From: Frankiaceae bacterium
GTDB taxonomy: Bacteria; Actinomycetota; Actinomycetes; BP-191
Assembly: GCA_035556555.1 (NCBI GenBank)
Contig: DATMES010000046.1
Coordinates: forward strand, 62,001-126,000
Length of the DNA stretch: 64,000 nt
Reading direction: 5' to 3'
The position numbers and the translations under genes are program-made. The notes under the pieces were generated by a model, which saw nothing but the letters and a program-made list of their open reading frames with translations, was not told the origin of the DNA and did not search any database. Below are positions 1 to 64,000 of this stretch, piece by piece. Each line of letters begins with the position of its first letter. The first letter of the stretch is position 1.

Positions 1-1
1 C

Positions 2-433
2 GCCGCCGTCGCCAACGCCGTCGCCCGCCGGATGGTCGTGCCGCCGCACCGCGACGGCGGGCAGGCGCAGTACGTCGAGGCGCCGGTCCCCGCGCCGCGC
101 ACCCGCGACGACCTCGCCGACACGATGGCCTGGGCGGTCGAGCACCTCGACCGGCCGCTGTCCGTCGAGGACCTCGCGGCCCGCGCGCTGATGTCGCCGC
201 GGACGTTCGCCAGGCGGTTCCGCGCGGTGACGGGCACGACGCCGTACGCGTGGCTGCTCCACCAGCGCACGCTGCTCGCCCAGCGCCTCCTCGAGGACGG
301 CCTGTCGGTCGAGGAGGTGGCGCGGCGCTCGGGCTTCGGGTCCGCGGCGACGCTGCGCGAACGCTTCGGGCGAGCGAGGGGGACGTCGCCGAGTGCGTAC
401 CGGAGGACGTTCGCGGGCAGGACGTCGCCATGA
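2..433 (+). CDS. GlxA-type AraC family transcriptional regulator, C-terminal part
   Basis: The frame is open from the left edge, so only the last 143 residues are visible. They contain the double helix-turn-helix of AraC regulators: the first helix pair around LSVEDLAARALMSPRTFAR and the second around LSVEEVARRSGF, ending in the usual PSAYRRTF signature. The stretch RRMVVPPHRDGGQAQY before the DNA-binding domain is typical of GlxA/FtrA-like regulators, which carry an N-terminal DJ-1/PfpI domain; that domain would lie outside the window. The stop codon overlaps the start of the patatin gene (ATGA), so the two are probably co-translated. Ligand and targets cannot be read from the sequence. Confidence 0.9.
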   Translation, partial: AAVANAVARRMVVPPHRDGGQAQYVEAPVPAPRTRDDLADTMAWAVEHLDRPLSVEDLAARALMSPRTFARRFRAVTGTTPYAWLLHQRTLLAQRLLEDGLSVEEVARRSGFGSAATLRERFGRARGTSPSAYRRTFAGRTSP

Positions 434-1338
434 CGCGCGTAGGGCTGGTGCTCGGTGCCGGCGGGGTGACCGGAGAGGCGTTCCACCGCGGCGTGCTCGC
501 GGCGCTGCGCGACGTGGCCGGCTTCGATGCACGCAACGCCTCGATCGTCGTGGGCACGTCGGCGGGCTCGCTGGTCGGCGCGTCGCTGCGCTGCTCGGGC
601 TCCGCGGCGGCGACGAAGTCGATGCCCGCGCCGCCCGACGAGGCCCTGAAGCGCCGTCCCGACCTGCGGCCGCTGCTCGCGGCGGCGCGGCGGCCGTGGA
701 CCGCCCGCGCGGGCGTGCTGGCGACGTCGCTGCTGCCGGCGGGGTCGCGGTCGACGGAGACGTTCGTGGCGCCGTTGCGGCGGCGCTGCGGCAGCGAGTG
801 GCCCGACCGCGACCTCTGGGTCTGCGCGGTGCGCCGGCGTGACGGGCGGCGCGTCGTGTTCGGCTCGCCCGAGGCGCCTCCGATCGACGTGGCGACCGCC
901 GTGGCGGCGTCGTGCGCGATCCCCGCGTACTTCCGGCCAGTGACCCACGACGGGGAGACGTACGTCGACGGCGGCGTGCACTCCCCCACCAACCTCGACG
1001 TGCTCGCCGGGCGGGGCCTCGACCTCGTCGTCGTGTCGTCGCCGATGTCGATCGCGCCGCGGCAGCCGCGGGCGACGCTCGACCTGTCCGTACGGCTGAT
1101 GTGGCACCGCTACCTCATGGCGGAGAAGCGCGCGGTCGAGCGCGGCGGCACCGTCGTCCTCACCGTCGAGCCGGGCGGGGAGACGCTGCGCGCGCTGGGC
1201 GTCAACACGCTGAGCGGCGCGCGGATCGACCAGATCGAGGATCTCGCGCACGACGCGACGGTGGCGGCTCTGGAACGTCCCGAGATGGCCGGGCGGGTGT
1301 CGCTGCTGGCGGGCGGCCCGAGCGCGCGCACTGCCTAG
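430..1338 (+). CDS. Patatin-like phospholipase
   Basis: A 302-residue patatin-family acyl hydrolase. The glycine-rich oxyanion motif GAGGVTG is at residues 9-15, the nucleophile elbow GTSAG has Ser44, and the dyad aspartate is Asp180 in DGGVHSP. These are the Ser-Asp dyad elements of bacterial patatin-like phospholipases; the true substrate is unknown. I chose the ATG at 430 because it overlaps the upstream regulator stop and sits directly before the glycine loop. A longer frame starting further upstream would run through the regulator gene and is rejected. The gene ends 18 bases before a long palindrome shared with a convergent neighbour. Confidence 0.9.
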   Translation: MTRVGLVLGAGGVTGEAFHRGVLAALRDVAGFDARNASIVVGTSAGSLVGASLRCSGSAAATKSMPAPPDEALKRRPDLRPLLAAARRPWTARAGVLATSLLPAGSRSTETFVAPLRRRCGSEWPDRDLWVCAVRRRDGRRVVFGSPEAPPIDVATAVAASCAIPAYFRPVTHDGETYVDGGVHSPTNLDVLAGRGLDLVVVSSPMSIAPRQPRATLDLSVRLMWHRYLMAEKRAVERGGTVVLTVEPGGETLRALGVNTLSGARIDQIEDLAHDATVAALERPEMAGRVSLLAGGPSARTA

Positions 1339-1355
1339 TCGCCGCACCCACTTTT

Positions 1356-1417
1356 TTTCGTGATCTTGGCAACGTTCGTGCTGCCCGGGCACCACAAACG
1401 TTGCCAAGATCACGAAA
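1356..1417. repeat. 62-bp near-perfect palindrome (repeat family A, copy 1)
   Basis: Two 31-base arms (1356-1386 and 1387-1417) abut with no loop and differ at only two positions; the centre is CCCGGG. The arm begins TTTCGTGATCTTGGCAACGT. It lies between the convergent patatin and L,D-transpeptidase genes, where a bidirectional terminator would be expected, but neither side carries a U-tract. A related palindrome with the same CGTGATCTTGGC core occurs at 15049-15104. Confidence 0.85.
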
Positions 1418-1433
1418 GGCGGCGCGGACTGCG

Positions 1434-2297
1434 CTAGTCGACGATGGTCACCGGGGTGCCCGCCGGCACCAGGCGCGCGAGCGCGGTGACGTCGGCGTTG
1501 TGCATCCGTACGCAGCCGTTGCTCGACGCCTTGCCGATCGACCACGAGGCGTTGGTGCCGTGGATCGCGATCTGGCCGATGCCGTCCTTGCCGAACCGCT
1601 GCAGCACCTCGGAGAACCCCGCGACGCTGAGCATGTACGGCCCGTACGAGCAGCACGGCATCGCCGTGACGAAGTCGACGAAGAACGACCCCTTCGGCGT
1701 CGGCGTCGCGGGCTTGCCGACGGCGACGGTGCGGGACCAGACCGCCTTGCCGGCGTTGAACACCGTCAGCCGCTTGGCGCAGCGCTGCACGACGATCCGG
1801 TACGGCGCCTGGTAGCGCGCGAAGTCCACGATCTTCACCCAGCCGGTCGAGCCGTTGGGCCGCGCGACGAGCTGGATCCGCAGCCACAGGCCGCGCTGCT
1901 CGTGGACGAGCGCGTGCAGCGGCTGGCCCTCGATCGTCGGGTTGGTCAGCGTGCGCGTGACCGAGCCCTCGGGGCGGTCGTACACCCGCACCCGCGGCTT
2001 CACGGCCCTCGCCGCGGTCGCCGAGGACGACGCCACCGGAGGCATCGCGGGGCAGGACACGGATCGCGCGGCGGTCGCCGTGGCGACGCGCTTCGGCTTC
2101 GGCTTGGGCGCCACGCGCTTCGGCGCCGCGGACTCGGCGGCGACCTCGTAGTCGGGCGCGATCGCCTGCACCGCGAACGTCCCGGCGTCACCGGACGGCG
2201 TACGCAGCCGGTCGGCGGCGACACCCCCGCCCATCGCGACCAGCGCGGCGAGGGCGACCGCGAGCACGGTCACCGCCCTGCGCTTCTCGCGAGCCAC
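1434..2297 (-). CDS. L,D-transpeptidase (YkuD domain), secreted
   Basis: A 287-residue exported enzyme. Residues 1-30 form a signal/anchor (charged MAREKRR followed by a hydrophobic stretch), residues about 30-90 are an Ala/Lys-rich linker, and the C-terminal YkuD domain carries His246 in HGTNAS and the catalytic Cys262 in SSNGCVRM. The family forms 3-3 peptidoglycan cross-links or attaches proteins to the wall. A second, distinct YkuD protein is encoded at 13321, so the genome has at least two. The gene converges on the patatin gene across the palindrome at 1356-1417. Confidence 0.9.
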   Translation of the reverse strand: MAREKRRAVTVLAVALAALVAMGGGVAADRLRTPSGDAGTFAVQAIAPDYEVAAESAAPKRVAPKPKPKRVATATAARSVSCPAMPPVASSSATAARAVKPRVRVYDRPEGSVTRTLTNPTIEGQPLHALVHEQRGLWLRIQLVARPNGSTGWVKIVDFARYQAPYRIVVQRCAKRLTVFNAGKAVWSRTVAVGKPATPTPKGSFFVDFVTAMPCCSYGPYMLSVAGFSEVLQRFGKDGIGQIAIHGTNASWSIGKASSNGCVRMHNADVTALARLVPAGTPVTIVD

Positions 2298-2425
2298 GCG
2301 CCCAACTATGACGGCATTCGCGGCAAATGTCGTGGTCCGGACGGGTGGTTCGCGGGTGTTCGCCTGACTCGCGCCGTCCGGTAGCCGAGGGTGAGAGCGC
2401 CTGCCCGTCGATCCCAGGGGGACCC

Positions 2426-2749
2426 TTGACCACCACCCGCCGGCTCTCGCGCGCCCTCGTGGCGGCGCTGCTCACGGCGGGCCTCGCCGCCACCGGTACG
2501 CCGCCCGCGGGCGCGGCCGAGGCGACGTACCTGACGTTCACGGTCTCCGAGAGCTGCGTCGGGCTGCGCCGCGGTGAGACGCAGCCGGTCTCGTTCACCG
2601 TGAAGAACACCAGTGACGCGGCAGTCGGTACGACGTACCGGAGGCTGCTCTCCGTCGACCTCGGCAAGGTCCGCACGGGCCGCGTCACGATCAAGACGCT
2701 GACGACCGGCCGTGTGTACGTCGACGGGCTGGGTGCATCACGGGTCTAG
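2426..2749 (+). CDS. Short secreted protein of unknown function, possibly truncated
   Basis: I place the start at TTG 2426 because it follows an AGGGGGA ribosome-binding site and begins a typical signal peptide (TTTRRLSRALVAALL, cleavage near AGAAEA). About 75 mature residues follow, with a short Cys-containing beta-rich stretch (FTVSESCVGLRRGE) and no recognised domain. The stop codon is TAG inside the left terminal inverted repeat of the element at 2746-2906. The present C-terminus may therefore be an artefact of that insertion, and the original protein may have been longer. An upstream ATG in the same frame would put a charged, non-secretory extension in front of the signal peptide. Confidence 0.6.
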   Translation: MTTTRRLSRALVAALLTAGLAATGTPPAGAAEATYLTFTVSESCVGLRRGETQPVSFTVKNTSDAAVGTTYRRLLSVDLGKVRTGRVTIKTLTTGRVYVDGLGASRV

Positions 2750-2906
2750 GGCTCCTCTCGGCGCCGGTCCGTCGCGAGCGGCGTCCAGGGTGGTGGATCG
2801 CAAGGCGGAGAAGGCCGCGATAGCAGCGCTATCGGGGCCTGCGACAACGCAGCGAGCTGCCGGCCTGGGCGCTGCGCAGCAGGACGGGTGCCGGGAGGAG
2901 CCCTAG
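2746..2906. mobile_element. MITE-like element with 25-bp terminal inverted repeats
   Basis: The 161-base segment is bounded by CTAGGGCTCCTC at the left and its complement at the right; the 25-base ends 2746-2770 and 2882-2906 match at 22 positions when inverted. Inside is a second hairpin (2812-2840: 13-base arms with one mismatch, three-base loop AGC, containing GATAGC/GCTATC). No transposase is encoded. The ends start with TA inside CTAG, which would fit a TA target duplication, though that is inference. The TAG stops of both convergent neighbours lie within the inverted repeats. Confidence 0.6.
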
Positions 2907-3676
2907 TCGAGCTCGACGAGCAGCGGGGCGTGGTCGGACGGCTTGAGGCCCTTGCGGAAGTCGCGGTCGATGCCGCAGCGCGTGACGCGCGGCCCGAGGC
3001 GCGCCGACAGCAGCGCGAGGTCGATGCGCATGCCCATGTTCTTGTGGAACATCCCCGCCCGGTAGTCCCAGTACGTGAACCCCACGGCCTCCGGCTGGAC
3101 GACGCGGAACGCGTCCACGAGGCCGGTCGCGAGGATGCGGTCGAGGCGTTCGCGCTCGGCCGGCGAGGTGTGCGTCGTCCCTACGAAGAGCGCAGGGTCC
3201 CAGACGTCGCGGTCGTCGGGCGCGATGTTGAAGTCGCCCGTGACGAAGACCGGCAAGTCGCCCGCGGCGAGCACCTCCAGCCGCGAGCGCATCGCGTCGA
3301 GGAACGTCAGCTTCTCCTCGAACTGCGGCGCGTCCGGCGTCCGCCCGTTGACGACGTAGACGCTGCACACCCGCAGGTCCCCCACCGTCGCCTCCACCCA
3401 GCGCGCCTCCGACACCTGCACCTCGCCGGGGAGGCCGCGGACGACGTCGTACGGCGCGTTCGCCAGCGGCGACAGGACCGCGACGCCCGCCCAGCGGCCG
3501 CCCGAGAGGTGCGCGGCGGCGTATCCCGCCTCGGCCAGCGCATCCGTGGGGAACGCCGCCTCCCCCACCTTGGTCTCCTGCAGGCAGAGCACGTCGGGCG
3601 CGTGGGTGCCGAGGAACTCCAGCACGCGCGGCAGCCGCGCGGTGAGGGAGTTCACGTTCCAGGTCGCGAGGAGCAT
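2903..3676 (-). CDS. xth: Exodeoxyribonuclease III
   Basis: A 257-residue ExoIII-type AP endonuclease / 3'-5' exonuclease of base excision repair. It begins MLLATWNVNSL, carries the metal-binding Glu34 in CLQETK, TGDFNIAP with the catalytic Asp/Asn, and ends with the SDHAPL motif (His249). Full length for the family. The start lies only 17 bases from the divergent nucleotidyltransferase start, so the promoters must overlap coding DNA. Its stop codon lies inside the terminal repeat of the MITE-like element. Confidence 0.95.
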   Translation of the reverse strand: MLLATWNVNSLTARLPRVLEFLGTHAPDVLCLQETKVGEAAFPTDALAEAGYAAAHLSGGRWAGVAVLSPLANAPYDVVRGLPGEVQVSEARWVEATVGDLRVCSVYVVNGRTPDAPQFEEKLTFLDAMRSRLEVLAAGDLPVFVTGDFNIAPDDRDVWDPALFVGTTHTSPAERERLDRILATGLVDAFRVVQPEAVGFTYWDYRAGMFHKNMGMRIDLALLSARLGPRVTRCGIDRDFRKGLKPSDHAPLLVELD

Positions 3677-3693
3677 GTGCTTGAGTCTGCCGC

Positions 3694-4428
3694 GTGGTCG
3701 CGGCGGTCGTTCTCGCGGCGGGTCGCGGCAAGCGCCTGCGCCCGCTCACCGACCTGCGCCCCAAGCCGCTCTGTCCGGTCGCCAACGTCCCGCTCCTCGG
3801 CCGCAACCTCGACCAGGCGCTCGCCGTCACGCCCGACGTCGCGGTCAATGCCGGTTACCTCGCCGGGCAGGTCGTGGACTACGTCGGCGACCGCGCGCAC
3901 CTCTCCGTCGAGCCAGGTCCCGACGGCCTCGGCACGGCCGGCGCCATCGGCTACCTCAGGCCCTGGCTCGACGGCCGCGACGTGCTGGTGCTCAACGGCG
4001 ACGCGTACCGCCCCGACGGCCTCGGCGCGCTGCTCGACGGCTGGGACGGCGAGCGTGTACGCCTCCTCGTCACGCACGCGCCCGGCCGCGGCGACTTCGG
4101 CGACTGGCTGTTCGCGGGCGCGTCGCTCCACCCCTGGCACGCCGTCGAGGACCTGCGCGCGGAGCCGCTCGGCCTCTACGAGGCCGTCTGGCGCCACGTC
4201 GGCCCCGAGCTGGTGCCGTACGACGGGGTGTTCGTCGACTGCGGCACCGTCACCGACTACCTCGCCGCCAACATGCACGCCAGCGGCGGCCAGTCCGTCG
4301 TCGGCGAGGGCGCCGTGGTGGAGGGCGAGCTCGTGCGTTCCGTGGTGTGGCCCGGCGGCGTCGTACGGCCCGGCGAACGCCTCGTCGACGCCGTCCGCGT
4401 CGGCGCGGACCTCACGGTCACGGGTTAG
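3694..4428 (+). CDS. NDP-sugar nucleotidyltransferase (GlmU/ManC/RfbA-like)
   Basis: A 244-residue sugar-1-phosphate nucleotidyltransferase. Residues 7-19 contain the nucleotide-binding signature AAGRGKRLRPLT followed by KPLCPVAN, and NGDAY supplies the metal-binding Asp of the usual GD motif. The last 45 residues (VVGEGAVVEGELVRSVVWPG) look like one or two left-handed beta-helix turns, as in mannose-1-phosphate guanylyltransferases. The sugar and nucleotide are not determinable. The GTG start is the first in frame and leaves a very short divergent gap to xth. It is first in a plus-strand run reaching the metallophosphoesterase. Confidence 0.85.
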   Translation: MVAAVVLAAGRGKRLRPLTDLRPKPLCPVANVPLLGRNLDQALAVTPDVAVNAGYLAGQVVDYVGDRAHLSVEPGPDGLGTAGAIGYLRPWLDGRDVLVLNGDAYRPDGLGALLDGWDGERVRLLVTHAPGRGDFGDWLFAGASLHPWHAVEDLRAEPLGLYEAVWRHVGPELVPYDGVFVDCGTVTDYLAANMHASGGQSVVGEGAVVEGELVRSVVWPGGVVRPGERLVDAVRVGADLTVTG

Positions 4429-4458
4429 CGCGAGGCCGCGCGCGGGCAGGACCCGGAC

Positions 4459-5031
4459 GTGCCGTCCGACGACCCGCAGGAGATCCTCGCCAGCTGCAAG
4501 CGCGTCGCCGCGATCCTGCAGGAGGCGAAGATCCCGTTCGCCTTGGGCGGGGGCATCGCGTGCTGGGTCTACGGCGCGCCCGAGAGCGACCACGACGTGG
4601 ACGTCATGGTCCGCGAGGAGGACGCGCGCGGCGCCCAGGAGCTGCTCGTCGCGCACGGCATGAAGCCCGAGGACCCGCCCGAGGAGTGGCTGCTCAAGGT
4701 GTACGACGGCGACGTCCTCGTCGACCTCATCTTCCGTCCCGAGGGGCTGACGATCACCGACGAGGTCCTCGACCGCGCGCCGGTCCGCGACGTCAACGCG
4801 ATGAAGATGAAGGTCCTCCGGCTGGAGGACGTGTTCATCACCAAGCTGCTCTCGTACAACGAGCACCATCTCGACTTCCTCGGCCTGCTCGCCGTCGCGC
4901 GCGCGGTGCGCGAGCAGCTCGACTGGGCGGAGGTCGCGCGGCGGACGGACCACTCGCCGTTCGCGGCGGCGTTCCTCACGCTGGTCGAACGCCTCGGCAT
5001 CGTCGGCGAGCCACTCGAGGCGGCCGGGTGA
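4459..5031 (+). CDS. Small nucleotidyltransferase-fold protein
   Basis: A 190-residue protein with a minimal nucleotidyltransferase core: GGGIACWVYG (residues 30-39) followed by the metal-binding DHDVDVMV with Asp46 and Asp48, then VDLIF with a likely third acidic residue. Proteins of this type are often annotated as nucleotidyltransferase family or DUF6036-like; some relatives are antitoxins or toxins, but no partner toxin is adjacent here. It starts with GTG 4459, 30 bases after the upstream gene, and its stop overlaps the next start (GTGA), placing it in the 3694-6046 operon. Function unknown. Confidence 0.75.
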   Translation: MPSDDPQEILASCKRVAAILQEAKIPFALGGGIACWVYGAPESDHDVDVMVREEDARGAQELLVAHGMKPEDPPEEWLLKVYDGDVLVDLIFRPEGLTITDEVLDRAPVRDVNAMKMKVLRLEDVFITKLLSYNEHHLDFLGLLAVARAVREQLDWAEVARRTDHSPFAAAFLTLVERLGIVGEPLEAAG

Positions 5032-5285
5032 ACACGCCCGTGCAGCCCGAGTACCTCGGCGGCTGGCTGTCCGAACGCCTCGCCGAGGACGACGACGTCC
5101 ACGAGCTCGGCATCACCGTGCGGGTCGCGGGCGACGCGGTGTTCCTCACCGGCGTCGTCTCGACCGAGGAGCGCCGCGACCTCGTCGGCGCGCGCGCTGC
5201 CGAGCTGGCGCCCGGCTACCGCGTCCGCAACGAGGTGACCGTCGCGTCGTACGCCGCGCCCGAGGAGCAGGAGTCGCTGGCGTGA
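5028..5285 (+). CDS. BON-domain protein
   Basis: An 85-residue single-domain protein. Residues about 12-75 match the BON fold pattern: LSERLAEDDDVHELGITV, a central VFLTGVVSTEERRD turn and YRVRNEVTV at the end. BON domains often bind phospholipid or other surfaces. No signal peptide is present, so it is probably cytoplasmic or peripheral. Its GTG start overlaps the upstream stop and its own stop overlaps the metallophosphoesterase start, indicating tight translational coupling. Confidence 0.8.
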   Translation: MNTPVQPEYLGGWLSERLAEDDDVHELGITVRVAGDAVFLTGVVSTEERRDLVGARAAELAPGYRVRNEVTVASYAAPEEQESLA

Positions 5286-6046
5286 TCCGCATCGCTGCCG
5301 TCGGGGACATCCACGTCGGTGAGGACTCGCGCGGCAGGCTGCGGCCCGGCTTCGCGTCGCTGCGCGAGAACGCCGACGTCCTCCTGCTGGCCGGCGACCT
5401 CACCCGCTGCGGCTCGCCGTCCGAGGCGCAGGTGCTGGTCGAGGAGCTCGACGGCGCGGGCGTCCCTGTCGTCGCCGTCCTCGGCAACCACGACCACCAC
5501 GCGGCGCGCGTCAAGGAGCTGACGTCGGTGCTGCGCACGGGCGGCGTCACCGTCCTCGAGGGCGCGTCGACCGTCGTCGAGGTCGACGGCTGCCGTGTCG
5601 GCATCGCGGGCACCAAGGGCTTCGGCGGCGGGTTCGCGGGGGCGTCGGGGAGCGACTTCGGCGAGCCGGAGATGAAGGCGTTCGTCGGCCACACGAAGGC
5701 GCTGGCGCAACGCCTCCACGACAGCCTCGCGTCGCTCGACACCGACTACCGCGTCGCGCTGCTGCACTACGCGCCCGTGCCCGACACGCTGGCCGGCGAG
5801 CGGCTGGAGATCTTCCCGTTCCTCGGGTCGTACCTCCTCGCCGAGGCGATCGACAGCGCGGGCTGCGACCTCGTGCTGCACGGCCACGCGCACGGCGGCA
5901 CCGAGAAGGGCGTCACCGCGGGCGGCGTGCACGTCCGCAACGTCGCGCAGCCCGTCATCAGGCAGGCGTACGCGCGCTACTGCCTCGGCGCCGACAGCAT
6001 CAGCTCGGCGACCTCGCGCACGATGTCGGGCGCCGCCGCCCCGTGA
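5282..6046 (+). CDS. Metallophosphoesterase family protein
   Basis: A 254-residue calcineurin-like phosphoesterase. Visible metal-ligand motifs in order: GDIHVGE near residue 8, LLAGDLT, LGNHDHH, LLHYAP and the C-terminal HGHAHGG. Substrate unknown. The fold appears complete at VRNVAQPVIRQAYARY; the last roughly 20 residues are low-complexity and are read through the end of the convergent LLM gene, giving a 70-base tail-to-tail overlap. It is the last gene of the plus-strand run from 3694 and is coupled to the BON gene by GTGA. Confidence 0.9.
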   Translation: MIRIAAVGDIHVGEDSRGRLRPGFASLRENADVLLLAGDLTRCGSPSEAQVLVEELDGAGVPVVAVLGNHDHHAARVKELTSVLRTGGVTVLEGASTVVEVDGCRVGIAGTKGFGGGFAGASGSDFGEPEMKAFVGHTKALAQRLHDSLASLDTDYRVALLHYAPVPDTLAGERLEIFPFLGSYLLAEAIDSAGCDLVLHGHAHGGTEKGVTAGGVHVRNVAQPVIRQAYARYCLGADSISSATSRTMSGAAAP

Positions 6047-6867
6047 CCCACGCGGTCCTCCGCTGGATGGTCCGGGTACAGCAGCAGGAAGTCGTCGAAG
6101 CCGACCTCGGCGTACGCCTCGCACGCGTCGCGGAAGTCCCTCGCCGTACGCCGCGCGGGCCAGTCCGCGGTGCCGAGGAAGACCGAGCGCCGGATGTCCT
6201 TCGGGTCGCGGCCCGCCTCCTCCGCCAGCCGCGAGAGGAGGTCGTTGCGCTCCTTCGCCCGCGCCAGCGCCTCGTCGCGCGGGAGGTCGCGGGCGGCGAT
6301 GGTGTTCCAGGTGCTGGCGTACCGCGCGGCGATGCGCAGCGTCCGCGGACCGTGCGCGGCGAGGGTCAGCGGCAGCGGTGACCGTACGGCCGGGGGCGGG
6401 TTGGTGAGCCGCTGTCCCGAGTAGTGCTTCCCGCTGAACTCCGTGGCGCCGGACGACACCGCGAGCACCAGCTCCACGGTCTCGCGGAAGCGTTCGACCT
6501 GCTCCGCCTTCGACCACGGCTCCATGCCGAGCGCCTCGTAGTCGCGCAGCACGCCCGCCGCGCCGATGCCGAGGTCGAGCCGCCCGTCGGAGACGTGGTC
6601 GAGCGTCATCGCCTGCTTCGCCAGCAGGAACGGGTGGCGCAGCGTCGGCGACGCGACCAGCGTGCCGAGCCTGACGCGGGACGTGATCGACGCCGCCGCG
6701 GACAGCACCCCGAACGAGTCGAGCAGCGGGTCGTCGTCGTCCAGCGTCCGGTGCACGAGGTGGTCCCAGACGTGCACCGAGTCGTACCCGAGCGACTCGC
6801 ACTCCAGCACCCGTCGGCGCCACTCCGGCCATGGGACGTCCTGCACCACGACGACGCCGAGCGTCAC
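5977..6867 (-). CDS. LLM class flavin-dependent oxidoreductase
   Basis: A 296-residue luciferase-like (bacterial bilin/F420 or FMN) monooxygenase-fold protein. Family signatures include ESLGYDSVHVWDH near residue 20, TSRVRLGTLVASPTLRHP, DHVSDGRLDLGIGAG-like sequence and LAAHGPRTLRIAARYAS. In actinomycetes most such proteins use F420 or FMN, but the cofactor cannot be fixed here. The GTG start at 6867 overlaps the rhomboid stop (GTGA), so the two genes are coupled. The 3' end overlaps the convergent metallophosphoesterase by 70 bases. Confidence 0.88.
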   Translation of the reverse strand: MTLGVVVVQDVPWPEWRRRVLECESLGYDSVHVWDHLVHRTLDDDDPLLDSFGVLSAAASITSRVRLGTLVASPTLRHPFLLAKQAMTLDHVSDGRLDLGIGAAGVLRDYEALGMEPWSKAEQVERFRETVELVLAVSSGATEFSGKHYSGQRLTNPPPAVRSPLPLTLAAHGPRTLRIAARYASTWNTIAARDLPRDEALARAKERNDLLSRLAEEAGRDPKDIRRSVFLGTADWPARRTARDFRDACEAYAEVGFDDFLLLYPDHPAEDRVGHGAAAPDIVREVAELMLSAPRQ

Positions 6868-7613
6868 GCCTTCCTCCCGATGAGCTTGGCGGTGAGGAAG
6901 CCCGCGACGAATCCCGCGACGTGCGCGACGTACGCCACGGCGGCGCCCTCCGTGACGCTCGCGCCGGCCGAGTAGACCGCCTGGAGCCCGAACCACACGC
7001 CGAGCACGATCCACGCGGGCAGCGGGACCGGCAGGAAGAAGAGGAACGGCACCAGGCTGATGACGCGCGCCTTCGGGAACAGCACGAGGTACGCGCCGAG
7101 GACGCCCGCGATCGCGCCCGACGCGCCGACGACGACGCTCTCCGACGACGCCTGCGTGAGCGCGAAGCCGTACGTCGCGACGACGCCCCAGCCGAGGTAG
7201 CAGAGCAGGTACCTCAGCCGCCCGAGCCGGTCCTCGACGTTGTTGCCGAAGACGAAGAGGAACAGCAGATTGCCGAGCAGGTGCAGCCAGCCGCCGTGCA
7301 GGAACATCGCCGTGATCGCCGAGACGAACGGCTGCTTGTCGTAGTCGGGCCTGCCGAGGAAGCACTGGCCGTTCGCGGCGGGCGCGACGACGACGAGGTC
7401 GGCGGGGTCGTTCGACAGCAGCTCCTCGGGGACCGCGCCCCACCGCTGGAAGAACGCCTCCTGCCGGCATGCCTGCGCGTTGTTCACGCCGCCGCCCACC
7501 GACGAGAACGCGATCGGCTGCAGCAGGAAGACGACGACGTTGACCGCGATGAGGACGTACGTGACGACCGGCGTCCTGCCGACAGGGTTGCGGTCGTGGA
7601 TCGGGATGACCAC
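6864..7613 (-). CDS. Rhomboid family intramembrane serine protease
   Basis: A 249-residue membrane protease. HGGWLHLLGN is the conserved loop/TM2 motif, GASGA contains the nucleophile Ser165, and the paired His231 is in HVAGF; about six to seven hydrophobic segments are apparent. A Cys-containing periplasmic loop (residues about 40-85) is inserted between TM1 and TM2. Rhomboids cleave transmembrane substrates in the bilayer; the target is unknown. It lies between the HhH gene (6 bases away) and the LLM gene (overlap). Confidence 0.92.
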   Translation of the reverse strand: MVIPIHDRNPVGRTPVVTYVLIAVNVVVFLLQPIAFSSVGGGVNNAQACRQEAFFQRWGAVPEELLSNDPADLVVVAPAANGQCFLGRPDYDKQPFVSAITAMFLHGGWLHLLGNLLFLFVFGNNVEDRLGRLRYLLCYLGWGVVATYGFALTQASSESVVVGASGAIAGVLGAYLVLFPKARVISLVPFLFFLPVPLPAWIVLGVWFGLQAVYSAGASVTEGAAVAYVAHVAGFVAGFLTAKLIGRKA

Positions 7614-7619
7614 CGCGCG

Positions 7620-8195
7620 CTACGCCTGCGCGGCTTTCGCGGCCTTCTTCATCTCCGCCTTGTACGCGCGCACCTGCAGCAGCGACTTCCCGTCGGTGAT
7701 GTCCGCGACCGACATGCGCGTCTTCGGCTCGCCGTACGGCGCGCAGGCCTCGCGCCACCCGCGCGGCCTGACAGCGAGCTGCTTGCCGAGCAGGGCCATG
7801 AAGATCTTCGCCTTCTGCTCGCCGAAGCCGGGCAGCGCCTTGATCCGCTTCAGCAGCTCGCCGGCGTCCTTGGTGTCCCAGACCTTCGCCGCGTCGCCCT
7901 CGTACTTCTCGACCAGCACCGTGCACATCTCCTGTACGCGCCCCGCCATCGAGCCGGGGAAGCGGTGCAGCGCGGGCGGCTTGGCGAAGATCGCGGCGAG
8001 CCCCTCGGGGTCGTACTCGGCAATCTCGCGCGCGTCGAGGTCGTGACCCAGGCGCTCGGTGAGGACGTACGGCGAGGAGAACGCCTTCTCCAGCGGGATC
8101 TGCTGGTCGAGCACCATCCCGATGAGCAACGCGAGCGGGTCGCGCGACAGCAGCGCGTCGGCGTCGGGGTCCTGGGCGAGCGTGATCCGCAGCAT
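7620..8195 (-). CDS. HhH-GPD family base-excision repair-like protein
   Basis: A 191-residue protein. Its N-terminal half (LLIGMVLDQQIPLEKAFS) resembles the AlkA/endonuclease III helical core, and the helix-hairpin-helix is LPGFGEQKAKIFMALLGK around residues 120-138. Such short actinomycete proteins are annotated as HhH-GPD base excision DNA repair; the catalytic Asp after the HhH of AlkA/Nth is not obvious, so activity is uncertain. It heads the minus-strand run HhH - rhomboid - LLM. The intergenic repeat at 8238-8284 lies just upstream of its start. Confidence 0.75.
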   Translation of the reverse strand: MLRITLAQDPDADALLSRDPLALLIGMVLDQQIPLEKAFSSPYVLTERLGHDLDAREIAEYDPEGLAAIFAKPPALHRFPGSMAGRVQEMCTVLVEKYEGDAAKVWDTKDAGELLKRIKALPGFGEQKAKIFMALLGKQLAVRPRGWREACAPYGEPKTRMSVADITDGKSLLQVRAYKAEMKKAAKAAQA

Positions 8196-8237
8196 GGACA
8201 GAGCCTAGTGTCGGCCGGCGACGCGGCCCTCCCCCAG

Positions 8238-8284
8238 CCGTTCCTTGAAGATCACCACGCCCGAGACCGGTGGCCGGGCCGCAG
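8238..8284 (+). repeat. 47-bp dispersed intergenic repeat (family B, copy 1)
   Basis: The segment starting CCGTTCCTTGAAGATCAC matches 32689-32735 at 42 of 47 positions and, in the other orientation, 15562-15608 more weakly (core TGAAGATCAC-ACGC). It lies between the glycosyltransferase stop and the HhH gene start. No coding function is evident. Confidence 0.75.
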
Positions 8285-8294
8285 AGAACAAGCC

Positions 8295-9479
8295 CTACCG
8301 GTTGCCGTCGACCAGCAGCCTCGCGGCCTCGGCGGCGCCGTCGGTACGGATCGTGCCCGCGACGGTCGCCGCCCGGCCGCGCATCTCCTCGGTGAGCGCC
8401 TTCGACAGAGCCGCCGACAGCGACTCGACCGTCGGCACCGGGCCGTCGTGCGCCACGCCGACACCGAGCGCGGCGGCGCGGCCCGCCCAGTACGGCTGAT
8501 CGGCCATCTGCGGGACCACGACCTGCGGGGTGCCCGACCTCGTGGCGGTCGTCGTCGTGCCCGCGCCGCCGTGGTGCACGATCGCCGCCACGCGCCGGAA
8601 CAGCGCCTGGTGGTTGACCTCGCCGACGACATGGCAGTCGTCGGGGTCCTCGGACGTCAGGCCCGCCCAGCCGCGCGCGAGGACCGTACGGCGCCCCTGT
8701 GCGCGCACCGCCTCGACCGCGACCCTGGCGAAGTCGTCGGGCGCGCGCAGGCTGCCGTAGCCGACGTAGACCGGTGGTTCGCCCGCGTCGAGGAACGCCT
8801 CCAGCTCGGCGGGCAGCGGACGGTCGTCGGGCAGGATCCACGCGCCGGTCCGTACGACGTCGACGTCGCCCTCCTCCGACGGCGCGAGGAACGGGTCGGC
8901 CGCCAGCCACGGCCGGTCGCCGAACACCACCGCGCGGACGTGCTCGACGGGCGTCAGACCGGCCGACGCGCGGTGGCGGTTGAGCGAGTCGCGGAACAGC
9001 GCGTCGTAGCTCTCGGTCGTCGCCTTCCACCGCGCCTCGTCGTCGGTCGCGTCCTCCGGCAGCGGCCGCCCCGGCATCGCGTGCGGCCGCAGCCACAGCG
9101 GGCACCAGTGCACGAACTCCGACCGCGCGCCGACCAGCTCCGCCACCGACCTCGCCGCGGCGACGACCGGCGCCAGCCCGCTCGTCACGATGACGTCGCA
9201 CCCGTCCGCGACCTCGGCGAGCACCTCGAACTGCGCCGCCATCAGGCCGTCGGCGACGCGCGGGACCTGGTCCGGTCCCGGCGGGCTCGCGGCGTGCACC
9301 AGCTCGCGTACGGAACCTCCCACCGGCACCAGCTCCACGTCCGCCTCGGCCGCGCGGTCCGCGCAGTCCGGCGGGGCGCACACCGTCGCCTCCGCGCCGG
9401 CGTCCCGCAGCGCCACCGCGAGCGCCAGCAGCGGCTCGACGCCGCCCCGCGAGTCGTACGTCGACAGCACCACGCGCAT
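8295..9479 (-). CDS. Glycosyltransferase, GT1 / MGT-like
   Basis: A 394-residue GT-B glycosyltransferase like those that decorate macrolides and glycopeptides. The N-terminal domain starts MRVVLSTYDSRGGVEPLLAL, and the C-terminal nucleotide-sugar site has VVHHGGAGTTTTATRSGTPQ-type sequence followed by PQMADQPYWAGR. I choose ATG 9479 over the ATG six bases upstream because GGGAGA is better spaced from it. Acceptor and sugar are unknown, and no biosynthetic cluster surrounds it. It is divergent from the methyltransferase at 9573, with a strong hairpin between them. Confidence 0.87.
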   Translation of the reverse strand: MRVVLSTYDSRGGVEPLLALAVALRDAGAEATVCAPPDCADRAAEADVELVPVGGSVRELVHAASPPGPDQVPRVADGLMAAQFEVLAEVADGCDVIVTSGLAPVVAAARSVAELVGARSEFVHWCPLWLRPHAMPGRPLPEDATDDEARWKATTESYDALFRDSLNRHRASAGLTPVEHVRAVVFGDRPWLAADPFLAPSEEGDVDVVRTGAWILPDDRPLPAELEAFLDAGEPPVYVGYGSLRAPDDFARVAVEAVRAQGRRTVLARGWAGLTSEDPDDCHVVGEVNHQALFRRVAAIVHHGGAGTTTTATRSGTPQVVVPQMADQPYWAGRAAALGVGVAHDGPVPTVESLSAALSKALTEEMRGRAATVAGTIRTDGAAEAARLLVDGNR

Positions 9480-9524
9480 CCGCATCTCCCTTGTCCGGTG
9501 ACCGGCCGGCGATTGTGGGGGGTC

Positions 9525-9551
9525 GAGGGGGGCTTGCGGCAAGCCCCCCTC
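9525..9551. promoter_or_regulatory. G/C-rich stem-loop in a divergent intergenic region
   Basis: An 11-base perfect stem, GAGGGGGGCTT pairing with AAGCCCCCCTC around the loop GCGGC. It lies 22 bases before the methyltransferase start and 45 bases upstream of the glycosyltransferase start. It could be an operator or a 5' leader structure; no U-tract follows. Confidence 0.4.
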
Positions 9552-9572
9552 CGCGGGTTACCTTGAAGGTGG

Positions 9573-11018
9573 ATGCTCCAGGACCGCGATGTCGCCCAGC
9601 TGCGCGAAGCGCTGGGGCGCAACGACTTCACGTACGACGCCGTCCTCTCCCTGCTCGGTCCCTCCGCCCACGCCGCGCTCGGCCGCGCCGAGTTCGTCCC
9701 CGCGCTGCGCGCGACCACCGGCGGCTCACCGCTGGAGACGCTCGTACGCCTCTTCCTCCTCGGCACGACCGAGCCGGCGGCGGCCTGCGCGGCGGCGTTC
9801 GCGCCACTCGACGCCGAGCGCGCGGGCCTACTCGAACGCCATCGCGAAGGGCTGCGCGCGACGCTCGACGTGCGGCCGTACGCGGCCGACGACGGCTCGT
9901 GGTGGGTCGTCTCCGACCTCGGCACCGACCTGCGTCCGCCGCCGCTGCGACCCGACCACGTGCTCGGCGTCGGCGGCGCGTCGGTGACGCTGGCGCAGGC
10001 GACCGTACGGCGCCCCGTCGAGACCGCGCTCGACGTCGGCACCGGCTGCGGCGTCCAGGCGCTGCACCTCTCCCGGCACGCGGCGCGGGTCACAGGGACC
10101 GACCGCAACCCGCGCGCGCTCGCGCTGGCCCGCATGACGGCGTTGCTCAACGGCCTGTCGTGGGAGCTCGTCGAGGGCGACCTTTTCGCGCCGGTGGCCG
10201 GGCGGACGTACGACCTGGTCGTGGCGAACCCGCCGTTCGTCGTGGGTCCCGCGCGGGACGACTACGCGTATCGCGACAGCGGCGTGGCGGGCGACGCCGT
10301 CAGCGAACGCCTCGTCCGCGAGGTCCCCTCACACCTCGCAGACGGCGGCGTCGCGCAGCTGCTCGCCAACTGGGTGCACGTCCGCGGCGCCGACTGGCGC
10401 GAACGCGTCTCCGGCTGGCTCGACCTGTGCGACGCGCTGGTGCTGCAGCGCGAGGTGCTCGACCCCGCCGAGTACGTCGCCACGTGGCTACGCGACGCCG
10501 GCGACACCTCCGCCGAGCGCGCGGAGGCGTGGCTCACGTGGTTCGAGGAGAACGACGTCGAGGCCGTCGGCTTCGGCATCGTGACGCTGCGGCGTACCGA
10601 CGCCGCGCCCCACGTCACCATCGAGCACGCGCCGCAGCAGGTCGGCCGGCCGCTCGGCCCGCACCTCGCGGCGTGGCTCGACGACGTCGCGTGGCTGCGC
10701 GACGCCGACCTGCTCGCCGCGCGGCTGCGTGTCGCCCCGGACGTGACGCTCGAGCAGGTCGCGACGGCCGGCGCCGAGGGGTGGGACGTCGCGACGCAGA
10801 CGCTCGTACGCCACCACGGCCCGCGCTGGCGTACCGACGTCGACCCGATCGGCGTGGCGCTCGCCGGCGCGTGCGACGGCACGCGGACGCTCGGCGAGGT
10901 GCTGGCGGTGCTGGCGGCGGCGTACGACATCGACGGGCTCGCCGACGCGGCGCTGCCCGCGGTCAGGCACCTGGTGGAGCGGGGCTTCCTGTCTCCACGG
11001 GCCGCGCCGGGTCCGTGA
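9573..11018 (+). CDS. Class I SAM-dependent methyltransferase with N-terminal DUF7059-like domain
   Basis: A 481-residue protein. Residues about 1-140 form a helical domain seen in actinomycete RsmC/PrmC-like proteins. The Rossmann core follows with ALDVGTGCGVQALHLS (motif I), TGTDRNPRALALA, and the catalytic motif VVANPPFVVG, which is typical of enzymes methylating an amide or exocyclic amine (N6-adenine, N2-guanine or glutamine). A C-terminal winged-helix-like domain of about 170 residues completes it. Substrate not identifiable. The last 56 bases overlap the convergent rhodanese gene. Confidence 0.82.
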   Translation: MLQDRDVAQLREALGRNDFTYDAVLSLLGPSAHAALGRAEFVPALRATTGGSPLETLVRLFLLGTTEPAAACAAAFAPLDAERAGLLERHREGLRATLDVRPYAADDGSWWVVSDLGTDLRPPPLRPDHVLGVGGASVTLAQATVRRPVETALDVGTGCGVQALHLSRHAARVTGTDRNPRALALARMTALLNGLSWELVEGDLFAPVAGRTYDLVVANPPFVVGPARDDYAYRDSGVAGDAVSERLVREVPSHLADGGVAQLLANWVHVRGADWRERVSGWLDLCDALVLQREVLDPAEYVATWLRDAGDTSAERAEAWLTWFEENDVEAVGFGIVTLRRTDAAPHVTIEHAPQQVGRPLGPHLAAWLDDVAWLRDADLLAARLRVAPDVTLEQVATAGAEGWDVATQTLVRHHGPRWRTDVDPIGVALAGACDGTRTLGEVLAVLAAAYDIDGLADAALPAVRHLVERGFLSPRAAPGP

Positions 11019-11817
11019 CCCACTCGCTCCACGACCCGGCGTAGAGCGCGGCGTCCACGCCCGCGAGATGCAGGGCCAGTACCTCGTGGGCGGCGGTGAC
11101 ACCGGAGCCGCAGTACGCGCCGACGGGCCGCTCGCCGTCGGCGCCCAGGGTCGCGAACCGCTCGCGCAACACCTCGGGCGGGAGGAAGCGGCCGTCGGGC
11201 CCGGCGTTCGCCACGGTGGGTGCGCTGACCGCGCCGGGGATGTGGCCGGCGACCGGGTCGATCGGCTCGACCTCGCCGCGGTACCGCTCGGCCGCGCGCG
11301 CGTCGAGCAGCACGCCGTCGCGCGCCAGTGCGGCGGCCTCGCCGGCGGAGAGCACAGGCATCCCGCCTGCCTTCGCCACGAAGTCGCCTGGCTCTGGCGA
11401 CGGCACGTCCGCCGACACGGGCAGCCCCGCCGAGACCCAGGCGCGGTAGCCGCCGTCGAGAACGGCCACGGCGTCGTGGCCGAAGTACCGCAGCAGCCAC
11501 CACGCGCGGGCGGCCGCGGTGCCGTCGGCGTCGTCGTACACGACCACCGTCGAGTCCCCGGAGACGCCGCGGCGGCGCATCGCCGCCTCGAACGCCTCGG
11601 CGTCAGGGAGCGGGTGCCGCCCGCCCTTCCCCGGCGGCGCGGCGAGGTCGGCGTCGAGGTCCACGAACACGGCGCCGGGTACGTGCCCCGCGGCGTAGTC
11701 GTCGCGAGCCGGCGGGCCGCCGAGCCGCCAGCGCGAGTCGAGCACGACCGGCGGCGACGCCGAGTCGAGCAGAACCGCGAGGTCGGCGGCGGACACGAGT
11801 GGGTGCACGCCGTTCAT
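10963..11817 (-). CDS. Sulfurtransferase (thiosulfate/3-mercaptopyruvate type, tandem rhodanese)
   Basis: A 284-residue two-domain rhodanese. The inactive N-terminal domain contains DSRWRLGGPPARDDYAAGHVPGAVF-like sequence, and the active C-terminal domain has the loop CGSGVTA with Cys236. CG-S-G-type loops are usual in mercaptopyruvate sulfurtransferases (CGSGVTA/CGTGVTA), while classical thiosulfate sulfurtransferases have CRKGVT, so the former activity is favoured. The end overlaps the convergent methyltransferase by 56 bases. Confidence 0.9.
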   Translation of the reverse strand: MNGVHPLVSAADLAVLLDSASPPVVLDSRWRLGGPPARDDYAAGHVPGAVFVDLDADLAAPPGKGGRHPLPDAEAFEAAMRRRGVSGDSTVVVYDDADGTAAARAWWLLRYFGHDAVAVLDGGYRAWVSAGLPVSADVPSPEPGDFVAKAGGMPVLSAGEAAALARDGVLLDARAAERYRGEVEPIDPVAGHIPGAVSAPTVANAGPDGRFLPPEVLRERFATLGADGERPVGAYCGSGVTAAHEVLALHLAGVDAALYAGSWSEWVTDPARPVETGSPAPPGA

Positions 11818-11836
11818 CCTCCCCCGGACGCGCCGA

Positions 11837-11868
11837 AGCCGCCGGCAGCGCGAGGCTGCACGGCGGCT
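11837..11868 (-). terminator. Stem-loop downstream of the secreted protein gene
   Basis: AGCCGCCGGCAGC pairs with GCTGCACGGCGGCT (one bulge) around a five-base loop. It sits just after the 11885-12346 stop and before the rhodanese start. It has no U-tract, so it is a candidate actinomycete U-less terminator. Confidence 0.45.
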
Positions 11869-11884
11869 CCGGGCGAAGGCTGGC

Positions 11885-12346
11885 TTAGCTGTAGGTGTAC
11901 GTGTAGCTGACCGTGGCGTTCGGCGTGCCGGCGAAGTTGCAGACGCGGAGGGTCAGCGTCTGGGCCTTCTTCGACTTGTACTTCAGCGTCTCGGTCGGCG
12001 CCGTGTTGGTGAACGTCTCCGGCGTCGTCGTGCCGCCGCCCTCGGTGAGCTGCGCGCCCGCCTTGTTCCAGACGCTCATGTCCCAGTCGCCCGAGAAGCC
12101 GGTGACCTTGACGCTCAGCAGGCCGGGGCCGGTGACCTTGATGTCGTGGAAGTTGGTGTTGTTGAGGGCGGCCGTGCGCGTCTCGCCCGAGCAGGCGGTC
12201 GACTCGGACGCGTCGGGGGACGGCGCGAGCGTGAGGCTGTAGGTCTTCTTGATCGGCTTCTTCTTCGGCGCCGCGACGGCGGGCGCGAGCGAGCCGGCCG
12301 CGACGATCGCGGCGAGGGCCAGGGGGGCGGCGCTGCGGACGCGCAT
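11885..12346 (-). CDS. Secreted protein of unknown function
   Basis: A 153-residue exported protein with a clear signal peptide (MRVRSAAPLALAAIVAAG, cleavage near AVAAP) followed by a Lys-rich start to the mature part. The rest is a single beta-rich domain with two cysteines (about residues 52 and 138) that may form a disulfide; the pattern (GLLSVKVTGFSGDWDMSVW) resembles pre-peptidase C-terminal-like beta-sandwich domains that bind extracellular surfaces. No catalytic motif is seen. Monocistronic: it is followed by a stem-loop and preceded by a 108-base gap to the divergent DUF72 gene. Confidence 0.7.
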   Translation of the reverse strand: MRVRSAAPLALAAIVAAGSLAPAVAAPKKKPIKKTYSLTLAPSPDASESTACSGETRTAALNNTNFHDIKVTGPGLLSVKVTGFSGDWDMSVWNKAGAQLTEGGGTTTPETFTNTAPTETLKYKSKKAQTLTLRVCNFAGTPNATVSYTYTYS

Positions 12347-12454
12347 GTTTTGTGTCCTCCGTCAGGGGGGCGGCGTGGCTAGGTAAGCCGTTCAACGACT
12401 GCTTTCGTGCCTGGATACGCGTTCTCCTGCCATCGGGTTGGGCATGATCGCGTC

Positions 12455-13324
12455 ATGGGCCGGATCCTGGTCGGCACCGCGTCGTGGACCGACAAGTCGT
12501 TGCTGGCCTCGGGCTGGTACCCGCTCGAGGCGAACACCCCCGATGCCCGGCTGCGCTACTACGCCTCGCAGTACCCGATCGTCGAGGTCGACGCGACGTA
12601 CTACGCGCCGCCCAGCGAGCAGACCGCGGCGCTCTGGGCGCAGCGGACGCCGGACGGCTTCACGTTCAACGTCAAGGCGTTCTCGCTGCTCACGCAGCAC
12701 CCGACCAAGCCCGGCGCGCTCTACAAGGACCTGCGTCCCGACACCAAGAAGAACGTCTACCTCAAGGACTTCGACGACGACGTCGTCGACCAGGTGTGGG
12801 AGCGGTTCCTCTCCGCGCTCAACCCGCTGGCCGACGCCGGCAAGCTCGGGGCGCTGCTGTTCCAGTTCCCGCAGTGGTTCCCCATCGGCAAGCGCAACAA
12901 GGAGTACGTCCTCTCCTGCAAGGGCCGCTGCGAGCCCGTCCCGATCTGCGTGGAGTTCCGCAACAAGACGTGGATGAGCGAGGAGAACCAGGCGGAGACC
13001 CTCGACTTCCTGGCGTCGTACGGCATCCCGTACGTCTGCGTGGACATGCCGCAGGGCTTCACGTCGTCGATCCCGCCGGTGGCGGCCGCGACCAGCGGTG
13101 ACCTCGCCGTCGTGCGCTTCCACGGCCACAACGACGCGGAGTGGGAGTCGGGGTCGGTGCAGAAGCGGTTCTCGTACCTGTACTCCGAACAGGAGCTCAA
13201 GACCTGGGTGCCCAAGCTCGAAGAGCTGAGTGAGCAGGCGAAGGAGACGCACGTGCTCATGAACAACTGCCACCGCGACTACGCGCAGCGCAACGCCACC
13301 CAGCTGATGGGTCTGCTGTCGTGA
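12455..13324 (+). CDS. DUF72 domain-containing protein (YecE-like)
   Basis: A 289-residue TIM-barrel-like DUF72 protein. Diagnostic stretches are GTASWTDKSL near the N-terminus, YFPVVEVDATYYAPPS-like sequence, FTFNVKAFSLLTQHPT, LLFQFPQWF, and NNCHRDYAQRNATQL at the C-terminus. The biochemical role of DUF72 is unproven. The start is the ATG at 12455, directly before the conserved GRILVGTASW. Its stop overlaps the GTG start of the L,D-transpeptidase gene, so the two are translationally coupled. Confidence 0.88.
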   Translation: MGRILVGTASWTDKSLLASGWYPLEANTPDARLRYYASQYPIVEVDATYYAPPSEQTAALWAQRTPDGFTFNVKAFSLLTQHPTKPGALYKDLRPDTKKNVYLKDFDDDVVDQVWERFLSALNPLADAGKLGALLFQFPQWFPIGKRNKEYVLSCKGRCEPVPICVEFRNKTWMSEENQAETLDFLASYGIPYVCVDMPQGFTSSIPPVAAATSGDLAVVRFHGHNDAEWESGSVQKRFSYLYSEQELKTWVPKLEELSEQAKETHVLMNNCHRDYAQRNATQLMGLLS

Positions 13325-13995
13325 GGCGCGTCGCCGTCGTGCTCGCCGCGCTCCTCCCGCTGCTGCTGGCCGGGCCTCTGCCGGCGTCCGCGACGCCGCC
13401 GCCGTCGCGGCTCGAGGGTCTGTACGACGCCCGCCAGATCGTCGTCGTGACCAACAACTCGTGGACGTCGGCGTACGCGACGCTGACGACCTTCGAGAAG
13501 CGCTCCGACGGCACGTGGCGCCGCGTCCACGGACCGTGGGGCGCGCGGGTCGGGCGCAACGGCTTCGGCTCGCCCAAGCGCGAGGGCGACGGGCAGACCC
13601 CCGTGGGTTCGTACCGGATCGTCTCGATGTTCGGCGTCAACGCCTCCCCCGGCGTCCGCTACACGTGGCACCGGATGGACCGTTCCGACGTGTGGGTCGA
13701 CGACTCGTACAGCGACTACTACAACCTGCACAAGCGGCTGCCCGCCAAGGGTCGCTGGCGCTCCGCGGAGTCGCTCTATCAGCCGACGGCGTACGCCTAT
13801 GCCGCGACCATCGGCTACAACATGTCGCGTACGCCGGGGCGCGGGTCGGCGATCTTCTTCCACGCCGGCACCGGCGGCGCGACCGCCGGCTGCGTGTCCA
13901 TCGCGTCGTCGCGGCTGGTGCCGATCCTGCGCTGGCTCGACCCCGCCAAGAAGCCCCGCTTCGTCATGGGTCCCGAGTCCGCCGTCACGGCGTAG
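13321..13995 (+). CDS. Secreted L,D-transpeptidase family (YkuD) protein
   Basis: A 224-residue exported protein. A signal peptide (MRRVAVVLAALLPLLLAG, cleavage after ASA) is followed by a YkuD-type domain with DGQTPVGSYRI, then HAGTGGATAGCVSI, which holds the catalytic His and Cys. It belongs to the short L,D-transpeptidase/ErfK-like branch that lacks the SHG spacing of classical Ldt enzymes. Start GTG 13321 overlaps the DUF72 stop (GTGA). It probably acts on peptidoglycan in the wall. Confidence 0.85.
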   Translation: MRRVAVVLAALLPLLLAGPLPASATPPPSRLEGLYDARQIVVVTNNSWTSAYATLTTFEKRSDGTWRRVHGPWGARVGRNGFGSPKREGDGQTPVGSYRIVSMFGVNASPGVRYTWHRMDRSDVWVDDSYSDYYNLHKRLPAKGRWRSAESLYQPTAYAYAATIGYNMSRTPGRGSAIFFHAGTGGATAGCVSIASSRLVPILRWLDPAKKPRFVMGPESAVTA

Positions 13996-13998
13996 CGC

Positions 13999-14373
13999 GT
14001 GCGCGCCCGGTGGCGGCGCTGGCGGGCGTCCCCGCGCGGGCCCATCGGGGAGGCGCCGACGTTCATGCCGCAGTGGGTACTCGGGACCGGTAGCGCGTTC
14101 TTCCTCGCCACGCTGAACGGCTGGGCGGTCGTGACCGGCCGGCGTACGGTGGCGGGCCACGGACGGCTCGGCGCGGCGCTCACGGGGCTTGTCGCCCTGG
14201 CGATCGGCCTGCTCCTCGCGTGGCTCGGCTGGGTCCACTGGCGGCGTCCCGTCCGCCACGAGCCCGGTGACCCGTTGCCGCCCGGACCCTCGCCGCCCGC
14301 AGCCCCGGGGAGCGGCGAGCGCGCCCGGCGCGACGCCGAGCGCACCGTGTGGCGGTCACGCCGCATGCCGTGA
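13999..14373 (+). CDS. Small membrane protein of unknown function
   Basis: A 124-residue protein with two hydrophobic segments: about residues 25-45 (WVLGTGSAFFLATLNGWAVV) and 58-80 (LGAALTGLVALAIGLLLAW). A Pro/Arg-rich tail follows, ending WRSRRMP. The GTG at 13999 sits three bases after the transpeptidase stop; an internal ATG (MPQWVLGTG) would remove an Arg-rich N-terminus and is equally possible. Orientation and spacing place it in the DUF72-transpeptidase operon. No family recognised. Confidence 0.6.
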   Translation: MRARWRRWRASPRGPIGEAPTFMPQWVLGTGSAFFLATLNGWAVVTGRRTVAGHGRLGAALTGLVALAIGLLLAWLGWVHWRRPVRHEPGDPLPPGPSPPAAPGSGERARRDAERTVWRSRRMP

Positions 14374-14445
14374 CGCGACCGATGAGTCCTCGCCCTCGGC
14401 GTCGTCTAGGTTGCTGAACGGACCGGACTTCGGAGGAGAGCAGCG

Positions 14446-15036
14446 ATGCGGGTAGTGGTCAGCGAGTTCGTGAGCCTCGACGGCGTGGCGCAGGCGCCGG
14501 GTGGTGCGGAGGAGGACACCGACGGCGGGTTCGCGCACGGCGGGTGGTCGATGCCGTTCTTCGACGAGGAGGCGATGGGCGGCACGTTCGACGCGGCGAT
14601 GAAGACGACCGAGGCGCTGCTGTTCGGGCGGCGCACGTGGCAGGTCATGGCGAGCGCGTGGCCCGAGCGCGGCGGCGACCCGTTCGCCGACTGGATGAAC
14701 ACCGTGCCCAAGTACGTCGCCTCGCGCACGCTGTCGGAGGACGACCTGACGTGGGCGCCGACGACGCTGCTGCCCGCGGACGACGCGCTCGGCGAGGTGC
14801 GGCGGCTGCGCGAGCGGCCCGGTGGCGACCTGCAGGTCATGGGCAGCCTCAGCCTCGTCCGCGACCTCGTCAGCGCCGACCTCGTCGACGAGTACCGGCT
14901 CATGATCGAGCCGGTGCTGCTCGGCGGCGGGAAGTCGCTGTTCCCGAACGACGGGCAGGCGCACACGCTCGAGCTCGTCGAGGTGACGACCGCGAAGACC
15001 GGCGTGCAGGTCTGCACGTACCGCCCGGTGCGCTAG
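14446..15036 (+). CDS. Dihydrofolate reductase-like (RibD C-terminal domain) protein
   Basis: A 196-residue single-domain reductase-fold protein. It starts MRVVVSEFVSLDGVAQAPGG, has LLFGRRTWQVM and GDLQVMGSLSLVRDL, and ends with LVDEYRLMIEPVLLGGGKSLF, all typical of the stand-alone YyaP/YwjB-like RibD-C proteins. NADPH-dependent activity is expected for the fold, but the substrate is not known. A strong GGAGGAG ribosome-binding site lies 9 bases upstream. Convergent with a membrane gene across a repeat-family A palindrome. Confidence 0.88.
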   Translation: MRVVVSEFVSLDGVAQAPGGAEEDTDGGFAHGGWSMPFFDEEAMGGTFDAAMKTTEALLFGRRTWQVMASAWPERGGDPFADWMNTVPKYVASRTLSEDDLTWAPTTLLPADDALGEVRRLRERPGGDLQVMGSLSLVRDLVSADLVDEYRLMIEPVLLGGGKSLFPNDGQAHTLELVEVTTAKTGVQVCTYRPVR

Positions 15037-15048
15037 CCAGGGCGGACC

Positions 15049-15104
15049 CGTGATCTTGGCTGCGTTTGTGTCGCTCCGGCAGCACGAACGCAGCCAAGAT
15101 CACG
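15049..15104. repeat. Palindrome with 22-bp arms (repeat family A, copy 2)
   Basis: Arms 15049-15070 and 15083-15104 (starting CGTGATCTTGGCTGCG) pair with one mismatch around a 12-base loop. It is closely related to the palindrome at 1356-1417 but has a different inner arm sequence, and it also lies at a convergent gene junction. The right arm contains the TGA stop of the minus-strand gene 15100-15516. Confidence 0.8.
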
Positions 15105-15516
15105 ACTTTTCGGGAGGTCCCACGCCTGCGGGACGCTCCGCGTGCGCACGGAGCAGGAAGACCAGGAGCGCCGCGCCGACGCCGGCGAGGCCGTCCACGG
15201 GGTCGGCTGTGTTGACGTTGCCGAACGCGTCGTTGATCCCGTCCTCGGCGTCGCCGACGGCGAGGACGACCTCGGCGACGACGTTGACCGCCGCGAACGC
15301 CGCCGCGGCCAGCAGCACGCGGCCGCGCAGCGCGGGGTCGGTGAACCCCGCGGGTGTGCTCAGCAACGTCACCGCACCGCCGGTCAGGTAGACGTTGCTG
15401 AGATGGTCCGTCACCGGCTGGAACGGCAGCACGCCGGTGATGCGCCACGCGTACGCGAGCGCGAACAGCGCCAACAGCGCGGGGAAGACCGACCGCCGCC
15501 AGTGACCCTCCGGCAT
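15100..15516 (-). CDS. DUF4383-like integral membrane protein
   Basis: A 138-residue protein with four hydrophobic segments: FPALLALFALAYA, a segment near VYLTGGAVTLLS, VLLAAAAFAAVNVVAEVVLAV and VGAALLVFLL. The length, helix count and the motif DHLSNVYLTGGAV match the DUF4383 type of small actinobacterial membrane proteins. Start chosen at ATG 15516 (MPEGHWRRS). Its TGA stop lies within the right arm of the palindrome at 15049-15104, so the repeat now defines the C-terminus. Function unknown. Confidence 0.65.
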   Translation of the reverse strand: MPEGHWRRSVFPALLALFALAYAWRITGVLPFQPVTDHLSNVYLTGGAVTLLSTPAGFTDPALRGRVLLAAAAFAAVNVVAEVVLAVGDAEDGINDAFGNVNTADPVDGLAGVGAALLVFLLRAHAERPAGVGPPEKS

Positions 15517-15561
15517 GCCCCCAACTGTGCCAGCGCCGGTCGCCGCGCCGCTCCTCGTTCC

Positions 15562-15608
15562 TTGCACTCCAGGCGCCGGTCTCACGCGTAGTGATCTTCA
15601 GAGAACGA
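15562..15608 (-). repeat. Dispersed intergenic repeat (family B, copy 3, inverted)
   Basis: On the minus strand this reads TCGTTCTCTGAAGATCACTA, then CGCGTGAGACCGG, matching the copies at 8238 and 32689 in the core. It is bracketed by an 8-base inverted repeat, CCTCGTTC (15553-15560) and GAACGAGG (15603-15610). It lies in the gap between the msrA stop and the DUF4383-like start. Confidence 0.6.
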
Positions 15609-15630
15609 GGCTCGGCGGCGCCGAAGCCGC

Positions 15631-16284
15631 CTACGCCTGCGCGACGCCCACCGGGCAGGACACACCCGTGCCGCCGACGCCGCAGTAGCCGTTCGGCACC
15701 TTGTACAGGTACTGCTGGTGGTAGTCCTCCGCGAACCAGAACGTCCCCGCGTCCTCGATCTCGGTCGTGACGGCGCCGTAGCCGGCCGCCCGCAGCGACC
15801 CCGCGAACGCCTCGCGCGTCTCCTCCGCCGCCGCCCGCTGCGCGGGAGACGTCACGTAGACCGCCGAGCGGTACTGGGTGCCCACGTCGTTGCCCTGGCG
15901 CATCCCCTGGGTCGGGTCGTGGGACTCCCAGAACAGCTTGAGCAGGTCGCGGTACGACACCTTGGCCGGGTCGAACACGACCTGCACGACCTCGGTGTGC
16001 CCGGTACGCCCGGAGCAGACCTCGTCGTACGTCGGATTCGGTGTGTAGCCACCGGCGTAGCCGGCCGCCGTCGACCAGACGCCGTCGGTCTGCCAGAACT
16101 TCCGCTCCGCGCCCCAGAAGCAGCCGAGCCCGAACACCGCGACCTCGAGACCGTCGGGGTACGGCCCCTCGATCGGGTTGCCGAGGACGGCGTGCCGCGC
16201 GGGCACGGCGTACGGCCTCGTGTCACGTCCCGGCAGCGCCTCGTCCGGCGTGACCATCGACGTCTTGGTGCGCGAGAAGAGCAC
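15631..16284 (-). CDS. msrA: Peptide-methionine (S)-S-oxide reductase MsrA
   Basis: A 217-residue MsrA that reduces methionine-S-sulfoxide in oxidised proteins. The active-site motif is GCFWG with Cys55, preceded by LEVAVFGL, and [27 protein letters not shown] and [12 protein letters not shown] are all present; the C-terminal cysteines in [12 protein letters not shown] are likely recycling residues. I chose GTG 16284 because AGGAGG lies seven bases upstream and the residues from there (LFSRTKTSM) match actinomycete MsrA N-termini. The frame is open further upstream but has no such signal. Confidence 0.93.
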
Positions 16285-16364
16285 GGTGGTTCCTCCTATG
16301 GTTCCGGTGTTCCACCGTTCGCAACGCGCGCCCGCGCGGATTTGGTCCCGGGCGCCGCGGAACG

Positions 16365-16607
16365 TCAGCCGGGGATGTTCCGCGGGTCGTCGCCGTACGT
16401 CCACTCGTCCTGGATCTTGCCGTCCTCGCCGTGGACGATGACCTGGCTCGGCTCGTTCTCCTGGGCGATCTCGCGCGCCCGGTCGACCGCCAGGTCCTTG
16501 TGGTCCCACGCGCCGAGCGCGCCGCTCTCGTCGTCGGCACCGCCGAGGCGGATCTGCCAGCCGTTGACGTACGGCACGACGTGGTAGCTCTTGCGGTCGG
16601 CGGCCAT
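16365..16607 (-). CDS. DUF2188 domain protein
   Basis: An 80-residue protein matching the DUF2188 pattern: [16 protein letters not shown], then [27 protein letters not shown]-like sequence and a C-terminal WTYGDDPRN. These small proteins are common in bacteria and of unknown role. Start ATG 16607 follows GGAGG. It lies 80 bases upstream of msrA on the same strand and could be co-transcribed with it. Divergent from the FAD oxidoreductase gene. Confidence 0.85.
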
Positions 16608-16656
16608 CGGGCATCCTCCAGGTGGGTGGCGGCTGTCAGCGCTACCGTTCCCGATC

Positions 16657-18078
16657 ATGAGCCGGATATCCGTCCTCGGCGGAAGTGTCGCGGGGCTCTT
16701 CACGGCCCTCACGCTGGCCGCCGACGGGCACGACGTGACGGTGTACGAGCGCGACCCCGCTCCCCCGGCCGGCCGTGAGGAGGCGTTCCTCACGTGGGAG
16801 CGCCCGGGCACGCCGCAGCTTCGGCAGTCACACCTGTTCCTCGCCCGCGCCGTACGTCACCTCCAGGCGGACCATCCCGCCCTGTACGCCGCGCTCCGCG
16901 ACGAGGGCGCGCGCGTGATCCGGCTCATGGACGTGCTGCCGCCGTGGATCGAGGACCGCGCGCCGCGACCCGGCGACGACGAGCTCGTGGTGCTCGCGAC
17001 GCGCCGGCCTGTGTTCGACTGGGCGGTGCACGCGTACGCCGCCTCCCTCGGCATCCGCGCCGAACGCACCGCCGTCACCGGCCTCGCGTTCGACGACGGC
17101 GGCGCCGTCCCGAGGGTGACCGGCGTGACGCTCGCCGACGGCACGACCACTGCCGCCGACCTCGTGGTCGACGCGAGCGGGCGCCGGACGCGTACGCCGA
17201 AATGGCTGGCGGACAACGGCATCGGGCCGCTGCCCGAGGAGTCGACGCCCTGCGGCAACCGCTACCACACGCGCTACTACGCGCTGCGTCCCGGCGCGAC
17301 GCCGCCGCCCATGCGGCGCGGCTTCGGGGAGATGCAGGAGCTCGACGCGGCGACGATGCTGATCTTCGCGGGCGACGGCGAGACGTTCGGCGTGACGATG
17401 CAGACCGACGACAGCGACGACGCGCTGAAGGGGCTGCACGACCCGCGCGGCTTCGTCGCCGCGGCGGCCGCCGTGCCGATGATGGCGCCGTGGGTCAGCC
17501 CGGACCTCGCGACGCCGCTGCACGACCCCGTCGTCATGGCCGGGCAGCACAACGCCCTGCGCCGTACGGTCCGCGACGACCGGCCGCTCCTTACCGGGCT
17601 GCTGCTCGCCGGGGACGCCGCCGCGACGTCGAACCCGACGTACGGCCGCGGCGTCACGATGGCGATCACGAGCGCGTACCTCGTCCGGGAAGCGCTGGCG
17701 CACAGCGATCCCGGCGACGTCGCGCTCACGTACGACGCCGCGCTGACCCGCGAGGTCGAGCCCTTCGTGCGCAGCTCGCGCGAGGTCGACGAGCGGCGCA
17801 GCGCCCGCTGGCGCAACGCCCTCCACGCCGCGCCGCTCCCACCGCGACCGGAGGGCGTGACGTACGAGGACGTGGCCGTCGCGGCGATGCGCGACCGCGA
17901 CGTGTACGGGGCGTTCGTCGCGATGAGCGGCAACCTGCGGACGCCCGACGACGTGCAGAACGACCCGCACGTCCTCGCGCGCGTCGCGGCCGTCCGCGCG
18001 GAGGGCTTCACCCCGCCGCGGTCGCCGGCGCCGACCCGCGACGAGGTGGCGGCGGCCGTCGCCGCGGCGGTCCGCTAG
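16657..18078 (+). CDS. FAD-dependent oxidoreductase (PHBH/halogenase-type fold)
   Basis: A 473-residue flavoprotein. The N-terminal dinucleotide site is ISVLGGSVAGLFTALTLA with VYERDP closing the fold, LVVDASGRRT is the second nucleotide-contact region, and LLAGDAAATSNPTYGRGVTMA is the FAD-ribityl motif of the p-hydroxybenzoate-hydroxylase superfamily. Close in pattern to geranylgeranyl-reductase/epoxidase-like flavoproteins; no halogenase WxWxIP motif was seen. Substrate unknown. The ATG at 16657 starts directly at the Rossmann strand. Confidence 0.85.
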   Translation: MSRISVLGGSVAGLFTALTLAADGHDVTVYERDPAPPAGREEAFLTWERPGTPQLRQSHLFLARAVRHLQADHPALYAALRDEGARVIRLMDVLPPWIEDRAPRPGDDELVVLATRRPVFDWAVHAYAASLGIRAERTAVTGLAFDDGGAVPRVTGVTLADGTTTAADLVVDASGRRTRTPKWLADNGIGPLPEESTPCGNRYHTRYYALRPGATPPPMRRGFGEMQELDAATMLIFAGDGETFGVTMQTDDSDDALKGLHDPRGFVAAAAAVPMMAPWVSPDLATPLHDPVVMAGQHNALRRTVRDDRPLLTGLLLAGDAAATSNPTYGRGVTMAITSAYLVREALAHSDPGDVALTYDAALTREVEPFVRSSREVDERRSARWRNALHAAPLPPRPEGVTYEDVAVAAMRDRDVYGAFVAMSGNLRTPDDVQNDPHVLARVAAVRAEGFTPPRSPAPTRDEVAAAVAAAVR

Positions 18079-18080
18079 GG

Positions 18081-18434
18081 CTACTCCGCGTGCCGCTTCG
18101 CGGCGGTCGTGGGGCGCTCCACGGTCGCGTAGTCCGGCGTCGGCTCGGGGTCGAGGTCGGCGAGCGCGCCGCGCAGCAGCTGTACGGCGTTGCGGGTCAG
18201 CGCCTCGGCGTCCTCGGCGGAGATGCCGAAGTCGGCGGCGACGTTGGCGGCGCCCCCCTCGTCGGCGTGCGCGGCGAGGACGGCGTTGCGCTCGGCGGCC
18301 GGCAGGAGACGCAGCGCGGACTCGAGGCGTTCGAGCAGCTCGGCCGTCGGCGTGGTGTCCGCGCGGCGGTCGCTGATGGACTCGACGACCTCCGGCGGCA
18401 ACGGCACGGGCTTGTGGTGCTGACGGTCGGGCAC
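18081..18434 (-). CDS. Small acidic protein with sigma-region-4-like helices
   Basis: A 117-residue cytoplasmic protein. The central part (RLLPAAERNAVLAAHADEGG, followed by AANVAADFGISAEDAEALTR) has the spacing of a sigma-70 region 4 type helix-turn-helix, but no other sigma region is present. Start at GTG 18434, preceded by GGAG. A stem-loop terminator followed by TTTT lies about 25 bases upstream of the start on the same strand, so expression would require read-through or a promoter inside the gap. Function unknown. Confidence 0.65.
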   Translation of the reverse strand: MPDRQHHKPVPLPPEVVESISDRRADTTPTAELLERLESALRLLPAAERNAVLAAHADEGGAANVAADFGISAEDAEALTRNAVQLLRGALADLDPEPTPDYATVERPTTAAKRHAE

Positions 18435-18458
18435 GGCTCTCCAGGGAAGGCGACAGGT

Positions 18459-18490
18459 AAAAGGCCGCCCAGGGTCTCCCCCGGGCGGCC
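18459..18490 (-). terminator. Rho-independent terminator or attenuator upstream of 18081-18434
   Basis: On the minus strand GGCCGCCC (18490-18483) and GGGCGGCC (18470-18463) form an 8-base perfect stem. A further GGG/CCC pair lies inside it, and TTTT (18462-18459) follows. It lies in the leader of the gene starting at 18434 and after a possible 21-codon reading frame (18497-18562), an attenuator-like arrangement. Confidence 0.6.
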
Positions 18491-18496
18491 GCGACG

Positions 18497-18562
18497 TCAG
18501 CCCGCCAGGTCGCCTCTCGGCGGTGTGTCGCTCGTAGCGACAAGGTTGGGACCGGGGGCCAT
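18497..18562 (-). other. Possible 21-codon leader peptide frame
   Basis: An ATG frame reading MAPGPNLVATSDTPPRGDLA and one more Gly ends in TGA only seven bases before the terminator stem at 18459-18490. It has no convincing ribosome-binding site, so it would have to be leaderless or weakly translated. The layout (short frame, terminator, then gene) is the only reason to list it; no run of one regulatory codon is present. Confidence 0.3.
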
Positions 18563-18617
18563 GGATCGGACTGACGCCGCGTGCCACGGTACCCGGCCTG
18601 GGGGCCGCCCGCGAGTG

Positions 18618-18653
18618 GTCCTTCGACTCTCGCGCGAGGTCTCCACGAAGGAC
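18618..18653 (+). promoter_or_regulatory. Stem-loop upstream of the VOC gene
   Basis: GTCCTTCG (18618-18625) pairs perfectly with CGAAGGAC (18646-18653), enclosing the 10-base palindrome CTCGCGCGAG. It lies 43 bases upstream of the VOC protein start, in the region where its promoter or leader should be. Confidence 0.4.
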
Positions 18654-18695
18654 TAGCGTCGGGGCCACCTATCGACGACTTACGGAGGAAGACGC

Positions 18696-19469
18696 ATGGC
18701 GGAGAGGACCGAGTTCGCCCACGGCGAGTTCGCGTGGGCGGACCTGATGACCGACGACACCGCCGCGGCGACGACGTTCTACGCGACGATCTTCGGCTGG
18801 ACCGCGGAGCCGGTGGAGATGCCCGACGCGGGCGGCTACACCATGCTGACGTTGAACGGCCTGCACGTCGCCGCCCTCTCGCCGAAGCAGCCCGGCGACC
18901 CAGGCCCCTCGCGCTGGCAGGTCTACGTCAACGTCGACGACGCCGACAAGACCGTCGAGCAGGCGCAGGCCGCGGGCGGCAGCGCGCTGTTCCCTGCCAT
19001 GGACGTGTTCACGTCCGGCCGGATGGCGGTGCTCGCCGACCCGGCCGGCGCGGTGTTCGCGCTCTGGCAGCCGAAGGAGCACCGGGGCGCTCGGCTCACC
19101 GACGAGCCCGGCGCGCTCACCTGGGTCGAGCTGACGACGTCCGACACCGAGGCGTCGAAGACGTTCTACGGCGACGTGTTCGGCTGGACTGCCGAGACGT
19201 CCGACGGCGGCGGCATGGCGTACACGGAGTTCGGCCTCGGCGACAAGACGATCGCCGGGATGATGGCGAAGCCGCCGGGCATGCCCGCGGACATCCCGTC
19301 GTACTGGATGCCGTACTTCCAGACGACCGACCCCGACAAGCTGGCCGGCGAGATCACGGCGCTCGGCGGCACGATCATGGCCGGTCCGGACGACGTCCCC
19401 GGCGGTGGCAGGTACGTCGTCGCCGCCGACCCGCAGGGCGCGGCGTTCGGGCTGTACCGCCCGGCGTAG
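18696..19469 (+). CDS. VOC family protein with two glyoxalase/bleomycin-resistance-like domains
   Basis: A 257-residue protein built of two vicinal-oxygen-chelate domains (about 1-125 and 130-257). Each opens with WADLMTDDTAAATTFYATIFGW or WVELTTSDTEASKTFYGDVF-type sequence and closes with ADPAGAVFALWQP or ADPQGAAFGLYRP. This duplicated form is widespread in actinomycetes and often annotated as a hydroxylase-like CFP-30B protein. Substrate unknown. A strong GGAGGA ribosome-binding site precedes ATG 18696. Followed by a strong bidirectional terminator. Confidence 0.88.
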   Translation: MAERTEFAHGEFAWADLMTDDTAAATTFYATIFGWTAEPVEMPDAGGYTMLTLNGLHVAALSPKQPGDPGPSRWQVYVNVDDADKTVEQAQAAGGSALFPAMDVFTSGRMAVLADPAGAVFALWQPKEHRGARLTDEPGALTWVELTTSDTEASKTFYGDVFGWTAETSDGGGMAYTEFGLGDKTIAGMMAKPPGMPADIPSYWMPYFQTTDPDKLAGEITALGGTIMAGPDDVPGGGRYVVAADPQGAAFGLYRPA

Positions 19470-19481
19470 TCCCTGAACGGC

Positions 19482-19522
19482 ACGAGGGGCGCGGCCAGGG
19501 TGTTCCCGGCCGCGCCCCTCGT
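19482..19522. terminator. Bidirectional terminator between convergent genes
   Basis: A 15-base perfect stem, ACGAGGGGCGCGGCC with GGCCGCGCCCCTCGT, closes an 11-base loop that contains a further GGG/CCC pair. It sits between the VOC stop (19469) and the convergent SGNH hydrolase stop (19534). Confidence 0.75.
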
Positions 19523-19533
19523 CGTGCTTCCGT

Positions 19534-20760
19534 CTAGACCAGCGACATCAGCGGCTCACCGGCGGCGTTCTTGCCGGTGCCGGCGATGCGGCAGGAGCCG
19601 CTGCGCGCGGCCCCGCCGTTGTACGCGAGCCGCACGCAGCTGCGCAGCGCGAGCTGGCCCCAGTAGTTGGGGTGCAGCGACTCCTGGAGGTAGTAGTTGC
19701 CGCAGCAGGTCGTCACCGTGCGGATCTGGTTGACCCACTCGGTCTGGTCGACGGCACCGGCGCTGCGCCAGTCCCACAGGCCCTTCTCCTCGAGCAGGCC
19801 GACGGTGCTCTCGCAGAGCCGGCGGCCGTTGAACGCGCTCGTCAGGTTGAGCGTCCTGATGTTCGTGATGCCGCTCTGGCTGATCGCGTTCGTCACCGAG
19901 TTGTTGATGGTGGGCAGCGCGTACGAGTTGGCCCAGTCGGCGTCGGCGTTCCAGAACCCGCAGCCGCCGGTGGACTGGCGCGTGTAGCCGCTCTGCGAGT
20001 AACGGAAGCCCGAGCCGTTCGGCAGGGGGCTCATGTAGTTCTGCACGAGGATCGAGTACGCCGTGCTGCCGTAGCCCGCGTTGGTCATCGCCTGGCGGAC
20101 GTTGAGCAGCGCGTTCTTGATGGCGGTGGTCTGCGCGCTGATGTTGGCCGACGTGAAGTTGGCGGTGACGCTGCTGTCGTCCTTGCAGTAGTCGGGCCAC
20201 CACGACGGCGAGCCGAGGAAGTCGGCGACGCAGGTGCTCACGATCGAGCCGAAGTTGAAGTTGTTGCCGCCGATGGAGACGACGACCATCTTCACGTTGT
20301 GCGTGCTCGCGAACGTCTGGAGCATCCGCGCCTGGCCCTGGTTCGAGCCGGAGACGTAGAAGTCGAGGCCCGGCTTGAAGCGCCCGTCCCCGTCGGTGAA
20401 CGTCGACGTGCGCGCGCCCGAGCACGCGAGGTTGTAGCCGTTGACGCCGCCGCCGATGTACGTCTCCGCCGCCCACGAGCGGTGACAGCGGTCGATGACC
20501 TCGGCCGTACGCCCGGCGTTGTCGAAGTACGCCGTCGAGCCGAGCGCGTCGTGGTACTGCTCGCCGTCGTTCGTGTTGCCCGCCCAGCGGCCGGCCTCGC
20601 CGGAGATGTACGAGTCGCCGACGGTGACGACCCAGGGCGTGCCGACGCCGGGGCCGTCCGCGTGCGCGGCGGGCACGGCGACGCTGCCGAGGGAGAGGGT
20701 GAGACCGGCGGCCGTGAGAGCGGCGAGCCGGCGGGTCGAGAGAACGCGCAATCCGCGCAT
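19534..20760 (-). CDS. Secreted SGNH/GDSL-like esterase or lipase
   Basis: A 408-residue exported hydrolase. The signal peptide runs MRGLRVLSTRRLAALTAAGL to about AHADG. Block I is VVTVGDSYISGEAGRW with nucleophile Ser50, block III is SIGGNNFNF with the oxyanion Gly/Asn, and the Asp/His block is LHPNYWGQLALR near the C-terminus. Eight or more cysteines in the mature part suggest disulfides. I chose ATG 20760 (after AAAGGAA) over in-frame starts that extend the N-terminus. It probably degrades a lipid or acylated polymer outside the cell. Confidence 0.88.
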   Translation of the reverse strand: MRGLRVLSTRRLAALTAAGLTLSLGSVAVPAAHADGPGVGTPWVVTVGDSYISGEAGRWAGNTNDGEQYHDALGSTAYFDNAGRTAEVIDRCHRSWAAETYIGGGVNGYNLACSGARTSTFTDGDGRFKPGLDFYVSGSNQGQARMLQTFASTHNVKMVVVSIGGNNFNFGSIVSTCVADFLGSPSWWPDYCKDDSSVTANFTSANISAQTTAIKNALLNVRQAMTNAGYGSTAYSILVQNYMSPLPNGSGFRYSQSGYTRQSTGGCGFWNADADWANSYALPTINNSVTNAISQSGITNIRTLNLTSAFNGRRLCESTVGLLEEKGLWDWRSAGAVDQTEWVNQIRTVTTCCGNYYLQESLHPNYWGQLALRSCVRLAYNGGAARSGSCRIAGTGKNAAGEPLMSLV

Positions 20761-20783
20761 GTAGGGGTTCCTTTGCGGTCGGA

Positions 20784-20817
20784 AACGACCCAAATGTCCG
20801 GGTCGTTCGCGAGTCAA
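20784..20817 (-). promoter_or_regulatory. TTGACT -35-like box with overlapping 8-bp dyad
   Basis: On the minus strand TTGACT (20817-20812) is followed by the dyad AACGACCC-8-GGGTCGTT (20784-20807), 24 bases before the SGNH hydrolase start. The dyad falls where the -10 region would be, so it could be an operator over the promoter or a leader hairpin. No clear -10 hexamer is visible. Confidence 0.35.
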
Positions 20818-20850
20818 GCACGAATCCCGTTCGGTATGCGGGACGCCGCT

Positions 20851-21630
20851 TTATCGGACGTCCGCCAGGCGGTGCAGCGCGATGGCCGCGGCGGTGGCGA
20901 CGTTGAGCGAGTCCACGCCCTCGCGCATGGGGATCCGGAGCCGGTGGTCGGCGGCGTCGATCGTCTCCTGTCGCAGCCCCGGCCCCTCGGCCCCGAGCAG
21001 CAGCGCTCGCCGCTCTCCCGGTCGCACGTCGCCCACGCGCTCGTCGCCGGCGGGCGTGAGGGCGTATGTCGTGAACCCGTTGCGCCGCAGCAGGTCCAGC
21101 CCTTGCCGCATCGACTCCACGCGCGCGAACGGCACGTGCAGCACGTGACCGAGCGACACGCGGACCGCGCGCCGGTACAGCGGGTCGCACGTCTCCGGGT
21201 CGAGCAGCACGGCGTCCGCGCCCAGCGCGCGGGCGACACGGAAGAGGACGCCGACGTTCTCATGGTCGTTGAGGCGTTCGAGGAGGAGCACGGTGGTCGC
21301 GCGCTCCAGGATCTCGGCTGGGTCGCGCGGCGGCGGTCGCGTCGCGATGGCGAGCGCGCCGCGGTGCACGTCGAAGCCCGCGACCTCCGCGATCACCTCG
21401 CGGTCAGCGACGTACGCCTCGTCGTCGCCGAGCCCGAGCCGGTCCAGCATCGCCGGCGTCACGAGCAGCGAGCGGACCTCGTACGCCGACTCCCGCAGCC
21501 GTTCGATGGCGAGCGCGCCCTCGACCACGAACACGCCGTGCGCACGCTCGTACGCCACCCGCCCGGCCGGGTCACGGAGCCCGCGGTAGTCCGCGAGCCG
21601 CGGGTCACCCGGGTCGGTGACGGACGGCAC
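20851..21630 (-). CDS. TrmH/SpoU family RNA 2'-O-methyltransferase
   Basis: A 259-residue SPOUT methyltransferase. The N-terminal part is an L30e-like substrate-binding domain (EGALAIERLRES), and the knotted catalytic domain has NDHENVGVLFRVARALGA (motif 1), LLLGAEGPGL (motif 2) and MREGVDSLNVATAAAI (motif 3). It methylates 2'-OH of tRNA or rRNA; the site is unknown. No ATG exists at the N-terminus; GTG 21630 fits, overlapping the upstream DoxX-like gene by 26 bases, which implies translational coupling. Confidence 0.9.
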   Translation of the reverse strand: MPSVTDPGDPRLADYRGLRDPAGRVAYERAHGVFVVEGALAIERLRESAYEVRSLLVTPAMLDRLGLGDDEAYVADREVIAEVAGFDVHRGALAIATRPPPRDPAEILERATTVLLLERLNDHENVGVLFRVARALGADAVLLDPETCDPLYRRAVRVSLGHVLHVPFARVESMRQGLDLLRRNGFTTYALTPAGDERVGDVRPGERRALLLGAEGPGLRQETIDAADHRLRIPMREGVDSLNVATAAAIALHRLADVR

Positions 21631-22006
21631 GGGGTCGGTTCGACGCGAGGATGAGGCAGCCGCCGAGCAGGCCGGCGTTCTTGAGGAAGTGCACCTGCTG
21701 GTTCTTGCGGACGACCGGGTCCGTCTCCTCCCAGAACCGGTGCCCGGCGAGCGTCGTCGGCACCAGGCTGGCGGCGAGGCCGAGCGCCGCGACCCGCGGC
21801 AGCCTGTCGGTCGCGACGGCGAGGCCGCCGACGACCATGGCGGCGGCGTTGGCACGGACCAGCGTGAGCTCGTCCGTGCCGAGCTTCTCGGCCAGCCCCA
21901 GCCTGGCCGCCTTCGCCGCGCGCGGCGCCGGGTCGCGCAGCACGTCGGCCGCCGCCCCCACGAACACCGCGCCGAGACACGCCTGGCCGAGCCGCCGTAG
22001 CACCAT
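21605..22006 (-). CDS. DoxX-like membrane protein
   Basis: A 133-residue protein with three to four hydrophobic helices (for example LGQACLGAVFVGAAADVL, LVRANAAAMVVGGLAVA, VAALGLAASLVPTTLAG) and the DoxX-type ending VHFLKNAGLLGGCLIL. DoxX proteins are small membrane proteins linked to redox stress in some actinomycetes. It overlaps the SpoU gene start and is divergent from ligB by 30 bases. Confidence 0.8.
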   Translation of the reverse strand: MVLRRLGQACLGAVFVGAAADVLRDPAPRAAKAARLGLAEKLGTDELTLVRANAAAMVVGGLAVATDRLPRVAALGLAASLVPTTLAGHRFWEETDPVVRKNQQVHFLKNAGLLGGCLILASNRPRAVRHRPG

Positions 22007-22036
22007 GCCCGGACCCTACGGCGGGAGAATGCCTCC

Positions 22037-23545
22037 GTGCGCTTCGCCGAGGTCGCCAGGACGTCCGCCGCCGTCGCGGGGACGAGCGCGCGCAACCGCA
22101 AGGCCGAGCTGCTCGCCGCCTGCCTCGCCGCGGCGAGCGCCGACGACGTCGCGGTCGTCGTGGCCTACCTGTCGGGCGAGCTGCCGCAGCGGCGTACCGG
22201 CGTCGGCTACCGCTCGCTCTCGGACCTGCCGGGCCCGGCTGACGACGAGACGCTGGAGTGTCTCGACGTCGACTCGACGTTCAGCCGCATCGCCGCGTGC
22301 GCCGGCGCAGGCTCGACGGGAGAGCGACGCAGGCTGCTCGCGGAGCTGTTCGGGCGGGCCACGGAGGCCGAGCAGCGCCTCCTCGTCGGCCTCGTCGGGG
22401 GCGAGCTGCGCCAGGGCGCGCTCGAGTCGCTGGTGTCCGACGCGGTCGCCAAGGCGGCGGGCGTGCCCGCTCCCGAGGTACGCCGCGCCGCCATGCTGCG
22501 CGGTGCCCTCCCGCCCGTCGCGGAGGCGATCTGGCGCGAGGGCCCGGCGGCGCTGGGGGCGTTCCGGCTCGAGGTCGGGCGGCCCGTCCAGCCGATGCTC
22601 GCCTCCCCCGCCACCGACGTCGCCGACGCCGTCGAACGCCTCGGCGAGGCAGGCTGGGAGTGGAAGGTCGACGGCGTCCGCGTGCAGGTGCACCGCTCGG
22701 GCGGCGAGGTCGCGGTGTTCACGCGGACGCTCGACGAGGTCACCGAGCGCGTGCCTGAGCTGGTCGCGATCGCCCGCGCGCTGCCGCTCACGGACGTCGT
22801 GCTCGACGGCGAGGCCGTGGCGCTCGCGGACGACGGGCGGCCGCGGCCGTTCCAGGTCACGGGGTCCCGGGTGGCGACCCGCGGCGCGCGGTCGGACGTG
22901 CCGCTGACGCCGTTCTTCTTCGACGTGCTGCACGCCGACGGCGCCGACCTGCTCGGCGCCCCTGGCCACGAACGGTGGGCTGCGCTGGAGGGCGCCGTAC
23001 CCCAGGAGTACCGCGTCCCGCGGGTCGTCACCGGCGCTCTCGACGAGGCCACGGCGTTCTTCGCGGACGCCGTCGAACGCGGCCACGAGGGCGTCGTCGC
23101 GAAGAGTCTCGACCTCCCGTACGACGCGGGACGCCGCGGCGCGGCCTGGCTCAAGGTCAAGCCGAGGCACACCCTCGACCTCGTCGTGCTGGCCGCCGAG
23201 TGGGGGCACGGCCGCCGTCACGGCTGGCTGTCGAACCTGCACCTCGGCGCCCGCGACCCCGAGAGCGGCGGGTGGGTGATGCTCGGGAAGACGTTCAAGG
23301 GGCTGACCGACGAGCTGCTGCGGTGGCAGACCGAGCGGCTGCTCGCGCTGGAGACGTCGCGCAACGCGTGGCAGGTGTTCGTGCGGCCGGAGCTCGTGGT
23401 GGAGATCGCGTTCGACGGGGTGCAGACCTCACCCCGGTACCCGGGCGGGGTGGCGCTGCGGTTCGCGCGCGTGCTCCGCTACCGCGACGACAAGCCGGCC
23501 GTCGAGGCCGACACGATCGCGAGCGTTCTCGCGTTGGCGCCTTAG
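22037..23545 (+). CDS. ligB: ATP-dependent DNA ligase, LigB type
   Basis: A 502-residue ATP-dependent ligase. Residues 1-190 are the helical DNA-binding domain of LigB-type ligases; the nucleotidyltransferase domain carries motif I WKVDGVR with the AMP-accepting Lys210, DVVLDGEAVA (motif III), PFFFDVLH (motif IIIa), EGVVAKSL (motif IV) and WLKVKPR (motif V), followed by an OB-fold domain. It resembles mycobacterial LigB. Such ligases are non-essential alongside NAD-dependent LigA. Start GTG 22037. A second ATP ligase follows 28 bases later. Confidence 0.92.
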   Translation: MRFAEVARTSAAVAGTSARNRKAELLAACLAAASADDVAVVVAYLSGELPQRRTGVGYRSLSDLPGPADDETLECLDVDSTFSRIAACAGAGSTGERRRLLAELFGRATEAEQRLLVGLVGGELRQGALESLVSDAVAKAAGVPAPEVRRAAMLRGALPPVAEAIWREGPAALGAFRLEVGRPVQPMLASPATDVADAVERLGEAGWEWKVDGVRVQVHRSGGEVAVFTRTLDEVTERVPELVAIARALPLTDVVLDGEAVALADDGRPRPFQVTGSRVATRGARSDVPLTPFFFDVLHADGADLLGAPGHERWAALEGAVPQEYRVPRVVTGALDEATAFFADAVERGHEGVVAKSLDLPYDAGRRGAAWLKVKPRHTLDLVVLAAEWGHGRRHGWLSNLHLGARDPESGGWVMLGKTFKGLTDELLRWQTERLLALETSRNAWQVFVRPELVVEIAFDGVQTSPRYPGGVALRFARVLRYRDDKPAVEADTIASVLALAP

Positions 23546-23573
23546 TGCCAGTTGGCGCGGGTATGCAGTCTCC

Positions 23574-24524
23574 GTGCGCCCAGACCGCCGTGCCGTCACC
23601 CCGATGCTCGCCGCCCTCGCGCGCGAGCTGCCGCTGGGCGAGGAGTGGACGTACGAGCCCAAGTGGGACGGGTTCCGCTGCCTGGCGTACGTCGAGGCCG
23701 GCGCGGTGGACCTGCGCAGCAGGCACGGCAAGCCGCTGGCCCGCTACTTCCCCGAGATCGTCGAGGCGCTGACCGCGCTGCCGCGCGACTGCGTGCTGGA
23801 TGGCGAGCTGCTCGCGTGCGCGGACGGCGTACCCGACTTCGCGGCGCTCATGGCGCGGCTGCACCCCGCGGAGACGCGGGTCGAACGGCTGCGCAGGGAG
23901 ACGCCGGCGTCGTACGTCGCGTTCGACCTCATGCGCGAGAGCGGCGATGACCTGGCGGAACGGCCGTTCACCGAACGCAGGCGACGCCTCGTCGCGCTCG
24001 TCGCGGGGTCAGGCGTGCGGGCGACCCCCAGCACGGCCGACCCCGCCGAGGCCGAGGAGTGGCTCGCGAAGCCGCCGGGCGGCGCGATCGACGGCGTCGT
24101 CGCGAAGGCGGCCGGCCTCACGTACCAGCCGGGCAAGCGGGTCATGGTCAAGGTGAAGCGCGAGCGCACGGTGGAGTGCGTCGTCGCGGGCATGCGCGTC
24201 AACGAGGGGCCGGTGCTGAGCTCACTGCTGCTCGGCCTCTGGCAGGGCACGGAGCTGGTGCACGTCGGCGTGGTGCAGGCGTTCGCGGCGAGCGAGCGGG
24301 CGCGGCTCGTGGAGCAGCTCGCGGCGTACGTCTCACCGCTGGCCGGGCACCCGTGGGAGCACCTCGCCGGCGTGGCACCGGACTGGGTCCCGCTCCGCCC
24401 GGTGCTGGTGGCCGAAGTGGCGTACTCGCAGGTGGACGGCCTGCGCTTCCGGCACCCGGCGCGGCTGGTGCGCTGGCGCCCGGACCGCGACGCGACGTCC
24501 TGCCGCGCGGAGCAGCTCGGCTGA
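23574..24524 (+). CDS. ligC: ATP-dependent DNA ligase, LigC type
   Basis: A 316-residue minimal ATP-dependent ligase with only adenylation and OB domains. Motif I is YEPKWDGFR with Lys30, motif III VLDGELLA, IIIa YVAFDLM, IV IDGVVAKAA and V VMVKVKRERT. LigC-type enzymes in mycobacteria take part in excision repair or back up end joining. No Ku or LigD primase gene is nearby. Tandem with ligB on the same strand with a short gap, so probably co-transcribed. Confidence 0.92.
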   Translation: MRPDRRAVTPMLAALARELPLGEEWTYEPKWDGFRCLAYVEAGAVDLRSRHGKPLARYFPEIVEALTALPRDCVLDGELLACADGVPDFAALMARLHPAETRVERLRRETPASYVAFDLMRESGDDLAERPFTERRRRLVALVAGSGVRATPSTADPAEAEEWLAKPPGGAIDGVVAKAAGLTYQPGKRVMVKVKRERTVECVVAGMRVNEGPVLSSLLLGLWQGTELVHVGVVQAFAASERARLVEQLAAYVSPLAGHPWEHLAGVAPDWVPLRPVLVAEVAYSQVDGLRFRHPARLVRWRPDRDATSCRAEQLG

Positions 24525-24613
24525 GCAGAGTTCTCCACAGCCACTCAAAGTGTCGATGCACAGATACCCGGAATATCCGTTACGGGGCTTGCGCGGCTGG
24601 CACAGTCATAGGC

Positions 24614-25984
24614 ATGGTCCGTGCCCGCCTCGCCGCGCTGCTGCTCTTCGCAGCGGCCCTCGTGCTGCCGTCGTCGCCCGCCGCGGCGGCGCTGCCGGCC
24701 GATCCGGCGAAGTGGACCGACGGCCAGCTCGCCGCGCAGCTCGTCGTCGCGTCGGTGCCGATGTCGAGCCTCTCCACGGCGCGGTCCTGGGCGTCAGCGG
24801 GCCTCGGCGGGGTCGTGCTGCTCGGCACGCCACCGTCCGACCTCCGTACGCAGCTCGCCTCGGTACGCGCGGCGGGCCCCGTCGTGCCGTTCGTCATGTC
24901 CGACGAGGAGGGCGGGCGCGTGCAGCGGCTCGCCCGCGCGATCTACGCACTCCCCTCGGCCGAGTGGATGGGCCTCAACCGCGAGCCGTGGCAGGTGCAG
25001 ACCCGCGCGCTCGACTACGCGAAGCGGATGCGCGCGCTCGGCGTCGACGTCGACCTCGCGCCGGTCGCGGACATCAAGGTGCCCGGCTACTACATCGAAC
25101 GCAGCGACCGAGCGTTCGCGAAGGCGCCCTCGACCGTCGGGAAGTTCGTGACGGCGTGGCACAAAGGGATGCGGCCCGCGCACGTTCTCACCGTCGCCAA
25201 GCACTGGCCGGGCCACGGGCAGGCGACCGACACGCACAGCGGCGGCGCCACGACTCCCCCGCTGTCCACCATGGAGGATCGCGACATGGTGCCGTTCGAG
25301 ATGGCGGTCGCGGCCGGCGTCCCGGCGGTCATGGTCGGCCACCTCAAGGTGCCCGGGCTCACTGAGCCGGGTACGCCCGCGTCGATATCGCCGAAGGCGC
25401 TGAAGTACCTGCGCGCCAAGATCGGCAGCGGACGCCTGATCCTCACCGACTCGCTGTCGATGCGCGCCATCACGTCGCTCGGCATCTCGCCGGCGGAGGC
25501 GGCCGTCCGCGCGCTGAGGTACGGCGCCGACATGGCCCTCGTCGACACAGACCCCATGGCCGTCGTGAGCCGGATCCGTACGGCGCTCGGCAACGGCTCC
25601 TACTCCCGCGCCTCCGCCGTCGCGTCGGTGAGACGCGTCCTCGCGGCCAAGCGCTGGACGACGCCGCCCAACCTCCCGCTCGGCCCGTCGCCCGCGCACG
25701 GCACGACCGGTCTCTCGGTGACGCCGACGATCTCCGCCGTCGACAGCAACCGCGTGCCCGGCATGGACACCATGTACTTCTACGTGCGTCGCGCCGGCTC
25801 GGCGACGTGGGACATCAGCAACAACAAGGCGGTCAAGGTCGCCAACGGCACCCGCGCGCGCTACACGATCGAGGCCGGCAAGCTGGCCCGCGGCAGGTCG
25901 TACGAGTGGGTCGCCAAGCCGTGCAACGCCGCGGGCTACTGCGGCGCCAAGACCGCCGTGCGCCGCTTCAAGACGGCTGCTTAG
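24614..25984 (+). CDS. Secreted GH3-family glycoside hydrolase (NagZ-like) with C-terminal beta domain
   Basis: A 456-residue exported enzyme. A signal peptide (MVRARLAALLLFAAALVLP, cleavage near AAA) precedes a GH3 N-domain with FVMSDEEGGRVQRL, LGVDVDLAPVAD, AKHWPGHG (the His of NagZ-type catalysis) and ILTDSLSM with the catalytic Asp. Residues about 365-456 form a fibronectin-III-like domain. Family members release N-acetylglucosamine or N-acetylmuramic-linked sugars, so wall turnover is likely. The ATG at 24614 starts the signal peptide; longer in-frame starts lie inside ligC. Confidence 0.88.
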   Translation: MVRARLAALLLFAAALVLPSSPAAAALPADPAKWTDGQLAAQLVVASVPMSSLSTARSWASAGLGGVVLLGTPPSDLRTQLASVRAAGPVVPFVMSDEEGGRVQRLARAIYALPSAEWMGLNREPWQVQTRALDYAKRMRALGVDVDLAPVADIKVPGYYIERSDRAFAKAPSTVGKFVTAWHKGMRPAHVLTVAKHWPGHGQATDTHSGGATTPPLSTMEDRDMVPFEMAVAAGVPAVMVGHLKVPGLTEPGTPASISPKALKYLRAKIGSGRLILTDSLSMRAITSLGISPAEAAVRALRYGADMALVDTDPMAVVSRIRTALGNGSYSRASAVASVRRVLAAKRWTTPPNLPLGPSPAHGTTGLSVTPTISAVDSNRVPGMDTMYFYVRRAGSATWDISNNKAVKVANGTRARYTIEAGKLARGRSYEWVAKPCNAAGYCGAKTAVRRFKTAA

Positions 25985-26592
25985 GCGACCCGCGGCGGGC
26001 GCGTCCGGCCGCGCTTGACCTCGAACACCTCGTCGCGCGTGATGAGCCGCGTGAGGTCGTCCCAGACCTCGCCCGCGCGCTCACCGGTCGGCGCGGACGC
26101 GAGCACGGGCCCGAACCACCCCACGCCGCCGTACGCCACCACCGGGCTGCCCGCCTCACCACCGGCCGCCTCCTGCGAGGCCTCGTGGTCGAGCCGCACG
26201 GCCGCGTCCCAGGCCGGCTCGTCCAGCGCGTCGAGCGCTGCGAGCAGCGACTGGGGCAGGCCCGCGTCGGCCAGCGCCTTCGCCACCGTCATCGGCTCGA
26301 ACGGCTCCTTCAGGTCGTGGACCCGGTGCCCGTACGCCGTGAACAGCCGCCCCACGCCGACGTTCCCGCTGTCCTCACGCGCGGCCGCGTGCACCCGCAG
26401 GACGCCCGCGCCGAACTCCATCCGCTCGAGCCGGCGTTCCTCGATGCGGCCCTCGTTGAGGATCGACAGGCTGAGCAGCCGCCACTCGACGGCGAGCGAG
26501 CGCACCGCGGCGGCCTCGACCAGCCACCGCGACGTGACCCACGTCCACGGGCAGCCGGGGTCGAACCAGTACGTCACCTCGTCGCGGGCCAT
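25981..26592 (-). CDS. DsbA-fold mycothiol-dependent nitroreductase-like protein (Rv2466c family)
   Basis: A 203-residue thioredoxin-fold protein with a helical insertion, closely following the mycobacterial Rv2466c pattern: FDPGCPWTWVTSRWLVE near the N-terminus, LSLSILNEGR, VAKALADAGLP, and GVGWFGPVL before the C-terminal VFEVKRGRTRPP. Rv2466c uses a CPWC pair and mycothiol; here the motif is CPWT, so the second, resolving cysteine is missing. Either a monothiol mechanism or loss of reductase activity would follow. It overlaps the convergent GH3 stop by four bases. Confidence 0.88.
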   Translation of the reverse strand: MARDEVTYWFDPGCPWTWVTSRWLVEAAAVRSLAVEWRLLSLSILNEGRIEERRLERMEFGAGVLRVHAAAREDSGNVGVGRLFTAYGHRVHDLKEPFEPMTVAKALADAGLPQSLLAALDALDEPAWDAAVRLDHEASQEAAGGEAGSPVVAYGGVGWFGPVLASAPTGERAGEVWDDLTRLITRDEVFEVKRGRTRPPRVA

Positions 26593-26601
26593 GCCCAAGG
26601 G

Positions 26602-27975
26602 CTACCCGGCGTTGCCGCTCCCGAACGCCAGGAGCACCTGACCGGAGAAGAACCACACGCCGTTGCCGTTCTCCACGCGGATCGACAGGTCGTGCGTGCC
26701 GGGGCCGAGGTCGCGGACGAGGTCGGTGACGTCGAACACGTACGGCGGGATCACGCCCTCGCCGGTGTGTACGCCGTGCTCGCCGAGGACGGGCTGGGCG
26801 GTGTTCCACGCGACGGTGTCGATGGCGTTCCACGTCGGGTCGTTGGGGTCGCCGCCGATGAACGCGTAGACGTACGGCGTCGGCACGAAGTCCGCGAACG
26901 TCTCCCCGCCGAGCCCCAGCGTGATCTTGCGGACGGGGTTGGGGCGGAGGTTGGAGTACCAGAACTCCTCGCAGCCGTGCGCGGTGAGGTAGCCGTAGAA
27001 CGTCGCCGACTTCAGCTTCTCGGTCGAGACGGGCACCGTGACCGGGCGCGCCTCGTCGATGTGCGCGTCGTAGTCGAGGTTGACGTCGCCGAGGTTGCCG
27101 GCGCAGCCGCCGCCCGAACGCGGGCCGAGCGGCACGTAGTTGTACGGCGCCTCGATGACCGACGCGACCGACGGCGGCGTCTTCTTCGCCTGGTGCAGCA
27201 CGACGTCGAGCGTCACGACGTGCCCGCGGCCGAGGTACGACTCCTCGTGCACGAACACCCGGTGCGTCCCGCCGGTCAGCAGCGACAGGTACGGCGTCAC
27301 GTCCCAGCGCACCGAGTAGTCCACGCGCGGCGTGATGACGCGCATCATCTCGACGCCGTCCACCTCGACCGTGAGCAGCCGGTCGAACGCGTCGCCGTCC
27401 GGGTGGTCGTGCAGCACCAGCTCGGCCTTGTTGTACGTCCCCTCGGGGAACGTCACGTCCGCCCCCGCGCCCGGCGCGCCCCACGGGATCAGCACCTCGT
27501 CGAGCACCGGCACGCGCACGGTCTTCTTGCCGTCCGGCTCCTGCTGGGAGGTCGGCAGTGACGGCAGCGTCGGCGCGGTGCCCCAGGCGTACGCCCCCAC
27601 GGCCGTGTACGGCGCCGTCGCCGCGACCGTTGGCGGGTTGAACGGGCAGACCTGCGCCTCGACCACGTCCGTCGCGGTGGCGGCGGGCAGCGTCGTGGAG
27701 ACGTATGCCTCGGGACTCGTCGCGGAGTCGGCGGCGGCGAGGAGGGCGCCGTTGCGGAAGACGTTGAGCACGATGTCGTTGGCGGGCACGGTCGCGTGCG
27801 CGACGACGGCCAGCGCGGTCTCGCCGACGGCGACCGGCACGGGCACCCGCGCCCCGCACTCGGTCGGGGTGAACGACGTCTCGAACGTCCCCGCGGCGGG
27901 CGCGGCCGTGGCGGGCACGGACAGCGCGCCGACCGCGAGCGCGGCGAGGGCGAGCAGGGCGGGGCGACGGCTCAA
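26602..27975 (-). CDS. Secreted peptide-N-glycanase A-like (PNGase A family) protein
   Basis: A 457-residue exported protein. A signal peptide (RRPALLALAALAVGALSV to about TAAPA) precedes a small beta domain, then a region with the look of the peptide-N4-(N-acetyl-glucosaminyl)asparagine amidase A family: PVLDEVLIPWGAPGAGADVTF, KAELVLHDHPDGD, FWYSNL, PYVYAFIGG and the C-terminal DVTDLVRDLGPGTHDLSIRV. That family removes N-linked glycans from proteins in plants and fungi; bacterial members are poorly studied. Start TTG 27975 follows GGAG; no ATG or GTG fits. Divergent from the PAC2 gene. Confidence 0.68.
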   Translation of the reverse strand: MSRRPALLALAALAVGALSVPATAAPAAGTFETSFTPTECGARVPVPVAVGETALAVVAHATVPANDIVLNVFRNGALLAAADSATSPEAYVSTTLPAATATDVVEAQVCPFNPPTVAATAPYTAVGAYAWGTAPTLPSLPTSQQEPDGKKTVRVPVLDEVLIPWGAPGAGADVTFPEGTYNKAELVLHDHPDGDAFDRLLTVEVDGVEMMRVITPRVDYSVRWDVTPYLSLLTGGTHRVFVHEESYLGRGHVVTLDVVLHQAKKTPPSVASVIEAPYNYVPLGPRSGGGCAGNLGDVNLDYDAHIDEARPVTVPVSTEKLKSATFYGYLTAHGCEEFWYSNLRPNPVRKITLGLGGETFADFVPTPYVYAFIGGDPNDPTWNAIDTVAWNTAQPVLGEHGVHTGEGVIPPYVFDVTDLVRDLGPGTHDLSIRVENGNGVWFFSGQVLLAFGSGNAG

Positions 27976-28089
27976 CGTAGGGCTCCTGGTTCTCTGGCGG
28001 CCCGGCGGGCAACGTCCGGGCGGGTGGCACCTTCGCCCCAGCGCCCCGATCTCCTGCGCGCACGGCCGGATCGGGGAGAGGATGGACGC

Positions 28090-28986
28090 GTGCTGGACCC
28101 CGCGGACCTGTTCACCATCGCTCCCGACCGCCCCGACCTCGGGCAGCCGGTCATGGTCGTGGCGCTCGACGGCTTCGTCGACGCCGGCGCCGCACGGCGG
28201 CTCGCCGTCGAGCACCTGCTCGCCACGGGCGAGCCGGAGACCGTGGTGACGTTCGACGTCGACCAGCTCCACGACTACCGGGCGCGGCGGCCGGCGATGC
28301 TGTTCGTCGAGGACCACTGGGAGACGTACGACGCGCCGTCGCTCACCGTCCAGGCGCTGCGCGACGCGGCCGGCACGCCGTACCTCCTGCTCCACGGGCC
28401 CGAGCCGGACGTGCAGTGGGAACGGTTCGCGCGCGCCGTACGCCTCGTCGTCGACGCCCTGGACGTCCGCCTCACCATCGGCCTCAACGCCATCCCCATG
28501 GCGGTCCCGCACACCCGTCCCGCGGGCGTCATCGCGCACGGCTCGGCGAAGGAGCTGACCGAGGGCTTCGACGCGTGGGTCGCGACCGTCCAGGTGCCGG
28601 GCGCGGCGGGGCACCTGCTGGAGTTCCGGCTCGGGCAGGACGGGCTCGCGGCGGCGGGCTTCGCGGTGCACGTACCGCACTACGTGGCGAACGCGCCGTA
28701 CCCCGGTGCCGCCGCGTCCCTCGTCGACGCGATCGCGCGGGTGTCCGGGCTCTCGCTGCCGACCGCCGCGCTCGCCGAGGCCGCGGTCGAGACGCGGCGG
28801 CTCATCGACGAGCAGGTCACCGACAACGCCGAGGTCGAGGCCGTCGTGCGGACGCTGGAGGAGCAGTACGACTCGTTCGTCGCGAGCCGTGGCGGGCTGC
28901 TGCCCGACGGCCGCCCGCTGCCGACCGGCGAGGAGCTCGGCGCCGAGCTCGAACGCTTCCTCGCCGACCAGCCCCGCCCCGACTGA
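28090..28986 (+). CDS. PAC2 family protein (proteasome-assembly-chaperone-like)
   Basis: A 298-residue PAC2-fold protein. Characteristic parts are VMVVALDGFVDAGAARRLA near the N-terminus, VTFDVDQLHDYRARRP, LLLHGPEPDVQWERF and HVPHYVANAPYPGAAASL. The C-terminal EEQYDSFVASRGG region is also conserved in actinomycete members. The family resembles eukaryotic proteasome assembly chaperones; its bacterial role is unsettled. GTG 28090 gives the N-terminus VLDPADLF. Confidence 0.9.
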   Translation: MLDPADLFTIAPDRPDLGQPVMVVALDGFVDAGAARRLAVEHLLATGEPETVVTFDVDQLHDYRARRPAMLFVEDHWETYDAPSLTVQALRDAAGTPYLLLHGPEPDVQWERFARAVRLVVDALDVRLTIGLNAIPMAVPHTRPAGVIAHGSAKELTEGFDAWVATVQVPGAAGHLLEFRLGQDGLAAAGFAVHVPHYVANAPYPGAAASLVDAIARVSGLSLPTAALAEAAVETRRLIDEQVTDNAEVEAVVRTLEEQYDSFVASRGGLLPDGRPLPTGEELGAELERFLADQPRPD

Positions 28987-29019
28987 ACCGCCCGCGCCGC
29001 GGCGTACGAACGCTCGGGC

Positions 29020-29796
29020 ATGTTCGACATCGACGCCTACCAGCGGCAGGTCGCTCCCGTCAGCCTCGACGGCATCGACTTCGACGCGTTCCGCTCCCGC
29101 CCGCTCTCCCCCGAGGGCCTGCGCTGCATCCGGTACATGCACGACGTCGAGAGCCACACGGTCTGCTACCTGCGCGACCTCCTGGTCACGCCCTCGCACA
29201 AGGACCCGCGCGTGACGACGTTCCTCACGATGTGGAACTACGAGGAGCACTGGCACGGCGCCGCCCTCGCCCGCGTCCTCGAGGCGCACGGCGAGGCCGC
29301 CGGCACCGAGCGGATCGCGCCCATGCGCAGGCGGCTCGGCCGCGGCGACCGCCTGGCGCCGATCGTCAACGCGATAGCGGGCTCGGTGCTCGGCGACGCG
29401 TTCGTCGCGGTGCATATGACGTGGGGAGCCGTGAACGAGTGGTCCACGCAGGCCGGCTACGCCCGTCTCGCCGAGCGCGAGGACCACCCCGTCCTCACCG
29501 AGCTGCTCGACCGGATCCAGCGGCAGGAGGCGCGGCACATCGCGTTCTACGCCACCGAGGCACGCCGCCGTCTCGCCGCCTCGCCACGCGCGCGACGCCT
29601 GGTGCGCTGGGCGCTGCGGACGAAGTGGGCGCCGGTCGGGTCCTCGGTCATGCCGAGGGAGGAGACGGCGTTCCTCCTCCGCCACCTCGTGGACGGCCCC
29701 GTGGTCGAACGCCTCGACGGCAACGTCCACAAGCTCCCCGGCATGGACGGCCTGCACATCGTGCGCGCCGCCGCCGAGACGTACGCGGCTGCCTGA
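29020..29796 (+). CDS. Ferritin-like diiron-type protein of unknown function
   Basis: A 258-residue mostly helical protein. Two candidate iron-ligand pairs, EEHWHG (MWNYEEHWHGAAL, about residue 74) and EARHIAF (RIQRQEARHIAFYATEA, about residue 170), have the E-x-x-H spacing of ferritin-like and acyl-ACP-desaturase-type diiron proteins. No signal peptide. The reaction cannot be named; it may be a diiron oxygenase/desaturase relative. It stands alone between the PAC2 and the Lys-rich unknown gene. Confidence 0.6.
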   Translation: MFDIDAYQRQVAPVSLDGIDFDAFRSRPLSPEGLRCIRYMHDVESHTVCYLRDLLVTPSHKDPRVTTFLTMWNYEEHWHGAALARVLEAHGEAAGTERIAPMRRRLGRGDRLAPIVNAIAGSVLGDAFVAVHMTWGAVNEWSTQAGYARLAEREDHPVLTELLDRIQRQEARHIAFYATEARRRLAASPRARRLVRWALRTKWAPVGSSVMPREETAFLLRHLVDGPVVERLDGNVHKLPGMDGLHIVRAAAETYAAA

Positions 29797-29864
29797 CCGA
29801 TTCGCGGACGAGCGGGCCTCCGGCGGTCTACGGTCGCGGCGTAAGCCTGAGGACGGGGAGAGCC

Positions 29865-31097
29865 ATGGTCGCGCTGAACGGTGGATCGACCGGCAAGGAA
29901 GAGCCGAAGAAGGACGACAAGAAGGAAGAGAAGAAGGACCCGCCCAAGCTGGAGCTCGACCCCGCCAAGGACAAGGTCGAACGCGGCGACAAGACGAGCG
30001 GCCTCGGGCGGGTCATGGTCCACAGGACGAGCGCCACGCTCGCCTCCGACGTGGCGGCCGCGGTGAAGGCCAAGGTCGCCGGGCGACCGGTACGCATCGT
30101 GGAGGACCTCGGCGCCCTCCGGGGCGCCGACCTGCTGGCACTGCTCCTGCACCGGCTCGACGGGTTGGAGACGAGCCTCGACGCCGTCGTACCCGAACGC
30201 GACGAGGCGCCCGCGCCGCCGCCGAAGAAGCCCGCGAAGAAGGCACCGGCGAAGAAGAGCGCCGGCCCCCGCCTGGCCACCGTGGCCCCGATCTCGGTCG
30301 CCGCGGGCGCGCTGCAGGTCGCCGGGATCGTCAGCAAGCTGTTCGCGCACGACTACCAGCTCAGCGGGCGCGAGGTGCCGGTCGACAACCTCGGGTTCGA
30401 CCTCCAGGTCGCGCACCACCTCGCCGCCGCGGGCGTCACGAACATCCGGGTGGACCGCCTGCTGCCGTCCACGATCGCCGCCACCGACGTCGTACGGCGC
30501 GTCGCCGCGATCGAGAGACGGGCACGTACGGACCTCGCGAAGAAGATCGCCGAAGCCGCCGCCGACGAGGCCACGGCGGCCGCCGGCGCCACGGCGGACG
30601 CGAACGAGCACGCGCAAGTGGTCGAGCTCATCAAGCGGCTGGACTCCGCCGCCGCCGCGAAGGAGCTCGACAAGCTGCGTGCGGAGCGGAAGGCGTTGCG
30701 CGACCGGTCCGACGACGAAGGCCCGGGACATGACGCCCTCGTCGCGCTCGCCGAGGAGATCGCGACATTCGTCAACGAGGTCGTGACGCCGCCGTCCGGC
30801 GGCGGGCGAGCGCCGCTGATCGAGGCGGCCAGGGCCGAGGTGCTGGCGGCGCGCGCCAACCCCGAGCTGCTGCTCTACGTCCGCGTGACCGCCGGGGGCA
30901 TGGACGAGATCGTCGACTCGCGGCCGTTCCTCGCCGACAGCTGGACGACCGTTGCCGGCGTCGCCGCCGAGTACGCGGTGGTCGACGCCGGCAACATCAC
31001 GGTCTCGGGTGCGGTCTCCACCGTGCGGCGCAGGGAGGCGAAGCTCTCGCGGTTCCGCTGGTGGTGGCAGGCGAAGCCGCCGGGGCTGGAGGACTAA
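29865..31097 (+). CDS. Unrecognised protein with Lys-rich N-terminus and AKKAP linker
   Basis: A 410-residue protein I do not recognise. Residues about 9-45 are extremely rich in Lys, Glu and Asp; residues about 45-105 form a small domain (TLASDVAAAVKAKVAGRPVR); residues about 108-128 are a PPPKKPAKKAPAKKSAGPR linker like those of histone-H1-like proteins; the remainder is Ala/Glu/Arg-rich helix, partly coiled-coil (KELDKLRAERKALRDR). It ends in a Trp-rich segment, RFRWWWQAKPPG. The mix of a basic linker and coiled coil suggests a nucleic-acid or scaffold role, but that is inference. It overlaps the convergent pirin stop by four bases. Confidence 0.7.
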   Translation: MVALNGGSTGKEEPKKDDKKEEKKDPPKLELDPAKDKVERGDKTSGLGRVMVHRTSATLASDVAAAVKAKVAGRPVRIVEDLGALRGADLLALLLHRLDGLETSLDAVVPERDEAPAPPPKKPAKKAPAKKSAGPRLATVAPISVAAGALQVAGIVSKLFAHDYQLSGREVPVDNLGFDLQVAHHLAAAGVTNIRVDRLLPSTIAATDVVRRVAAIERRARTDLAKKIAEAAADEATAAAGATADANEHAQVVELIKRLDSAAAAKELDKLRAERKALRDRSDDEGPGHDALVALAEEIATFVNEVVTPPSGGGRAPLIEAARAEVLAARANPELLLYVRVTAGGMDEIVDSRPFLADSWTTVAGVAAEYAVVDAGNITVSGAVSTVRRREAKLSRFRWWWQAKPPGLED

Positions 31098-32065
31098 CGC
31101 ACGACGTGGGGCATCAGCGCGTCGGGCGGGATGACACCGAGCCGACCGGCGCGGTAGTCGTCCACGGCCTGCTGCAGCTCCTCGCGGGTGTTCATGACGA
31201 ACGGCCCGTACGCCGCCACCGGCTCGCGGATCGGCCGGCCGCCGAGCAGCAGCACGTCGAGCGCGGGCGTGACGGAGTCCTGCGACTCGTTCGCCGCGAC
31301 GGCGAGGGAGTCGCCTGCGCCGAGCACCGCGAGCTGGCCCGCGCGGATCGGCGCGCCCGGCGTGCCGACGGTGCCCGCGCCGCGGAGGACGTAGACCAGA
31401 GCGTTGAAGTCGGCCTGCCACGGCAGCTCCAGCCGCGCACCGGGCGCGACGGTCGCGTGGACGAGCGTGATCGGCGTCCGCGTCGAGCCGGGACCGGTGA
31501 CGCCACCGAGCGACCCGGCGATGAGCCGGATCAACGCGCCGCCGTCCGGAGACGCGAGCAGCGTGACGTCCTCGCCTTCGAGGTTCTGGTACGCCGGCGC
31601 GATCATCTTGTCCTTGGCCGGCAGGTTGACCCACAGCTGGAAACCGTGGAACAGCCCGCCCGACACGACCAGCTGCTCCGGCGGCGTCTCGATGTGCAGG
31701 ATGCCGCGCGCCGCGGTCATCCACTGCGTGGCACCGTCGCGGATGACGCCGCCGCCGCCATGGCTGTCCTGGTGCTGCATGATCCCGTCGAGCATGTACG
31801 TCACCGTCTCGAAGCCGCGGTGCGGGTGCCACGACGTGCCCTTGGGCTCGCCCGGGCCGTACTCGACCGACCCCATCTCGTCCATGTGGATGAACGGGTC
31901 GAGATCACGGAGCTGCACGCCGGCGAACGCGCGGCGCACGGGGAAGCCCTCTCCCTCGTACCCCTGCGGCGCGGTCGTCACCGAGCGCACGGGGCGCGGG
32001 ACGTCGCCGAGCGTCGGGGCAGGGACGCGGGGCAGGGTGATCGGGTCGGCGGTGACGGCGGGCAC
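31094..32065 (-). CDS. Pirin family protein
   Basis: A 323-residue bicupin. The N-terminal cupin shows the metal-binding pattern: DEMGSVEYGPGEPKGTSWHP with the first histidines, HRGFETVTYMLDG, QHQDSHGG and TAARGILHIE. GGLFHGFQLWVNLP and the second cupin (VYVLRGAGTVG) follow. Bacterial pirins can act as quercetinases or redox-sensing regulators. GTG 32065 has GGAGG five bases upstream and is preferred over the longer reading that starts in the promoter region. A region with repeated GCAACTAT boxes separates it from the divergent DUF2505 gene. Confidence 0.9.
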   Translation of the reverse strand: MPAVTADPITLPRVPAPTLGDVPRPVRSVTTAPQGYEGEGFPVRRAFAGVQLRDLDPFIHMDEMGSVEYGPGEPKGTSWHPHRGFETVTYMLDGIMQHQDSHGGGGVIRDGATQWMTAARGILHIETPPEQLVVSGGLFHGFQLWVNLPAKDKMIAPAYQNLEGEDVTLLASPDGGALIRLIAGSLGGVTGPGSTRTPITLVHATVAPGARLELPWQADFNALVYVLRGAGTVGTPGAPIRAGQLAVLGAGDSLAVAANESQDSVTPALDVLLLGGRPIREPVAAYGPFVMNTREELQQAVDDYRAGRLGVIPPDALMPHVVR

Positions 32066-32082
32066 GAGAGCCTCCTCGGTTC

Positions 32083-32130
32083 GTTGCGTGTGCAACTATA
32101 ACCGTACCGCTCGCAACTATGTTCCGTATC
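32083..32130. promoter_or_regulatory. Candidate operator region between pirin and DUF2505 genes
   Basis: GTTGCGTGTGCAAC (32083-32096) is a 5-4-5 dyad, and GCAACTAT is repeated directly at 32092 and 32113 (21 bases apart, two helical turns) with CCGTA(C/T)CG following each copy. This AT-richer patch is the only place for both divergent promoters, so a regulator binding here could control both genes. Confidence 0.5.
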
Positions 32131-32138
32131 GTGGCGCC

Positions 32139-32621
32139 ATGACGACGACGGTGTCCAGGACGTTCCCGCTGCCCCCGCTCGACCTCGTCGAGTCGATGCT
32201 GTCGGAGGACTACCAGCGCCTCCGCGCCGAACGCCTCGGCGGCATCGGCACCCCGACCGTCACGCGCACGGGCGACACCGCGACCGTACGGTTCCCGCGC
32301 CGGCTGCCCCTGGACGACCTGCCCGGCCCGCTGCGCTCGCTCGCGGGCACCGGCGAGATCACGCAGGTCGAGCAGTGGGACACGATCTCCGCCGAACGTT
32401 GCACGGCCACCTGGACGTCCGAGTCGAAGCTGCCGGGCAAGGCCGGCGGGACGTTCGAGGTCGTGCCCGACGGCACCGGCTCGACGTACACCGTCGTCGC
32501 GAAGGTCGAGATCAAGGTGCCGCTCATCGGGGGGCGGATCGGCAAGGAGGCCGAGGCGCAGGTCATGAAGCTGATCGAGGCCGAGATGCGCCTCGCCGAG
32601 GAGTACCTCGCCGCGCGCTGA
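32139..32621 (+). CDS. DUF2505 domain protein
   Basis: A 160-residue protein fitting DUF2505, a START-like lipid-binding-fold family common in actinomycetes. Signals are the opening TTVSRTFPLPPLDLVESML, the central QVEQWDTISAERCTATW, and the C-terminal PLIGGRIGKEAEAQVMKLI helix. No signal peptide. Role unknown; the fold suggests binding of a small hydrophobic ligand. Divergent from pirin with a shared regulatory patch. Confidence 0.85.
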   Translation: MTTTVSRTFPLPPLDLVESMLSEDYQRLRAERLGGIGTPTVTRTGDTATVRFPRRLPLDDLPGPLRSLAGTGEITQVEQWDTISAERCTATWTSESKLPGKAGGTFEVVPDGTGSTYTVVAKVEIKVPLIGGRIGKEAEAQVMKLIEAEMRLAEEYLAAR

Positions 32622-32688
32622 CTCCCCGCGCAACCGGGAGCCTCACCCTCCTGACGGGCGGTGGGCCTCCGGTGGCGGACGACCCTGC

Positions 32689-32735
32689 CCGTTCCTTGAA
32701 GATCACGACGCGTGAGACCGGCGGCCGGGCTGCAG
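32689..32735 (+). repeat. 47-bp dispersed intergenic repeat (family B, copy 2)
   Basis: Begins CCGTTCCTTGAAGATCACGA and matches 8238-8284 at 42 of 47 positions. It lies in the 276-base gap between the DUF2505 gene and the lipoprotein gene; the rest of this gap shows no other feature I can support. Confidence 0.75.
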
Positions 32736-32897
32736 GGTTGGGCTCGACCGGGTTGCGCCACTGCGACGAACAACAGCCACCCGCTCTGTCCCCGCGCTGC
32801 GCATGCCCTCGCCTCCCGGTGACTTGCCGCAAACACCCGCGCGACGGCGTACCCGATCGGTAGTTTGCGGAGAACGGGGCTGACTGGAAGGCGGCAC

Positions 32898-33614
32898 ATG
32901 AAGGCGTACGGCATCGCGGCCCTGGTCCTCGCGCTCGCGCTCCCCGCGTGCGCGTCCGAGTCGACGCCGGAGGCGCAGCCCACGACGCAGGCGCCGACGC
33001 CGTCCCCCACGCCGACGCTGCCGCCAGTCGAGTCCGACAAGACGCGCGTGAAGAAGGCCGTCGTCACCTCGGCCGAGCTCGGCAAGCCGTGGGTCACGCC
33101 GAAGGCCGTCAACACCGCGAAGCAGAAGCAGAAGGGCGACCTCTGTCCGGGCCAGCCGAACGCGCGCACCCTGCACCCGCCGCGCGCGAGGGGGGACCTG
33201 GACCACACCGAGGGCACCAAGCCCGGCGCGGCGATCGGGGCGTACGGCGTCCGCGCGTACGCGTTCGGCGAGCAGCAGGCGTGGCGCGACGCGCTCGCGA
33301 AGGCGCAGGCGGGCTGCAAGTCCTGGACCTCGCTGGAGAAGCTCTACGTCGAGCTGGAGGTCGTCACGCCGCCCGCGATCCCCGGCGCCGACGAGGTCGT
33401 CGTGCACATCGAGCGGATCTACGCCGACAAGACGAAGAAGACGCTGCACTACGTCCGCCACTACTACGAGGCGTGGACGACCCGCTTCGTGTCGGAGTTC
33501 GAGCTCGCGTACATCCAGCCGAAGTCCGACCCCACGGGCAAGGACCTGACGAAGTCGAGCGAGCTGTTCGCCAAGCAGGTCGCGAAGACGCGGGAGACGT
33601 TCGGGATCGTCTAG
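32898..33614 (+). CDS. Lipoprotein of unknown function
   Basis: A 238-residue lipoprotein: signal sequence MKAYGIAALVLALALPACAS with a lipobox LPAC (Cys18), then a Thr/Pro-rich tether (QPTTQAPTPSPTPTLPPVES) and a globular domain of about 190 residues. That domain resembles PknH/LppH-type sensor domains only in general shape (VVTSAELGKPWVTPKA start, two cysteines), which I would not press. Start ATG 32898 is preceded by GGAAGGCGG. Ends overlapping the convergent YdeI-like stop. Confidence 0.75.
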   Translation: MKAYGIAALVLALALPACASESTPEAQPTTQAPTPSPTPTLPPVESDKTRVKKAVVTSAELGKPWVTPKAVNTAKQKQKGDLCPGQPNARTLHPPRARGDLDHTEGTKPGAAIGAYGVRAYAFGEQQAWRDALAKAQAGCKSWTSLEKLYVELEVVTPPAIPGADEVVVHIERIYADKTKKTLHYVRHYYEAWTTRFVSEFELAYIQPKSDPTGKDLTKSSELFAKQVAKTRETFGIV

Positions 33615-34156
33615 ATCCGGCGGCCGGCTGCCGAGTCCGCGATGACGCGCGCGAGCCTGCGCTGCCGCGTCTCCTCCTTCTTCGCGCTCATGACCCAGTA
33701 CGTCGCCATCCGCCGGTACGACGGCGGCTGCCGTTCCCAGAACGCCCACGCCTCGGGCTGCTCGCGCAGCGCGCGCTCGTACTCCGGGGCGAGCGGGATC
33801 GGGTTCTCGGACGAGTAGATGCCGGTCTTCGCGGGGTCGCGCGCCTCCCACGCGGCAATGCCGGCGGGCGCCATGAGACCGGCGGCGAGGAGGCGCTCGA
33901 CCTTGGCGACGTTGACGTTGCTCCACGTGCTGCCGCGCCGCCGCGGCGTGAAGCGGATCGTGTAGCGCTGCTCGTCGACGCGGCGCCGTACGCCGTCGAT
34001 CCAGCCGTAGCAGAGCGCCTGGTCCACGGCGTCGGACCACGTCAGCGTCGGCTGCCCGGAGCCGACGCGCCAGAAGCCGACGAGCAGCTCGGTCTCGATG
34101 CCGTGGTGCTCCGCGAGCCACGCGCGAAGCTCGTCCGCCGACGCGAAGAAGATCAC
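33611..34156 (-). CDS. YdeI/OmpD-associated family protein
   Basis: A 181-residue protein of the YdeI type. Signature stretches are LRAWLAEHHGIETELLVGFW, LTWSDAVDQALCYGWIDG, RYTIRFTPRRRGSTWSNVN and the C-terminal WVMSAKKEETRQRRLARVI. The family is linked to stress or bacteriocin tolerance in annotations, but its biochemical role is unclear. GTG 34156 overlaps the upstream SMP-30 stop (GTGA), so the pair is translationally coupled. Confidence 0.88.
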   Translation of the reverse strand: MIFFASADELRAWLAEHHGIETELLVGFWRVGSGQPTLTWSDAVDQALCYGWIDGVRRRVDEQRYTIRFTPRRRGSTWSNVNVAKVERLLAAGLMAPAGIAAWEARDPAKTGIYSSENPIPLAPEYERALREQPEAWAFWERQPPSYRRMATYWVMSAKKEETRQRRLARVIADSAAGRRI

Positions 34157-35145
34157 CGCAGGTCCAGCACCGCGATCGACGACTCGGCGATGGATGCGAG
34201 GTAGAGCCGCCCGTCGTGCTCGGCGACACCGGTCGCGAACGCCCACTCGCGTCCCGGCGCCTGCAGGTCGCGCACGATCCGGCCCTCGTCGTCGATGCCG
34301 ACCACCCAGATCGTGCGGACCGGCGGCGCGAGCCGGTCGGGCAGCGCCCACGCGGTCTTGCGCAGCCACGGCGCACGCGGCAGCAGCCAGTCGAGCCGCC
34401 GGTCGCGCGGGCTCGGCAGCGTCACCCAGAGCAGCCCCGAGGGACCGCGCCGGATGTTGTCGGGGCTGCCCGGCAACGTCACCCAGGGCTCGTACGTCCC
34501 CTCCTTCGGCCCGGTCAGCCACAGCCGCGTCAGCTCGTACGCGCCCGTCTGCGCGACGACGACGTACGACTCGTCGGCGGCCAGCGCGACGCCGTTCGCG
34601 AACGCCAGCCCGTCGAGCAGCCAGTCGACCGTCTCGTTGTCGCGCCACCGGTAGAGGCGGCCCGTCGCGGTGTGCTCGTAGATGTCGGCGCGCCAGTGGT
34701 CGAAGCCGTACCTGTGCGACGAGTCGGTGAAGAAGACGGTGCCGTCGGAGGCCTGGGCGGCGTTGCTGCAGAAGCGCATGTCCTCGCCGTCGATGCGCTT
34801 GGCGAGCAGCTCCATGTCGCCGGTCGCGGGGTCGAGCGCGACGAGCCCGAGCCTCGTGTCGCAGACCGCGATCCGCCCGTCCGCGAGCAGCTCGAGCCCG
34901 AGCGGGCGGCCGTGCGTGTTCGTCAGCTCCTCGGCCTCCTCCGTCTCGGGATCGACGCGGAGGATGCGGCCGTCGTGGAGGCCGGTGACGAGCCGGCCCT
35001 CGCCGTCCACGACGACGTCCTCGGGGCCGTGGCCTGGCAGGTGGATCAGGCGCATCGGCGGGAACGGCTCCGGCCCCGTCTTCTGCCGCGCGCGCGACGG
35101 CACCGGCGGGGGCGTCCACCGGACGGGCTCGATGCGCGGCTTCAC
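34153..35145 (-). CDS. SMP-30/strictosidine synthase-like beta-propeller protein
   Basis: A 330-residue six-bladed propeller of the SMP-30/gluconolactonase/strictosidine synthase superfamily. Blades are visible as repeats such as EDVVVDGEGRLVTGLHDG and GLELLADGRIAVCDTRLG, and the segment FFTDSSHRYG matches the strictosidine synthase domain. DGLAFANGVALAADESYVVV carries the Asn expected near the metal site. A lactonase-type hydrolase is plausible; the substrate is unknown. No signal peptide. Start GTG 35145. Confidence 0.85.
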   Translation of the reverse strand: MKPRIEPVRWTPPPVPSRARQKTGPEPFPPMRLIHLPGHGPEDVVVDGEGRLVTGLHDGRILRVDPETEEAEELTNTHGRPLGLELLADGRIAVCDTRLGLVALDPATGDMELLAKRIDGEDMRFCSNAAQASDGTVFFTDSSHRYGFDHWRADIYEHTATGRLYRWRDNETVDWLLDGLAFANGVALAADESYVVVAQTGAYELTRLWLTGPKEGTYEPWVTLPGSPDNIRRGPSGLLWVTLPSPRDRRLDWLLPRAPWLRKTAWALPDRLAPPVRTIWVVGIDDEGRIVRDLQAPGREWAFATGVAEHDGRLYLASIAESSIAVLDLR

Positions 35146-35158
35146 GAGCCCAGTCTCC

Positions 35159-35824
35159 CTACCGCGAGAACGGCGGCGCCAGCGGCAGGTCGTGCCGTGC
35201 CGCCCTGCGGATCTCCGCGGGCAGCGGCCACGGGTTGGGCAGGCAGCCGTTCAGCTCGGTGCTCTGCTGCGCCATGACCAGCGCGAGCTCGCCGCGCCTG
35301 GGGCACTGCGGCTTCGGCGGGTGGTGCATGCCGAGCAGGTGGCCGACCTCGTGGTTGACGAGCATCTGCCGGTACGTCGCGAGGTCGCCCGTCCACTCGG
35401 GCGTCGCGTACCGCCAGCGGTTCGCGTTGAGCGCGACGACGGGACCGTTCTGGCACGAGTACTTGCCGTAGGTGTCGTACGGCCTGCACAGCCTGTCCAC
35501 CTCGGCCGGCTCGGCGATGACGACGACGTACGGCGCGTCGTCGTCACGCACCAGCCGGAACCCCGCGCGCTCCCAGCCGCGCGGGTCGTCGAGCGTCCGC
35601 TCGACGACGCCGGGGAACGACGCCACGCCGCTCGCCCGCACCTCGACGCGGTACCGCACGGTGATGACGCGCGGCGTCGGCGACGGCGTGCGCGTCGGCA
35701 GCGGGGAGAACGTCAGCGAGGGCGTCACCGACGGCGTCGCGGACGACGGCACAGGACGCGTCGATGCGGGCGGCGCCGGCGACACCGGCGGCGCGGCCTC
35801 GCGCGAGCAGGCGACGAGGAGCAA
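35159..35824 (-). CDS. DUF3152 zinc-metalloprotease-like lipoprotein, start uncertain
   Basis: The C-terminal ~170 residues match DUF3152, including MLVNHEVGHLLGMHHPP, an HExxHxxGxxH zincin signature, plus VALNANRWRYA before it. A Pro/Ser/Thr-rich tether (about 50 residues) precedes the domain. A lipobox-like LLLLVACS stands at the front, but only a CTG/TTG lies close to it (TTG 35824 used here), leaving too few residues for a signal peptide. No ATG or GTG is in frame between it and the M19-like gene. Either an unusual start or a frameshift is present. Confidence 0.7.
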   Translation of the reverse strand: MLLVACSREAAPPVSPAPPASTRPVPSSATPSVTPSLTFSPLPTRTPSPTPRVITVRYRVEVRASGVASFPGVVERTLDDPRGWERAGFRLVRDDDAPYVVVIAEPAEVDRLCRPYDTYGKYSCQNGPVVALNANRWRYATPEWTGDLATYRQMLVNHEVGHLLGMHHPPKPQCPRRGELALVMAQQSTELNGCLPNPWPLPAEIRRAARHDLPLAPPFSR

Positions 35825-35841
35825 CAGCGCCGCCGCTCGCG

Positions 35842-38415
35842 CTAGCCGATCGCGCGCAGCCTGCCGTTCGCGTCGAACGACACCGCGAGCGTGCCCGCCG
35901 GGCCGCAGTACGTGAACGTCGCGTCCACCCGCGACTTCGGCTGGCCGACCGCCGCGAGGACGTCCTCGGGCGTCATGCTCTTCTTGAGCTTCTTGACGTC
36001 GGACCTGGTCAGGCACGACTGCGCCTGGATGCCGATCGCGCGTTCCCACATCTGCAGGTATGCCTCGACACCGTTCGCCAAATCCGCCATCAGCGCGGCG
36101 CCGTCGGCACCGGCGACGACCCGCGCGTCCTCGGCCCAGTCGGGGTAGAGGCCATAGTGGTCGACGCCCGAGGTGTTGAAGTCGTACGTCTTGTTGCCGC
36201 TGCGCTGCTTGTCGACGGTGACGCCGCCGAGCGCGGTGAACGGGTAGTCGACGTCGTTCTCCTCGGTGGGGTTGCGCGGGCCGCCCTGCGTGGAGAAGCC
36301 GTTGACGTCGGAGCCGAAGCCGATGCCGTAGAGCGGCCAGTTGGTCTCCTCGGCCCACGCGCGCTGCTTGCGCCACTTCGCGACGAACGACGTCGGCGAG
36401 CCCGCGTGCGGCGTCACGACGCCGCCGAGCTGGAGGATCGTGCGGTACGTCGGGTCGTCCGACCACGAGTGGCTGGACACGACGCCCGAGTAGCCGCGGG
36501 AGCCGACGAACTCCATCGCCTGCCGCCGCGCCAGCGCGCTCATGTGGTCGGGGTCGAAGATCATGCCCCGGTCGATGAGCCCCTGGATCGCGGTCCTGCC
36601 GAGCTCGGAGAGGCCGATCTTGTTGCAGTGCGGGCCGGGCGGGTAGACCGGCGCGACACCGGTCTCGCCGAACGTCTCCAGCACGCCCGCGAAGATGGCG
36701 TCACGACCCGGCTCGACCGGCGGCTTCTGCCCGTCGTGGCCGTCGGTGACGTTCGACTGGAGCTTGTCGTGCCGGTTGTCGCCGGGCGTGTCGCAGGTGC
36801 CCATCCGCCAGTAGTGGCCGGTCTCGTACTTGTTGCCGGAGTTGACGATCGGGCCCTGGATGCCGGAGTCGCCGGTGACGCCGGTGAGGGCGTTGTCGAA
36901 CTTGTTCGTCAGCTCCATCTGGCGCACGCCGAGGGCGTACACCTCGTCGAGCCGCTCGTTGATGTCCGCGGCGCTGCAGTGCGGGACCTCGAGGTGCTCG
37001 CCGCAGTCGAACGGCACCGACACCTCGATGCCCATGACGACCGCGAGCTTGCCGGCGTTGACGACGCGGCGCGCCTCGAACGGGTCCGTCACGATCCGGA
37101 ACCACCCGCGGCCGGGACCGCCGGCCTGCGCGTCGATGTACCGCTCCAGCTCGCGCAGCCGCTGCGCCTGGAGGCGGACGCCGTCCATCTCGTTGCAGGA
37201 GTTCTTCTTGTACGGGTACAGCTCGCAGAGCACGTTGTTGTCGACGAGCAGGTTGGTGAACATCCGCAGGCCGCCCATCCAGGCGCGCTCCAGCCAGCGG
37301 TAGTAGACCTGCTCGTGGGTGAGCGACTTGTACTTCGGCCAGTACGTGAACTCCGGGTACCCCGCGGTGTCGTGGCCGGCGACCGGGTCGCCGCCGGACA
37401 GCGCCGTCTCGAGGACCGCGCCGCGGCCGCCGGGGCCGTGGTCGGGGCAGTCGACGAGCGCGTACTGCACGCCGTACGGGTGCCACGGACGGCCGCAGCG
37501 CGAACGCCCGCCGATGAACTCGAACGCCATCATGTGCAGGTGCGCGTCGACGTACCCCTGCGTCGTCTCGTACGCCGTGTCGCCCGTGGGGACGGCGCCG
37601 GTGACGTTGGTCTCGATCTCCGGGTACGCCGCGCAGCCGGTGGCCAGCTCCAGCGCGAACCTGTTGGCCTTGGCGTTGGTCGCGCCCGGCACGACCGACA
37701 GCGCGCCGGCGTCGCTCGCGGTCAGCGTGCCGTGGATCGCGGGGTCGAGGGCGCCGGGGTTCTCCGGCTCGCCGTCGTCGACGGGGAGCTGCAGCGTGAA
37801 GGTGTTGCCCGGCGCGGACTTCAGCACCCACTCGGCGTCGGCGCTCGGCTTGGCGGCCGCGACGACGGCCTCGCTGCGGGCGGCGTTGCGCAGCGGCAGC
37901 GTGCCCGCGTCGATCGCGCCGGTCGCGCCGTCGACCGCGCCGAGGGCGGGGTCGCGGGCCGGGTCGAGGTTCTCGTCGCCGGTGCCCTTGACCGGGCCGG
38001 TGACGTTCCTGGCGGCCTCGCGGCTGCCCGGCAGCGTGCCGCCCTTCGCCGCGAGGTACGCCTTGTCGGTGGCGTACAGCAGGTACTTGCCGAGGTCGTA
38101 CGCCTGGAACGTGAACGGCGCCGCCTGCGCCTTGCCGGCCGTCGCGGCGTAGGCGTCGGCGGCGCGGGTGACGTACTTGCCGGTCTCGGCGGAGCGGACG
38201 ACGTAGCAGCCGCCGGCGGGCTCGTAGCGGTCGGCGGGCGTGGCGTTGCGCACGCGCGGGGCGTTGGGGGCCGCGGCCTTCTGGCGCGCGAGGGCGTCCT
38301 TGAGCGACTTGCTCGTCCGCGCGGGCGAGCCGCTGGTGGCGGCGCCGATCGAGGCGGTGGCGAGCACGCCGCCGACGGCGGCGAGGGCGAGAAGTCGCCT
38401 GGGGCGAGCGCGCAT
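35842..38415 (-). CDS. Large secreted M19 (membrane dipeptidase)-like metallohydrolase
   Basis: An 857-residue exported protein. After a signal peptide (MRARPRRLLALAAVGGVLAT) come about 300 residues of non-catalytic domain with GCYVVRSAETGKYVTR (beta-trefoil-like), then an amidohydrolase barrel: YVDAHLHMMAFEF with the HxH metal pair, DPFEARRVVNAGKLAVVMGIE, MIFDPDHMSA, VVSSHSWSD and GIGFGSDVNG, as in the M19 dipeptidase family. Typical M19 enzymes are about 350-420 residues, so the N-terminal half is additional. Likely extracellular; substrate unknown. Confidence 0.8.
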   Translation of the reverse strand: MRARPRRLLALAAVGGVLATASIGAATSGSPARTSKSLKDALARQKAAAPNAPRVRNATPADRYEPAGGCYVVRSAETGKYVTRAADAYAATAGKAQAAPFTFQAYDLGKYLLYATDKAYLAAKGGTLPGSREAARNVTGPVKGTGDENLDPARDPALGAVDGATGAIDAGTLPLRNAARSEAVVAAAKPSADAEWVLKSAPGNTFTLQLPVDDGEPENPGALDPAIHGTLTASDAGALSVVPGATNAKANRFALELATGCAAYPEIETNVTGAVPTGDTAYETTQGYVDAHLHMMAFEFIGGRSRCGRPWHPYGVQYALVDCPDHGPGGRGAVLETALSGGDPVAGHDTAGYPEFTYWPKYKSLTHEQVYYRWLERAWMGGLRMFTNLLVDNNVLCELYPYKKNSCNEMDGVRLQAQRLRELERYIDAQAGGPGRGWFRIVTDPFEARRVVNAGKLAVVMGIEVSVPFDCGEHLEVPHCSAADINERLDEVYALGVRQMELTNKFDNALTGVTGDSGIQGPIVNSGNKYETGHYWRMGTCDTPGDNRHDKLQSNVTDGHDGQKPPVEPGRDAIFAGVLETFGETGVAPVYPPGPHCNKIGLSELGRTAIQGLIDRGMIFDPDHMSALARRQAMEFVGSRGYSGVVSSHSWSDDPTYRTILQLGGVVTPHAGSPTSFVAKWRKQRAWAEETNWPLYGIGFGSDVNGFSTQGGPRNPTEENDVDYPFTALGGVTVDKQRSGNKTYDFNTSGVDHYGLYPDWAEDARVVAGADGAALMADLANGVEAYLQMWERAIGIQAQSCLTRSDVKKLKKSMTPEDVLAAVGQPKSRVDATFTYCGPAGTLAVSFDANGRLRAIG

Positions 38416-38500
38416 GCGGGAGGCTCCGTCGTTCGGGAAGTGGGCTGCTTCTACTTTCGACGCGGTGGCTCCACGATCCTCTCGAGAGCACACTTGCGCC

Positions 38501-39130
38501 ATGGGCATCTGGAGCACGCACGTCGTACCCAGAATCGTGGACAAGGCACTCGCCGGGCCGCAGGAGCGGGCGGTCCGCGAACGCGTCTGTGCCGGCCTGC
38601 GCGGCGACGTGCTGGAGATCGGCTTCGGCAGCGGGCACAACCTGCCGTACCTCCCGCCGTCGGTGACGTCGCTGGCGGCGGTCGAGCCGTCCGGCGTCGG
38701 GGTCCGGCTCGCCGCCGAGCGGCTGGCGGAGTCGCCGGTGCCTGTGACGTTCGCGGGTCTCGACGGGCAGCGGATCGAGGCCGACGACGAGTCGTACGAC
38801 GCCGTGCTCAGCACATGGACGCTCTGCACCATCCCCGACGTCCGCGCCGCCCTCGCCGAGGTCCGCCGCGTGCTCAGGCCTGGCGGGACGTTCCACTTCG
38901 CGGAGCACGGCCTGGCCCCTGACGACGGCGTCGCGACGTGGCAGCGGCGGCTCGACCCGGTGCAGAAGCGGGTCGCCGGCGGCTGCCATCTCTCGCGGCC
39001 GATCGAGGCGCTCGTCCGCGACGCCGGCTTCGGCGAGGTGCGGGTCGAGCGGTACTACCAGCCGAAGATGCCGAAGGCCATCGGATCGATGTACGAGGGC
39101 GTGGCAGGAGACGTACTTGCGGTGGAGTAA
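38501..39130 (+). CDS. Class I SAM-dependent methyltransferase
   Basis: A 209-residue methyltransferase of the Methyltransf_11/UbiE-like type. GDVLEIGFGSGHNLPYL is the SAM-binding motif I, AVEPSGVGV holds the ribose-binding acidic residue, and DAVLSTWTLCTIPD with EVRRVLRPGGTFHFAEH gives motifs II-III. Start at ATG 38501. Homologues annotated as phosphatidylethanolamine- or UbiE-like methyltransferases exist, but the substrate here is open. Its stop precedes the propeller gene start directly. Confidence 0.87.
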   Translation: MGIWSTHVVPRIVDKALAGPQERAVRERVCAGLRGDVLEIGFGSGHNLPYLPPSVTSLAAVEPSGVGVRLAAERLAESPVPVTFAGLDGQRIEADDESYDAVLSTWTLCTIPDVRAALAEVRRVLRPGGTFHFAEHGLAPDDGVATWQRRLDPVQKRVAGGCHLSRPIEALVRDAGFGEVRVERYYQPKMPKAIGSMYEGVAGDVLAVE

Positions 39131-40612
39131 GTGCCCGGTATGCCCCGAGTTGCCACGGTTCTAGCAGCCGTCCTCGCCCTGTCCGCCGCACCCGCCTCGG
39201 CCCACCAGCCCGGCCTGTGCCTGACCCCCGCCGAACGTTGCGAGACCTGGTCCGCGACGTACGACGACACCTCGATCGCCGCACCCGCGCGGTCCGACCA
39301 GTTCGCCCAGCAGGTGCTCGCCAACGCGACCACCGTCTTCACCGTCGTCCGCAGCGTCGCGATGACACCAGACCGCCCGTCGGATGCCACCTCGTCGGCG
39401 GTGATCGTGGCGTACGACCGCGTCTCCGGCTCGGTGCGCTGGACGGCGCGGGAGCGTTCACGCGTGTACTTCTCGCCGCACAACGCCACGCTCTCCCCCG
39501 ACGGCTCGCGCCTCTACCTGACGAGCGCGGCGTACGACGGCTGGCCCATCGGCAAGGTCGACTCGCGGATCGTGACGACCGCGTACTCGACCGCGTCCGG
39601 CACCGTCGAATGGTCGTCGTCGTGGGACGGACGGCCTGACGCCGTCGACAACCCGAAGGGGGTTGTCGTCTCCCCCGACGGCCGCTCCGTCTTCGTCACG
39701 GGTGTCACGACGGCCGTGGCCGGCGACCTCGACTACGTGACGCTGGCGTACCGCGCCTCCGACGGCCGGTCGCTGTGGGCCGACGTGTACGACGGCGTCG
39801 GCGGCGGCGGGACGGACGCGCCGTTCGGCATCGCGGTGTCACCTGACGGTCAGGTGCTCGCCGTGACCGGGTGGAGCGCGGGGGTCGTGGAGTACGACGC
39901 CGACTACGGCACGGTCGCGTACTCGCTGCGCGGCCGTGGTGGGAAGCGGCTCTGGACCGCGCGCTACGACGGCCTCGGCGTCGACAAGAGCGACCGCGGC
40001 AACGCCGTCGCGATCGACGGCGACCGCGTCTACGTCACCGGCGACTCGTACGGCGCCTCCGGCTACGACTACGCGACCGTCGCGTACGCGCTGTCGTCAG
40101 GCCAGCAGGTCTGGGACGCGCGGTGGTCGGGCGGACGCGGCGGCTTCAACGCCGCGACCGCGGTCGCCGCGGCGGGCGGCCGCGTCGTCGTGACCGGCCA
40201 GTCCACCGCGGCGTCCGCCGACGACGGCAACGACACCGGCACCGTCGTCCTCGACGCGGCGACCGGTGCGCAGCGGTGGGCGGCGTCGTTCGGGCCGGTG
40301 CGCCACGACGGGTTCGCGCGCGGGCTGGCGCTGTCGCCGGACGGCGCGACGGCGTACGTCGTCACGCTCGAGACGCCGATCGTCAAGTACACGGCGATGT
40401 CCCGGCTCGGCCTCGTGGCGTACGACGTGGCGACCGGCGCGGTGCGCTGGCAGACGTTCCTCGACGCGGCGCTGACCGAGTCGTTGAAGGGCGCCGACGT
40501 CGCGGTCTCGCCGGACGGGTCGGTGGCCGTCGTCGGCGACTACACACGCAGCGCCGACCCGTTGAAGCCGCCGACGCAGAACGTGTACGACGTCGTGACG
40601 GCCGTGTTCTAG
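39131..40612 (+). CDS. Secreted PQQ-like beta-propeller protein
   Basis: A 493-residue exported protein with a signal peptide (PRVATVLAAVLALSAAPASA). The mature part repeats blades built as GVVVSPDGRSVFVTG, GIAVSPDGQVLAVTG and GLALSPDGATAYVVT, each paired with a (Y/V)D-x-x-(T/S)G-x-x-(R/W)W strand, as in PQQ-dehydrogenase/WD40-like propellers. No cofactor or catalytic residues are evident; a binding or scaffold role is likely. GTG 39131 directly follows the upstream stop; ATG 39140 is an equally possible start. Confidence 0.8.
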   Translation: MPGMPRVATVLAAVLALSAAPASAHQPGLCLTPAERCETWSATYDDTSIAAPARSDQFAQQVLANATTVFTVVRSVAMTPDRPSDATSSAVIVAYDRVSGSVRWTARERSRVYFSPHNATLSPDGSRLYLTSAAYDGWPIGKVDSRIVTTAYSTASGTVEWSSSWDGRPDAVDNPKGVVVSPDGRSVFVTGVTTAVAGDLDYVTLAYRASDGRSLWADVYDGVGGGGTDAPFGIAVSPDGQVLAVTGWSAGVVEYDADYGTVAYSLRGRGGKRLWTARYDGLGVDKSDRGNAVAIDGDRVYVTGDSYGASGYDYATVAYALSSGQQVWDARWSGGRGGFNAATAVAAAGGRVVVTGQSTAASADDGNDTGTVVLDAATGAQRWAASFGPVRHDGFARGLALSPDGATAYVVTLETPIVKYTAMSRLGLVAYDVATGAVRWQTFLDAALTESLKGADVAVSPDGSVAVVGDYTRSADPLKPPTQNVYDVVTAVF

Positions 40613-42300
40613 GCCTTGCGCAGGTAGTTCAGCCGTGTCCTGAGCTGCTCCGCCGTCGCCTCGGCGGTCACCGGACCGCCGCAGGCGCGGCGCAGCTCGG
40701 CGTGGATCAGCGCCTGGCTGCGGCCGACGCGCAGGGCGACGGCGTTGACCAGGGCGTTGAGGTCCTTGCGCAGGAGGACCAGCTCCTCGTGCGCGGTCAG
40801 TGGCTTGGGCTCCTTCTTGGTGCCGCGGAGCCTGGCCTGCTGCTCGGCCTGGCGGCGTTGCAGCAGGACCGCGACCTGGTCGGCATCGAGGAGGCCGGGG
40901 AGGCCGAGGTACTCCTCCTCCTCGGGCGTGCCCGGCGCGGCCGCGGAGCCGTAGTCGGCACCGTCGAAGATGAGGCGGTCCAGGTGCGCATTGGCACCCA
41001 GGGCCTCCCATCTCTGCGCGTCGACCTCAGGGGTGCTGCGCGTCGTGTTGGCCTCGCGGAGCAGCGCGTCGTCCCACTCGCCGTCGCGCATCGGGCGGTC
41101 GAGGGCGTGGTCGCGTTCGACCTCCATCTCAGCCGCGAGCGCGAGCAGGCTCGGCACGCTCGGCAGGAACACACTCGCTGTCTCCCTGCGGTTTCGCGCC
41201 CGTACGAAGCGTCCGACGGCCTGCGCGAAGAACAGCGGCGTCGACACGCTCGTCGCGTAGACGCCGACCGCCAGCCGAGGTACGTCGACGCCCTCGCTGA
41301 CCATGCGTACGGCGACCAGCCAGCGGTCGTTCGACGCGCCGAACTCCGCGATCTTGCGGCTCGCCTTCGGGTCGTCGGAGAGGACGACCGTGGGGGCTTC
41401 GCCGGTGATGCGGCGCAGCAGGGCGGCGTACGAGCGGGCGGTGTTGTGGTCGGAGGCGATGACCAGGCCGCCGGCGTCGGGCATCTCGCGGCGCTTCGCG
41501 GTGAGGCGCTGGTCGGCGGCCTGGAGGACCGTGGGGATCCACTCGCCCTTCGGGTCGAGCGCCGTACGCCACGCCTGTGCCATCGCGTCCTGCGTCAGCG
41601 GCTCGCCGAGGGTGGCGGCGACCTCGTCACCGGCGGACGTGCGCCAGCGCATCTCGCCGCTGTAGGCGAGGAAGAGCACGGGCCGGACGACCTTGTCGCG
41701 CAGGGCGTCGCCGTAGCCATACGAGTGGTCGGCGCTGCTCCTGCGGATGCCGTCGGGTCCGGCCTCGTACGTGACGAACGGGATCGCGCTCGTGTCGCTC
41801 CTGAACGGCGTGCCCGTGAGCGCGAGTCGTCGGGTGGCCGGGTCGAACGCCTCCCTGACCGCGTCGCCCCACGACTTCGCGTCGCCGGCGTGGTGGATCT
41901 CGTCGAGGATCACGAGCGTCCTTCTCGCCTCGGTGCGCGCGCGGTGCAGCATCGGGTGGGCGGCGACCTGCGCGTACGTCACGGCGACGCCGGTGAAGTC
42001 GCGACTCGTCTTGGCGATGGCGTTGGAGAACGTCGGGTCTAGGTCGATGCCGGCCTGTGCCGCGGCCTGCGCCCACTGCGACTTGAGGTGCTCCGTCGGC
42101 GTGACGACCGTGACCGCCTGGACCGTGTGGTCGTTCAGCAGCTCGGTCGCGACCTTGAGCGCGAACGTCGTCTTGCCGGCGCCAGGCGTCGCGACGGCGA
42201 GGAAGTCCTGCGGGCGGCGTTGGAGGTACGCCACGAGGGCACGGCGCTGCCACGCGCGCAACGGAGGGGCGGGGTCGTACGAGGAGGTCGCGAGGGTCAC
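40609..42300 (-). CDS. DEAD/DEAH-box SF2 helicase
   Basis: A 563-residue superfamily 2 helicase. N-terminal LRAWQRRAL precedes Walker A ATPGAGKTTFAL (residues about 36-47), motif II is ILDEIHHAGD, motif III LTGTPF, and the C-domain holds VAVRMVSEGVDVPRLAV and FAQAVGRFVRARNR (motif VI), as in UvrB/RecG-like or type III restriction helicase cores. A C-terminal helical extension of about 170 residues has no recognised nuclease. The family is widespread in actinomycetes with no fixed role. It marks the left border of the accessory island. Confidence 0.88.
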   Translation of the reverse strand: MTLATSSYDPAPPLRAWQRRALVAYLQRRPQDFLAVATPGAGKTTFALKVATELLNDHTVQAVTVVTPTEHLKSQWAQAAAQAGIDLDPTFSNAIAKTSRDFTGVAVTYAQVAAHPMLHRARTEARRTLVILDEIHHAGDAKSWGDAVREAFDPATRRLALTGTPFRSDTSAIPFVTYEAGPDGIRRSSADHSYGYGDALRDKVVRPVLFLAYSGEMRWRTSAGDEVAATLGEPLTQDAMAQAWRTALDPKGEWIPTVLQAADQRLTAKRREMPDAGGLVIASDHNTARSYAALLRRITGEAPTVVLSDDPKASRKIAEFGASNDRWLVAVRMVSEGVDVPRLAVGVYATSVSTPLFFAQAVGRFVRARNRRETASVFLPSVPSLLALAAEMEVERDHALDRPMRDGEWDDALLREANTTRSTPEVDAQRWEALGANAHLDRLIFDGADYGSAAAPGTPEEEEYLGLPGLLDADQVAVLLQRRQAEQQARLRGTKKEPKPLTAHEELVLLRKDLNALVNAVALRVGRSQALIHAELRRACGGPVTAEATAEQLRTRLNYLRKA

Positions 42301-42343
42301 GGCGGCTTTCGGTCGAGCGGTCCGGAACGGTCCCCCGACGCTA

Positions 42344-42365
42344 CCGGAGGCTCCGCCGCCTCCGG
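42344..42365. repeat. Perfect 8-bp stem-loop at the left island border
   Basis: CCGGAGGC and GCCTCCGG pair around a six-base loop, in the divergent gap between the helicase (minus) and the FRG gene (plus). It sits at the point where base composition falls. Could be a terminator or simply a border hairpin. Confidence 0.35.
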
Positions 42366-42411
42366 GCCCAGACGCGCCGTACGGCACAGCAGCCGAGCAC
42401 CGAGTTTCACA

Positions 42412-42417
42412 TAGAAT
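42412..42417 (+). promoter_or_regulatory. -10-like TAGAAT box before the FRG gene
   Basis: TAGAAT stands in an AT-richer patch 50 bases before the favoured GTG start. A matching -35 hexamer is not evident. A transcript starting about seven bases downstream would exclude the ATG at 42416, which supports the start at 42467. Confidence 0.35.
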
Positions 42418-42466
42418 GACTGACCACGGCGGTACCATCACGGCACCCAAGGGGGAGATCGTCCCG

Positions 42467-43192
42467 GTGGATATCACCTGCGTAGCGGACCTCCTGGACG
42501 CGCTCCGGAGTACGGCAGGGCCTCCACAACGTTGGTTTCGAGGCCACTCCGATGCGACGTGGTCGCTGACACCGCCCGTGTCGCGCAACCGCGGGTGGCT
42601 GCAGGAAGAAGCCGCGATGCTAAAGCGGTTCGTTCAGGAATCTGCGTCGCGAGTCCGTCACCGCCCGCAACACAAATGGGAGTGGATTTGTCTCGCTCAG
42701 CATCACGGAGTCCCCACGCGACTTCTAGACTGGACTGAGAATCCACTAATTGGCCTATACTTCGCGGCTGAACGCGACGAAGTTGACGGCCGACGCGTGG
42801 ACGGCCAACTTTGGGCTATGGACCCCCTCGCTGTCAACGCAGCTCATTACGCGGGGCCGACTGGCATCCTGCTGTTGGATCATGACGAAGCGCTCGGTGA
42901 GTACCTCCCGGACACGCTCACTGCAGGCCCTCGAAAGAGCTCATTGGCAGTCCTCGCGCCACGATCGTTCGATCGAGTAATTGCGCAGAGTGGCGTCTTC
43001 ACGGTCTCACACGCCTCCGACATGCGACCCCTCAACACGGTCGTACCCGCCGCGTTCGACTCTTGGACCATACCCCTCCCACATAAAGAGCAGATACGCA
43101 ATGAACTCGACACCTTTAACATCAATGCGTCTACTGTGTATCCTGATTTGTCACACATCTGCGACCGTATATCCTCCACATTTCGGCGTTAA
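42467..43192 (+). CDS. FRG domain-containing protein
   Basis: A 241-residue protein defined by the FRG domain: QRWFRGHSDATWSLTPPVSR near the N-terminus, and CLAQHHGVPTRLLDWTENPL with LIGLYFAAE about residues 60-100. FRG domains occur in proteins of defence islands and prophages, and no enzymatic activity is firmly assigned. I chose GTG 42467 (VDITCVADLLDAL) because AAGGGGGAG lies well spaced upstream and the domain starts at once; ATG 42416 would add 17 residues. Codon use and base composition differ from the flanking GC-rich genes, suggesting transfer. DUF262 follows nine bases later. Confidence 0.82.
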   Translation: MDITCVADLLDALRSTAGPPQRWFRGHSDATWSLTPPVSRNRGWLQEEAAMLKRFVQESASRVRHRPQHKWEWICLAQHHGVPTRLLDWTENPLIGLYFAAERDEVDGRRVDGQLWAMDPLAVNAAHYAGPTGILLLDHDEALGEYLPDTLTAGPRKSSLAVLAPRSFDRVIAQSGVFTVSHASDMRPLNTVVPAAFDSWTIPLPHKEQIRNELDTFNINASTVYPDLSHICDRISSTFRR

Positions 43193-43201
43193 GGAGCGAC
43201 G

Positions 43202-44293
43202 GTGGATATAGATGTAAGCCCACTCCGGCATAACAGCGTCGGCTATGTTCATGGCATTCGTGACCAAATAGACATGAACCCGACCTACCAGCGCCAAGGT
43301 GCGATATGGCCCGTCGACAAGCAGCAACTTCTCATCGACTCTCTCTTGAACAACTTCGACATTCCCAAGATCTACTTCCACCAGTTTGCGACGCCAATGA
43401 CGATTGACGGCCGGCGTGTACGTTACGCATTGGTTGATGGAAAGCAGCGCCTTGAGGCCATTTGGGGTTATCTTGATAACGCCTTCCCGCTAGGTGACGA
43501 TTTCGTTCTATTCGACGATCCCCAAGTGAGTGCGGCGGGACTCACCTATAACGAGCTGTCGCAGAAACACCCAGAGCTTGCGGCCTTAATGAATGCGACA
43601 TCGCTCGACATCGTTGCTATACGAACAGACGATCTTGAGATGATCGAAGAAATGTTCTCGAGGTTGAACGAGGCCGTACCCCTCAACGCCGCCGAAAAGC
43701 GGAATGCCATTGGTGGCCCCGCCCGAAGTGCCGTATTATCCCTAGTCACGCACGAGTTTTTTTCCAAAAAATTAGGGTTTTCGAACAAGCGGTATCGCCA
43801 CTACGATCTAGCCGCAAAGTTTCTCCTCTGGGCAGATGATCCGGACTTTGGCACTCAGAGCGTGCCGGCCGACGTCTCGGTGCGAGATGTCAAGAAGTAT
43901 CGGCTGGATGCGTTCTTCCACGAGGTCAAGGACTCCCCTCAGGGCGGGACGCGCATGAATAGTGCTTCGGTAGAAGCGATGAAGGTACTCGACTCCCTCG
44001 CGAGTGTATTCGTCGACAATGACCGGATGCTATTATCCAGTGTAAGCATGGTGTCCCTGTACTTCCTACTGTTCCAGTTGCGCCTCAGGCAGAAGGTCGA
44101 CTTGCCCCAGCGCGCCGACCTGGTCGAGTTCGACCGGGTCAGGCACGAGAACCGGGCCGTCGCAGAAGACGAGTTGGAGCCGGCGCAATACAACCTACTG
44201 GAGTTCGACCGACTCGCGCAGAGTCCAAATGACCGCAGTGCGCTCGAATTTAGATTAAGGGTGCTTGACGATTGGCTCACTGGTGAGCTGTAG
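43202..44293 (+). CDS. DUF262 domain-containing protein
   Basis: A 363-residue protein. The DUF262 core shows MNPTYQRQGAIWPVDKQQLL, then YALVDGKQRLEAIWGYL, the ParB/Srx-like nucleotide-binding DG(Q/K)QR motif, and FSRLNEAVPLNAAEKRNA. DUF262 is the N-terminal half of GmrSD-type enzymes, but the C-terminal DUF1524 HNH nuclease domain is absent; the remaining 180 residues are helical and unassigned. It starts at GTG 43202 with GGAG five bases upstream, nine bases after the FRG gene, so the two form an operon. The base composition is clearly lower in GC than the host genes. Confidence 0.85.
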   Translation: MDIDVSPLRHNSVGYVHGIRDQIDMNPTYQRQGAIWPVDKQQLLIDSLLNNFDIPKIYFHQFATPMTIDGRRVRYALVDGKQRLEAIWGYLDNAFPLGDDFVLFDDPQVSAAGLTYNELSQKHPELAALMNATSLDIVAIRTDDLEMIEEMFSRLNEAVPLNAAEKRNAIGGPARSAVLSLVTHEFFSKKLGFSNKRYRHYDLAAKFLLWADDPDFGTQSVPADVSVRDVKKYRLDAFFHEVKDSPQGGTRMNSASVEAMKVLDSLASVFVDNDRMLLSSVSMVSLYFLLFQLRLRQKVDLPQRADLVEFDRVRHENRAVAEDELEPAQYNLLEFDRLAQSPNDRSALEFRLRVLDDWLTGEL

Positions 44294-44729
44294 TGCTGTG
44301 GTGGCCGCCTAATACTTGAGTCTCAACCGTATCAGCGACAGCCTCTACATCCCGCCTGACCTCGCTCTCCCATACCCGTACAACGCGCCAGCCGAGAGAA
44401 ACGAGCGCCGCATTAACCTCCCGATCGCGTGCGATATTTCGTTGGATCTTTGTACGCCACCGCTCCGGGTCGCGATGTCGAGCGAACTGCGCCTCGAACG
44501 AATCGAAGCCACGCTCTCGCCACCCCTGACCGTGCCAGAAGTCGCCATCGACAAAAACCACCAGACGCGCACGCGCGAATACGATGTCCGGTCGCCCCGG
44601 AATGCTCCTCGCGTGTAGACGATATCGAAGACCGCGCCGGTGTAGCGCCCGACGAAGAAGAAGTTCAGGCTCGGTGTTCTTGCTCTTCACCGCCGCCATG
44701 ATCCGGCTGGTGACTGCGGCATCCCGCAC
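44277..44729 (-). CDS. vsr: Vsr-like very-short-patch repair endonuclease
   Basis: A 150-residue Vsr-family nuclease that nicks T:G mismatches arising from m5C deamination. Diagnostic features: TSRIMAAVKSKNTEPELLLR, LHRRGLRYRLHARSIPGRPD, VVFVDGDFWHGQGW with the catalytic Asp and His, and a C-terminal LGWRVVRVWESEV. The zinc-site cysteines of E. coli Vsr are not present, as in many Vsr relatives. It follows the endonuclease gene with a one-base overlap (TAGTG) and forms the end of the restriction-modification operon. It overlaps the convergent DUF262 end by 17 bases. Confidence 0.88.
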   Translation of the reverse strand: MRDAAVTSRIMAAVKSKNTEPELLLRRALHRRGLRYRLHARSIPGRPDIVFARARLVVFVDGDFWHGQGWRERGFDSFEAQFARHRDPERWRTKIQRNIARDREVNAALVSLGWRVVRVWESEVRRDVEAVADTVETQVLGGHHSTTAHQ

Positions 44730-45598
44730 TAGAGAGCCTCCTCGGAACCCTTCTCGATGCCGTCGTCCTTGTCGGCGTTGGGCACTTCGGCCGCTCCAAG
44801 GCGACGGGGGCCTTCGGCGAACGTCACTCCACCACCGAACGAGCGCCAATAGAACATGGCGCTGTCGTACTCAGTTCCATTCTCGGGATACAAGATGATG
44901 TAACCCGGTAGCGCGGTGGCTTGCCACCGTGGAGGCAGCGCTTTGAGAACGATTGCTATCGCATCACGCGCGGGCATCCTGGCGTCGGGAATCATCAGGG
45001 ACGCGTTCGTGTAGTCGCTCGCCGCTGAATCGTTTCTCCTCGGGTCCTCGAACCTCAGGAGGTACGGAAGGGCCGCCTTCAGCATCGGCAGGGCTTCGGC
45101 CGCGGTCATCGGTCCCGGCAGCAGATCGACCACCACGTCAAGGTTGATCGGGTGCAGCGCATCGAAGTGGTTGACCGCGACCCTGCTGGTGTCACGGCGG
45201 CGACCCGGATCGTTGTTCCCGAAGCCGTTCGTGTTCCACAACGCCGCGCTGTGCGTCCGATGTCGCTTGATGAGCAGTGTTTCGGGGGCGGACGCCTCAA
45301 GGTCCTCGTCCACGTAGAGACACACGAAGCGGACTTCGCGATCTTCGAACCCTTGGCGTCCGGACAGCTTCCTCGCGTGCGCCGCGAGACGGGATGGCAG
45401 TGACCTACTCGCCTTGCCGATGTACACGAGCTCGTCGTTGATGAGCAACTGGTAGACGCCGGGTCGGTCCTGCAGGTGGGTGAGCGCATCCACCGTGAGC
45501 ACCGTGGGAACGCAACGGCGCAACGCCTCGGCCAGTTGATCCGCTAGAGCACGCGTGATGGAGAGCTTGAAATCGAGGTCCGGCCGCGAGTCACTCAC
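44729..45598 (-). CDS. Eco29kI-like GIY-YIG restriction endonuclease
   Basis: A 289-residue protein. The GIY-YIG nuclease is written as GVYQLLINDELVYIGKA (residues about 48-64), with RLAAHARKLSG (catalytic Arg region), ETLLIKRHRTH with the catalytic Glu, and NTNGFGNNDPGRRR, the Eco29kI-type signature. Eco29kI-like enzymes are type II endonucleases cutting GC-rich palindromes (CCGCGG for Eco29kI itself); the specificity here is not known. The last 120 residues are an unassigned domain. Its operon partners are the m5C methyltransferase (24-base gap) and Vsr. Confidence 0.85.
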   Translation of the reverse strand: MSDSRPDLDFKLSITRALADQLAEALRRCVPTVLTVDALTHLQDRPGVYQLLINDELVYIGKASRSLPSRLAAHARKLSGRQGFEDREVRFVCLYVDEDLEASAPETLLIKRHRTHSAALWNTNGFGNNDPGRRRDTSRVAVNHFDALHPINLDVVVDLLPGPMTAAEALPMLKAALPYLLRFEDPRRNDSAASDYTNASLMIPDARMPARDAIAIVLKALPPRWQATALPGYIILYPENGTEYDSAMFYWRSFGGGVTFAEGPRRLGAAEVPNADKDDGIEKGSEEAL

Positions 45599-45621
45599 GG
45601 ATCAACGCTATCGCGGTGACG

Positions 45622-46830
45622 TCAGACGCCGGTCAAGGTTCGGAGCCGCTCGCCGACGGCTTGAGCGACCCGAACGGCGACGGCGTTGCCGATGTGACGC
45701 ATAGCGTGGCTGCGGGCTCCGGTGAACTCGTACCAGTCCGGGAACCCTTGGACGCGAGCCGCCTCTCGGGTAGTCATGTATCGCAACGAGCCATCGGAGA
45801 AGCGGATCATCGCCTCGCCACCGCAGACGCCATGAACACCCGCCTTGATCGTCTTGGCCGGCGCGTCGATGTCACTTCCGGTATGTCCAGGGTAGGAACG
45901 CGCGCCGGGAACCCCGACGTGGTTCGGCCACTGTCCACGTTGCTCGCCGTCCACGGGAGTCGGAAGCGGCTCTGGCTCGCGCAGTACGTCACGCACCGTG
46001 CGCCAACGCTTGTCCGATGGCCTCCCCGTATCGCGTAGTCGGGCTATGCGACGCGAGACGATCGAGGGGGCTTGCGGCAATCCGCTACGGACGATCCCAC
46101 GCACGACGGGGTCATCAGCGTGCTCTTCCCAATACGACCCGCTGACGTACTTGTCGTAGAGCAGCGCGTCCTCCGAGTGATCGCCGGCCAGTTCGCCCCA
46201 CTCGACCCCGAGGTCCTCGCGGATCCCGATCAGGAAGACCCGGCGCCGCGACTGCCCAACACCGACGTCGGCGGCCAGGATGACCTGTCTCGCGACGCGA
46301 TACCGGACATCCGTCCCCGGCCCACGTCGACGCACTCGTGCCCAGTGGTCATGCCACGTCTCCCCGCGACGGGGCACCACGGACGGGGCCTCGAGTTGGT
46401 CACGGACGTAGTCGAAGTACGGCTTGAACGATGGTCGCAACAGGCCCGGGACGTTCTCGAAGACCACCATCTTCGGGACGCATGCACGGACGACGTCCAA
46501 CGCCGCCGGGAACATGTTCCGTTCGTCGTTGTCGCCAGCGTGGAGTCCACCGAGCGAGAAGGGCTGGCACGGAGGCCCGCCGGCGACCAGATCGATGCCG
46601 TGGTAGTCCGCTGCGCGTTCGGCGGCGAACTTTCGGACGTCGCCGCACTCAACGCGCTCTACCGCCCACGGCGGTTGGCCGATGGTGGGGTCAGGCCTGG
46701 TCGCGTTCAACCGCAAGGTGTCACACGCGCGTTCGTCCCACTCGACAAGGCGTAGGTGGTCGAAGCCCGCAAGATGAAGGCCCAGGGCCATGCCGCCGCC
46801 GCCGGCGAAGAGCTCGACGGACGTGGCCAT
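45622..46830 (-). CDS. DNA (cytosine-5-)-methyltransferase
   Basis: A 402-residue C5 methyltransferase. Motif I is VELFAGGGGMALGLHLAGF, motif IV GGPPCQPFS with the nucleophilic Cys, motif VI FENVPG, motif VIII QSRRRVF, and motifs IX-X are AARVQGFPDWYEF and RHIGNAVAVRVAQAVG. It should protect the host from the adjacent Eco29kI-like enzyme. All ten usual motifs are intact, so it is probably active. It is followed by the endonuclease and Vsr genes; upstream lies a gene of unknown function on the same strand. Confidence 0.93.
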   Translation of the reverse strand: MATSVELFAGGGGMALGLHLAGFDHLRLVEWDERACDTLRLNATRPDPTIGQPPWAVERVECGDVRKFAAERAADYHGIDLVAGGPPCQPFSLGGLHAGDNDERNMFPAALDVVRACVPKMVVFENVPGLLRPSFKPYFDYVRDQLEAPSVVPRRGETWHDHWARVRRRGPGTDVRYRVARQVILAADVGVGQSRRRVFLIGIREDLGVEWGELAGDHSEDALLYDKYVSGSYWEEHADDPVVRGIVRSGLPQAPSIVSRRIARLRDTGRPSDKRWRTVRDVLREPEPLPTPVDGEQRGQWPNHVGVPGARSYPGHTGSDIDAPAKTIKAGVHGVCGGEAMIRFSDGSLRYMTTREAARVQGFPDWYEFTGARSHAMRHIGNAVAVRVAQAVGERLRTLTGV

Positions 46831-46882
46831 GCGGTCAATCTAGCTCCTGACGTACGAGGTGACGCGGAGGCGCGCTTGGCGC

Positions 46883-47320
46883 CTACCGCAGGTCGGGAAA
46901 CGTGGCGCGCAGGATCTCGATCATGCGCGTCGCCGCCTTCTTGTCGAACTGGAGTGTCTGGCTGGGCTTGGGCCTTGTCTCCCGGAACTTCGACCCGAAT
47001 GTCGTGATCTGGAGGTACTTCTCCCCGCCGGTGTCAACGACCTGATGCCGGACGTCGACGACGGTGGGGTGCGGCAACGATCCGCCCCGTACCTCGATGA
47101 ACTCGTTCACCCTTGCCACGGCGTCCTCCGTCACATCTTGCGTGTAAGCGCCGTTGACGGCGCTACGCCAAGTTTGCCGTGTCCACAGGTCCCCGTCCCC
47201 GTTGCGGCCCGAGACGAGCGGCGAACTCAGGCTGGCCTGATCGCCGTCGTCCGGGCAGCGGTCTCCTGCCCACGCAAGGTCGACCGTCGTCCCACCGACC
47301 ACCCCGGAAGCGGTGTCCAT
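46883..47320 (-). CDS. Unknown small protein upstream of the methyltransferase
   Basis: A 145-residue protein I do not recognise. The C-terminal 45 residues look like a compact beta-alpha unit (KYLQITTFGSKFRETRPK, then SQTLQFDKKAATRMIEILR), while the N-terminal 60 residues are Gly/Asp-rich and may not be coding, so the start is uncertain. No helix-turn-helix typical of a restriction-modification control protein is seen. It is 52 bases upstream of the methyltransferase on the same strand and may share its transcript. Confidence 0.5.
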   Translation of the reverse strand: MDTASGVVGGTTVDLAWAGDRCPDDGDQASLSSPLVSGRNGDGDLWTRQTWRSAVNGAYTQDVTEDAVARVNEFIEVRGGSLPHPTVVDVRHQVVDTGGEKYLQITTFGSKFRETRPKPSQTLQFDKKAATRMIEILRATFPDLR

Positions 47321-47383
47321 GTGAGCCCCGGGAGGATCGGTCCATTGCCATCACTTAGCTCTCCACCCTGAAGCACGATCGCG

Positions 47384-47782
47384 TCACTCGGATGCCGGCG
47401 TGACATCGAGGCGCAGCGCCGCCGCTGAGACACAGACATCGAAGTACCGAAGGAACCCCTCCTGGCCGAGGAGTTGGAAGTCCCACGGCCAGGGATCACA
47501 GAACGAGACCGGCGCTCTCCAGTGGTAGTCGCCCAACCGCAGGTCAACGTCGACCGTGCGGCCCGTCGTGAGATGCCCCCCGAGCGCGAACGTCTCGACC
47601 TCGCAAGAACGCAGGTCGAGGTCCGCGATGTCGGCGATCCACTGCCCGAAGCGATTCCGCAACGCACCCGTGTCCACCAGACACGCGAGCCCGGTGCGTT
47701 CGATCCCCGCGACATGGACGTCGACAAGAGGCCGCGCCACGGCCTCTGCCCGTCCAGGCAGCAGCCGGAAGGGGATCTCCAA
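47384..47782 (-). CDS. Retropepsin-like aspartic protease-fold protein
   Basis: A 132-residue protein with the clan AA aspartic protease pattern: ACLVDTGALRNRFGQW near residue 32-47 supplies the DTG(A) motif, and LLGQEGFLRYFDVCV the second hydrophobic-Gly strand. Such single-lobe proteins act as dimers. Start TTG 47782, two bases after the upstream DUF5678-like stop, so the two genes are translationally coupled. No ATG or GTG lies nearer. Whether it is a working protease is untested; DTG is intact. Confidence 0.7.
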   Translation of the reverse strand: MEIPFRLLPGRAEAVARPLVDVHVAGIERTGLACLVDTGALRNRFGQWIADIADLDLRSCEVETFALGGHLTTGRTVDVDLRLGDYHWRAPVSFCDPWPWDFQLLGQEGFLRYFDVCVSAAALRLDVTPASE

Positions 47783-47783
47783 C

Positions 47784-48296
47784 TCAGCCGCCGAGCACGT
47801 CGCGTGTCGGGTCGAGCGGGACCCTGAACAAGGACTCGGCCGTGAGGTCCCGCCGCTGCAACGTCCGGATGACCTCCTGCGGGGATGCCCCGGACACCAA
47901 CACCTCGTCGCCCCGCACCGCGACCCACTGCCCGACGTACTCCCTCAATGTGCTCACGCCCCTCTCCGCGTTACCCCGCGCGGCACCCACCGTCCGCACT
48001 TCCACGACGCCGGGCGCAATGCCGACACCAAGCGGGACCGCTTCGGAAGAGCTCGAACGGCGCCGTCCAACCTCGAAGCCCAGGCGATGCAGGATCCGGC
48101 GAGCTTGATAGGTCGTGAAGTCGGCCCTGTCGATGTTCAGGAGTACCGCGAGGGCTTGCTTCGGCGGGAATCGGCGGCCGCGGACGACGACGTAGTGATC
48201 GCGTACCGGCTCTGGCTCCACCGCGGCTAGGCGGTCGACCGAAGCATCGTGGTCGATCGCGTACTCCGTGCCGTTGAGCACACCGGTCACCCTCAT
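47784..48296 (-). CDS. Two-domain protein with C-terminal DUF5678-like segment
   Basis: A 170-residue protein. The N-terminal part (HYVVVRGRRFPPKQALAVLL and RADFTTYQARRILHRLGFEV) resembles a small domain found at the front of some restriction-type proteins; I cannot name it. The C-terminal part (TLREYVGQWVAVRGDEVLVS, then GASPQEVIRTLQ) has the look of DUF5678. It is directly upstream of the retropepsin-like gene and begins at ATG 48296, next to a dyad at 48298-48323. It is the right-most gene of the island. Confidence 0.65.
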   Translation of the reverse strand: MRVTGVLNGTEYAIDHDASVDRLAAVEPEPVRDHYVVVRGRRFPPKQALAVLLNIDRADFTTYQARRILHRLGFEVGRRRSSSSEAVPLGVGIAPGVVEVRTVGAARGNAERGVSTLREYVGQWVAVRGDEVLVSGASPQEVIRTLQRRDLTAESLFRVPLDPTRDVLGG

Positions 48297-48297
48297 A

Positions 48298-48323
48298 GAA
48301 CCATTATTTTCTTACTATGGTTC
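48298..48323. promoter_or_regulatory. AT-rich dyad at the right island border
   Basis: GAACCAT (48298-48304) and ATGGTTC (48317-48323) form a 7-base inverted repeat around an AT-rich centre (TATTTTCTTACT). It lies two bases upstream of the DUF5678-like start and 50 bases before the SNF2 helicase. The AT-rich core on the minus strand could be the -10 region, with the dyad an operator. Confidence 0.45.
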
Positions 48324-48373
48324 CCTGGCAACAGCACGCGCGGGAAGCACCCTGCCGGGCTTAGGCTGGCCTG

Positions 48374-51115
48374 ATGGCCGTGGAGCTCCGGGGGCAGGCG
48401 ACGTTCCTGCCCGGCGACCCGCCGCGCGCAGGCGTGCTGGCGGTCGCGGAGCCGTTCGCCCGCACCACGGTCGACCTCGTCGTCCCGACCGACGACGGCC
48501 CGCGCCGCCAGGCGGTCACCGCCACGAAGTACGGCCTCGCCGACGTCCTTCCCCAGCTCGTCGACGGCAAGGTCTTCGACGACACCACGCGCTTCTGGGC
48601 CGCGACCGCCACCTGGGCGCTCAGCCTCGTCGCGCGCGGCCGCGTCGTCCCCGCCGTCACCGACTCCGGCTACGACGCCTGGCGGCTCGGCCCCCTCGAC
48701 GCCGCCGACGCCGAACGCTTCGCACAGCTGGTCGCCGCCTGCCCCGCCGCCGCGCACGCCATCGCCGTCCCCGGCACCAGCCCGCTGCGCATCCGTACGG
48801 CCGAGGCGGTGGTCCGCGAGTTCTGCGACGCGGTCGCCGACACGATGGTCCGTACGGCCGCCGCGGCGCAGGTCACGAAGAGCCCGGCGTACGCCGCCCG
48901 CGCCGCCACCGACGTCAGCGCGCTCAAGGGCTGGCTCGCCGACAGCAGCCGCGGCCTCGCCGGCGCCCGCGCGGGCCTGCGGATCGAGCAGAAGAACGAC
49001 GACGACCTCACCGCCGTCATCCAGCTGCGCAGCCGTACGGACCCGAGCCTCGTCGTCGACGCGGAGGACCTGTGGCGCGCGCCGGCGACAGTGCTCGAAC
49101 GACTCGGCGGCGGCGCCGAGTCGGACCTCCTGCTCGCGCTCCGCAGAGGCGCGACCGCCTGGCCCCCACTGAAGGCAGCCCTGCAGACCGCCGCTCCCAC
49201 GCACCTCGACCTCGACGACGACGCGATCGCCGACCTGCTGGGTGACGGCGCCGAGGCGCTCGGCAACGCCGGCCTGGAAGTCCTCTGGCCCAAGGAGCTC
49301 CTCGCCGGCGGCGTCACGATCCGCGCCGTCGCCACGACCCCCGCGCTCCCCACCGAAGGCGCAAGGACGTTCTCCCTCGACACCCTTCTGCAGTTCCAGT
49401 GGGAGGCGACCCTCGACGGCGAACGCCTCACCGACACCGAGCTCACGCTGCTCGCCGAAGCCAAGCGCCCGCTGATCCGCCTGCGCGGCCGCTGGCTCAA
49501 GGTCGACCCCGCGCTGCTGCAACGCCTCAACCGTCGTACGCCGCAACGCCTCACCGGCATGGACGCCCTCGCTGCCGCGCTGACCGGACGCATCGTCGTC
49601 GAGGACGAGGTCGTCGACTTCGCCGCGACCGGCGGCATCGCCGAGGTCGCCGCGATGCTGTCCAACGTCGCCGCCGCGCGCGACTCCGAGACCGTCGAGC
49701 CGCCGAAGACGCTGGTCGCGACGCTGCGGCCGTACCAGCTGCGCGGCCTGCGCTGGCTGCGCGAGATGACCGACCTCGGCCTCGGCGGCTGCCTCGCCGA
49801 CGACATGGGCCTCGGCAAGACGATCCAGCTCATCGCGCTGCACCTGCTCCGCCACGAGCGCGACGGCGACCCCGCGGGTCCCGCGCTCGTCGTCTGCCCC
49901 ACGAGCGTCCTCGGCAACTGGGAGCGCGAGTGCGCGCGCTTCGCGCCGAGCATCCCCGTACGCCGCTTCCACGGTGGCGAGCGGCACCTTGAGAACGTGC
50001 GTCCCAACGAGATCGTCCTCGCGACGTACGGCATGATCCGCCGCGACCGCGAGGCCCTCGCCGAGGTCGCGTGGGGGCTGGTCGCCGCCGACGAGGCGCA
50101 GCACGTGAAGAACCCGCTCTCCCGCGGCGCCCGCGAGCTGCGCGCGATCCCCGCGCAGGCCCGTGTCGCGCTTACGGGCACGCCGGTCGAGAACCGCCTC
50201 ACCGACCTCTGGTCGATCCTCGACTGGACGACGCCGGGACTCCTGGGTCCGCTCGAACGGTTCCGCCGCACCGTCGCGATCCCCGTCGAGCGCTACCGCG
50301 ACCCCGACGCGACCGAACGCCTCGCCCGCGTCGTACGGCCGTTCCTGCTGCGCCGCAGGAAGTCCGACCCCGGCATCGCGCCCGAGCTGCCGCCGAAGAT
50401 CGAGACCGACCACGTCGTCCCGCTCACCGCCGAGCAGGCCACGCTCTACACCGCCGTCGTCCGCGAGGCCCTCGACACCATCGCGAAGAAGGCCGGCATC
50501 GAACGCCGCGGCCTCGTCCTCAAGCTCCTCACCGAGCTCAAGCAGATCTGCAACCACCCCGCCCAGTACCTCGGCCAGGAGGGCCCGACCGACGGGCGTT
50601 CCGGCAAGCTCTACGCCCTCGACGAGCTGACCGACGTCATCGTCGACGAGGGCGACGGGGTGCTGGTGTTCTCGCAGTACGTCACCATGTGCCGCCTGCT
50701 CGAACGCCACCTCAACGGCCGCGGCATCGACACGGTGTTCCTGCACGGCGGCGTCCCCGCAAGACAGCGCGAGGACATGGTGACGCGCTTCCAGGAGGGC
50801 GGCGTGCCGGTCTTCCTGCTGTCGCTCAAGGCCGGCGGCACCGGCCTCAACCTCACCCGCGCCACCCACGTCATCCACTACGACCGCTGGTGGAACCCCG
50901 CCGTCGAGGACCAGGCCACCGACCGCGCGCACCGCATCGGCCAGGACCGCGCCGTGCAGGTGCACAAGCTCATGGCCGAGGGCACGCTCGAGGACCGCAT
51001 CGCCGACGTCATGGCGCGCAAGCGCGAGCTCGCCGAGTCGGTCGTCGGCGCGGGCGAGGCGTGGCTGACGGAACTGTCCGACGACGAGCTGGCCGAGCTG
51101 GTGAGCCTCGGATGA
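48374..51115 (+). CDS. SNF2-family helicase (HelZ-like)
   Basis: A 913-residue SNF2 ATPase. The N-terminal ~440 residues are the actinomycete HelZ-type SNF2-associated region; then LRPYQLRGLRWLREM, DDMGLGKTIQLIAL (Walker A), AADEAQHVKNP (motif II), VALTGTPVENRL (III), VFSQYVTMCRLLE, LKAGGTGLNLT (V) and DRAHRIGQDRAVQ (VI) follow. It probably remodels nucleic-acid complexes. The stop overlaps the SWIM gene start (ATGA); this helicase/SWIM pairing is common in actinomycetes. Confidence 0.93.
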   Translation: MAVELRGQATFLPGDPPRAGVLAVAEPFARTTVDLVVPTDDGPRRQAVTATKYGLADVLPQLVDGKVFDDTTRFWAATATWALSLVARGRVVPAVTDSGYDAWRLGPLDAADAERFAQLVAACPAAAHAIAVPGTSPLRIRTAEAVVREFCDAVADTMVRTAAAAQVTKSPAYAARAATDVSALKGWLADSSRGLAGARAGLRIEQKNDDDLTAVIQLRSRTDPSLVVDAEDLWRAPATVLERLGGGAESDLLLALRRGATAWPPLKAALQTAAPTHLDLDDDAIADLLGDGAEALGNAGLEVLWPKELLAGGVTIRAVATTPALPTEGARTFSLDTLLQFQWEATLDGERLTDTELTLLAEAKRPLIRLRGRWLKVDPALLQRLNRRTPQRLTGMDALAAALTGRIVVEDEVVDFAATGGIAEVAAMLSNVAAARDSETVEPPKTLVATLRPYQLRGLRWLREMTDLGLGGCLADDMGLGKTIQLIALHLLRHERDGDPAGPALVVCPTSVLGNWERECARFAPSIPVRRFHGGERHLENVRPNEIVLATYGMIRRDREALAEVAWGLVAADEAQHVKNPLSRGARELRAIPAQARVALTGTPVENRLTDLWSILDWTTPGLLGPLERFRRTVAIPVERYRDPDATERLARVVRPFLLRRRKSDPGIAPELPPKIETDHVVPLTAEQATLYTAVVREALDTIAKKAGIERRGLVLKLLTELKQICNHPAQYLGQEGPTDGRSGKLYALDELTDVIVDEGDGVLVFSQYVTMCRLLERHLNGRGIDTVFLHGGVPARQREDMVTRFQEGGVPVFLLSLKAGGTGLNLTRATHVIHYDRWWNPAVEDQATDRAHRIGQDRAVQVHKLMAEGTLEDRIADVMARKRELAESVVGAGEAWLTELSDDELAELVSLG

Positions 51116-52263
51116 CGAAGCCGTTCGGGACGACGTGGTGGGGCCGCGAGTGGATGGCCGCGCTCGAACGCCGCGCCGGTCTCGACCCCGCGCGCCTCGC
51201 CCGCGGCAAGGCGTACGCGCGCGGCAACGCCGTCCGCTCCCTCGACGTCACACCCGGCAGCGTCACCGCCGTCGTGCGCGGCTCGCGGGTCGTGCCGTAC
51301 GACGTCACGGTCGCGCTGCGGACGTTCACCGGCGAGGAGTGGAAGCGGCTGTACGACGTCGTCTCCGCCCGCATCGCGCACGCCGCCGCGCTGCTCGACG
51401 GCGAGCTGCCCGCCGACCTCGTCGCCGACGTCGCCGCGGCCGGCCTGTCGCTGCTGCCCGAGCCCGGCGACCTCAAGCTGACCTGCTCGTGCCCCGACGA
51501 GGCGGTGCCGTGCAAGCACGCCGCGGCGGTCTGCTACCTCGTCGCGGACCTGCTCGACGGCGACCCGTTCGAGCTGCTGCTGCTGCGCGGCCGTACGCGC
51601 GCCGAAGTGCTGGGAGCGTTGCGCGCCAGGCGTTCCGGGGAGTCGGCCGATGTCCTCGTCGCCGCGGAGGCCGACGACGAGGACGCGGCGGAGGCGTTCG
51701 CGCGGGTGCCCGCGCCCCTGCCCGACCTGCCGCTGCCGCCGCACCGTCCGGGCAAGCCGAGCCCGCTCGTCGGCGCGCCGCCCGAGGGCACCGTCTCGCC
51801 GGCCGACCTGCAGGCGCTCGCCGCCGACGCGGCGCAGCGCGCGTGGGAGCTCGTCACAGGCGCGGGCGACGGCGGCCTCACGCTGTCGGCCGAGGAGGAC
51901 CTGGCGCGCCGCGCGGCGTCGTTGCTCGGCACGACGTCACTCGACCGGCTCGCGAAGAAGGCCGGCCTGCCCGCGCGCCAGCTCTCGCGGCGGGCGGCGG
52001 CGTGGCTGCGCGGCGGGCGGTACGCGCTCGCGATCATGGAGCAGACCTGGTCGCCCGACGAGGCCGACGTCTACGAGGGCGTCGCCGCGCTCGGCGGCAA
52101 CGCGCACGTCTACCGCAACCAGGTCAGCGACGCGTCGGACTCCAAGCAGCTGCGGCTCGGACAGGACGGGCTCTGGTACCCGCTGCACCGCCGCAGCGGC
52201 ACGTGGGAGCTGGCCGGCCCGCCGAACGCCGACCCCCGCGCCGCCCTCGCGGGGATCGGGTAG
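51112..52263 (+). CDS. SWIM zinc-finger protein
   Basis: A 383-residue protein. The zinc-binding SWIM motif is LTCSCPDEAVPCKHAAAVCY (residues about 124-143: CxCxnCxH). An N-terminal TWWGREWMAALE and RGKAYARGNAVRSL segment is conserved in actinomycete partners of HelZ. A Pro/Ala-rich middle and a C-terminal HTH-like region (RLAKKAGLPARQLSR) follow. SWIM domains bind DNA or proteins; this one is translationally coupled to the SNF2 helicase and probably works with it. Confidence 0.9.
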   Translation: MTKPFGTTWWGREWMAALERRAGLDPARLARGKAYARGNAVRSLDVTPGSVTAVVRGSRVVPYDVTVALRTFTGEEWKRLYDVVSARIAHAAALLDGELPADLVADVAAAGLSLLPEPGDLKLTCSCPDEAVPCKHAAAVCYLVADLLDGDPFELLLLRGRTRAEVLGALRARRSGESADVLVAAEADDEDAAEAFARVPAPLPDLPLPPHRPGKPSPLVGAPPEGTVSPADLQALAADAAQRAWELVTGAGDGGLTLSAEEDLARRAASLLGTTSLDRLAKKAGLPARQLSRRAAAWLRGGRYALAIMEQTWSPDEADVYEGVAALGGNAHVYRNQVSDASDSKQLRLGQDGLWYPLHRRSGTWELAGPPNADPRAALAGIG

Positions 52264-52581
52264 TCAGTCGAAGCAGCCGTGCTCGTTCTGCTCGTACGCC
52301 GCGATGAGGTCGCCGACGTGCGCGGACGGCGGGCAGGGCACGTACCGGCGCCAGCGGGAGTGCGAGTCGCCCCACCACAGGGTCCACTCAGACCGCGCGT
52401 ACCGGAACTGCGCCATCTCGCGCCGCGTCCACTCGCCCTCCCCGTCCCACGGCGGCGCGTGCTCGTACAACGTCACGCGGTCGTTGTCGGCGACGAGCTC
52501 CCAGCGCAGCTCGATGTGCGGTGGCGGGCCGCTCTCGGCGACCCAGTTCTCAATCCGCTTGACGTCCAGGACAGGGAGCAC
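52264..52581 (-). CDS. DUF3024-like protein
   Basis: A 105-residue protein. The pattern VKRIENWVAES at the start, then FRYARSEWTLWWGDSHSRWRR and a C-terminal PPSAHVGDLIAAYEQNE, fits DUF3024, short proteins of unknown role. The favoured start is GTG 52581 (VLPVLDVKRI); longer in-frame starts read into the divergent TfoX-like gene. Convergent with and only one base from the SWIM gene stop. Confidence 0.75.
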   Translation of the reverse strand: MLPVLDVKRIENWVAESGPPPHIELRWELVADNDRVTLYEHAPPWDGEGEWTRREMAQFRYARSEWTLWWGDSHSRWRRYVPCPPSAHVGDLIAAYEQNEHGCFD

Positions 52582-52614
52582 GAGCGGGACGATAGCGCGC
52601 CGTACGCTCCCCGC

Positions 52615-52929
52615 ATGGCGTACGACGAGGTGCTGGCCGAGCGGGTCCGCGAGCTGTGCGGGCTGCCGGAGAAGCGGATGTTCGGCGGGGCGACGTTCAT
52701 GCTCGACGGCAACATGGCCGTCGGGATCATCGGCGACGACCTCGCGGTGCGGGTCCCGCGCGACGAGTACGAGGCGACCCTGACGGAGCCCGGCGCGCGG
52801 CCGTTCGACTTCACCGGCAGGCCGATGACCGGCTGGGTCATGGTGTCCGGCGAGGTGCTCGACGACGACGTGCTGGCGGTGTGGGTGTCGCGGTCGATGG
52901 CGTACGCGGAGTCCCTGCCGCCCAAGTGA
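52615..52929 (+). CDS. TfoX/Sxy N-terminal domain protein
   Basis: A 104-residue protein consisting of the TfoX N-terminal domain only: ERVRELCGLPEKRMFGGATFMLDGNMAVGI, with a C-terminal VWVSRSMAYAESLP helix. TfoX/Sxy activates competence genes in gammaproteobacteria, but stand-alone actinomycete members have no known role. ATG 52615 directly opens the domain. Divergent from the DUF3024-like gene by 33 bases. Confidence 0.85.
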   Translation: MAYDEVLAERVRELCGLPEKRMFGGATFMLDGNMAVGIIGDDLAVRVPRDEYEATLTEPGARPFDFTGRPMTGWVMVSGEVLDDDVLAVWVSRSMAYAESLPPK

Positions 52930-53004
52930 TTCGGGCGTTTCCAGGACACGGCGGCATGCGCGGGTGACGATGGCGTCCGGTCCGTACGACATCGGGGGAA
53001 CGCC

Positions 53005-53502
53005 ATGTCCGCCAAGCTCCGCCTCGCCGCCGCGCTCGCCGTGGTGCTCCTGGGCGCCACCGCCTGCGAGGACGTCACGCCCGACCCGGCCGCGCTGACG
53101 GGTTCACCGCGCGCATCGACCGCACGGCCGGCAGCGCGGCGTACGCCCGCGGCGCGGCCGGCCACGAAGCCGCCGGTCCGGGCGACCACGCGGCCGACGA
53201 AGGCGACGGTCGTCGCGACCCGCACCCCGGCGCCCGTACGGACGACCGTGAAGCCACGGCCGCTCGTCGCGACGACGTGCGGCGCACCCGCCAACCCGTG
53301 GGGCTACAACTTCTGCGGTCGCGGCTCGGTCATCTCCCGGCCGCCGTCCGCGTTCTGCGACTACTTCGACTGCATCGCCAGCTTCTGGGAGAGCACGAAC
53401 GGCTACGTCATGCAGTGCGACGACGGCATGTTCAGCCACTCCGGTGGACGCCAAGGCAGCTGTTCGCACCACGGCGGCAACGACCGGCCGCTGCTCGGCT
53501 AG
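53005..53502 (+). CDS. DUF3761-like lipoprotein
   Basis: A 165-residue lipoprotein. The signal MSAKLRLAAALAVVLLGATAC ends in a lipobox (Cys21), followed by a long Thr/Pro/Ala/Arg-rich tether to about residue 90. The C-terminal Cys-rich segment CDYFDCIASFWESTNGYVMQ, then CDDGMFSHSGGRQGSCSHHGG, matches the DUF3761 pattern (YxxCxDGxxSxSGxxQGxCSHHGG). Probably exposed on the cell surface. Function unknown. Converges on the DUF4287/DUF5655 gene by four bases. Confidence 0.82.
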   Translation: MSAKLRLAAALAVVLLGATACEDVTPDPAALTGSPRASTARPAARRTPAARPATKPPVRATTRPTKATVVATRTPAPVRTTVKPRPLVATTCGAPANPWGYNFCGRGSVISRPPSAFCDYFDCIASFWESTNGYVMQCDDGMFSHSGGRQGSCSHHGGNDRPLLG

Positions 53503-54071
53503 GCGCTGGCGTCGTACGCGCGCCGCAGCAGTGCCACGACCTCGTCGTCCACGTCGTCGGGGACGGTGAGCGCGACGCGGACGTTGATGGTGTCGTTGCC
53601 GAGTCCCTTGGCGCCCAGCAGATTTCCGCCTGAGTCGGCACCGTCGCGCCGCAGCCCGAGGTCGACGCGCGTGCGGGTCGTGGCCTTGACGATGGCGAAC
53701 GTACGGCGCGGCGTCAGCAGCGAGACGTACGTCTTCCGCGCCTGCACCGCGACCTCGCCGACGGAGTGCGCGGCGAGGACGACGCGGTCGTAGACGGGCC
53801 GCAGAGCAGGGCGGTCGGCGTACTGCGCGTCGACCAGCTCGTCGGCGCTCGCGGTGAAGAAGTCCGGGTACCCGAAGCGCTCGAACACGAGCAGCATCTG
53901 CGCGTAGCCGGTGACGCCGTGGTCGGTCAGCCACGCCCGCACGGCCGGCTCGTCGGCCGGGTTCGCGGCGGCGATCCGGGCGTTCCACTCGGCGACGCCG
54001 CCCTCGCCGCGGCGTTCGAGCAGGGCGGCCATCCAGTCGCGCATGTCGCGCCAGTCGCGCGTCTCAACCAC
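53499..54071 (-). CDS. DUF4287/DUF5655 protein
   Basis: A 190-residue two-domain protein. Residues about 1-75 match DUF4287 (WNARIAAANPADEPAVRAWLTDHGVTGYAQ-type), and residues about 95-190 match DUF5655 (VQARKTYVSLLTPRRTFAIVKATTRTRVDLGLR). These paired domains occur together in many bacteria as a protein of unknown role. GTG 54071 starts eight bases inside the upstream gene end, giving an 8-base overlap and implying an operon with 54064-55503. Confidence 0.88.
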   Translation of the reverse strand: MVETRDWRDMRDWMAALLERRGEGGVAEWNARIAAANPADEPAVRAWLTDHGVTGYAQMLLVFERFGYPDFFTASADELVDAQYADRPALRPVYDRVVLAAHSVGEVAVQARKTYVSLLTPRRTFAIVKATTRTRVDLGLRRDGADSGGNLLGAKGLGNDTINVRVALTVPDDVDDEVVALLRRAYDASA

Positions 54072-55503
54072 GCGCGCCCGCCATGCCGAGCAGCACCGCG
54101 AGGCCGAGCGCGCTGCGCGGGTCGTACGCCGAGCGCCACAGCCCGCCGTGCGCCGCGGCGTACGCCTCGTCCTGCCACGGGTGCTCGTGCGGCGGCAGGC
54201 CCGCGCGCAGGTCGTGGACGAGCAAGGCAGCCATCAGCGTGTTGCTCGTCGCGGGCTCGAACACCTCGATGCCGAACGGCCGCGACCCCGCGTACGCCGC
54301 CGCCAGCACGCGGTTCTTCACGACCGAACGCGTGCGGGTCGCGGGCGCCACGTTGAACGACACCGTCGCCCCCTCAGCCCTGGCCACCGTGGCGCGCCAG
54401 CGGTGGACGCGCTTGGCGAGCGCGTAGTTGGGACCCTGCTGCGGGACCAGGCTGTCGTTGACGCCGGGGTCGTCGCCGGGCGCGTAGTTGCGGCGCAGCA
54501 GCCGTCCCGCGCTGACCGCCTTGAGCGGCCTGCGCAGCGCGCGCACCTTGCTGCGCTGCCCGTACGCCCTCGCCGAGAACTCCACCGCGTCGCCCGGCAC
54601 GGCGTACACGTCGGTCGGCGTTCCGAGGAACGCGAGCGCCGTCTCGGGACGGTGCCCCTGGACGTACGTCGTCAGGGCGTCGACGGCGAGCGCGAGGCGG
54701 ACGTTGGTGGCGCCGTCGGCGTAGACGTAGTTGCCGAGGACGAGCCTGCCGTCGAGGCCGAGCAGCCACTGTGCGAGGCCCGGCAGCTCGGTGAGCAGGT
54801 CGGCGCCGCGCCGGTCGCCGCGCGTGGGCGCGTACAGCCGCCCTGCCTTGTCGCGCGCGTCGGCGCCGAGGCGTTCCCAGATCGCGGGCTGCGGCAGGTC
54901 GACGGCGACGACGTTGCCGCCCCACCGCAGCAGCGAACGCAGCGGACCCATCTCCGCGCCCGCGCCGAGGACGACGACGCGCTGGTCGGACAGGTCGAGC
55001 CAGTCGGGGTTCTTGAGGACGGTGCGTACGGCCTCCGCGCAGGTCGGCTCGACGACGCCGTCCTCGACCCACGCGTCGAGGCGGCGGTGCAGGGCGTCGC
55101 CGGCGAGGCGTTCGCCGCGGTACGGCACCGTGAGCTCTGTCTCCGGCGCTCCACCGCCGCCGACGGTGACGGTGGTGAACGGCTGCTCGGCCTCGCTGCC
55201 GAACGCGCCGGTGAGCGCGGTCTCCTCGCCCGTCGCGGTGACGTAGCGCATGCGGTCGCGCGCCGAGTCGATGCCGTTGCGCGCGACGGTCAGCGCCGCG
55301 TCGCGGCTCGGCAGGCCCGCCTCGACGAGGCGGCGGAAGTGCGTGAGGTAGCCGCGCCGCCAGTTGGTGTCGCGCTGCGCGGCGGACGAGCCGACGGGGT
55401 CGACCTCACGTAGTGCGTCGGTGACGACCGAGCGGCCGTACGCCGACGTGCTCCGCCCCTCGCCGGCCTTCGGGAACACCACACCGCGCTGCGTCTCGTC
55501 CAT
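54064..55503 (-). CDS. Unrecognised large protein with Rossmann-like motif
   Basis: A 479-residue protein I do not recognise. The clearest feature is a nucleotide-binding-like stretch RVVVLGAGAEMGPLRSLLRW with VVAVDLPQP closing a possible Rossmann unit (about residue 177-210). The N-terminal 100 residues begin GVVFPKAGEGRSTSAYGRS, and the C-terminal third contains PQQGPNYALAKRVHRWRA. It could be an NAD(P)- or SAM-binding enzyme, but no catalytic set can be identified. Start ATG 55503. It is coupled to the DUF4287/DUF5655 gene. Confidence 0.6.
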   Translation of the reverse strand: MDETQRGVVFPKAGEGRSTSAYGRSVVTDALREVDPVGSSAAQRDTNWRRGYLTHFRRLVEAGLPSRDAALTVARNGIDSARDRMRYVTATGEETALTGAFGSEAEQPFTTVTVGGGGAPETELTVPYRGERLAGDALHRRLDAWVEDGVVEPTCAEAVRTVLKNPDWLDLSDQRVVVLGAGAEMGPLRSLLRWGGNVVAVDLPQPAIWERLGADARDKAGRLYAPTRGDRRGADLLTELPGLAQWLLGLDGRLVLGNYVYADGATNVRLALAVDALTTYVQGHRPETALAFLGTPTDVYAVPGDAVEFSARAYGQRSKVRALRRPLKAVSAGRLLRRNYAPGDDPGVNDSLVPQQGPNYALAKRVHRWRATVARAEGATVSFNVAPATRTRSVVKNRVLAAAYAGSRPFGIEVFEPATSNTLMAALLVHDLRAGLPPHEHPWQDEAYAAAHGGLWRSAYDPRSALGLAVLLGMAGARG

Positions 55504-55522
55504 GCGCCGATCCTCGCGCAAG

Positions 55523-56335
55523 TCAGGCCCGCGGCGCTCCCCACGTGCGCGGGTCGCGGACGCGGCGTACGAGCGATGTCAGGTCGTCCGGTGACAGTGT
55601 CGGCGGGCGGCTCTGGAGCCAGCGACGGATCCGGTCCGCGCTGACGACGGCGACCTCGCGCGGCTGCTCCTTCACGGTGAGGTCATCCGCGATGACCACG
55701 ATCACACCGTGTACCGGGACGCCGAGCAGCCGGCCGACGCGCTCGGCCTCCCGGCGCGCCTTCGGGACGTACGGCTGCTTCTGCCCGTTGTGCAGGAACG
55801 TCCCGCCGCCCACCCAGACCCTGCCGGTGAGGTTCTTCGTGTTGAGCGAGAACACGCCGCCGGGTCCGACGGCGAGGTGGTCCACGTTGGCGCCGTTGTC
55901 GCCGATGGGGAGGTCGTGGACGACCGTCCACGGCTCCGGCAGCCGCGCCAGCCTGCGTGCGACGGTCTCCTCGCCGTCGGCGCCGACACGCCACGCGCGC
56001 TCGTCGGTGTGCACGCGGAGGACGCGCGCCAGCGCGGTTCTGACCGGCGCCGCGTCGCGTACGGCCTGCGCCTGCGCTCTCGCGCTCGCGCCGGGCCGGT
56101 ACGTCGCGGTGTCGCCGGGCAGCGTGATCGCCCACTCCAGTGCCGGGACGGTGGGCGGCGGTGGGTCGAGCCAGCCCGCCGCGACGAGCGCCGCGCGGAC
56201 GTCGTCGGCGAGCGCGCCGTCGACCGCGAGCGTGCCGGTCGTACGGTCGAGGTAGCCGAGCCGCTCGCCGGCCCGCTGGACGTAGACACGGTCGTGGCCG
56301 TAGCGCCGCCACGCGGCGAACTCGTACTCCCCCAT
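55523..56335 (-). CDS. NERD domain-containing protein
   Basis: A 270-residue protein with a C-terminal NERD (nuclease-related) domain: GADGEETVARRLARLPEPWT, VDHLAVGPGGVFSLNTKN and VSADRIRRWL. NERD proteins are believed to have a nuclease fold, with the Asp of VDH and the Lys/Asn pair near NTKN as candidate catalytic residues. The N-terminal 120 residues are unassigned. ATG 56335 follows no strong ribosome-binding site. Divergent from a short protein with PD-(D/E)xK-like residues. Confidence 0.82.
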   Translation of the reverse strand: MGEYEFAAWRRYGHDRVYVQRAGERLGYLDRTTGTLAVDGALADDVRAALVAAGWLDPPPPTVPALEWAITLPGDTATYRPGASARAQAQAVRDAAPVRTALARVLRVHTDERAWRVGADGEETVARRLARLPEPWTVVHDLPIGDNGANVDHLAVGPGGVFSLNTKNLTGRVWVGGGTFLHNGQKQPYVPKARREAERVGRLLGVPVHGVIVVIADDLTVKEQPREVAVVSADRIRRWLQSRPPTLSPDDLTSLVRRVRDPRTWGAPRA

Positions 56336-56411
56336 GCCTTGGGTGATCGGCAGCCCGGCGCGGTGACTTCACCGCTAGCTTGCGCGGCCGGTCAGCTGCG
56401 AAGCTGCCGGG

Positions 56412-56984
56412 GTGCCCACGGCGTACCGGCGGTTCGTCCGCTCCGACGCCGAGCCCGCGTACGCCGCCGAGGTCGCCCGCGTCGACGACCTCGCGCGCCG
56501 CCTCGTCGAGCATCTCGACCACTCCAGCGCCGCCGTCGACCGCGCGCACCAGTACCGCACGCAGAGCAGCGTCATCCAGCGCCTCGTCAGCGCACTGCTC
56601 AAGGACGTGCTCGGCTTCGGCGAGGAGGTCGTCATCGAGCCGTCGTCAGGGCTCGTGACGCGCGCGCGTCCCGACTTCTACTTCGCGCTGGCCACGGGCC
56701 GCGGCGTCCTCGCCGAGGTCGAGCGCGGCGGCACGACGACCAACAACCACGACCTCAAGGACATGTGGAAGGCGCACATCAGCCCGAACGCTCAGCACCT
56801 GTTCCTCGTCGTGCCCAACGCCAACTGGAACGAGGCGCGGCAGGCCCGCGAGCACCCGTTCAACCGCGTCGTGCACCGCATGGGCAGCTTCTTCGGCGAC
56901 CCGCGCCGCGAGGTGGACGTGCTGACCGCGCACGTGTTCGGCTACGGCGCCACCGATGTCCCCTGGACCGAAGAACCCGCCTAG
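56412..56984 (+). CDS. Short protein with PD-(D/E)xK-like residues
   Basis: A 190-residue protein without a recognised family. Residues RARPDFYFALATGRGVLAEVERG contain an order compatible with a PD-(D/E)xK nuclease (PD...EVE), and the N-terminal half is helical (HQYRTQSSVIQRLVSALLKD). Lys/Gln follow-up catalytic residues are not certain, so this is only suggestive. GTG 56412 starts directly downstream of a 76-base gap from the NERD gene; they are divergent, and a related function is possible but not shown. Confidence 0.55.
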   Translation: MPTAYRRFVRSDAEPAYAAEVARVDDLARRLVEHLDHSSAAVDRAHQYRTQSSVIQRLVSALLKDVLGFGEEVVIEPSSGLVTRARPDFYFALATGRGVLAEVERGGTTTNNHDLKDMWKAHISPNAQHLFLVVPNANWNEARQAREHPFNRVVHRMGSFFGDPRREVDVLTAHVFGYGATDVPWTEEPA

Positions 56985-57050
56985 CGCGGGTCCGGGGTGC
57001 GTGTCCGAAACCCGCCAGACCGCCGTCGGCCGACAGGGCAGGATGGCGAC

Positions 57051-58469
57051 GTGATCGAGGATCAGGACCGGTGCTACCGCGCCGTCGTCAGCCGCGACAA
57101 GCGGTTCGACGGCGTGTTCTACACGGGTGTCCTCACCACCGGGATCTACTGCCGCCCCTCCTGCCCCGCGGTCACGCCGAAGCGCCGTAACGTCCGCTTC
57201 TTCGTCTCCGCCGCCGCCGCGCAGGCCGCCGGGCTCCGCGCGTGCAAGCGCTGCCGTCCCGACACCACGCCCGGGTCTCCGGAGTGGGACGTCCGCGCCG
57301 ACGTCGCGGGCCGCGCCATGCGCCTCATCAACGACGGCGTCGTCGAACGCGCCGGCGTCTCCGGCCTCGCCGCCCGCCTCGGCTACAGCGAGCGGCAGCT
57401 CAACCGCGTCCTCACCACGGAGCTCGGCGCGGGCCCGCTGGCCCTGGCCCGGGCGCGGCGCGCGCACACCGCGCGGATCCTCGCCGAGACGACGGCGATG
57501 CCCTTGGCGGACGTGGCGTTCGCGGCAGGGTTCGCGAGCGTGCGGCAGTTCAACGCGACGATGCGCGAGACGTACGCCGTCACGCCCTCGGCGCTCCGCG
57601 GCCGCACGAGGCCGGCCGCCACCACCGGCGACGTCGAGCTGCGGCTGGCGGTACGGGAGCCGTTCGACGGCGCGGCGCTGCTCGACTTCCTGCGGGTCCG
57701 CGCTGTGCCGGGCGTCGAGGAGGTGACCGGCGAGACGTACTGGCGAACGCTGCGCCTGCCCGGCGGGCCCGGGGTCGTGGCGCTGACGCCGGCGCCGTCG
57801 TACGTCCGCTGCGTCCTGCGCCTGCACGACCTCGCCGACCTCCCCGTGGCCGTCGAACGATGCCGCCGCCTCCTCGACCTCGACGCCGACCCGCTCGCCG
57901 TCGCCGACGCGCTCGGCGGCGACCCGGTGCTCGGCCCGATCGTCGCGAAGCGGCCTGGCCTGCGCGTGCCTGGCGCGGTGGACGGCGCGGAGATCGCCGT
58001 ACGCGCGGTGCTCGGGCAGCAGGTTTCCGTCGCCGCCGCGCGGACCGTCGCGGGCCGGCTGACGGCGGCGTACGGCACGCCGCTCGCGTCGCCCGACGGA
58101 GCGTTGACGCACCTGTTCCCGACACCGGGCGCGCTGGCCGGCGCGGACCTGCCGGGACCGGCCAAGCGCGCGACCGCGCTGCGCGGGCTCTGCGCGGCGC
58201 TGGCCTCCGGCGAGCTGGACCTCGACCGCGGCACCGACCGGCGGACGGCGTACGACGCGCTCGTCGCGCTGCCGGGGATCGGGCCGTGGACGGCGTCGTA
58301 CGTGGCGCTGCGCGCCCTCGGCGACCCCGACGCGTTCCTGCCGACGGACCTCGGCGTACGGCACGCGCTCGCCGCCCTCGGCGCCGACGTCAGCGCCGCC
58401 GAGGCGTGGCGGCCGTGGCGCTCGTACGCCCTCCTGCACCTCTGGACATCGCTGGGAGACAACGCATGA
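57051..58469 (+). CDS. alkA: AdaA-AlkA fusion: DNA-alkylation-damage regulator and 3-methyladenine glycosylase
   Basis: A 472-residue three-part protein. Residues about 1-85 are the Ada N-terminal zinc domain with TTGIYCRPSCPA (the methyl-accepting Cys) and CKRCRP; residues about 90-185 are an AraC-type helix-turn-helix (LAARLGYSERQLNRV); residues about 195-472 are AlkA, with LPGIGPWTASYVALRALGDP as HhH and the catalytic Asp in AFLPTDLGV. This fused form is typical of actinomycetes: it senses alkylphosphotriesters and activates repair genes. Ogt follows with an ATGA overlap. Confidence 0.93.
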   Translation: MIEDQDRCYRAVVSRDKRFDGVFYTGVLTTGIYCRPSCPAVTPKRRNVRFFVSAAAAQAAGLRACKRCRPDTTPGSPEWDVRADVAGRAMRLINDGVVERAGVSGLAARLGYSERQLNRVLTTELGAGPLALARARRAHTARILAETTAMPLADVAFAAGFASVRQFNATMRETYAVTPSALRGRTRPAATTGDVELRLAVREPFDGAALLDFLRVRAVPGVEEVTGETYWRTLRLPGGPGVVALTPAPSYVRCVLRLHDLADLPVAVERCRRLLDLDADPLAVADALGGDPVLGPIVAKRPGLRVPGAVDGAEIAVRAVLGQQVSVAAARTVAGRLTAAYGTPLASPDGALTHLFPTPGALAGADLPGPAKRATALRGLCAALASGELDLDRGTDRRTAYDALVALPGIGPWTASYVALRALGDPDAFLPTDLGVRHALAALGADVSAAEAWRPWRSYALLHLWTSLGDNA

Positions 58470-58933
58470 CGTGGACCGTGCTGCCCGATACGCCCGTGGG
58501 ACCGCTGCACCTGACGGCGACCGGCGACGCGCTGACCGGCCTGCGCTTCGGGTCAGGCCCGGAGGACGGCTCGCGCGACCCTGACCATCCGGTCCTCGCG
58601 AAGGTGGCGACGGAGCTGAGCGAGTACTTCGCGGGGCGGCTGCGGACGTTCACGGTGCCACTGGCGCCGGCGGGGACGCCGTTCCAGCGGTCGGTGTGGG
58701 AGCAGCTGACGCTGATCCCGTACGGCACGACGGTGTCGTACGGCGAGCTGGCCCGCCGCCTCGGCTCCCCCGCCGCGTCGCGCGCGGTCGGCCTCGCGAA
58801 CGGCCGCAACCCCATCGCGATCGTCGTGCCGTGCCACCGCGTCATCGGCGCGGATGGTTCGCTGACGGGCTTCGGCGGGGGCATGGCCGCGAAGCGGACG
58901 CTGCTCGACCTCGAGTCGAACGCGCTGTTCTAG
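58466..58933 (+). CDS. ogt: Methylated-DNA--[protein]-cysteine S-methyltransferase
   Basis: A 155-residue O6-alkylguanine-DNA alkyltransferase. The active site is IVVPCHRVIGADGSLTGFGG with the alkyl-accepting Cys, preceded by VSYGELARRLGSPAASRAVG, the HTH and arginine finger region. Single-domain, full length for Ogt/AGT. It is translationally coupled to the AdaA-AlkA gene, making a two-gene adaptive response unit. The stop overlaps the convergent dehydrogenase by four bases. Confidence 0.94.
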   Translation: MTWTVLPDTPVGPLHLTATGDALTGLRFGSGPEDGSRDPDHPVLAKVATELSEYFAGRLRTFTVPLAPAGTPFQRSVWEQLTLIPYGTTVSYGELARRLGSPAASRAVGLANGRNPIAIVVPCHRVIGADGSLTGFGGGMAAKRTLLDLESNALF

Positions 58934-59949
58934 ACGGTGATCACGATCTTGCCGCGTGCCTGACCGCTGACGAGCCGCCGCATCGCGTCGGGCATCTCGG
59001 CCAGCGGGTACGTCCTGCCGAGCGCGGGCACGACGCGGCCGTCGGCGACGAGCGCGGTGAGGCGTTCGAGCCCGGCCAGCTCCTCCTTCGCCATGAACGA
59101 CGTGAGCCGCTGCCGGCTGAACCTCGACAGCACGACCGCCCCGAGCTGCCGGCTGAGACCGAGCCAGCGCCCGGCGTCCTCACCGCCGGTGATGACGAGC
59201 GTGCCGGTCGGCGTGAGCGCGCGGCGCAGACGGCGCAGGGACGAGCTGCCGCCGATGTCGATGACGAGGTCGTACGACGCCGCGGTGAAGTCCTCGCGCG
59301 TGTAGTCGACGACGAAGTCGGCGCCCACGGAGCGGACGAGGTCGAGCTTGCCGGTCGACGCGACGCCCGTGACGACGGCGCCGTGCGCCTTCGCGATCTG
59401 CACGGCGTACGTCCCGACACCACCCGACGCGCCGATGACGAGGACGCGCTGTCCGGGCTGGACGCGGCCGACGTCGACGACGCCGCGCAGCGCGGTGAGG
59501 CCGGAGATCGGCAGCGCCGCGGCCTGCTCGAACGTGAGGTTCGCCGGCTTGGGCATGAGCTTGGCCTCGGGCGCGACGGCGTACTCGGCGAACGCGCCGC
59601 CGCCGATCCCGAACACCTCGTCACCCGCGCGGAACCGCGTGACGCCCGCGCCGACCTCCACGACGACGCCGGCGAGGTCGCGGCCCAGCACCGGGTTCTT
59701 CGGCGCGCGGAGGCCGGAGACGAGGCGGATCGCGTACGGCTCCCCCGCCATGAAGTGCCACGTGCCGCGGTCGAGAGCCGCGGCGCGGACCTCGACGAGC
59801 ACCTCGCCCGCGCCGACCGTGGGCCGGTCGACCTCGGCCAGGCTCAGCGTGTCGGCGGTGCCGTACGCGCGCTGGACGATCGCGCGCATCCGCCGCGTCG
59901 CCTGCGCCGCCGGGGTCGTACGCGGAGGGGTGGTGGTGTGTGCCGTCAT
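58930..59949 (-). CDS. MDR-type NAD(P)-dependent dehydrogenase/quinone reductase
   Basis: A 339-residue medium-chain reductase without the structural zinc cluster. GEVLVEVRAAALDRGTWHFM opens the GroES-like domain, LGRDLAGVVVEVG and FGIGGGAFAEYAV follow, and LVIGASGGVGTYAVQIAKA is the nucleotide-binding Rossmann motif. It most resembles zinc-independent quinone/alcohol oxidoreductases. The gene is divergent from a TetR regulator, with two dyads between them that fit TetR operators. Start ATG 59949. Confidence 0.88.
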   Translation of the reverse strand: MTAHTTTPPRTTPAAQATRRMRAIVQRAYGTADTLSLAEVDRPTVGAGEVLVEVRAAALDRGTWHFMAGEPYAIRLVSGLRAPKNPVLGRDLAGVVVEVGAGVTRFRAGDEVFGIGGGAFAEYAVAPEAKLMPKPANLTFEQAAALPISGLTALRGVVDVGRVQPGQRVLVIGASGGVGTYAVQIAKAHGAVVTGVASTGKLDLVRSVGADFVVDYTREDFTAASYDLVIDIGGSSSLRRLRRALTPTGTLVITGGEDAGRWLGLSRQLGAVVLSRFSRQRLTSFMAKEELAGLERLTALVADGRVVPALGRTYPLAEMPDAMRRLVSGQARGKIVITV

Positions 59950-59989
59950 GTCGTGTCCTCTGACTCGGAGCCCCGCCCGCCCGCAAGAA

Positions 59990-60037
59990 CCTTACGTCGT
60001 AAGGGGATTGCGTCGAACGTAGCCATACGTTGTAAGG
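59990..60037. promoter_or_regulatory. Two TetR-type operator dyads
   Basis: CCTTACGTCGTAAGG (59990-60004) is a perfect 7-1-7 dyad; CCATACGTTGTAAGG (60023-60037) is the same box with two changes, 33 bases further. Both lie in the divergent gap between the MDR dehydrogenase and the TetR regulator at 60069, as expected for an autoregulated pair. Confidence 0.7.
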
Positions 60038-60068
60038 TTGTCAACAGCCGAGCCCCGGAAGGACCCGC

Positions 60069-60740
60069 GTGGCCGAGAAGAAGAAGGTGCGGCCGCCCCT
60101 CACGAGGGAGCGGGCGTTGCAGACCGCGGTCGCGGTCGCGGACGCCGAGGGCATCGGCGCGCTGACCATGCGCAGGCTCGCGCAGGAGCTCGGCATCGAG
60201 GCGATGTCGCTCTACCACCACGTCGCGAGCAAGGACGACATCCTCGACGGGATGGTCGACCTGGTGTTCAGCGAGATCGAGCTGCCCGCCGAGGGCGCCA
60301 AGTGGAAGCCCGCGATGCTGGCGCGGGCACGGTCCGCACGCGCCGCGCTGACGCGTCACCCGTGGGCGATCAGCCTCATGGAGTCGCGTACGTCCCCCGG
60401 CCCCCGCACCCTCCGCCACCACGACGCGGTCCTCGGGTCGTGCCGCGCCGCGGGGTTCTCCGTGCCGATGGCCGCGCACGCGTTCTCGCTCATCGACAGC
60501 TATCTGTACGGCTTCGTGCTCCAGGAGGTGAACCTGCCGTTCGACGACAGCAGCGACCTCACCGACGTCGTCGACACGATCATGAAGGGCTTCTCGGCCG
60601 AGGAGTATCCGCATCTCGTCGAGCTGACCGTCGAGCACGTGCTGCAGCCCGGGTACAGCTACGGCGACGAGTTCGAGTACGGCCTCGGGCTGATCCTCGA
60701 CGGTCTCGCCGCCGCCGCGCGCCATCAGCGCCGCCGGTAG
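60069..60740 (+). CDS. TetR/AcrR family regulator with TetR_C-type ligand domain
   Basis: A 223-residue repressor. The N-terminal HTH is [44 protein letters not shown]-type; the C-terminal domain ([37 protein letters not shown]) follows the TetR_C_1 pattern. It starts with GTG 60069 and lies beside two operator dyads, so it probably represses itself and the divergent dehydrogenase. The end overlaps the convergent epimerase-like gene by 16 bases. Confidence 0.9.
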
Positions 60741-61666
60741 CTCGCGAGCGTCTCCCCCAGCGCGTCGTCGATCGGCGTCGCGCGCACCCCGAGCTTGCCG
60801 GCGATGCGCGTGCTGTCGACGACGAACGGCTCCGCGAACTGGTAGCGCATCTCGAGCAGCTCGCGCACGGTCGGGTTGACGAGCGCGAACGCGCGCAGGA
60901 CGAGCGTCGGCACCGTACGGAGCCTCGTCCTGTCCTGCCCCGCGAGGCGGTACACGGCGTCGACGAGCTGCCTGGTGGTGCGGGTGTCGGGGTCGTTCGG
61001 CAGGTGCCACGCGTGCCCCGGCGCGTCGGGGTGCTCGCCGAGCGCGGCCAGCCCCTCGCCGATGTCCGGGATGTAGGTGTACGTGTGCGGCTGGTCCGCG
61101 GCACCGAGCACCGTCGCCGTCTTGCCTGCCAGCGCCCGCGGGAACACGAGGTCGCCGAGGTTCGACTGCGTGCCGCTGCCGGCGCCGAAGTAGTCGGACG
61201 CGCGGCCGACCGCGACCTCCACCCGCCCCGCGTCGTGGGCGGCGAGCAGGTCGCGGGACATCTGCCCGCGCAGCCGTCCTTTCTTCGTGTGCGCGTCGTG
61301 CGTGCAGTCCTCGGTGAGGACGCGGCCGGCCGGGCGGCCGTAGAGGTAGACGTTCTCCATGCTGACGAGGCGGGCGCCGTTCGCCTCGGCGGCGGCGAGG
61401 ACGCCGGCCTGGAGCTTGGGGAACAGCTCCGTCCACTCGTGGTACTTCGGGTTCAGTGCCTGGTAGACGACCGCCGCCCCCGCGGCGACAGCCGTCGTGA
61501 ACGCCGGATCGGTCGCGTCCCCCGCGACAACCTCGACGTCGCCGGGCACCCGCGCGCTGCCCGAGCGGTTGACCAGCCGGACCGTCTCACCGCGCCGGCG
61601 CAGGGCGGCGTACGTCGCCAGGCCGATCGGTCCCGTACCGAAGACGACGTGCCGCGGCGCGGTCAC
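60725..61666 (-). CDS. NAD-dependent epimerase/dehydratase family protein
   Basis: A 313-residue extended short-chain dehydrogenase-type protein. [21 protein letters not shown] is the nucleotide-binding glycine motif, followed by [23 protein letters not shown] (the Tyr of an atypical YxxxK arrangement; a Lys is not obvious) and [18 protein letters not shown]. The family covers sugar epimerases and isoflavone-reductase-like proteins; the missing classical Tyr-Lys pair leaves activity open. GTG 61666 overlaps the DUF4386 stop (GTGA). Confidence 0.82.
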
Positions 61667-62442
61667 GCGCGGGTACCGGTCAGCGCCGCGGCGGGCGCGG
61701 CCTCGTCGGTGAGATCGATGGCACGCGTACGCGCCGACTGCCGGACGAGCGCGACGCCGAGGGCCGCGACCCAGAGGCCCCAGCCGGTGCTGCCGATCAG
61801 CCCGGCCGGCTCCCAGACCGGGAAGTCCGGGATCGCGGTGGCGAGGATGTCGCCCTGGTTCATCAGGTAGAACGCGCTGACGACGATGCCCGTCGCGCCG
61901 AGCCAGCGCGGCAGGACGCGGCTGCGCCAGATGACGACGCTGACCGTGACCGACCAGACGACGACGAGCAGCTGGCCGAGGTGCTCGCCGAGCAGCGCGC
62001 CGCCGTACTGGTGCTGCGCCGTCCACGCCGCGTCGATCGCGGCACGCGCCGTCGCGTCGCCGTCGACGTACGACCGCGCCAGCGCGGGCACGACGAACAC
62101 CCAGCGCAGGAACCCGATCAGCGAGAGCAGCACCGACGCCGCGCCGAGGCCCGTCGCGACGCGCAGCGCGGGGTCGTCGCGGCGGCCGAGCGCGGCGGGC
62201 AGCAGGAGGATGGGGACGGCGATGACGGCGTACGTCCACGCCGTGGCGAACCACGTCCAGACGAGGCTGGTGCCGCCCTCGTCGAACGCGGGGAGGACGA
62301 CGTTCGCGGGCTCGCGGAGGATGTCCGGCCAGTCGAACGTCGAGGACAGCACCGTCGCCGCCGCGGCGAATGCGACGGCGCCGACGACGAACAGCAGTCC
62401 GGTCACGCGACGGAGACCGCCGCCCGTGCTGGTGGGGCTCAT
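61663..62442 (-). CDS. DUF4386-like membrane protein
   Basis: A 259-residue integral membrane protein with six or more hydrophobic helices (LLFVVGAVAFAAAATVL, TYAVIAVPILLLPAAL, ASVLLSLIGFLRWVFVV, LGQLLVVVWSVTVSVVIW). The central HQYGGALLGEHLGQLLVVVW and the general pattern match DUF4386. It sits between the epimerase-like gene (coupled) and a divergent TetR gene, with one operator dyad between them, so the TetR probably controls both. Function unknown. Confidence 0.75.
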   Translation of the reverse strand: MSPTSTGGGLRRVTGLLFVVGAVAFAAAATVLSSTFDWPDILREPANVVLPAFDEGGTSLVWTWFATAWTYAVIAVPILLLPAALGRRDDPALRVATGLGAASVLLSLIGFLRWVFVVPALARSYVDGDATARAAIDAAWTAQHQYGGALLGEHLGQLLVVVWSVTVSVVIWRSRVLPRWLGATGIVVSAFYLMNQGDILATAIPDFPVWEPAGLIGSTGWGLWVAALGVALVRQSARTRAIDLTDEAAPAAALTGTRA

Positions 62443-62471
62443 GGGGGCGGCTTCTTCCTGTCGGGGAGTGT

Positions 62472-62484
62472 TGTACGGTGTACA
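62472..62484. promoter_or_regulatory. TetR-type operator dyad
   Basis: TGTACGGTGTACA is a 5-3-5 perfect dyad between the DUF4386-like gene (minus, starts 62442) and the TetR gene (plus, starts 62530). Its place over the divergent promoter region fits an autoregulated TetR operator. Confidence 0.6.
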
Positions 62485-62529
62485 GAATTCTCGGCGGCGG
62501 AGCACCGGTCTACGGACGAAGGTCACCAC

Positions 62530-63201
62530 TTGTCCCAGGCAACGGCACGGCCCGGTCCCAAGCGGGCGCTGAGCGAGGACGCGATCCTCGACGCGACGCT
62601 CGCCCTGCTCGACGAGGGCGGGGTCGCGGCGGCGTCGATCCGCGGCATCGCCGCGCGCGTCGGTGTCGCGCCGAACGCCGTCTACACGTACTTCCCCGAC
62701 AAGAGAGCCGTCGTCCGCGCGCTGGTCGAGCGGCTGCTCGGCGACGTCGATCGGGACGTGTTCGCCGACCGTACGCAGCCGTGGCGGCAGCGCGTCGAGG
62801 CGCTCGCGCTGGACCTGCGGTCGCGGCTCACCGCGCATCCCGGCGCGGTCGCGCTGATGATCGGCGGGCCCATGGACGGGCCGCACGCGCTGACGCTGAA
62901 CGAGCACCTGCTCTCGCTGCTCGCCGAGGCCGGGCTCGATGCCGAGGACGCGGCGCGGGCGGCGTACGCGCTCATCGTGTACGTCTTCGGCTCGCTCGCT
63001 CTCGAGGTGGCCGAGGCGGGGCATCCGGGGCGGCTGCCGCCGGAGGCGGAGCGGGTGGCGGCGCGGTCCGTGGTCTTCACATCGATGCCGGCTGCGTCGT
63101 ACCCGCGGGCGACCGCGGCGGCGGAGACCATGGCGTCGTACGTCGGGACCGAGCAGTACCTGTGGGGCCTCCACCGGTTGCTCGACGGGCTCGTGCGCTG
63201 A
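62530..63201 (+). CDS. TetR/AcrR family regulator
   Basis: A 223-residue repressor. The HTH is RALSEDAILDATLALLDEGG with ASIRGIAARVGVAPNAVYTYFPDKRAVVRALV following. The C-terminal ligand domain (RLTAHPGAVALMIGG, AYALIVYVFGSLALEVAEAG) is typical of TetR_C members. TTG 62530 is used because GAAGG is well placed upstream and no ATG/GTG is in frame near the conserved region. It is the likely regulator of the divergent DUF4386-epimerase operon. Confidence 0.88.
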   Translation: MSQATARPGPKRALSEDAILDATLALLDEGGVAAASIRGIAARVGVAPNAVYTYFPDKRAVVRALVERLLGDVDRDVFADRTQPWRQRVEALALDLRSRLTAHPGAVALMIGGPMDGPHALTLNEHLLSLLAEAGLDAEDAARAAYALIVYVFGSLALEVAEAGHPGRLPPEAERVAARSVVFTSMPAASYPRATAAAETMASYVGTEQYLWGLHRLLDGLVR

Positions 63202-63210
63202 GCCGTTCTC

Positions 63211-63283
63211 TGTGGACGTCGCGGTGGAAAACGTCGTCTTCCGGTGGACAACTGGCCGCGTTCGGTGGACATCCTGTGGACGC
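63211..63283 (+). promoter_or_regulatory. Array of five DnaA-box-like nonamers
   Basis: The five boxes are TGTGGACGT (63211), GGTGGAAAA (63223), GGTGGACAA (63243), GGTGGACAT (63264) and TGTGGACGC (63275). They share (T/G)GTGGA and resemble the complement of the high-GC DnaA box TTGTCCACA. The start-to-start spacings are 12, 20, 21 and 11, close to whole helical turns. The array lies between the TetR stop and a promoter at 63317. Confidence 0.4.
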
Positions 63284-63316
63284 CGGAAAGTTCCTCGTTT
63301 TTCTTGCCGGAATGTC

Positions 63317-63346
63317 TTGTCGCGGCCCCTTCGGCGGGCGTACAAC
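63317..63346 (+). promoter_or_regulatory. Sigma-70-type promoter of a putative small RNA
   Basis: TTGTCG (63317-63322) and TACAAC (63341-63346) are 18 bases apart, a good vegetative promoter in a stretch with no plus-strand coding gene downstream. The transcript would start near 63353. Confidence 0.5.
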
Positions 63347-63352
63347 TTGCAC

Positions 63353-63543
63353 ACGCCAGCGGCGGGCAGGACCGGTCCGGAGGAGACTCCGGACACGGAA
63401 GACAGGTCGGGCAACCGGCCTGGCGGACGGGTCTCAGCAACCGCTGACGGGTCTCGTAGCTAAGGCGGCCGAGCGATCGGCAGCCGGTGCCGCGGGATCG
63501 GCGAGGCCCCTCCGGCTCATACCCGGAGGGGCCTCGTTTCATT
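63353..63543 (+). ncRNA. Putative small RNA of about 190 nt
   Basis: The stretch starts after the promoter at 63317-63346 and ends in a strong terminator (63502-63543). It has no reading frame with coding signals. Structure is visible: GTCCGGA and TCCGGAC form a hairpin early on, and GACGGGTCTC occurs twice. The next gene is on the other strand, so this is not a leader of a plus-strand gene. I tried and failed to match it to cobalamin, SAM, c-di-AMP, c-di-GMP or glycine riboswitch signatures. The 386-base gap 63202-63587 holds nothing else besides the DnaA-like array. Confidence 0.5.
63502..63543 (+). terminator. Strong rho-independent terminator
   Basis: A 14-base perfect stem, CGAGGCCCCTCCGG with CCGGAGGGGCCTCG around a seven-base loop, followed by TTTCATT. 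It is oriented for plus-strand transcription and ends the putative small RNA. Confidence 0.8.
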
Positions 63544-63587
63544 GTGCCGGTCGCCGCGCCGCGCCCTCGGCAGCGACACGCGCCGCG

Positions 63588-64000
63588 TCAGACCGCGAAC
63601 GAGAGCTGGTCGTCGCCGGGGTCGCGCCTGCCCGGGGGGCGTACGGGAGCGTCGAACAGGTCGGCCACGTCGTGGATCGCCCGCGCACCGCGCTCGGCCA
63701 GGGCGGCGTTGCCCGGGCCCGCACCGGCGCCGGCCCACACCGCGACGTCGGCGTAGCCGTGCGCGAGCGCCTCGGTGGCACCGGCCCACGTCCCGCCGCT
63801 GTCGAGGTCGGTCGTGACGACGAGCACCGACGCCGCGAGCGCGTAGATGATCTTGTTGCGCCCCATGGCGAACCCCGCGGAGAAGCCCGCGCCGGGGGCG
63901 TACGGCGTCACCAGCGTCAGGGTCTCCTCGAGGTTGGCTCGCCGCAGCTCGGCCGACCTGACCGTGCGGGTCAGAGAGTCGGCGAGGATCCCGACCGCAT
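63588..64000 (-). CDS. DprA-like DNA-processing family protein, C-terminal part
   Basis: The frame stays open to the right edge, so only the last 136 residues are visible. TLVTPYAPGAGFSAGFAMGRNKIIYALA, then VLVVTTDLDSGGTWAGATEA and the closing AERGARAIHDVADLF match the Rossmann core of DprA/Smf-like proteins, which load RecA on single-stranded DNA in competence or act in related processes. Whether it is the canonical DprA or one of the longer actinomycete relatives cannot be told from the fragment. Confidence 0.8.
   Translation of the reverse strand, partial: AVGILADSLTRTVRSAELRRANLEETLTLVTPYAPGAGFSAGFAMGRNKIIYALAASVLVVTTDLDSGGTWAGATEALAHGYADVAVWAGAGAGPGNAALAERGARAIHDVADLFDAPVRPPGRRDPGDDQLSFAV

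Follow-up and report, generated by a model that had tools for sequence, protein, structure and literature searches.

What do an FRG gene and a DUF262 gene accomplish together when they lie next to each other in the genome of a Frankiaceae bacterium? DUF262 proteins form the sensor part of several defence systems and have mostly been studied together with a DUF1524 nuclease. The original prediction described the two genes as an operon in a transferred island, possibly a new anti-phage unit made of a sensor and an effector. The window, i.e. the whole stretch of 64,000 nucleotides that was analysed, contains the following features at this locus:

42381-48354, no strand: insert of about 6 kb, missing in sister genome G001, with another cassette in its place in sister genome G002
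42416-43192, plus strand: FRG gene, 258 aa from ATG 42416 or 241 aa from GTG 42467
43202-44293, plus strand: DUF262 (GmrSD_N) gene, 363 aa, PF03235 with E=1.3e-14
44277-44849, minus strand: Vsr mismatch endonuclease, TIGR00632 above cut-off and PF03852, 5' end probably shorter
44729-45598, minus strand: Eco29kI-like GIY-YIG restriction endonuclease, PF09517 with E=1e-7, just above cut-off
45622-46830, minus strand: C5-cytosine DNA methyltransferase, PF00145 with E=8.8e-51
46883-48296, minus strand: three small ORFs of the insert (46883-47320, 47384-47782 and 47784-48296)

As originally described, the DUF262 gene begins 9 bp past the FRG stop codon on the same strand, and ribosome-binding-type sequences precede the GTG starts of both genes (GGGGGAG for FRG, TAAGGAG for DUF262). 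The predicted FRG start at GTG 42467, located just behind GGGGGAG, is possible, with the in-frame ATG 42416 as an alternative; at 258 or 241 aa the protein is untruncated in comparison with its relatives (224-295 aa). A ResIII-type helicase ORF (40609-42588, minus strand) overlaps FRG only as an open-frame artefact, its start lying at about 42303 by alignment with the sister genomes. The pair indeed faces a restriction-modification (R-M) operon, with the genes for Vsr, the Eco29kI-like nuclease (44% to a gene neighbouring the pair in the Streptomyces locus L017) and the C5 methyltransferase all convergent to it. Among the small ORFs, 46883-47320 and 47384-47782 had no match in Pfam or PADLOC, and 47784-48296 matched DUF5678 at the cut-off. 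The product of ORF 47384-47782 (minus strand) carries an LVDTGA motif resembling that of retropepsin-like aspartyl proteases, without a library match.

The lower GC content noted at the outset was reproduced, with 56.5% in the pair and 62.5% in the insert against 73.2% in the remainder of the window. Comparison of the window with the loci L104 and L105 by blastn placed the left edge of the insert between 42346 and 42381. The sister genome G001 presents an empty site, in which 134 bp separate the counterparts of window positions 42345 and 48356 and the SNF2-type and ResIII-type helicase genes flanking the insert adjoin each other, whereas in G002 the same helicase interval (L105, C72:36000-44500) holds a C5 methyltransferase, Vsr and a NaeI-type endonuclease. 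Being vacant in G001 and filled by another R-M cassette in G002, the site represents a restriction-cassette hotspot, at which the FRG-DUF262 pair arrived with or beside a restriction cassette, and the description as a transferred island is supported. L105 thereby shows that cassettes are exchanged at this site among members of a single genus. At its edges, the insert has neither clear direct repeats nor clear attachment sites.

A search across genomes for FRG genes beside DUF1524-less DUF262 genes, as the original prediction had proposed, revealed a conserved unit of two genes, which are inherited and transferred jointly. An alignment of three DUF262 sequences, used to scan the genomes of 84,980 species, returned 73 loci. 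In 54 of them FRG immediately precedes DUF262 on the same strand; among near-full-length DUF262 matches the proportion was 51/55. An upstream FRG was also present in seven of eight loci on viral contigs, the eighth being cut off on that side. Altogether 63 loci with an FRG-adjacent DUF262 were obtained, in which order and strand are kept and the DUF262 start mostly overlaps the FRG stop by 1-4 bp (frequently by 4 bp) or else lies within about 16 bp of it. The hosts belong to at least 12 phyla (Actinomycetota, Pseudomonadota, Myxococcota, Acidobacteriota, Bacteroidota, Bacillota, Chloroflexota, Verrucomicrobiota, Nitrospirota, Nitrospinota, Ignavibacteriota and Armatimonadota), which rules out restriction to a single lineage. 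The pair was found as well in Enorma (L014/L047) and on a plasmid of Hymenobacter (Bacteroidota), and both prophage and plasmid copies exist; at DNA level, a Sodalis query detected no copy in complete E. coli genomes.

The distance matrices of FRG and DUF262 were correlated with r=0.86 (best of 2000 permutations 0.13), a test that ignores phylogeny and makes the same point as synteny. In a quick tree with SH-aLRT support only, 58 FRG-paired DUF262 proteins and five others formed one cluster (97% SH-aLRT), the five being members without a visible FRG, in one instance because the locus is cut. Supported clades mix phyla, as expected of horizontal movement, and the GC content of the pair was lower than that of its flanks in 48/48 loci.

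The FRG protein belongs to PF08867 (Pfam, E=1.3e-25; 90.5 bits against a curated cut-off of 25) and matched PDC-S15 in PADLOC (E=5e-52). Three motifs stand out:

42533-42544, plus strand: W-x-R-G motif, codons 40-43, on a beta strand (40-44) of the AlphaFold2 model
42698-42733, plus strand: QHxGxPTRLLDW motif, codons 95-106, from the alignment
42974-43000, plus strand: R..AQ.G.F motif, codons 187-195, candidate third active-site element

W40, R42 and G43 are present in 57/58 aligned sequences, the remaining one being gapped there; H96, P100, R102, L103 and D105 are unchanged across all 58, and R187, Q191 and F195 are likewise invariant. Unpaired FRG proteins keep the R and Q of the third motif and most invariant residues of the three motifs as well. 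The AlphaFold2 model (pLDDT 92.3, pTM 0.88; one row from a plasmid record was left out of the alignments used for structure models) yielded nothing significant in Foldseek against the PDB (best E 0.017, TM-scores about 0.2-0.4), and PDB sequence searches returned no match for either protein of the pair. ADP-ribosyltransferases (Rhs toxin domains, PltA-type, CARDS, DarT1 and Arr) make up much of this weak list, in agreement with the published placement of Frg in the ADP-ribosyltransferase (ART) superfamily, for which an NADase role was proposed (PMC9503650). On this basis FRG is a putative ART-superfamily protein and a predicted NAD+-consuming effector. FRG-family matches also occur in temperate phages, namely Lactococcus phage TP901-1 (34804-35178, ORF54) and Peduovirus P22H1 (30994-31767), and are consistent with phage-borne defence or superinfection genes.

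The DUF262 protein carries two motifs located by alignment:

43286-43294, plus strand: YQR motif, codons 29-31
43436-43450, plus strand: DGKQR nucleotide motif, residues 79-83

The retention of DGKQR and the lack of DUF1524 were both confirmed. In Pfam, DUF1524 was absent from the protein and from the neighbouring genes, with only GmrSD_N and a helical C-terminus remaining; this C-terminal part is conserved and common to the whole family, and the length of 363 aa compares with 343-418 aa in 57 relatives. Within YQR, Y is kept in 56/58 sequences and Q and R in 58/58; within DGKQR, D, G, Q and R are each kept in 58/58 and K in 53/58. In SspE, the substitutions Y30A and Q31A abolish modification sensing, and DGQQR is required for GTP hydrolysis (PMC9646914). 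Judged by motif, YQR would be equivalent to the modification-sensing Y30-Q31 of SspE; both motifs are common across DUF262 generally and do not prove sensing of 5-methylcytosine (5mC). The AlphaFold2 model (pLDDT 93.8) retrieved BrxU as the best Foldseek match (prob 0.99), followed by ParB, Noc and sulfiredoxin, so the protein has, according to its model, a sensor-type ParB/Srx-like fold related to BrxU.

Comparison with known systems shows that the make-up of the pair resembles that of PD-T4-2 and Menshen, which combine DUF262 with other effector genes (PMC10952713). PD-T4-2 (DUF262 + HEPN) likewise joins a small DUF1524-less DUF262 to a second toxic-type gene, and PD-T4-2_A matched our DUF262 protein with 2.2e-12; its partner is HEPN instead of FRG, however, HEPN-paired DUF262 proteins lie far off on the tree, and no HEPN was detected in the insert by Pfam or PADLOC. 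NsnA, the DUF262 component of Menshen (NsnABC), was the best PADLOC match (2.5e-24), but both matches are confined to residues 20-208, that of NsnA covering the N-terminal domain only, and PADLOC recognized no NsnB, NsnC or OLD nuclease among the neighbouring genes. Dazbog, which also consists of two genes, gave no match in the PADLOC 2.0.0 results, the presence of a Dazbog model in that version being unconfirmed. SspE, DndI, BrxU and GmrSD share the ParB/Srx-like DUF262 NTPase with DGxQR, modification sensing being theirs, but carry a DUF1524 HNH nuclease in the same or a partner protein where FRG stands here; measured against type IV GmrSD, DUF262 with DG(Q/K)QR is present and a fused or adjacent DUF1524 HNH nuclease is missing. 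PDC-S15, a PADLOC candidate of the same FRG family, is listed as a single gene without described DUF262 pairing. The SIR2-based NADase systems DSR1/2 and Sir2-HerA resemble the pair in predicted NAD+ depletion, and SIR2 occurs beside related DUF262 genes, yet their effector fold and sensor are different. In agreement with the original statement that no named system consists of just these two genes, the searchable literature, whose scope excludes bioRxiv, most subscription papers and supplements, contained no name, description or experiment for the pair and mentioned PF08867 only in a context unrelated to it; an earlier mention may exist, e.g., in comparative-genomics papers on NAD-dependent conflict systems.

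Where small DUF262 genes are less closely related, a similarly tight junction links them to a different partner: SIR2 (clear by Pfam in L004, L005 and L073; in L074-L079 a weak Pfam match together with SIR2-like motifs recognized by eye), HEPN in the PD-T4-2 arrangement (L082, L084) and RelA/SpoT (L083). Hence the partner slot holds toxic-type effectors, with RelA/SpoT as a possible third type; SIR2 proteins are often NADases in defence. In L083 (Tsukamurella, 1249-4644), a C5 methyltransferase, DUF262 and the RelA/SpoT-domain protein stand in a tight row. In L074-L079 (Bacillota), an R-M operon with a C5 methyltransferase, sometimes Vsr, and an NgoMIV-type (L077 and relatives) or EcoO109I-type nuclease (L074) runs straight into the SIR2-like and DUF262 genes, whose ends overlap.

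Enrichment near defence genes, proposed at the outset as a check, was seen for C5 methyltransferases; in other PADLOC matches 20 flanks were only modestly richer than 20 controls, general PADLOC and Pfam flank tallies being too coarse for strong defence enrichment outside C5 methyltransferases. Using HMMs made from the window's methyltransferase, nuclease and Vsr within about 5 kb of the pair, we detected a C5 methyltransferase in 17/58 FRG-pair loci against 0/20 regions of the same contigs at a distance from the pair (Fisher p=0.004), and in 14/22 loci of the window's clade against 3/36 outside it (p=1e-5; clade members not independent). An Eco29kI-type gene was present in 12/58 loci, and these two counts rule out, as a general rule, that the pair is an obligatory part of Eco29kI-type R-M. 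The arrangement varies: (Vsr)-methyltransferase-nuclease-FRG-DUF262 form a tight row in one direction in L021-L024, R-M is convergent to the pair in the window, L025 and L027 and divergent in L069 and L096, and in the phage contigs L093/L094 the methyltransferase lies 3 and 16 bp upstream of FRG. Nuclease types vary as well (Eco29kI; NotI in L019; NgoMIV or EcoO109I beside the SIR2 version). This repeated association in varied arrangements suggests a functional affinity of the pair for 5mC R-M and not one inherited block. In L025 (6154-9846), a 576-aa gene that looks DUF262/GmrSD-like by eye stands between Vsr and the C5 methyltransferase, beside the pair. The record of L018 is titled Vibrio cholerae 35D, but its flanking GC near 63% makes the organism name doubtful.

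On balance we lean, with moderate confidence, towards a mobile anti-phage module of two genes that acts by abortive infection, in which a DUF262 switch would gate an NAD+-attacking FRG. This rests on the conserved order, strand and tight junction, the 51/55 paired homologues, the correlated distances and the tree cluster, together with partner swapping, the ART assignment of FRG, the BrxU/ParB-like DUF262, the hotspot, the low GC content and the C5 methyltransferases. The DUF262 NTPase, akin to the sensing half of BrxU, GmrS and SspE, would monitor DNA modification state or invading DNA via its YQR/DGKQR pocket and would keep FRG inactive in healthy cells; upon infection, NTP binding or hydrolysis might release or activate FRG, which would then consume NAD+ (or ADP-ribosylate a target) and stop phage growth. 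In the window's clade, the pair commonly travels with 5mC R-M cassettes and may serve there as a second line of defence. The original wording of sensor plus effector and anti-phage unit, still a matter of inference, fits the family evidence. Against the module stand the weak match of FRG to ARTs, the generality of YQR/DGKQR within DUF262, the non-obligatory R-M link and the modest PADLOC enrichment of the flanks outside C5 methyltransferases.

A tighter coupling to methylation is conceivable, though less likely: the C5 methyltransferase would mark self, DUF262 would read the mark, with SspE and phosphorothioate as a precedent (PMC9646914), and loss or absence of the mark would free FRG or SIR2, so that the pair replaces or backs up the restriction enzyme. 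The tight row of L021-L024, the phage contigs L093 and L094 with the methyltransferase abutting FRG and no recognized restriction enzyme found, and the methyltransferases beside SIR2-DUF262 (L074-L079) and DUF262-RelA/SpoT (L083) speak for it; yet 41/58 pairs have no C5 methyltransferase within about 5 kb, in L018 an in-frame stop splits the methyltransferase although both genes of the pair are intact, and the methyltransferases are of several kinds and orientations. Extended to a modification-coupled abortive class, in which self DNA is marked by a 5mC methyltransferase, the mark is read by a small DUF262 NTPase and one of several exchangeable toxic effectors (FRG/ART, SIR2 or RelA/SpoT) substitutes for the nuclease or backs it up, the idea is possible and equally doubtful.

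Toxin-antitoxin behaviour, with FRG as toxin and DUF262 as antitoxin kept for stabilising mobile islands and R-M cassettes and not for defence, would account for the tight junction, the low GC content and the prophage, plasmid and island copies, but appears unlikely: an invariant nucleotide pocket with a sensor-type motif is unusual in a simple antitoxin, and the DUF262 relatives that belong to PD-T4-2, Menshen and Dazbog serve in defence (PMC10952713). Slightly less likely still is that FRG, directed to foreign DNA by DUF262, modifies nucleic acid by DarT-like ADP-ribosylation instead of consuming NAD+. DarT1 is among its weak Foldseek neighbours and DUF262 relatives act on DNA (PMC10952713), whereas the alternative partners of related DUF262 proteins include SIR2, and no gene for reversing the modification, such as one for a macrodomain, was seen beside the pair. 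Chance adjacency, or a decayed type IV GmrSD gene broken by a frameshift, has a negligible probability. The absence of DUF1524 would fit such decay, but dozens of unrelated genomes share these genes with identical order and strand, and the full-length DUF262 with its family-wide C-terminal helical part is conserved with the pair in more than 50 species, which refutes both.

New here, in part as we infer it, are the ART/NADase reading applied to the FRG of the pair, the SIR2 partner swapping and the recurrent link to 5mC R-M. If the anti-phage module reading is true, the FRG family would gain a concrete partner and role as a widespread, DUF262-coupled and predicted NAD+-attacking protein. The pair makes it possible to test directly which signal the DUF262 switch perceives and by what means it controls an effector unrelated to it, and the recurrent 5mC R-M link suggests a specific candidate trigger.
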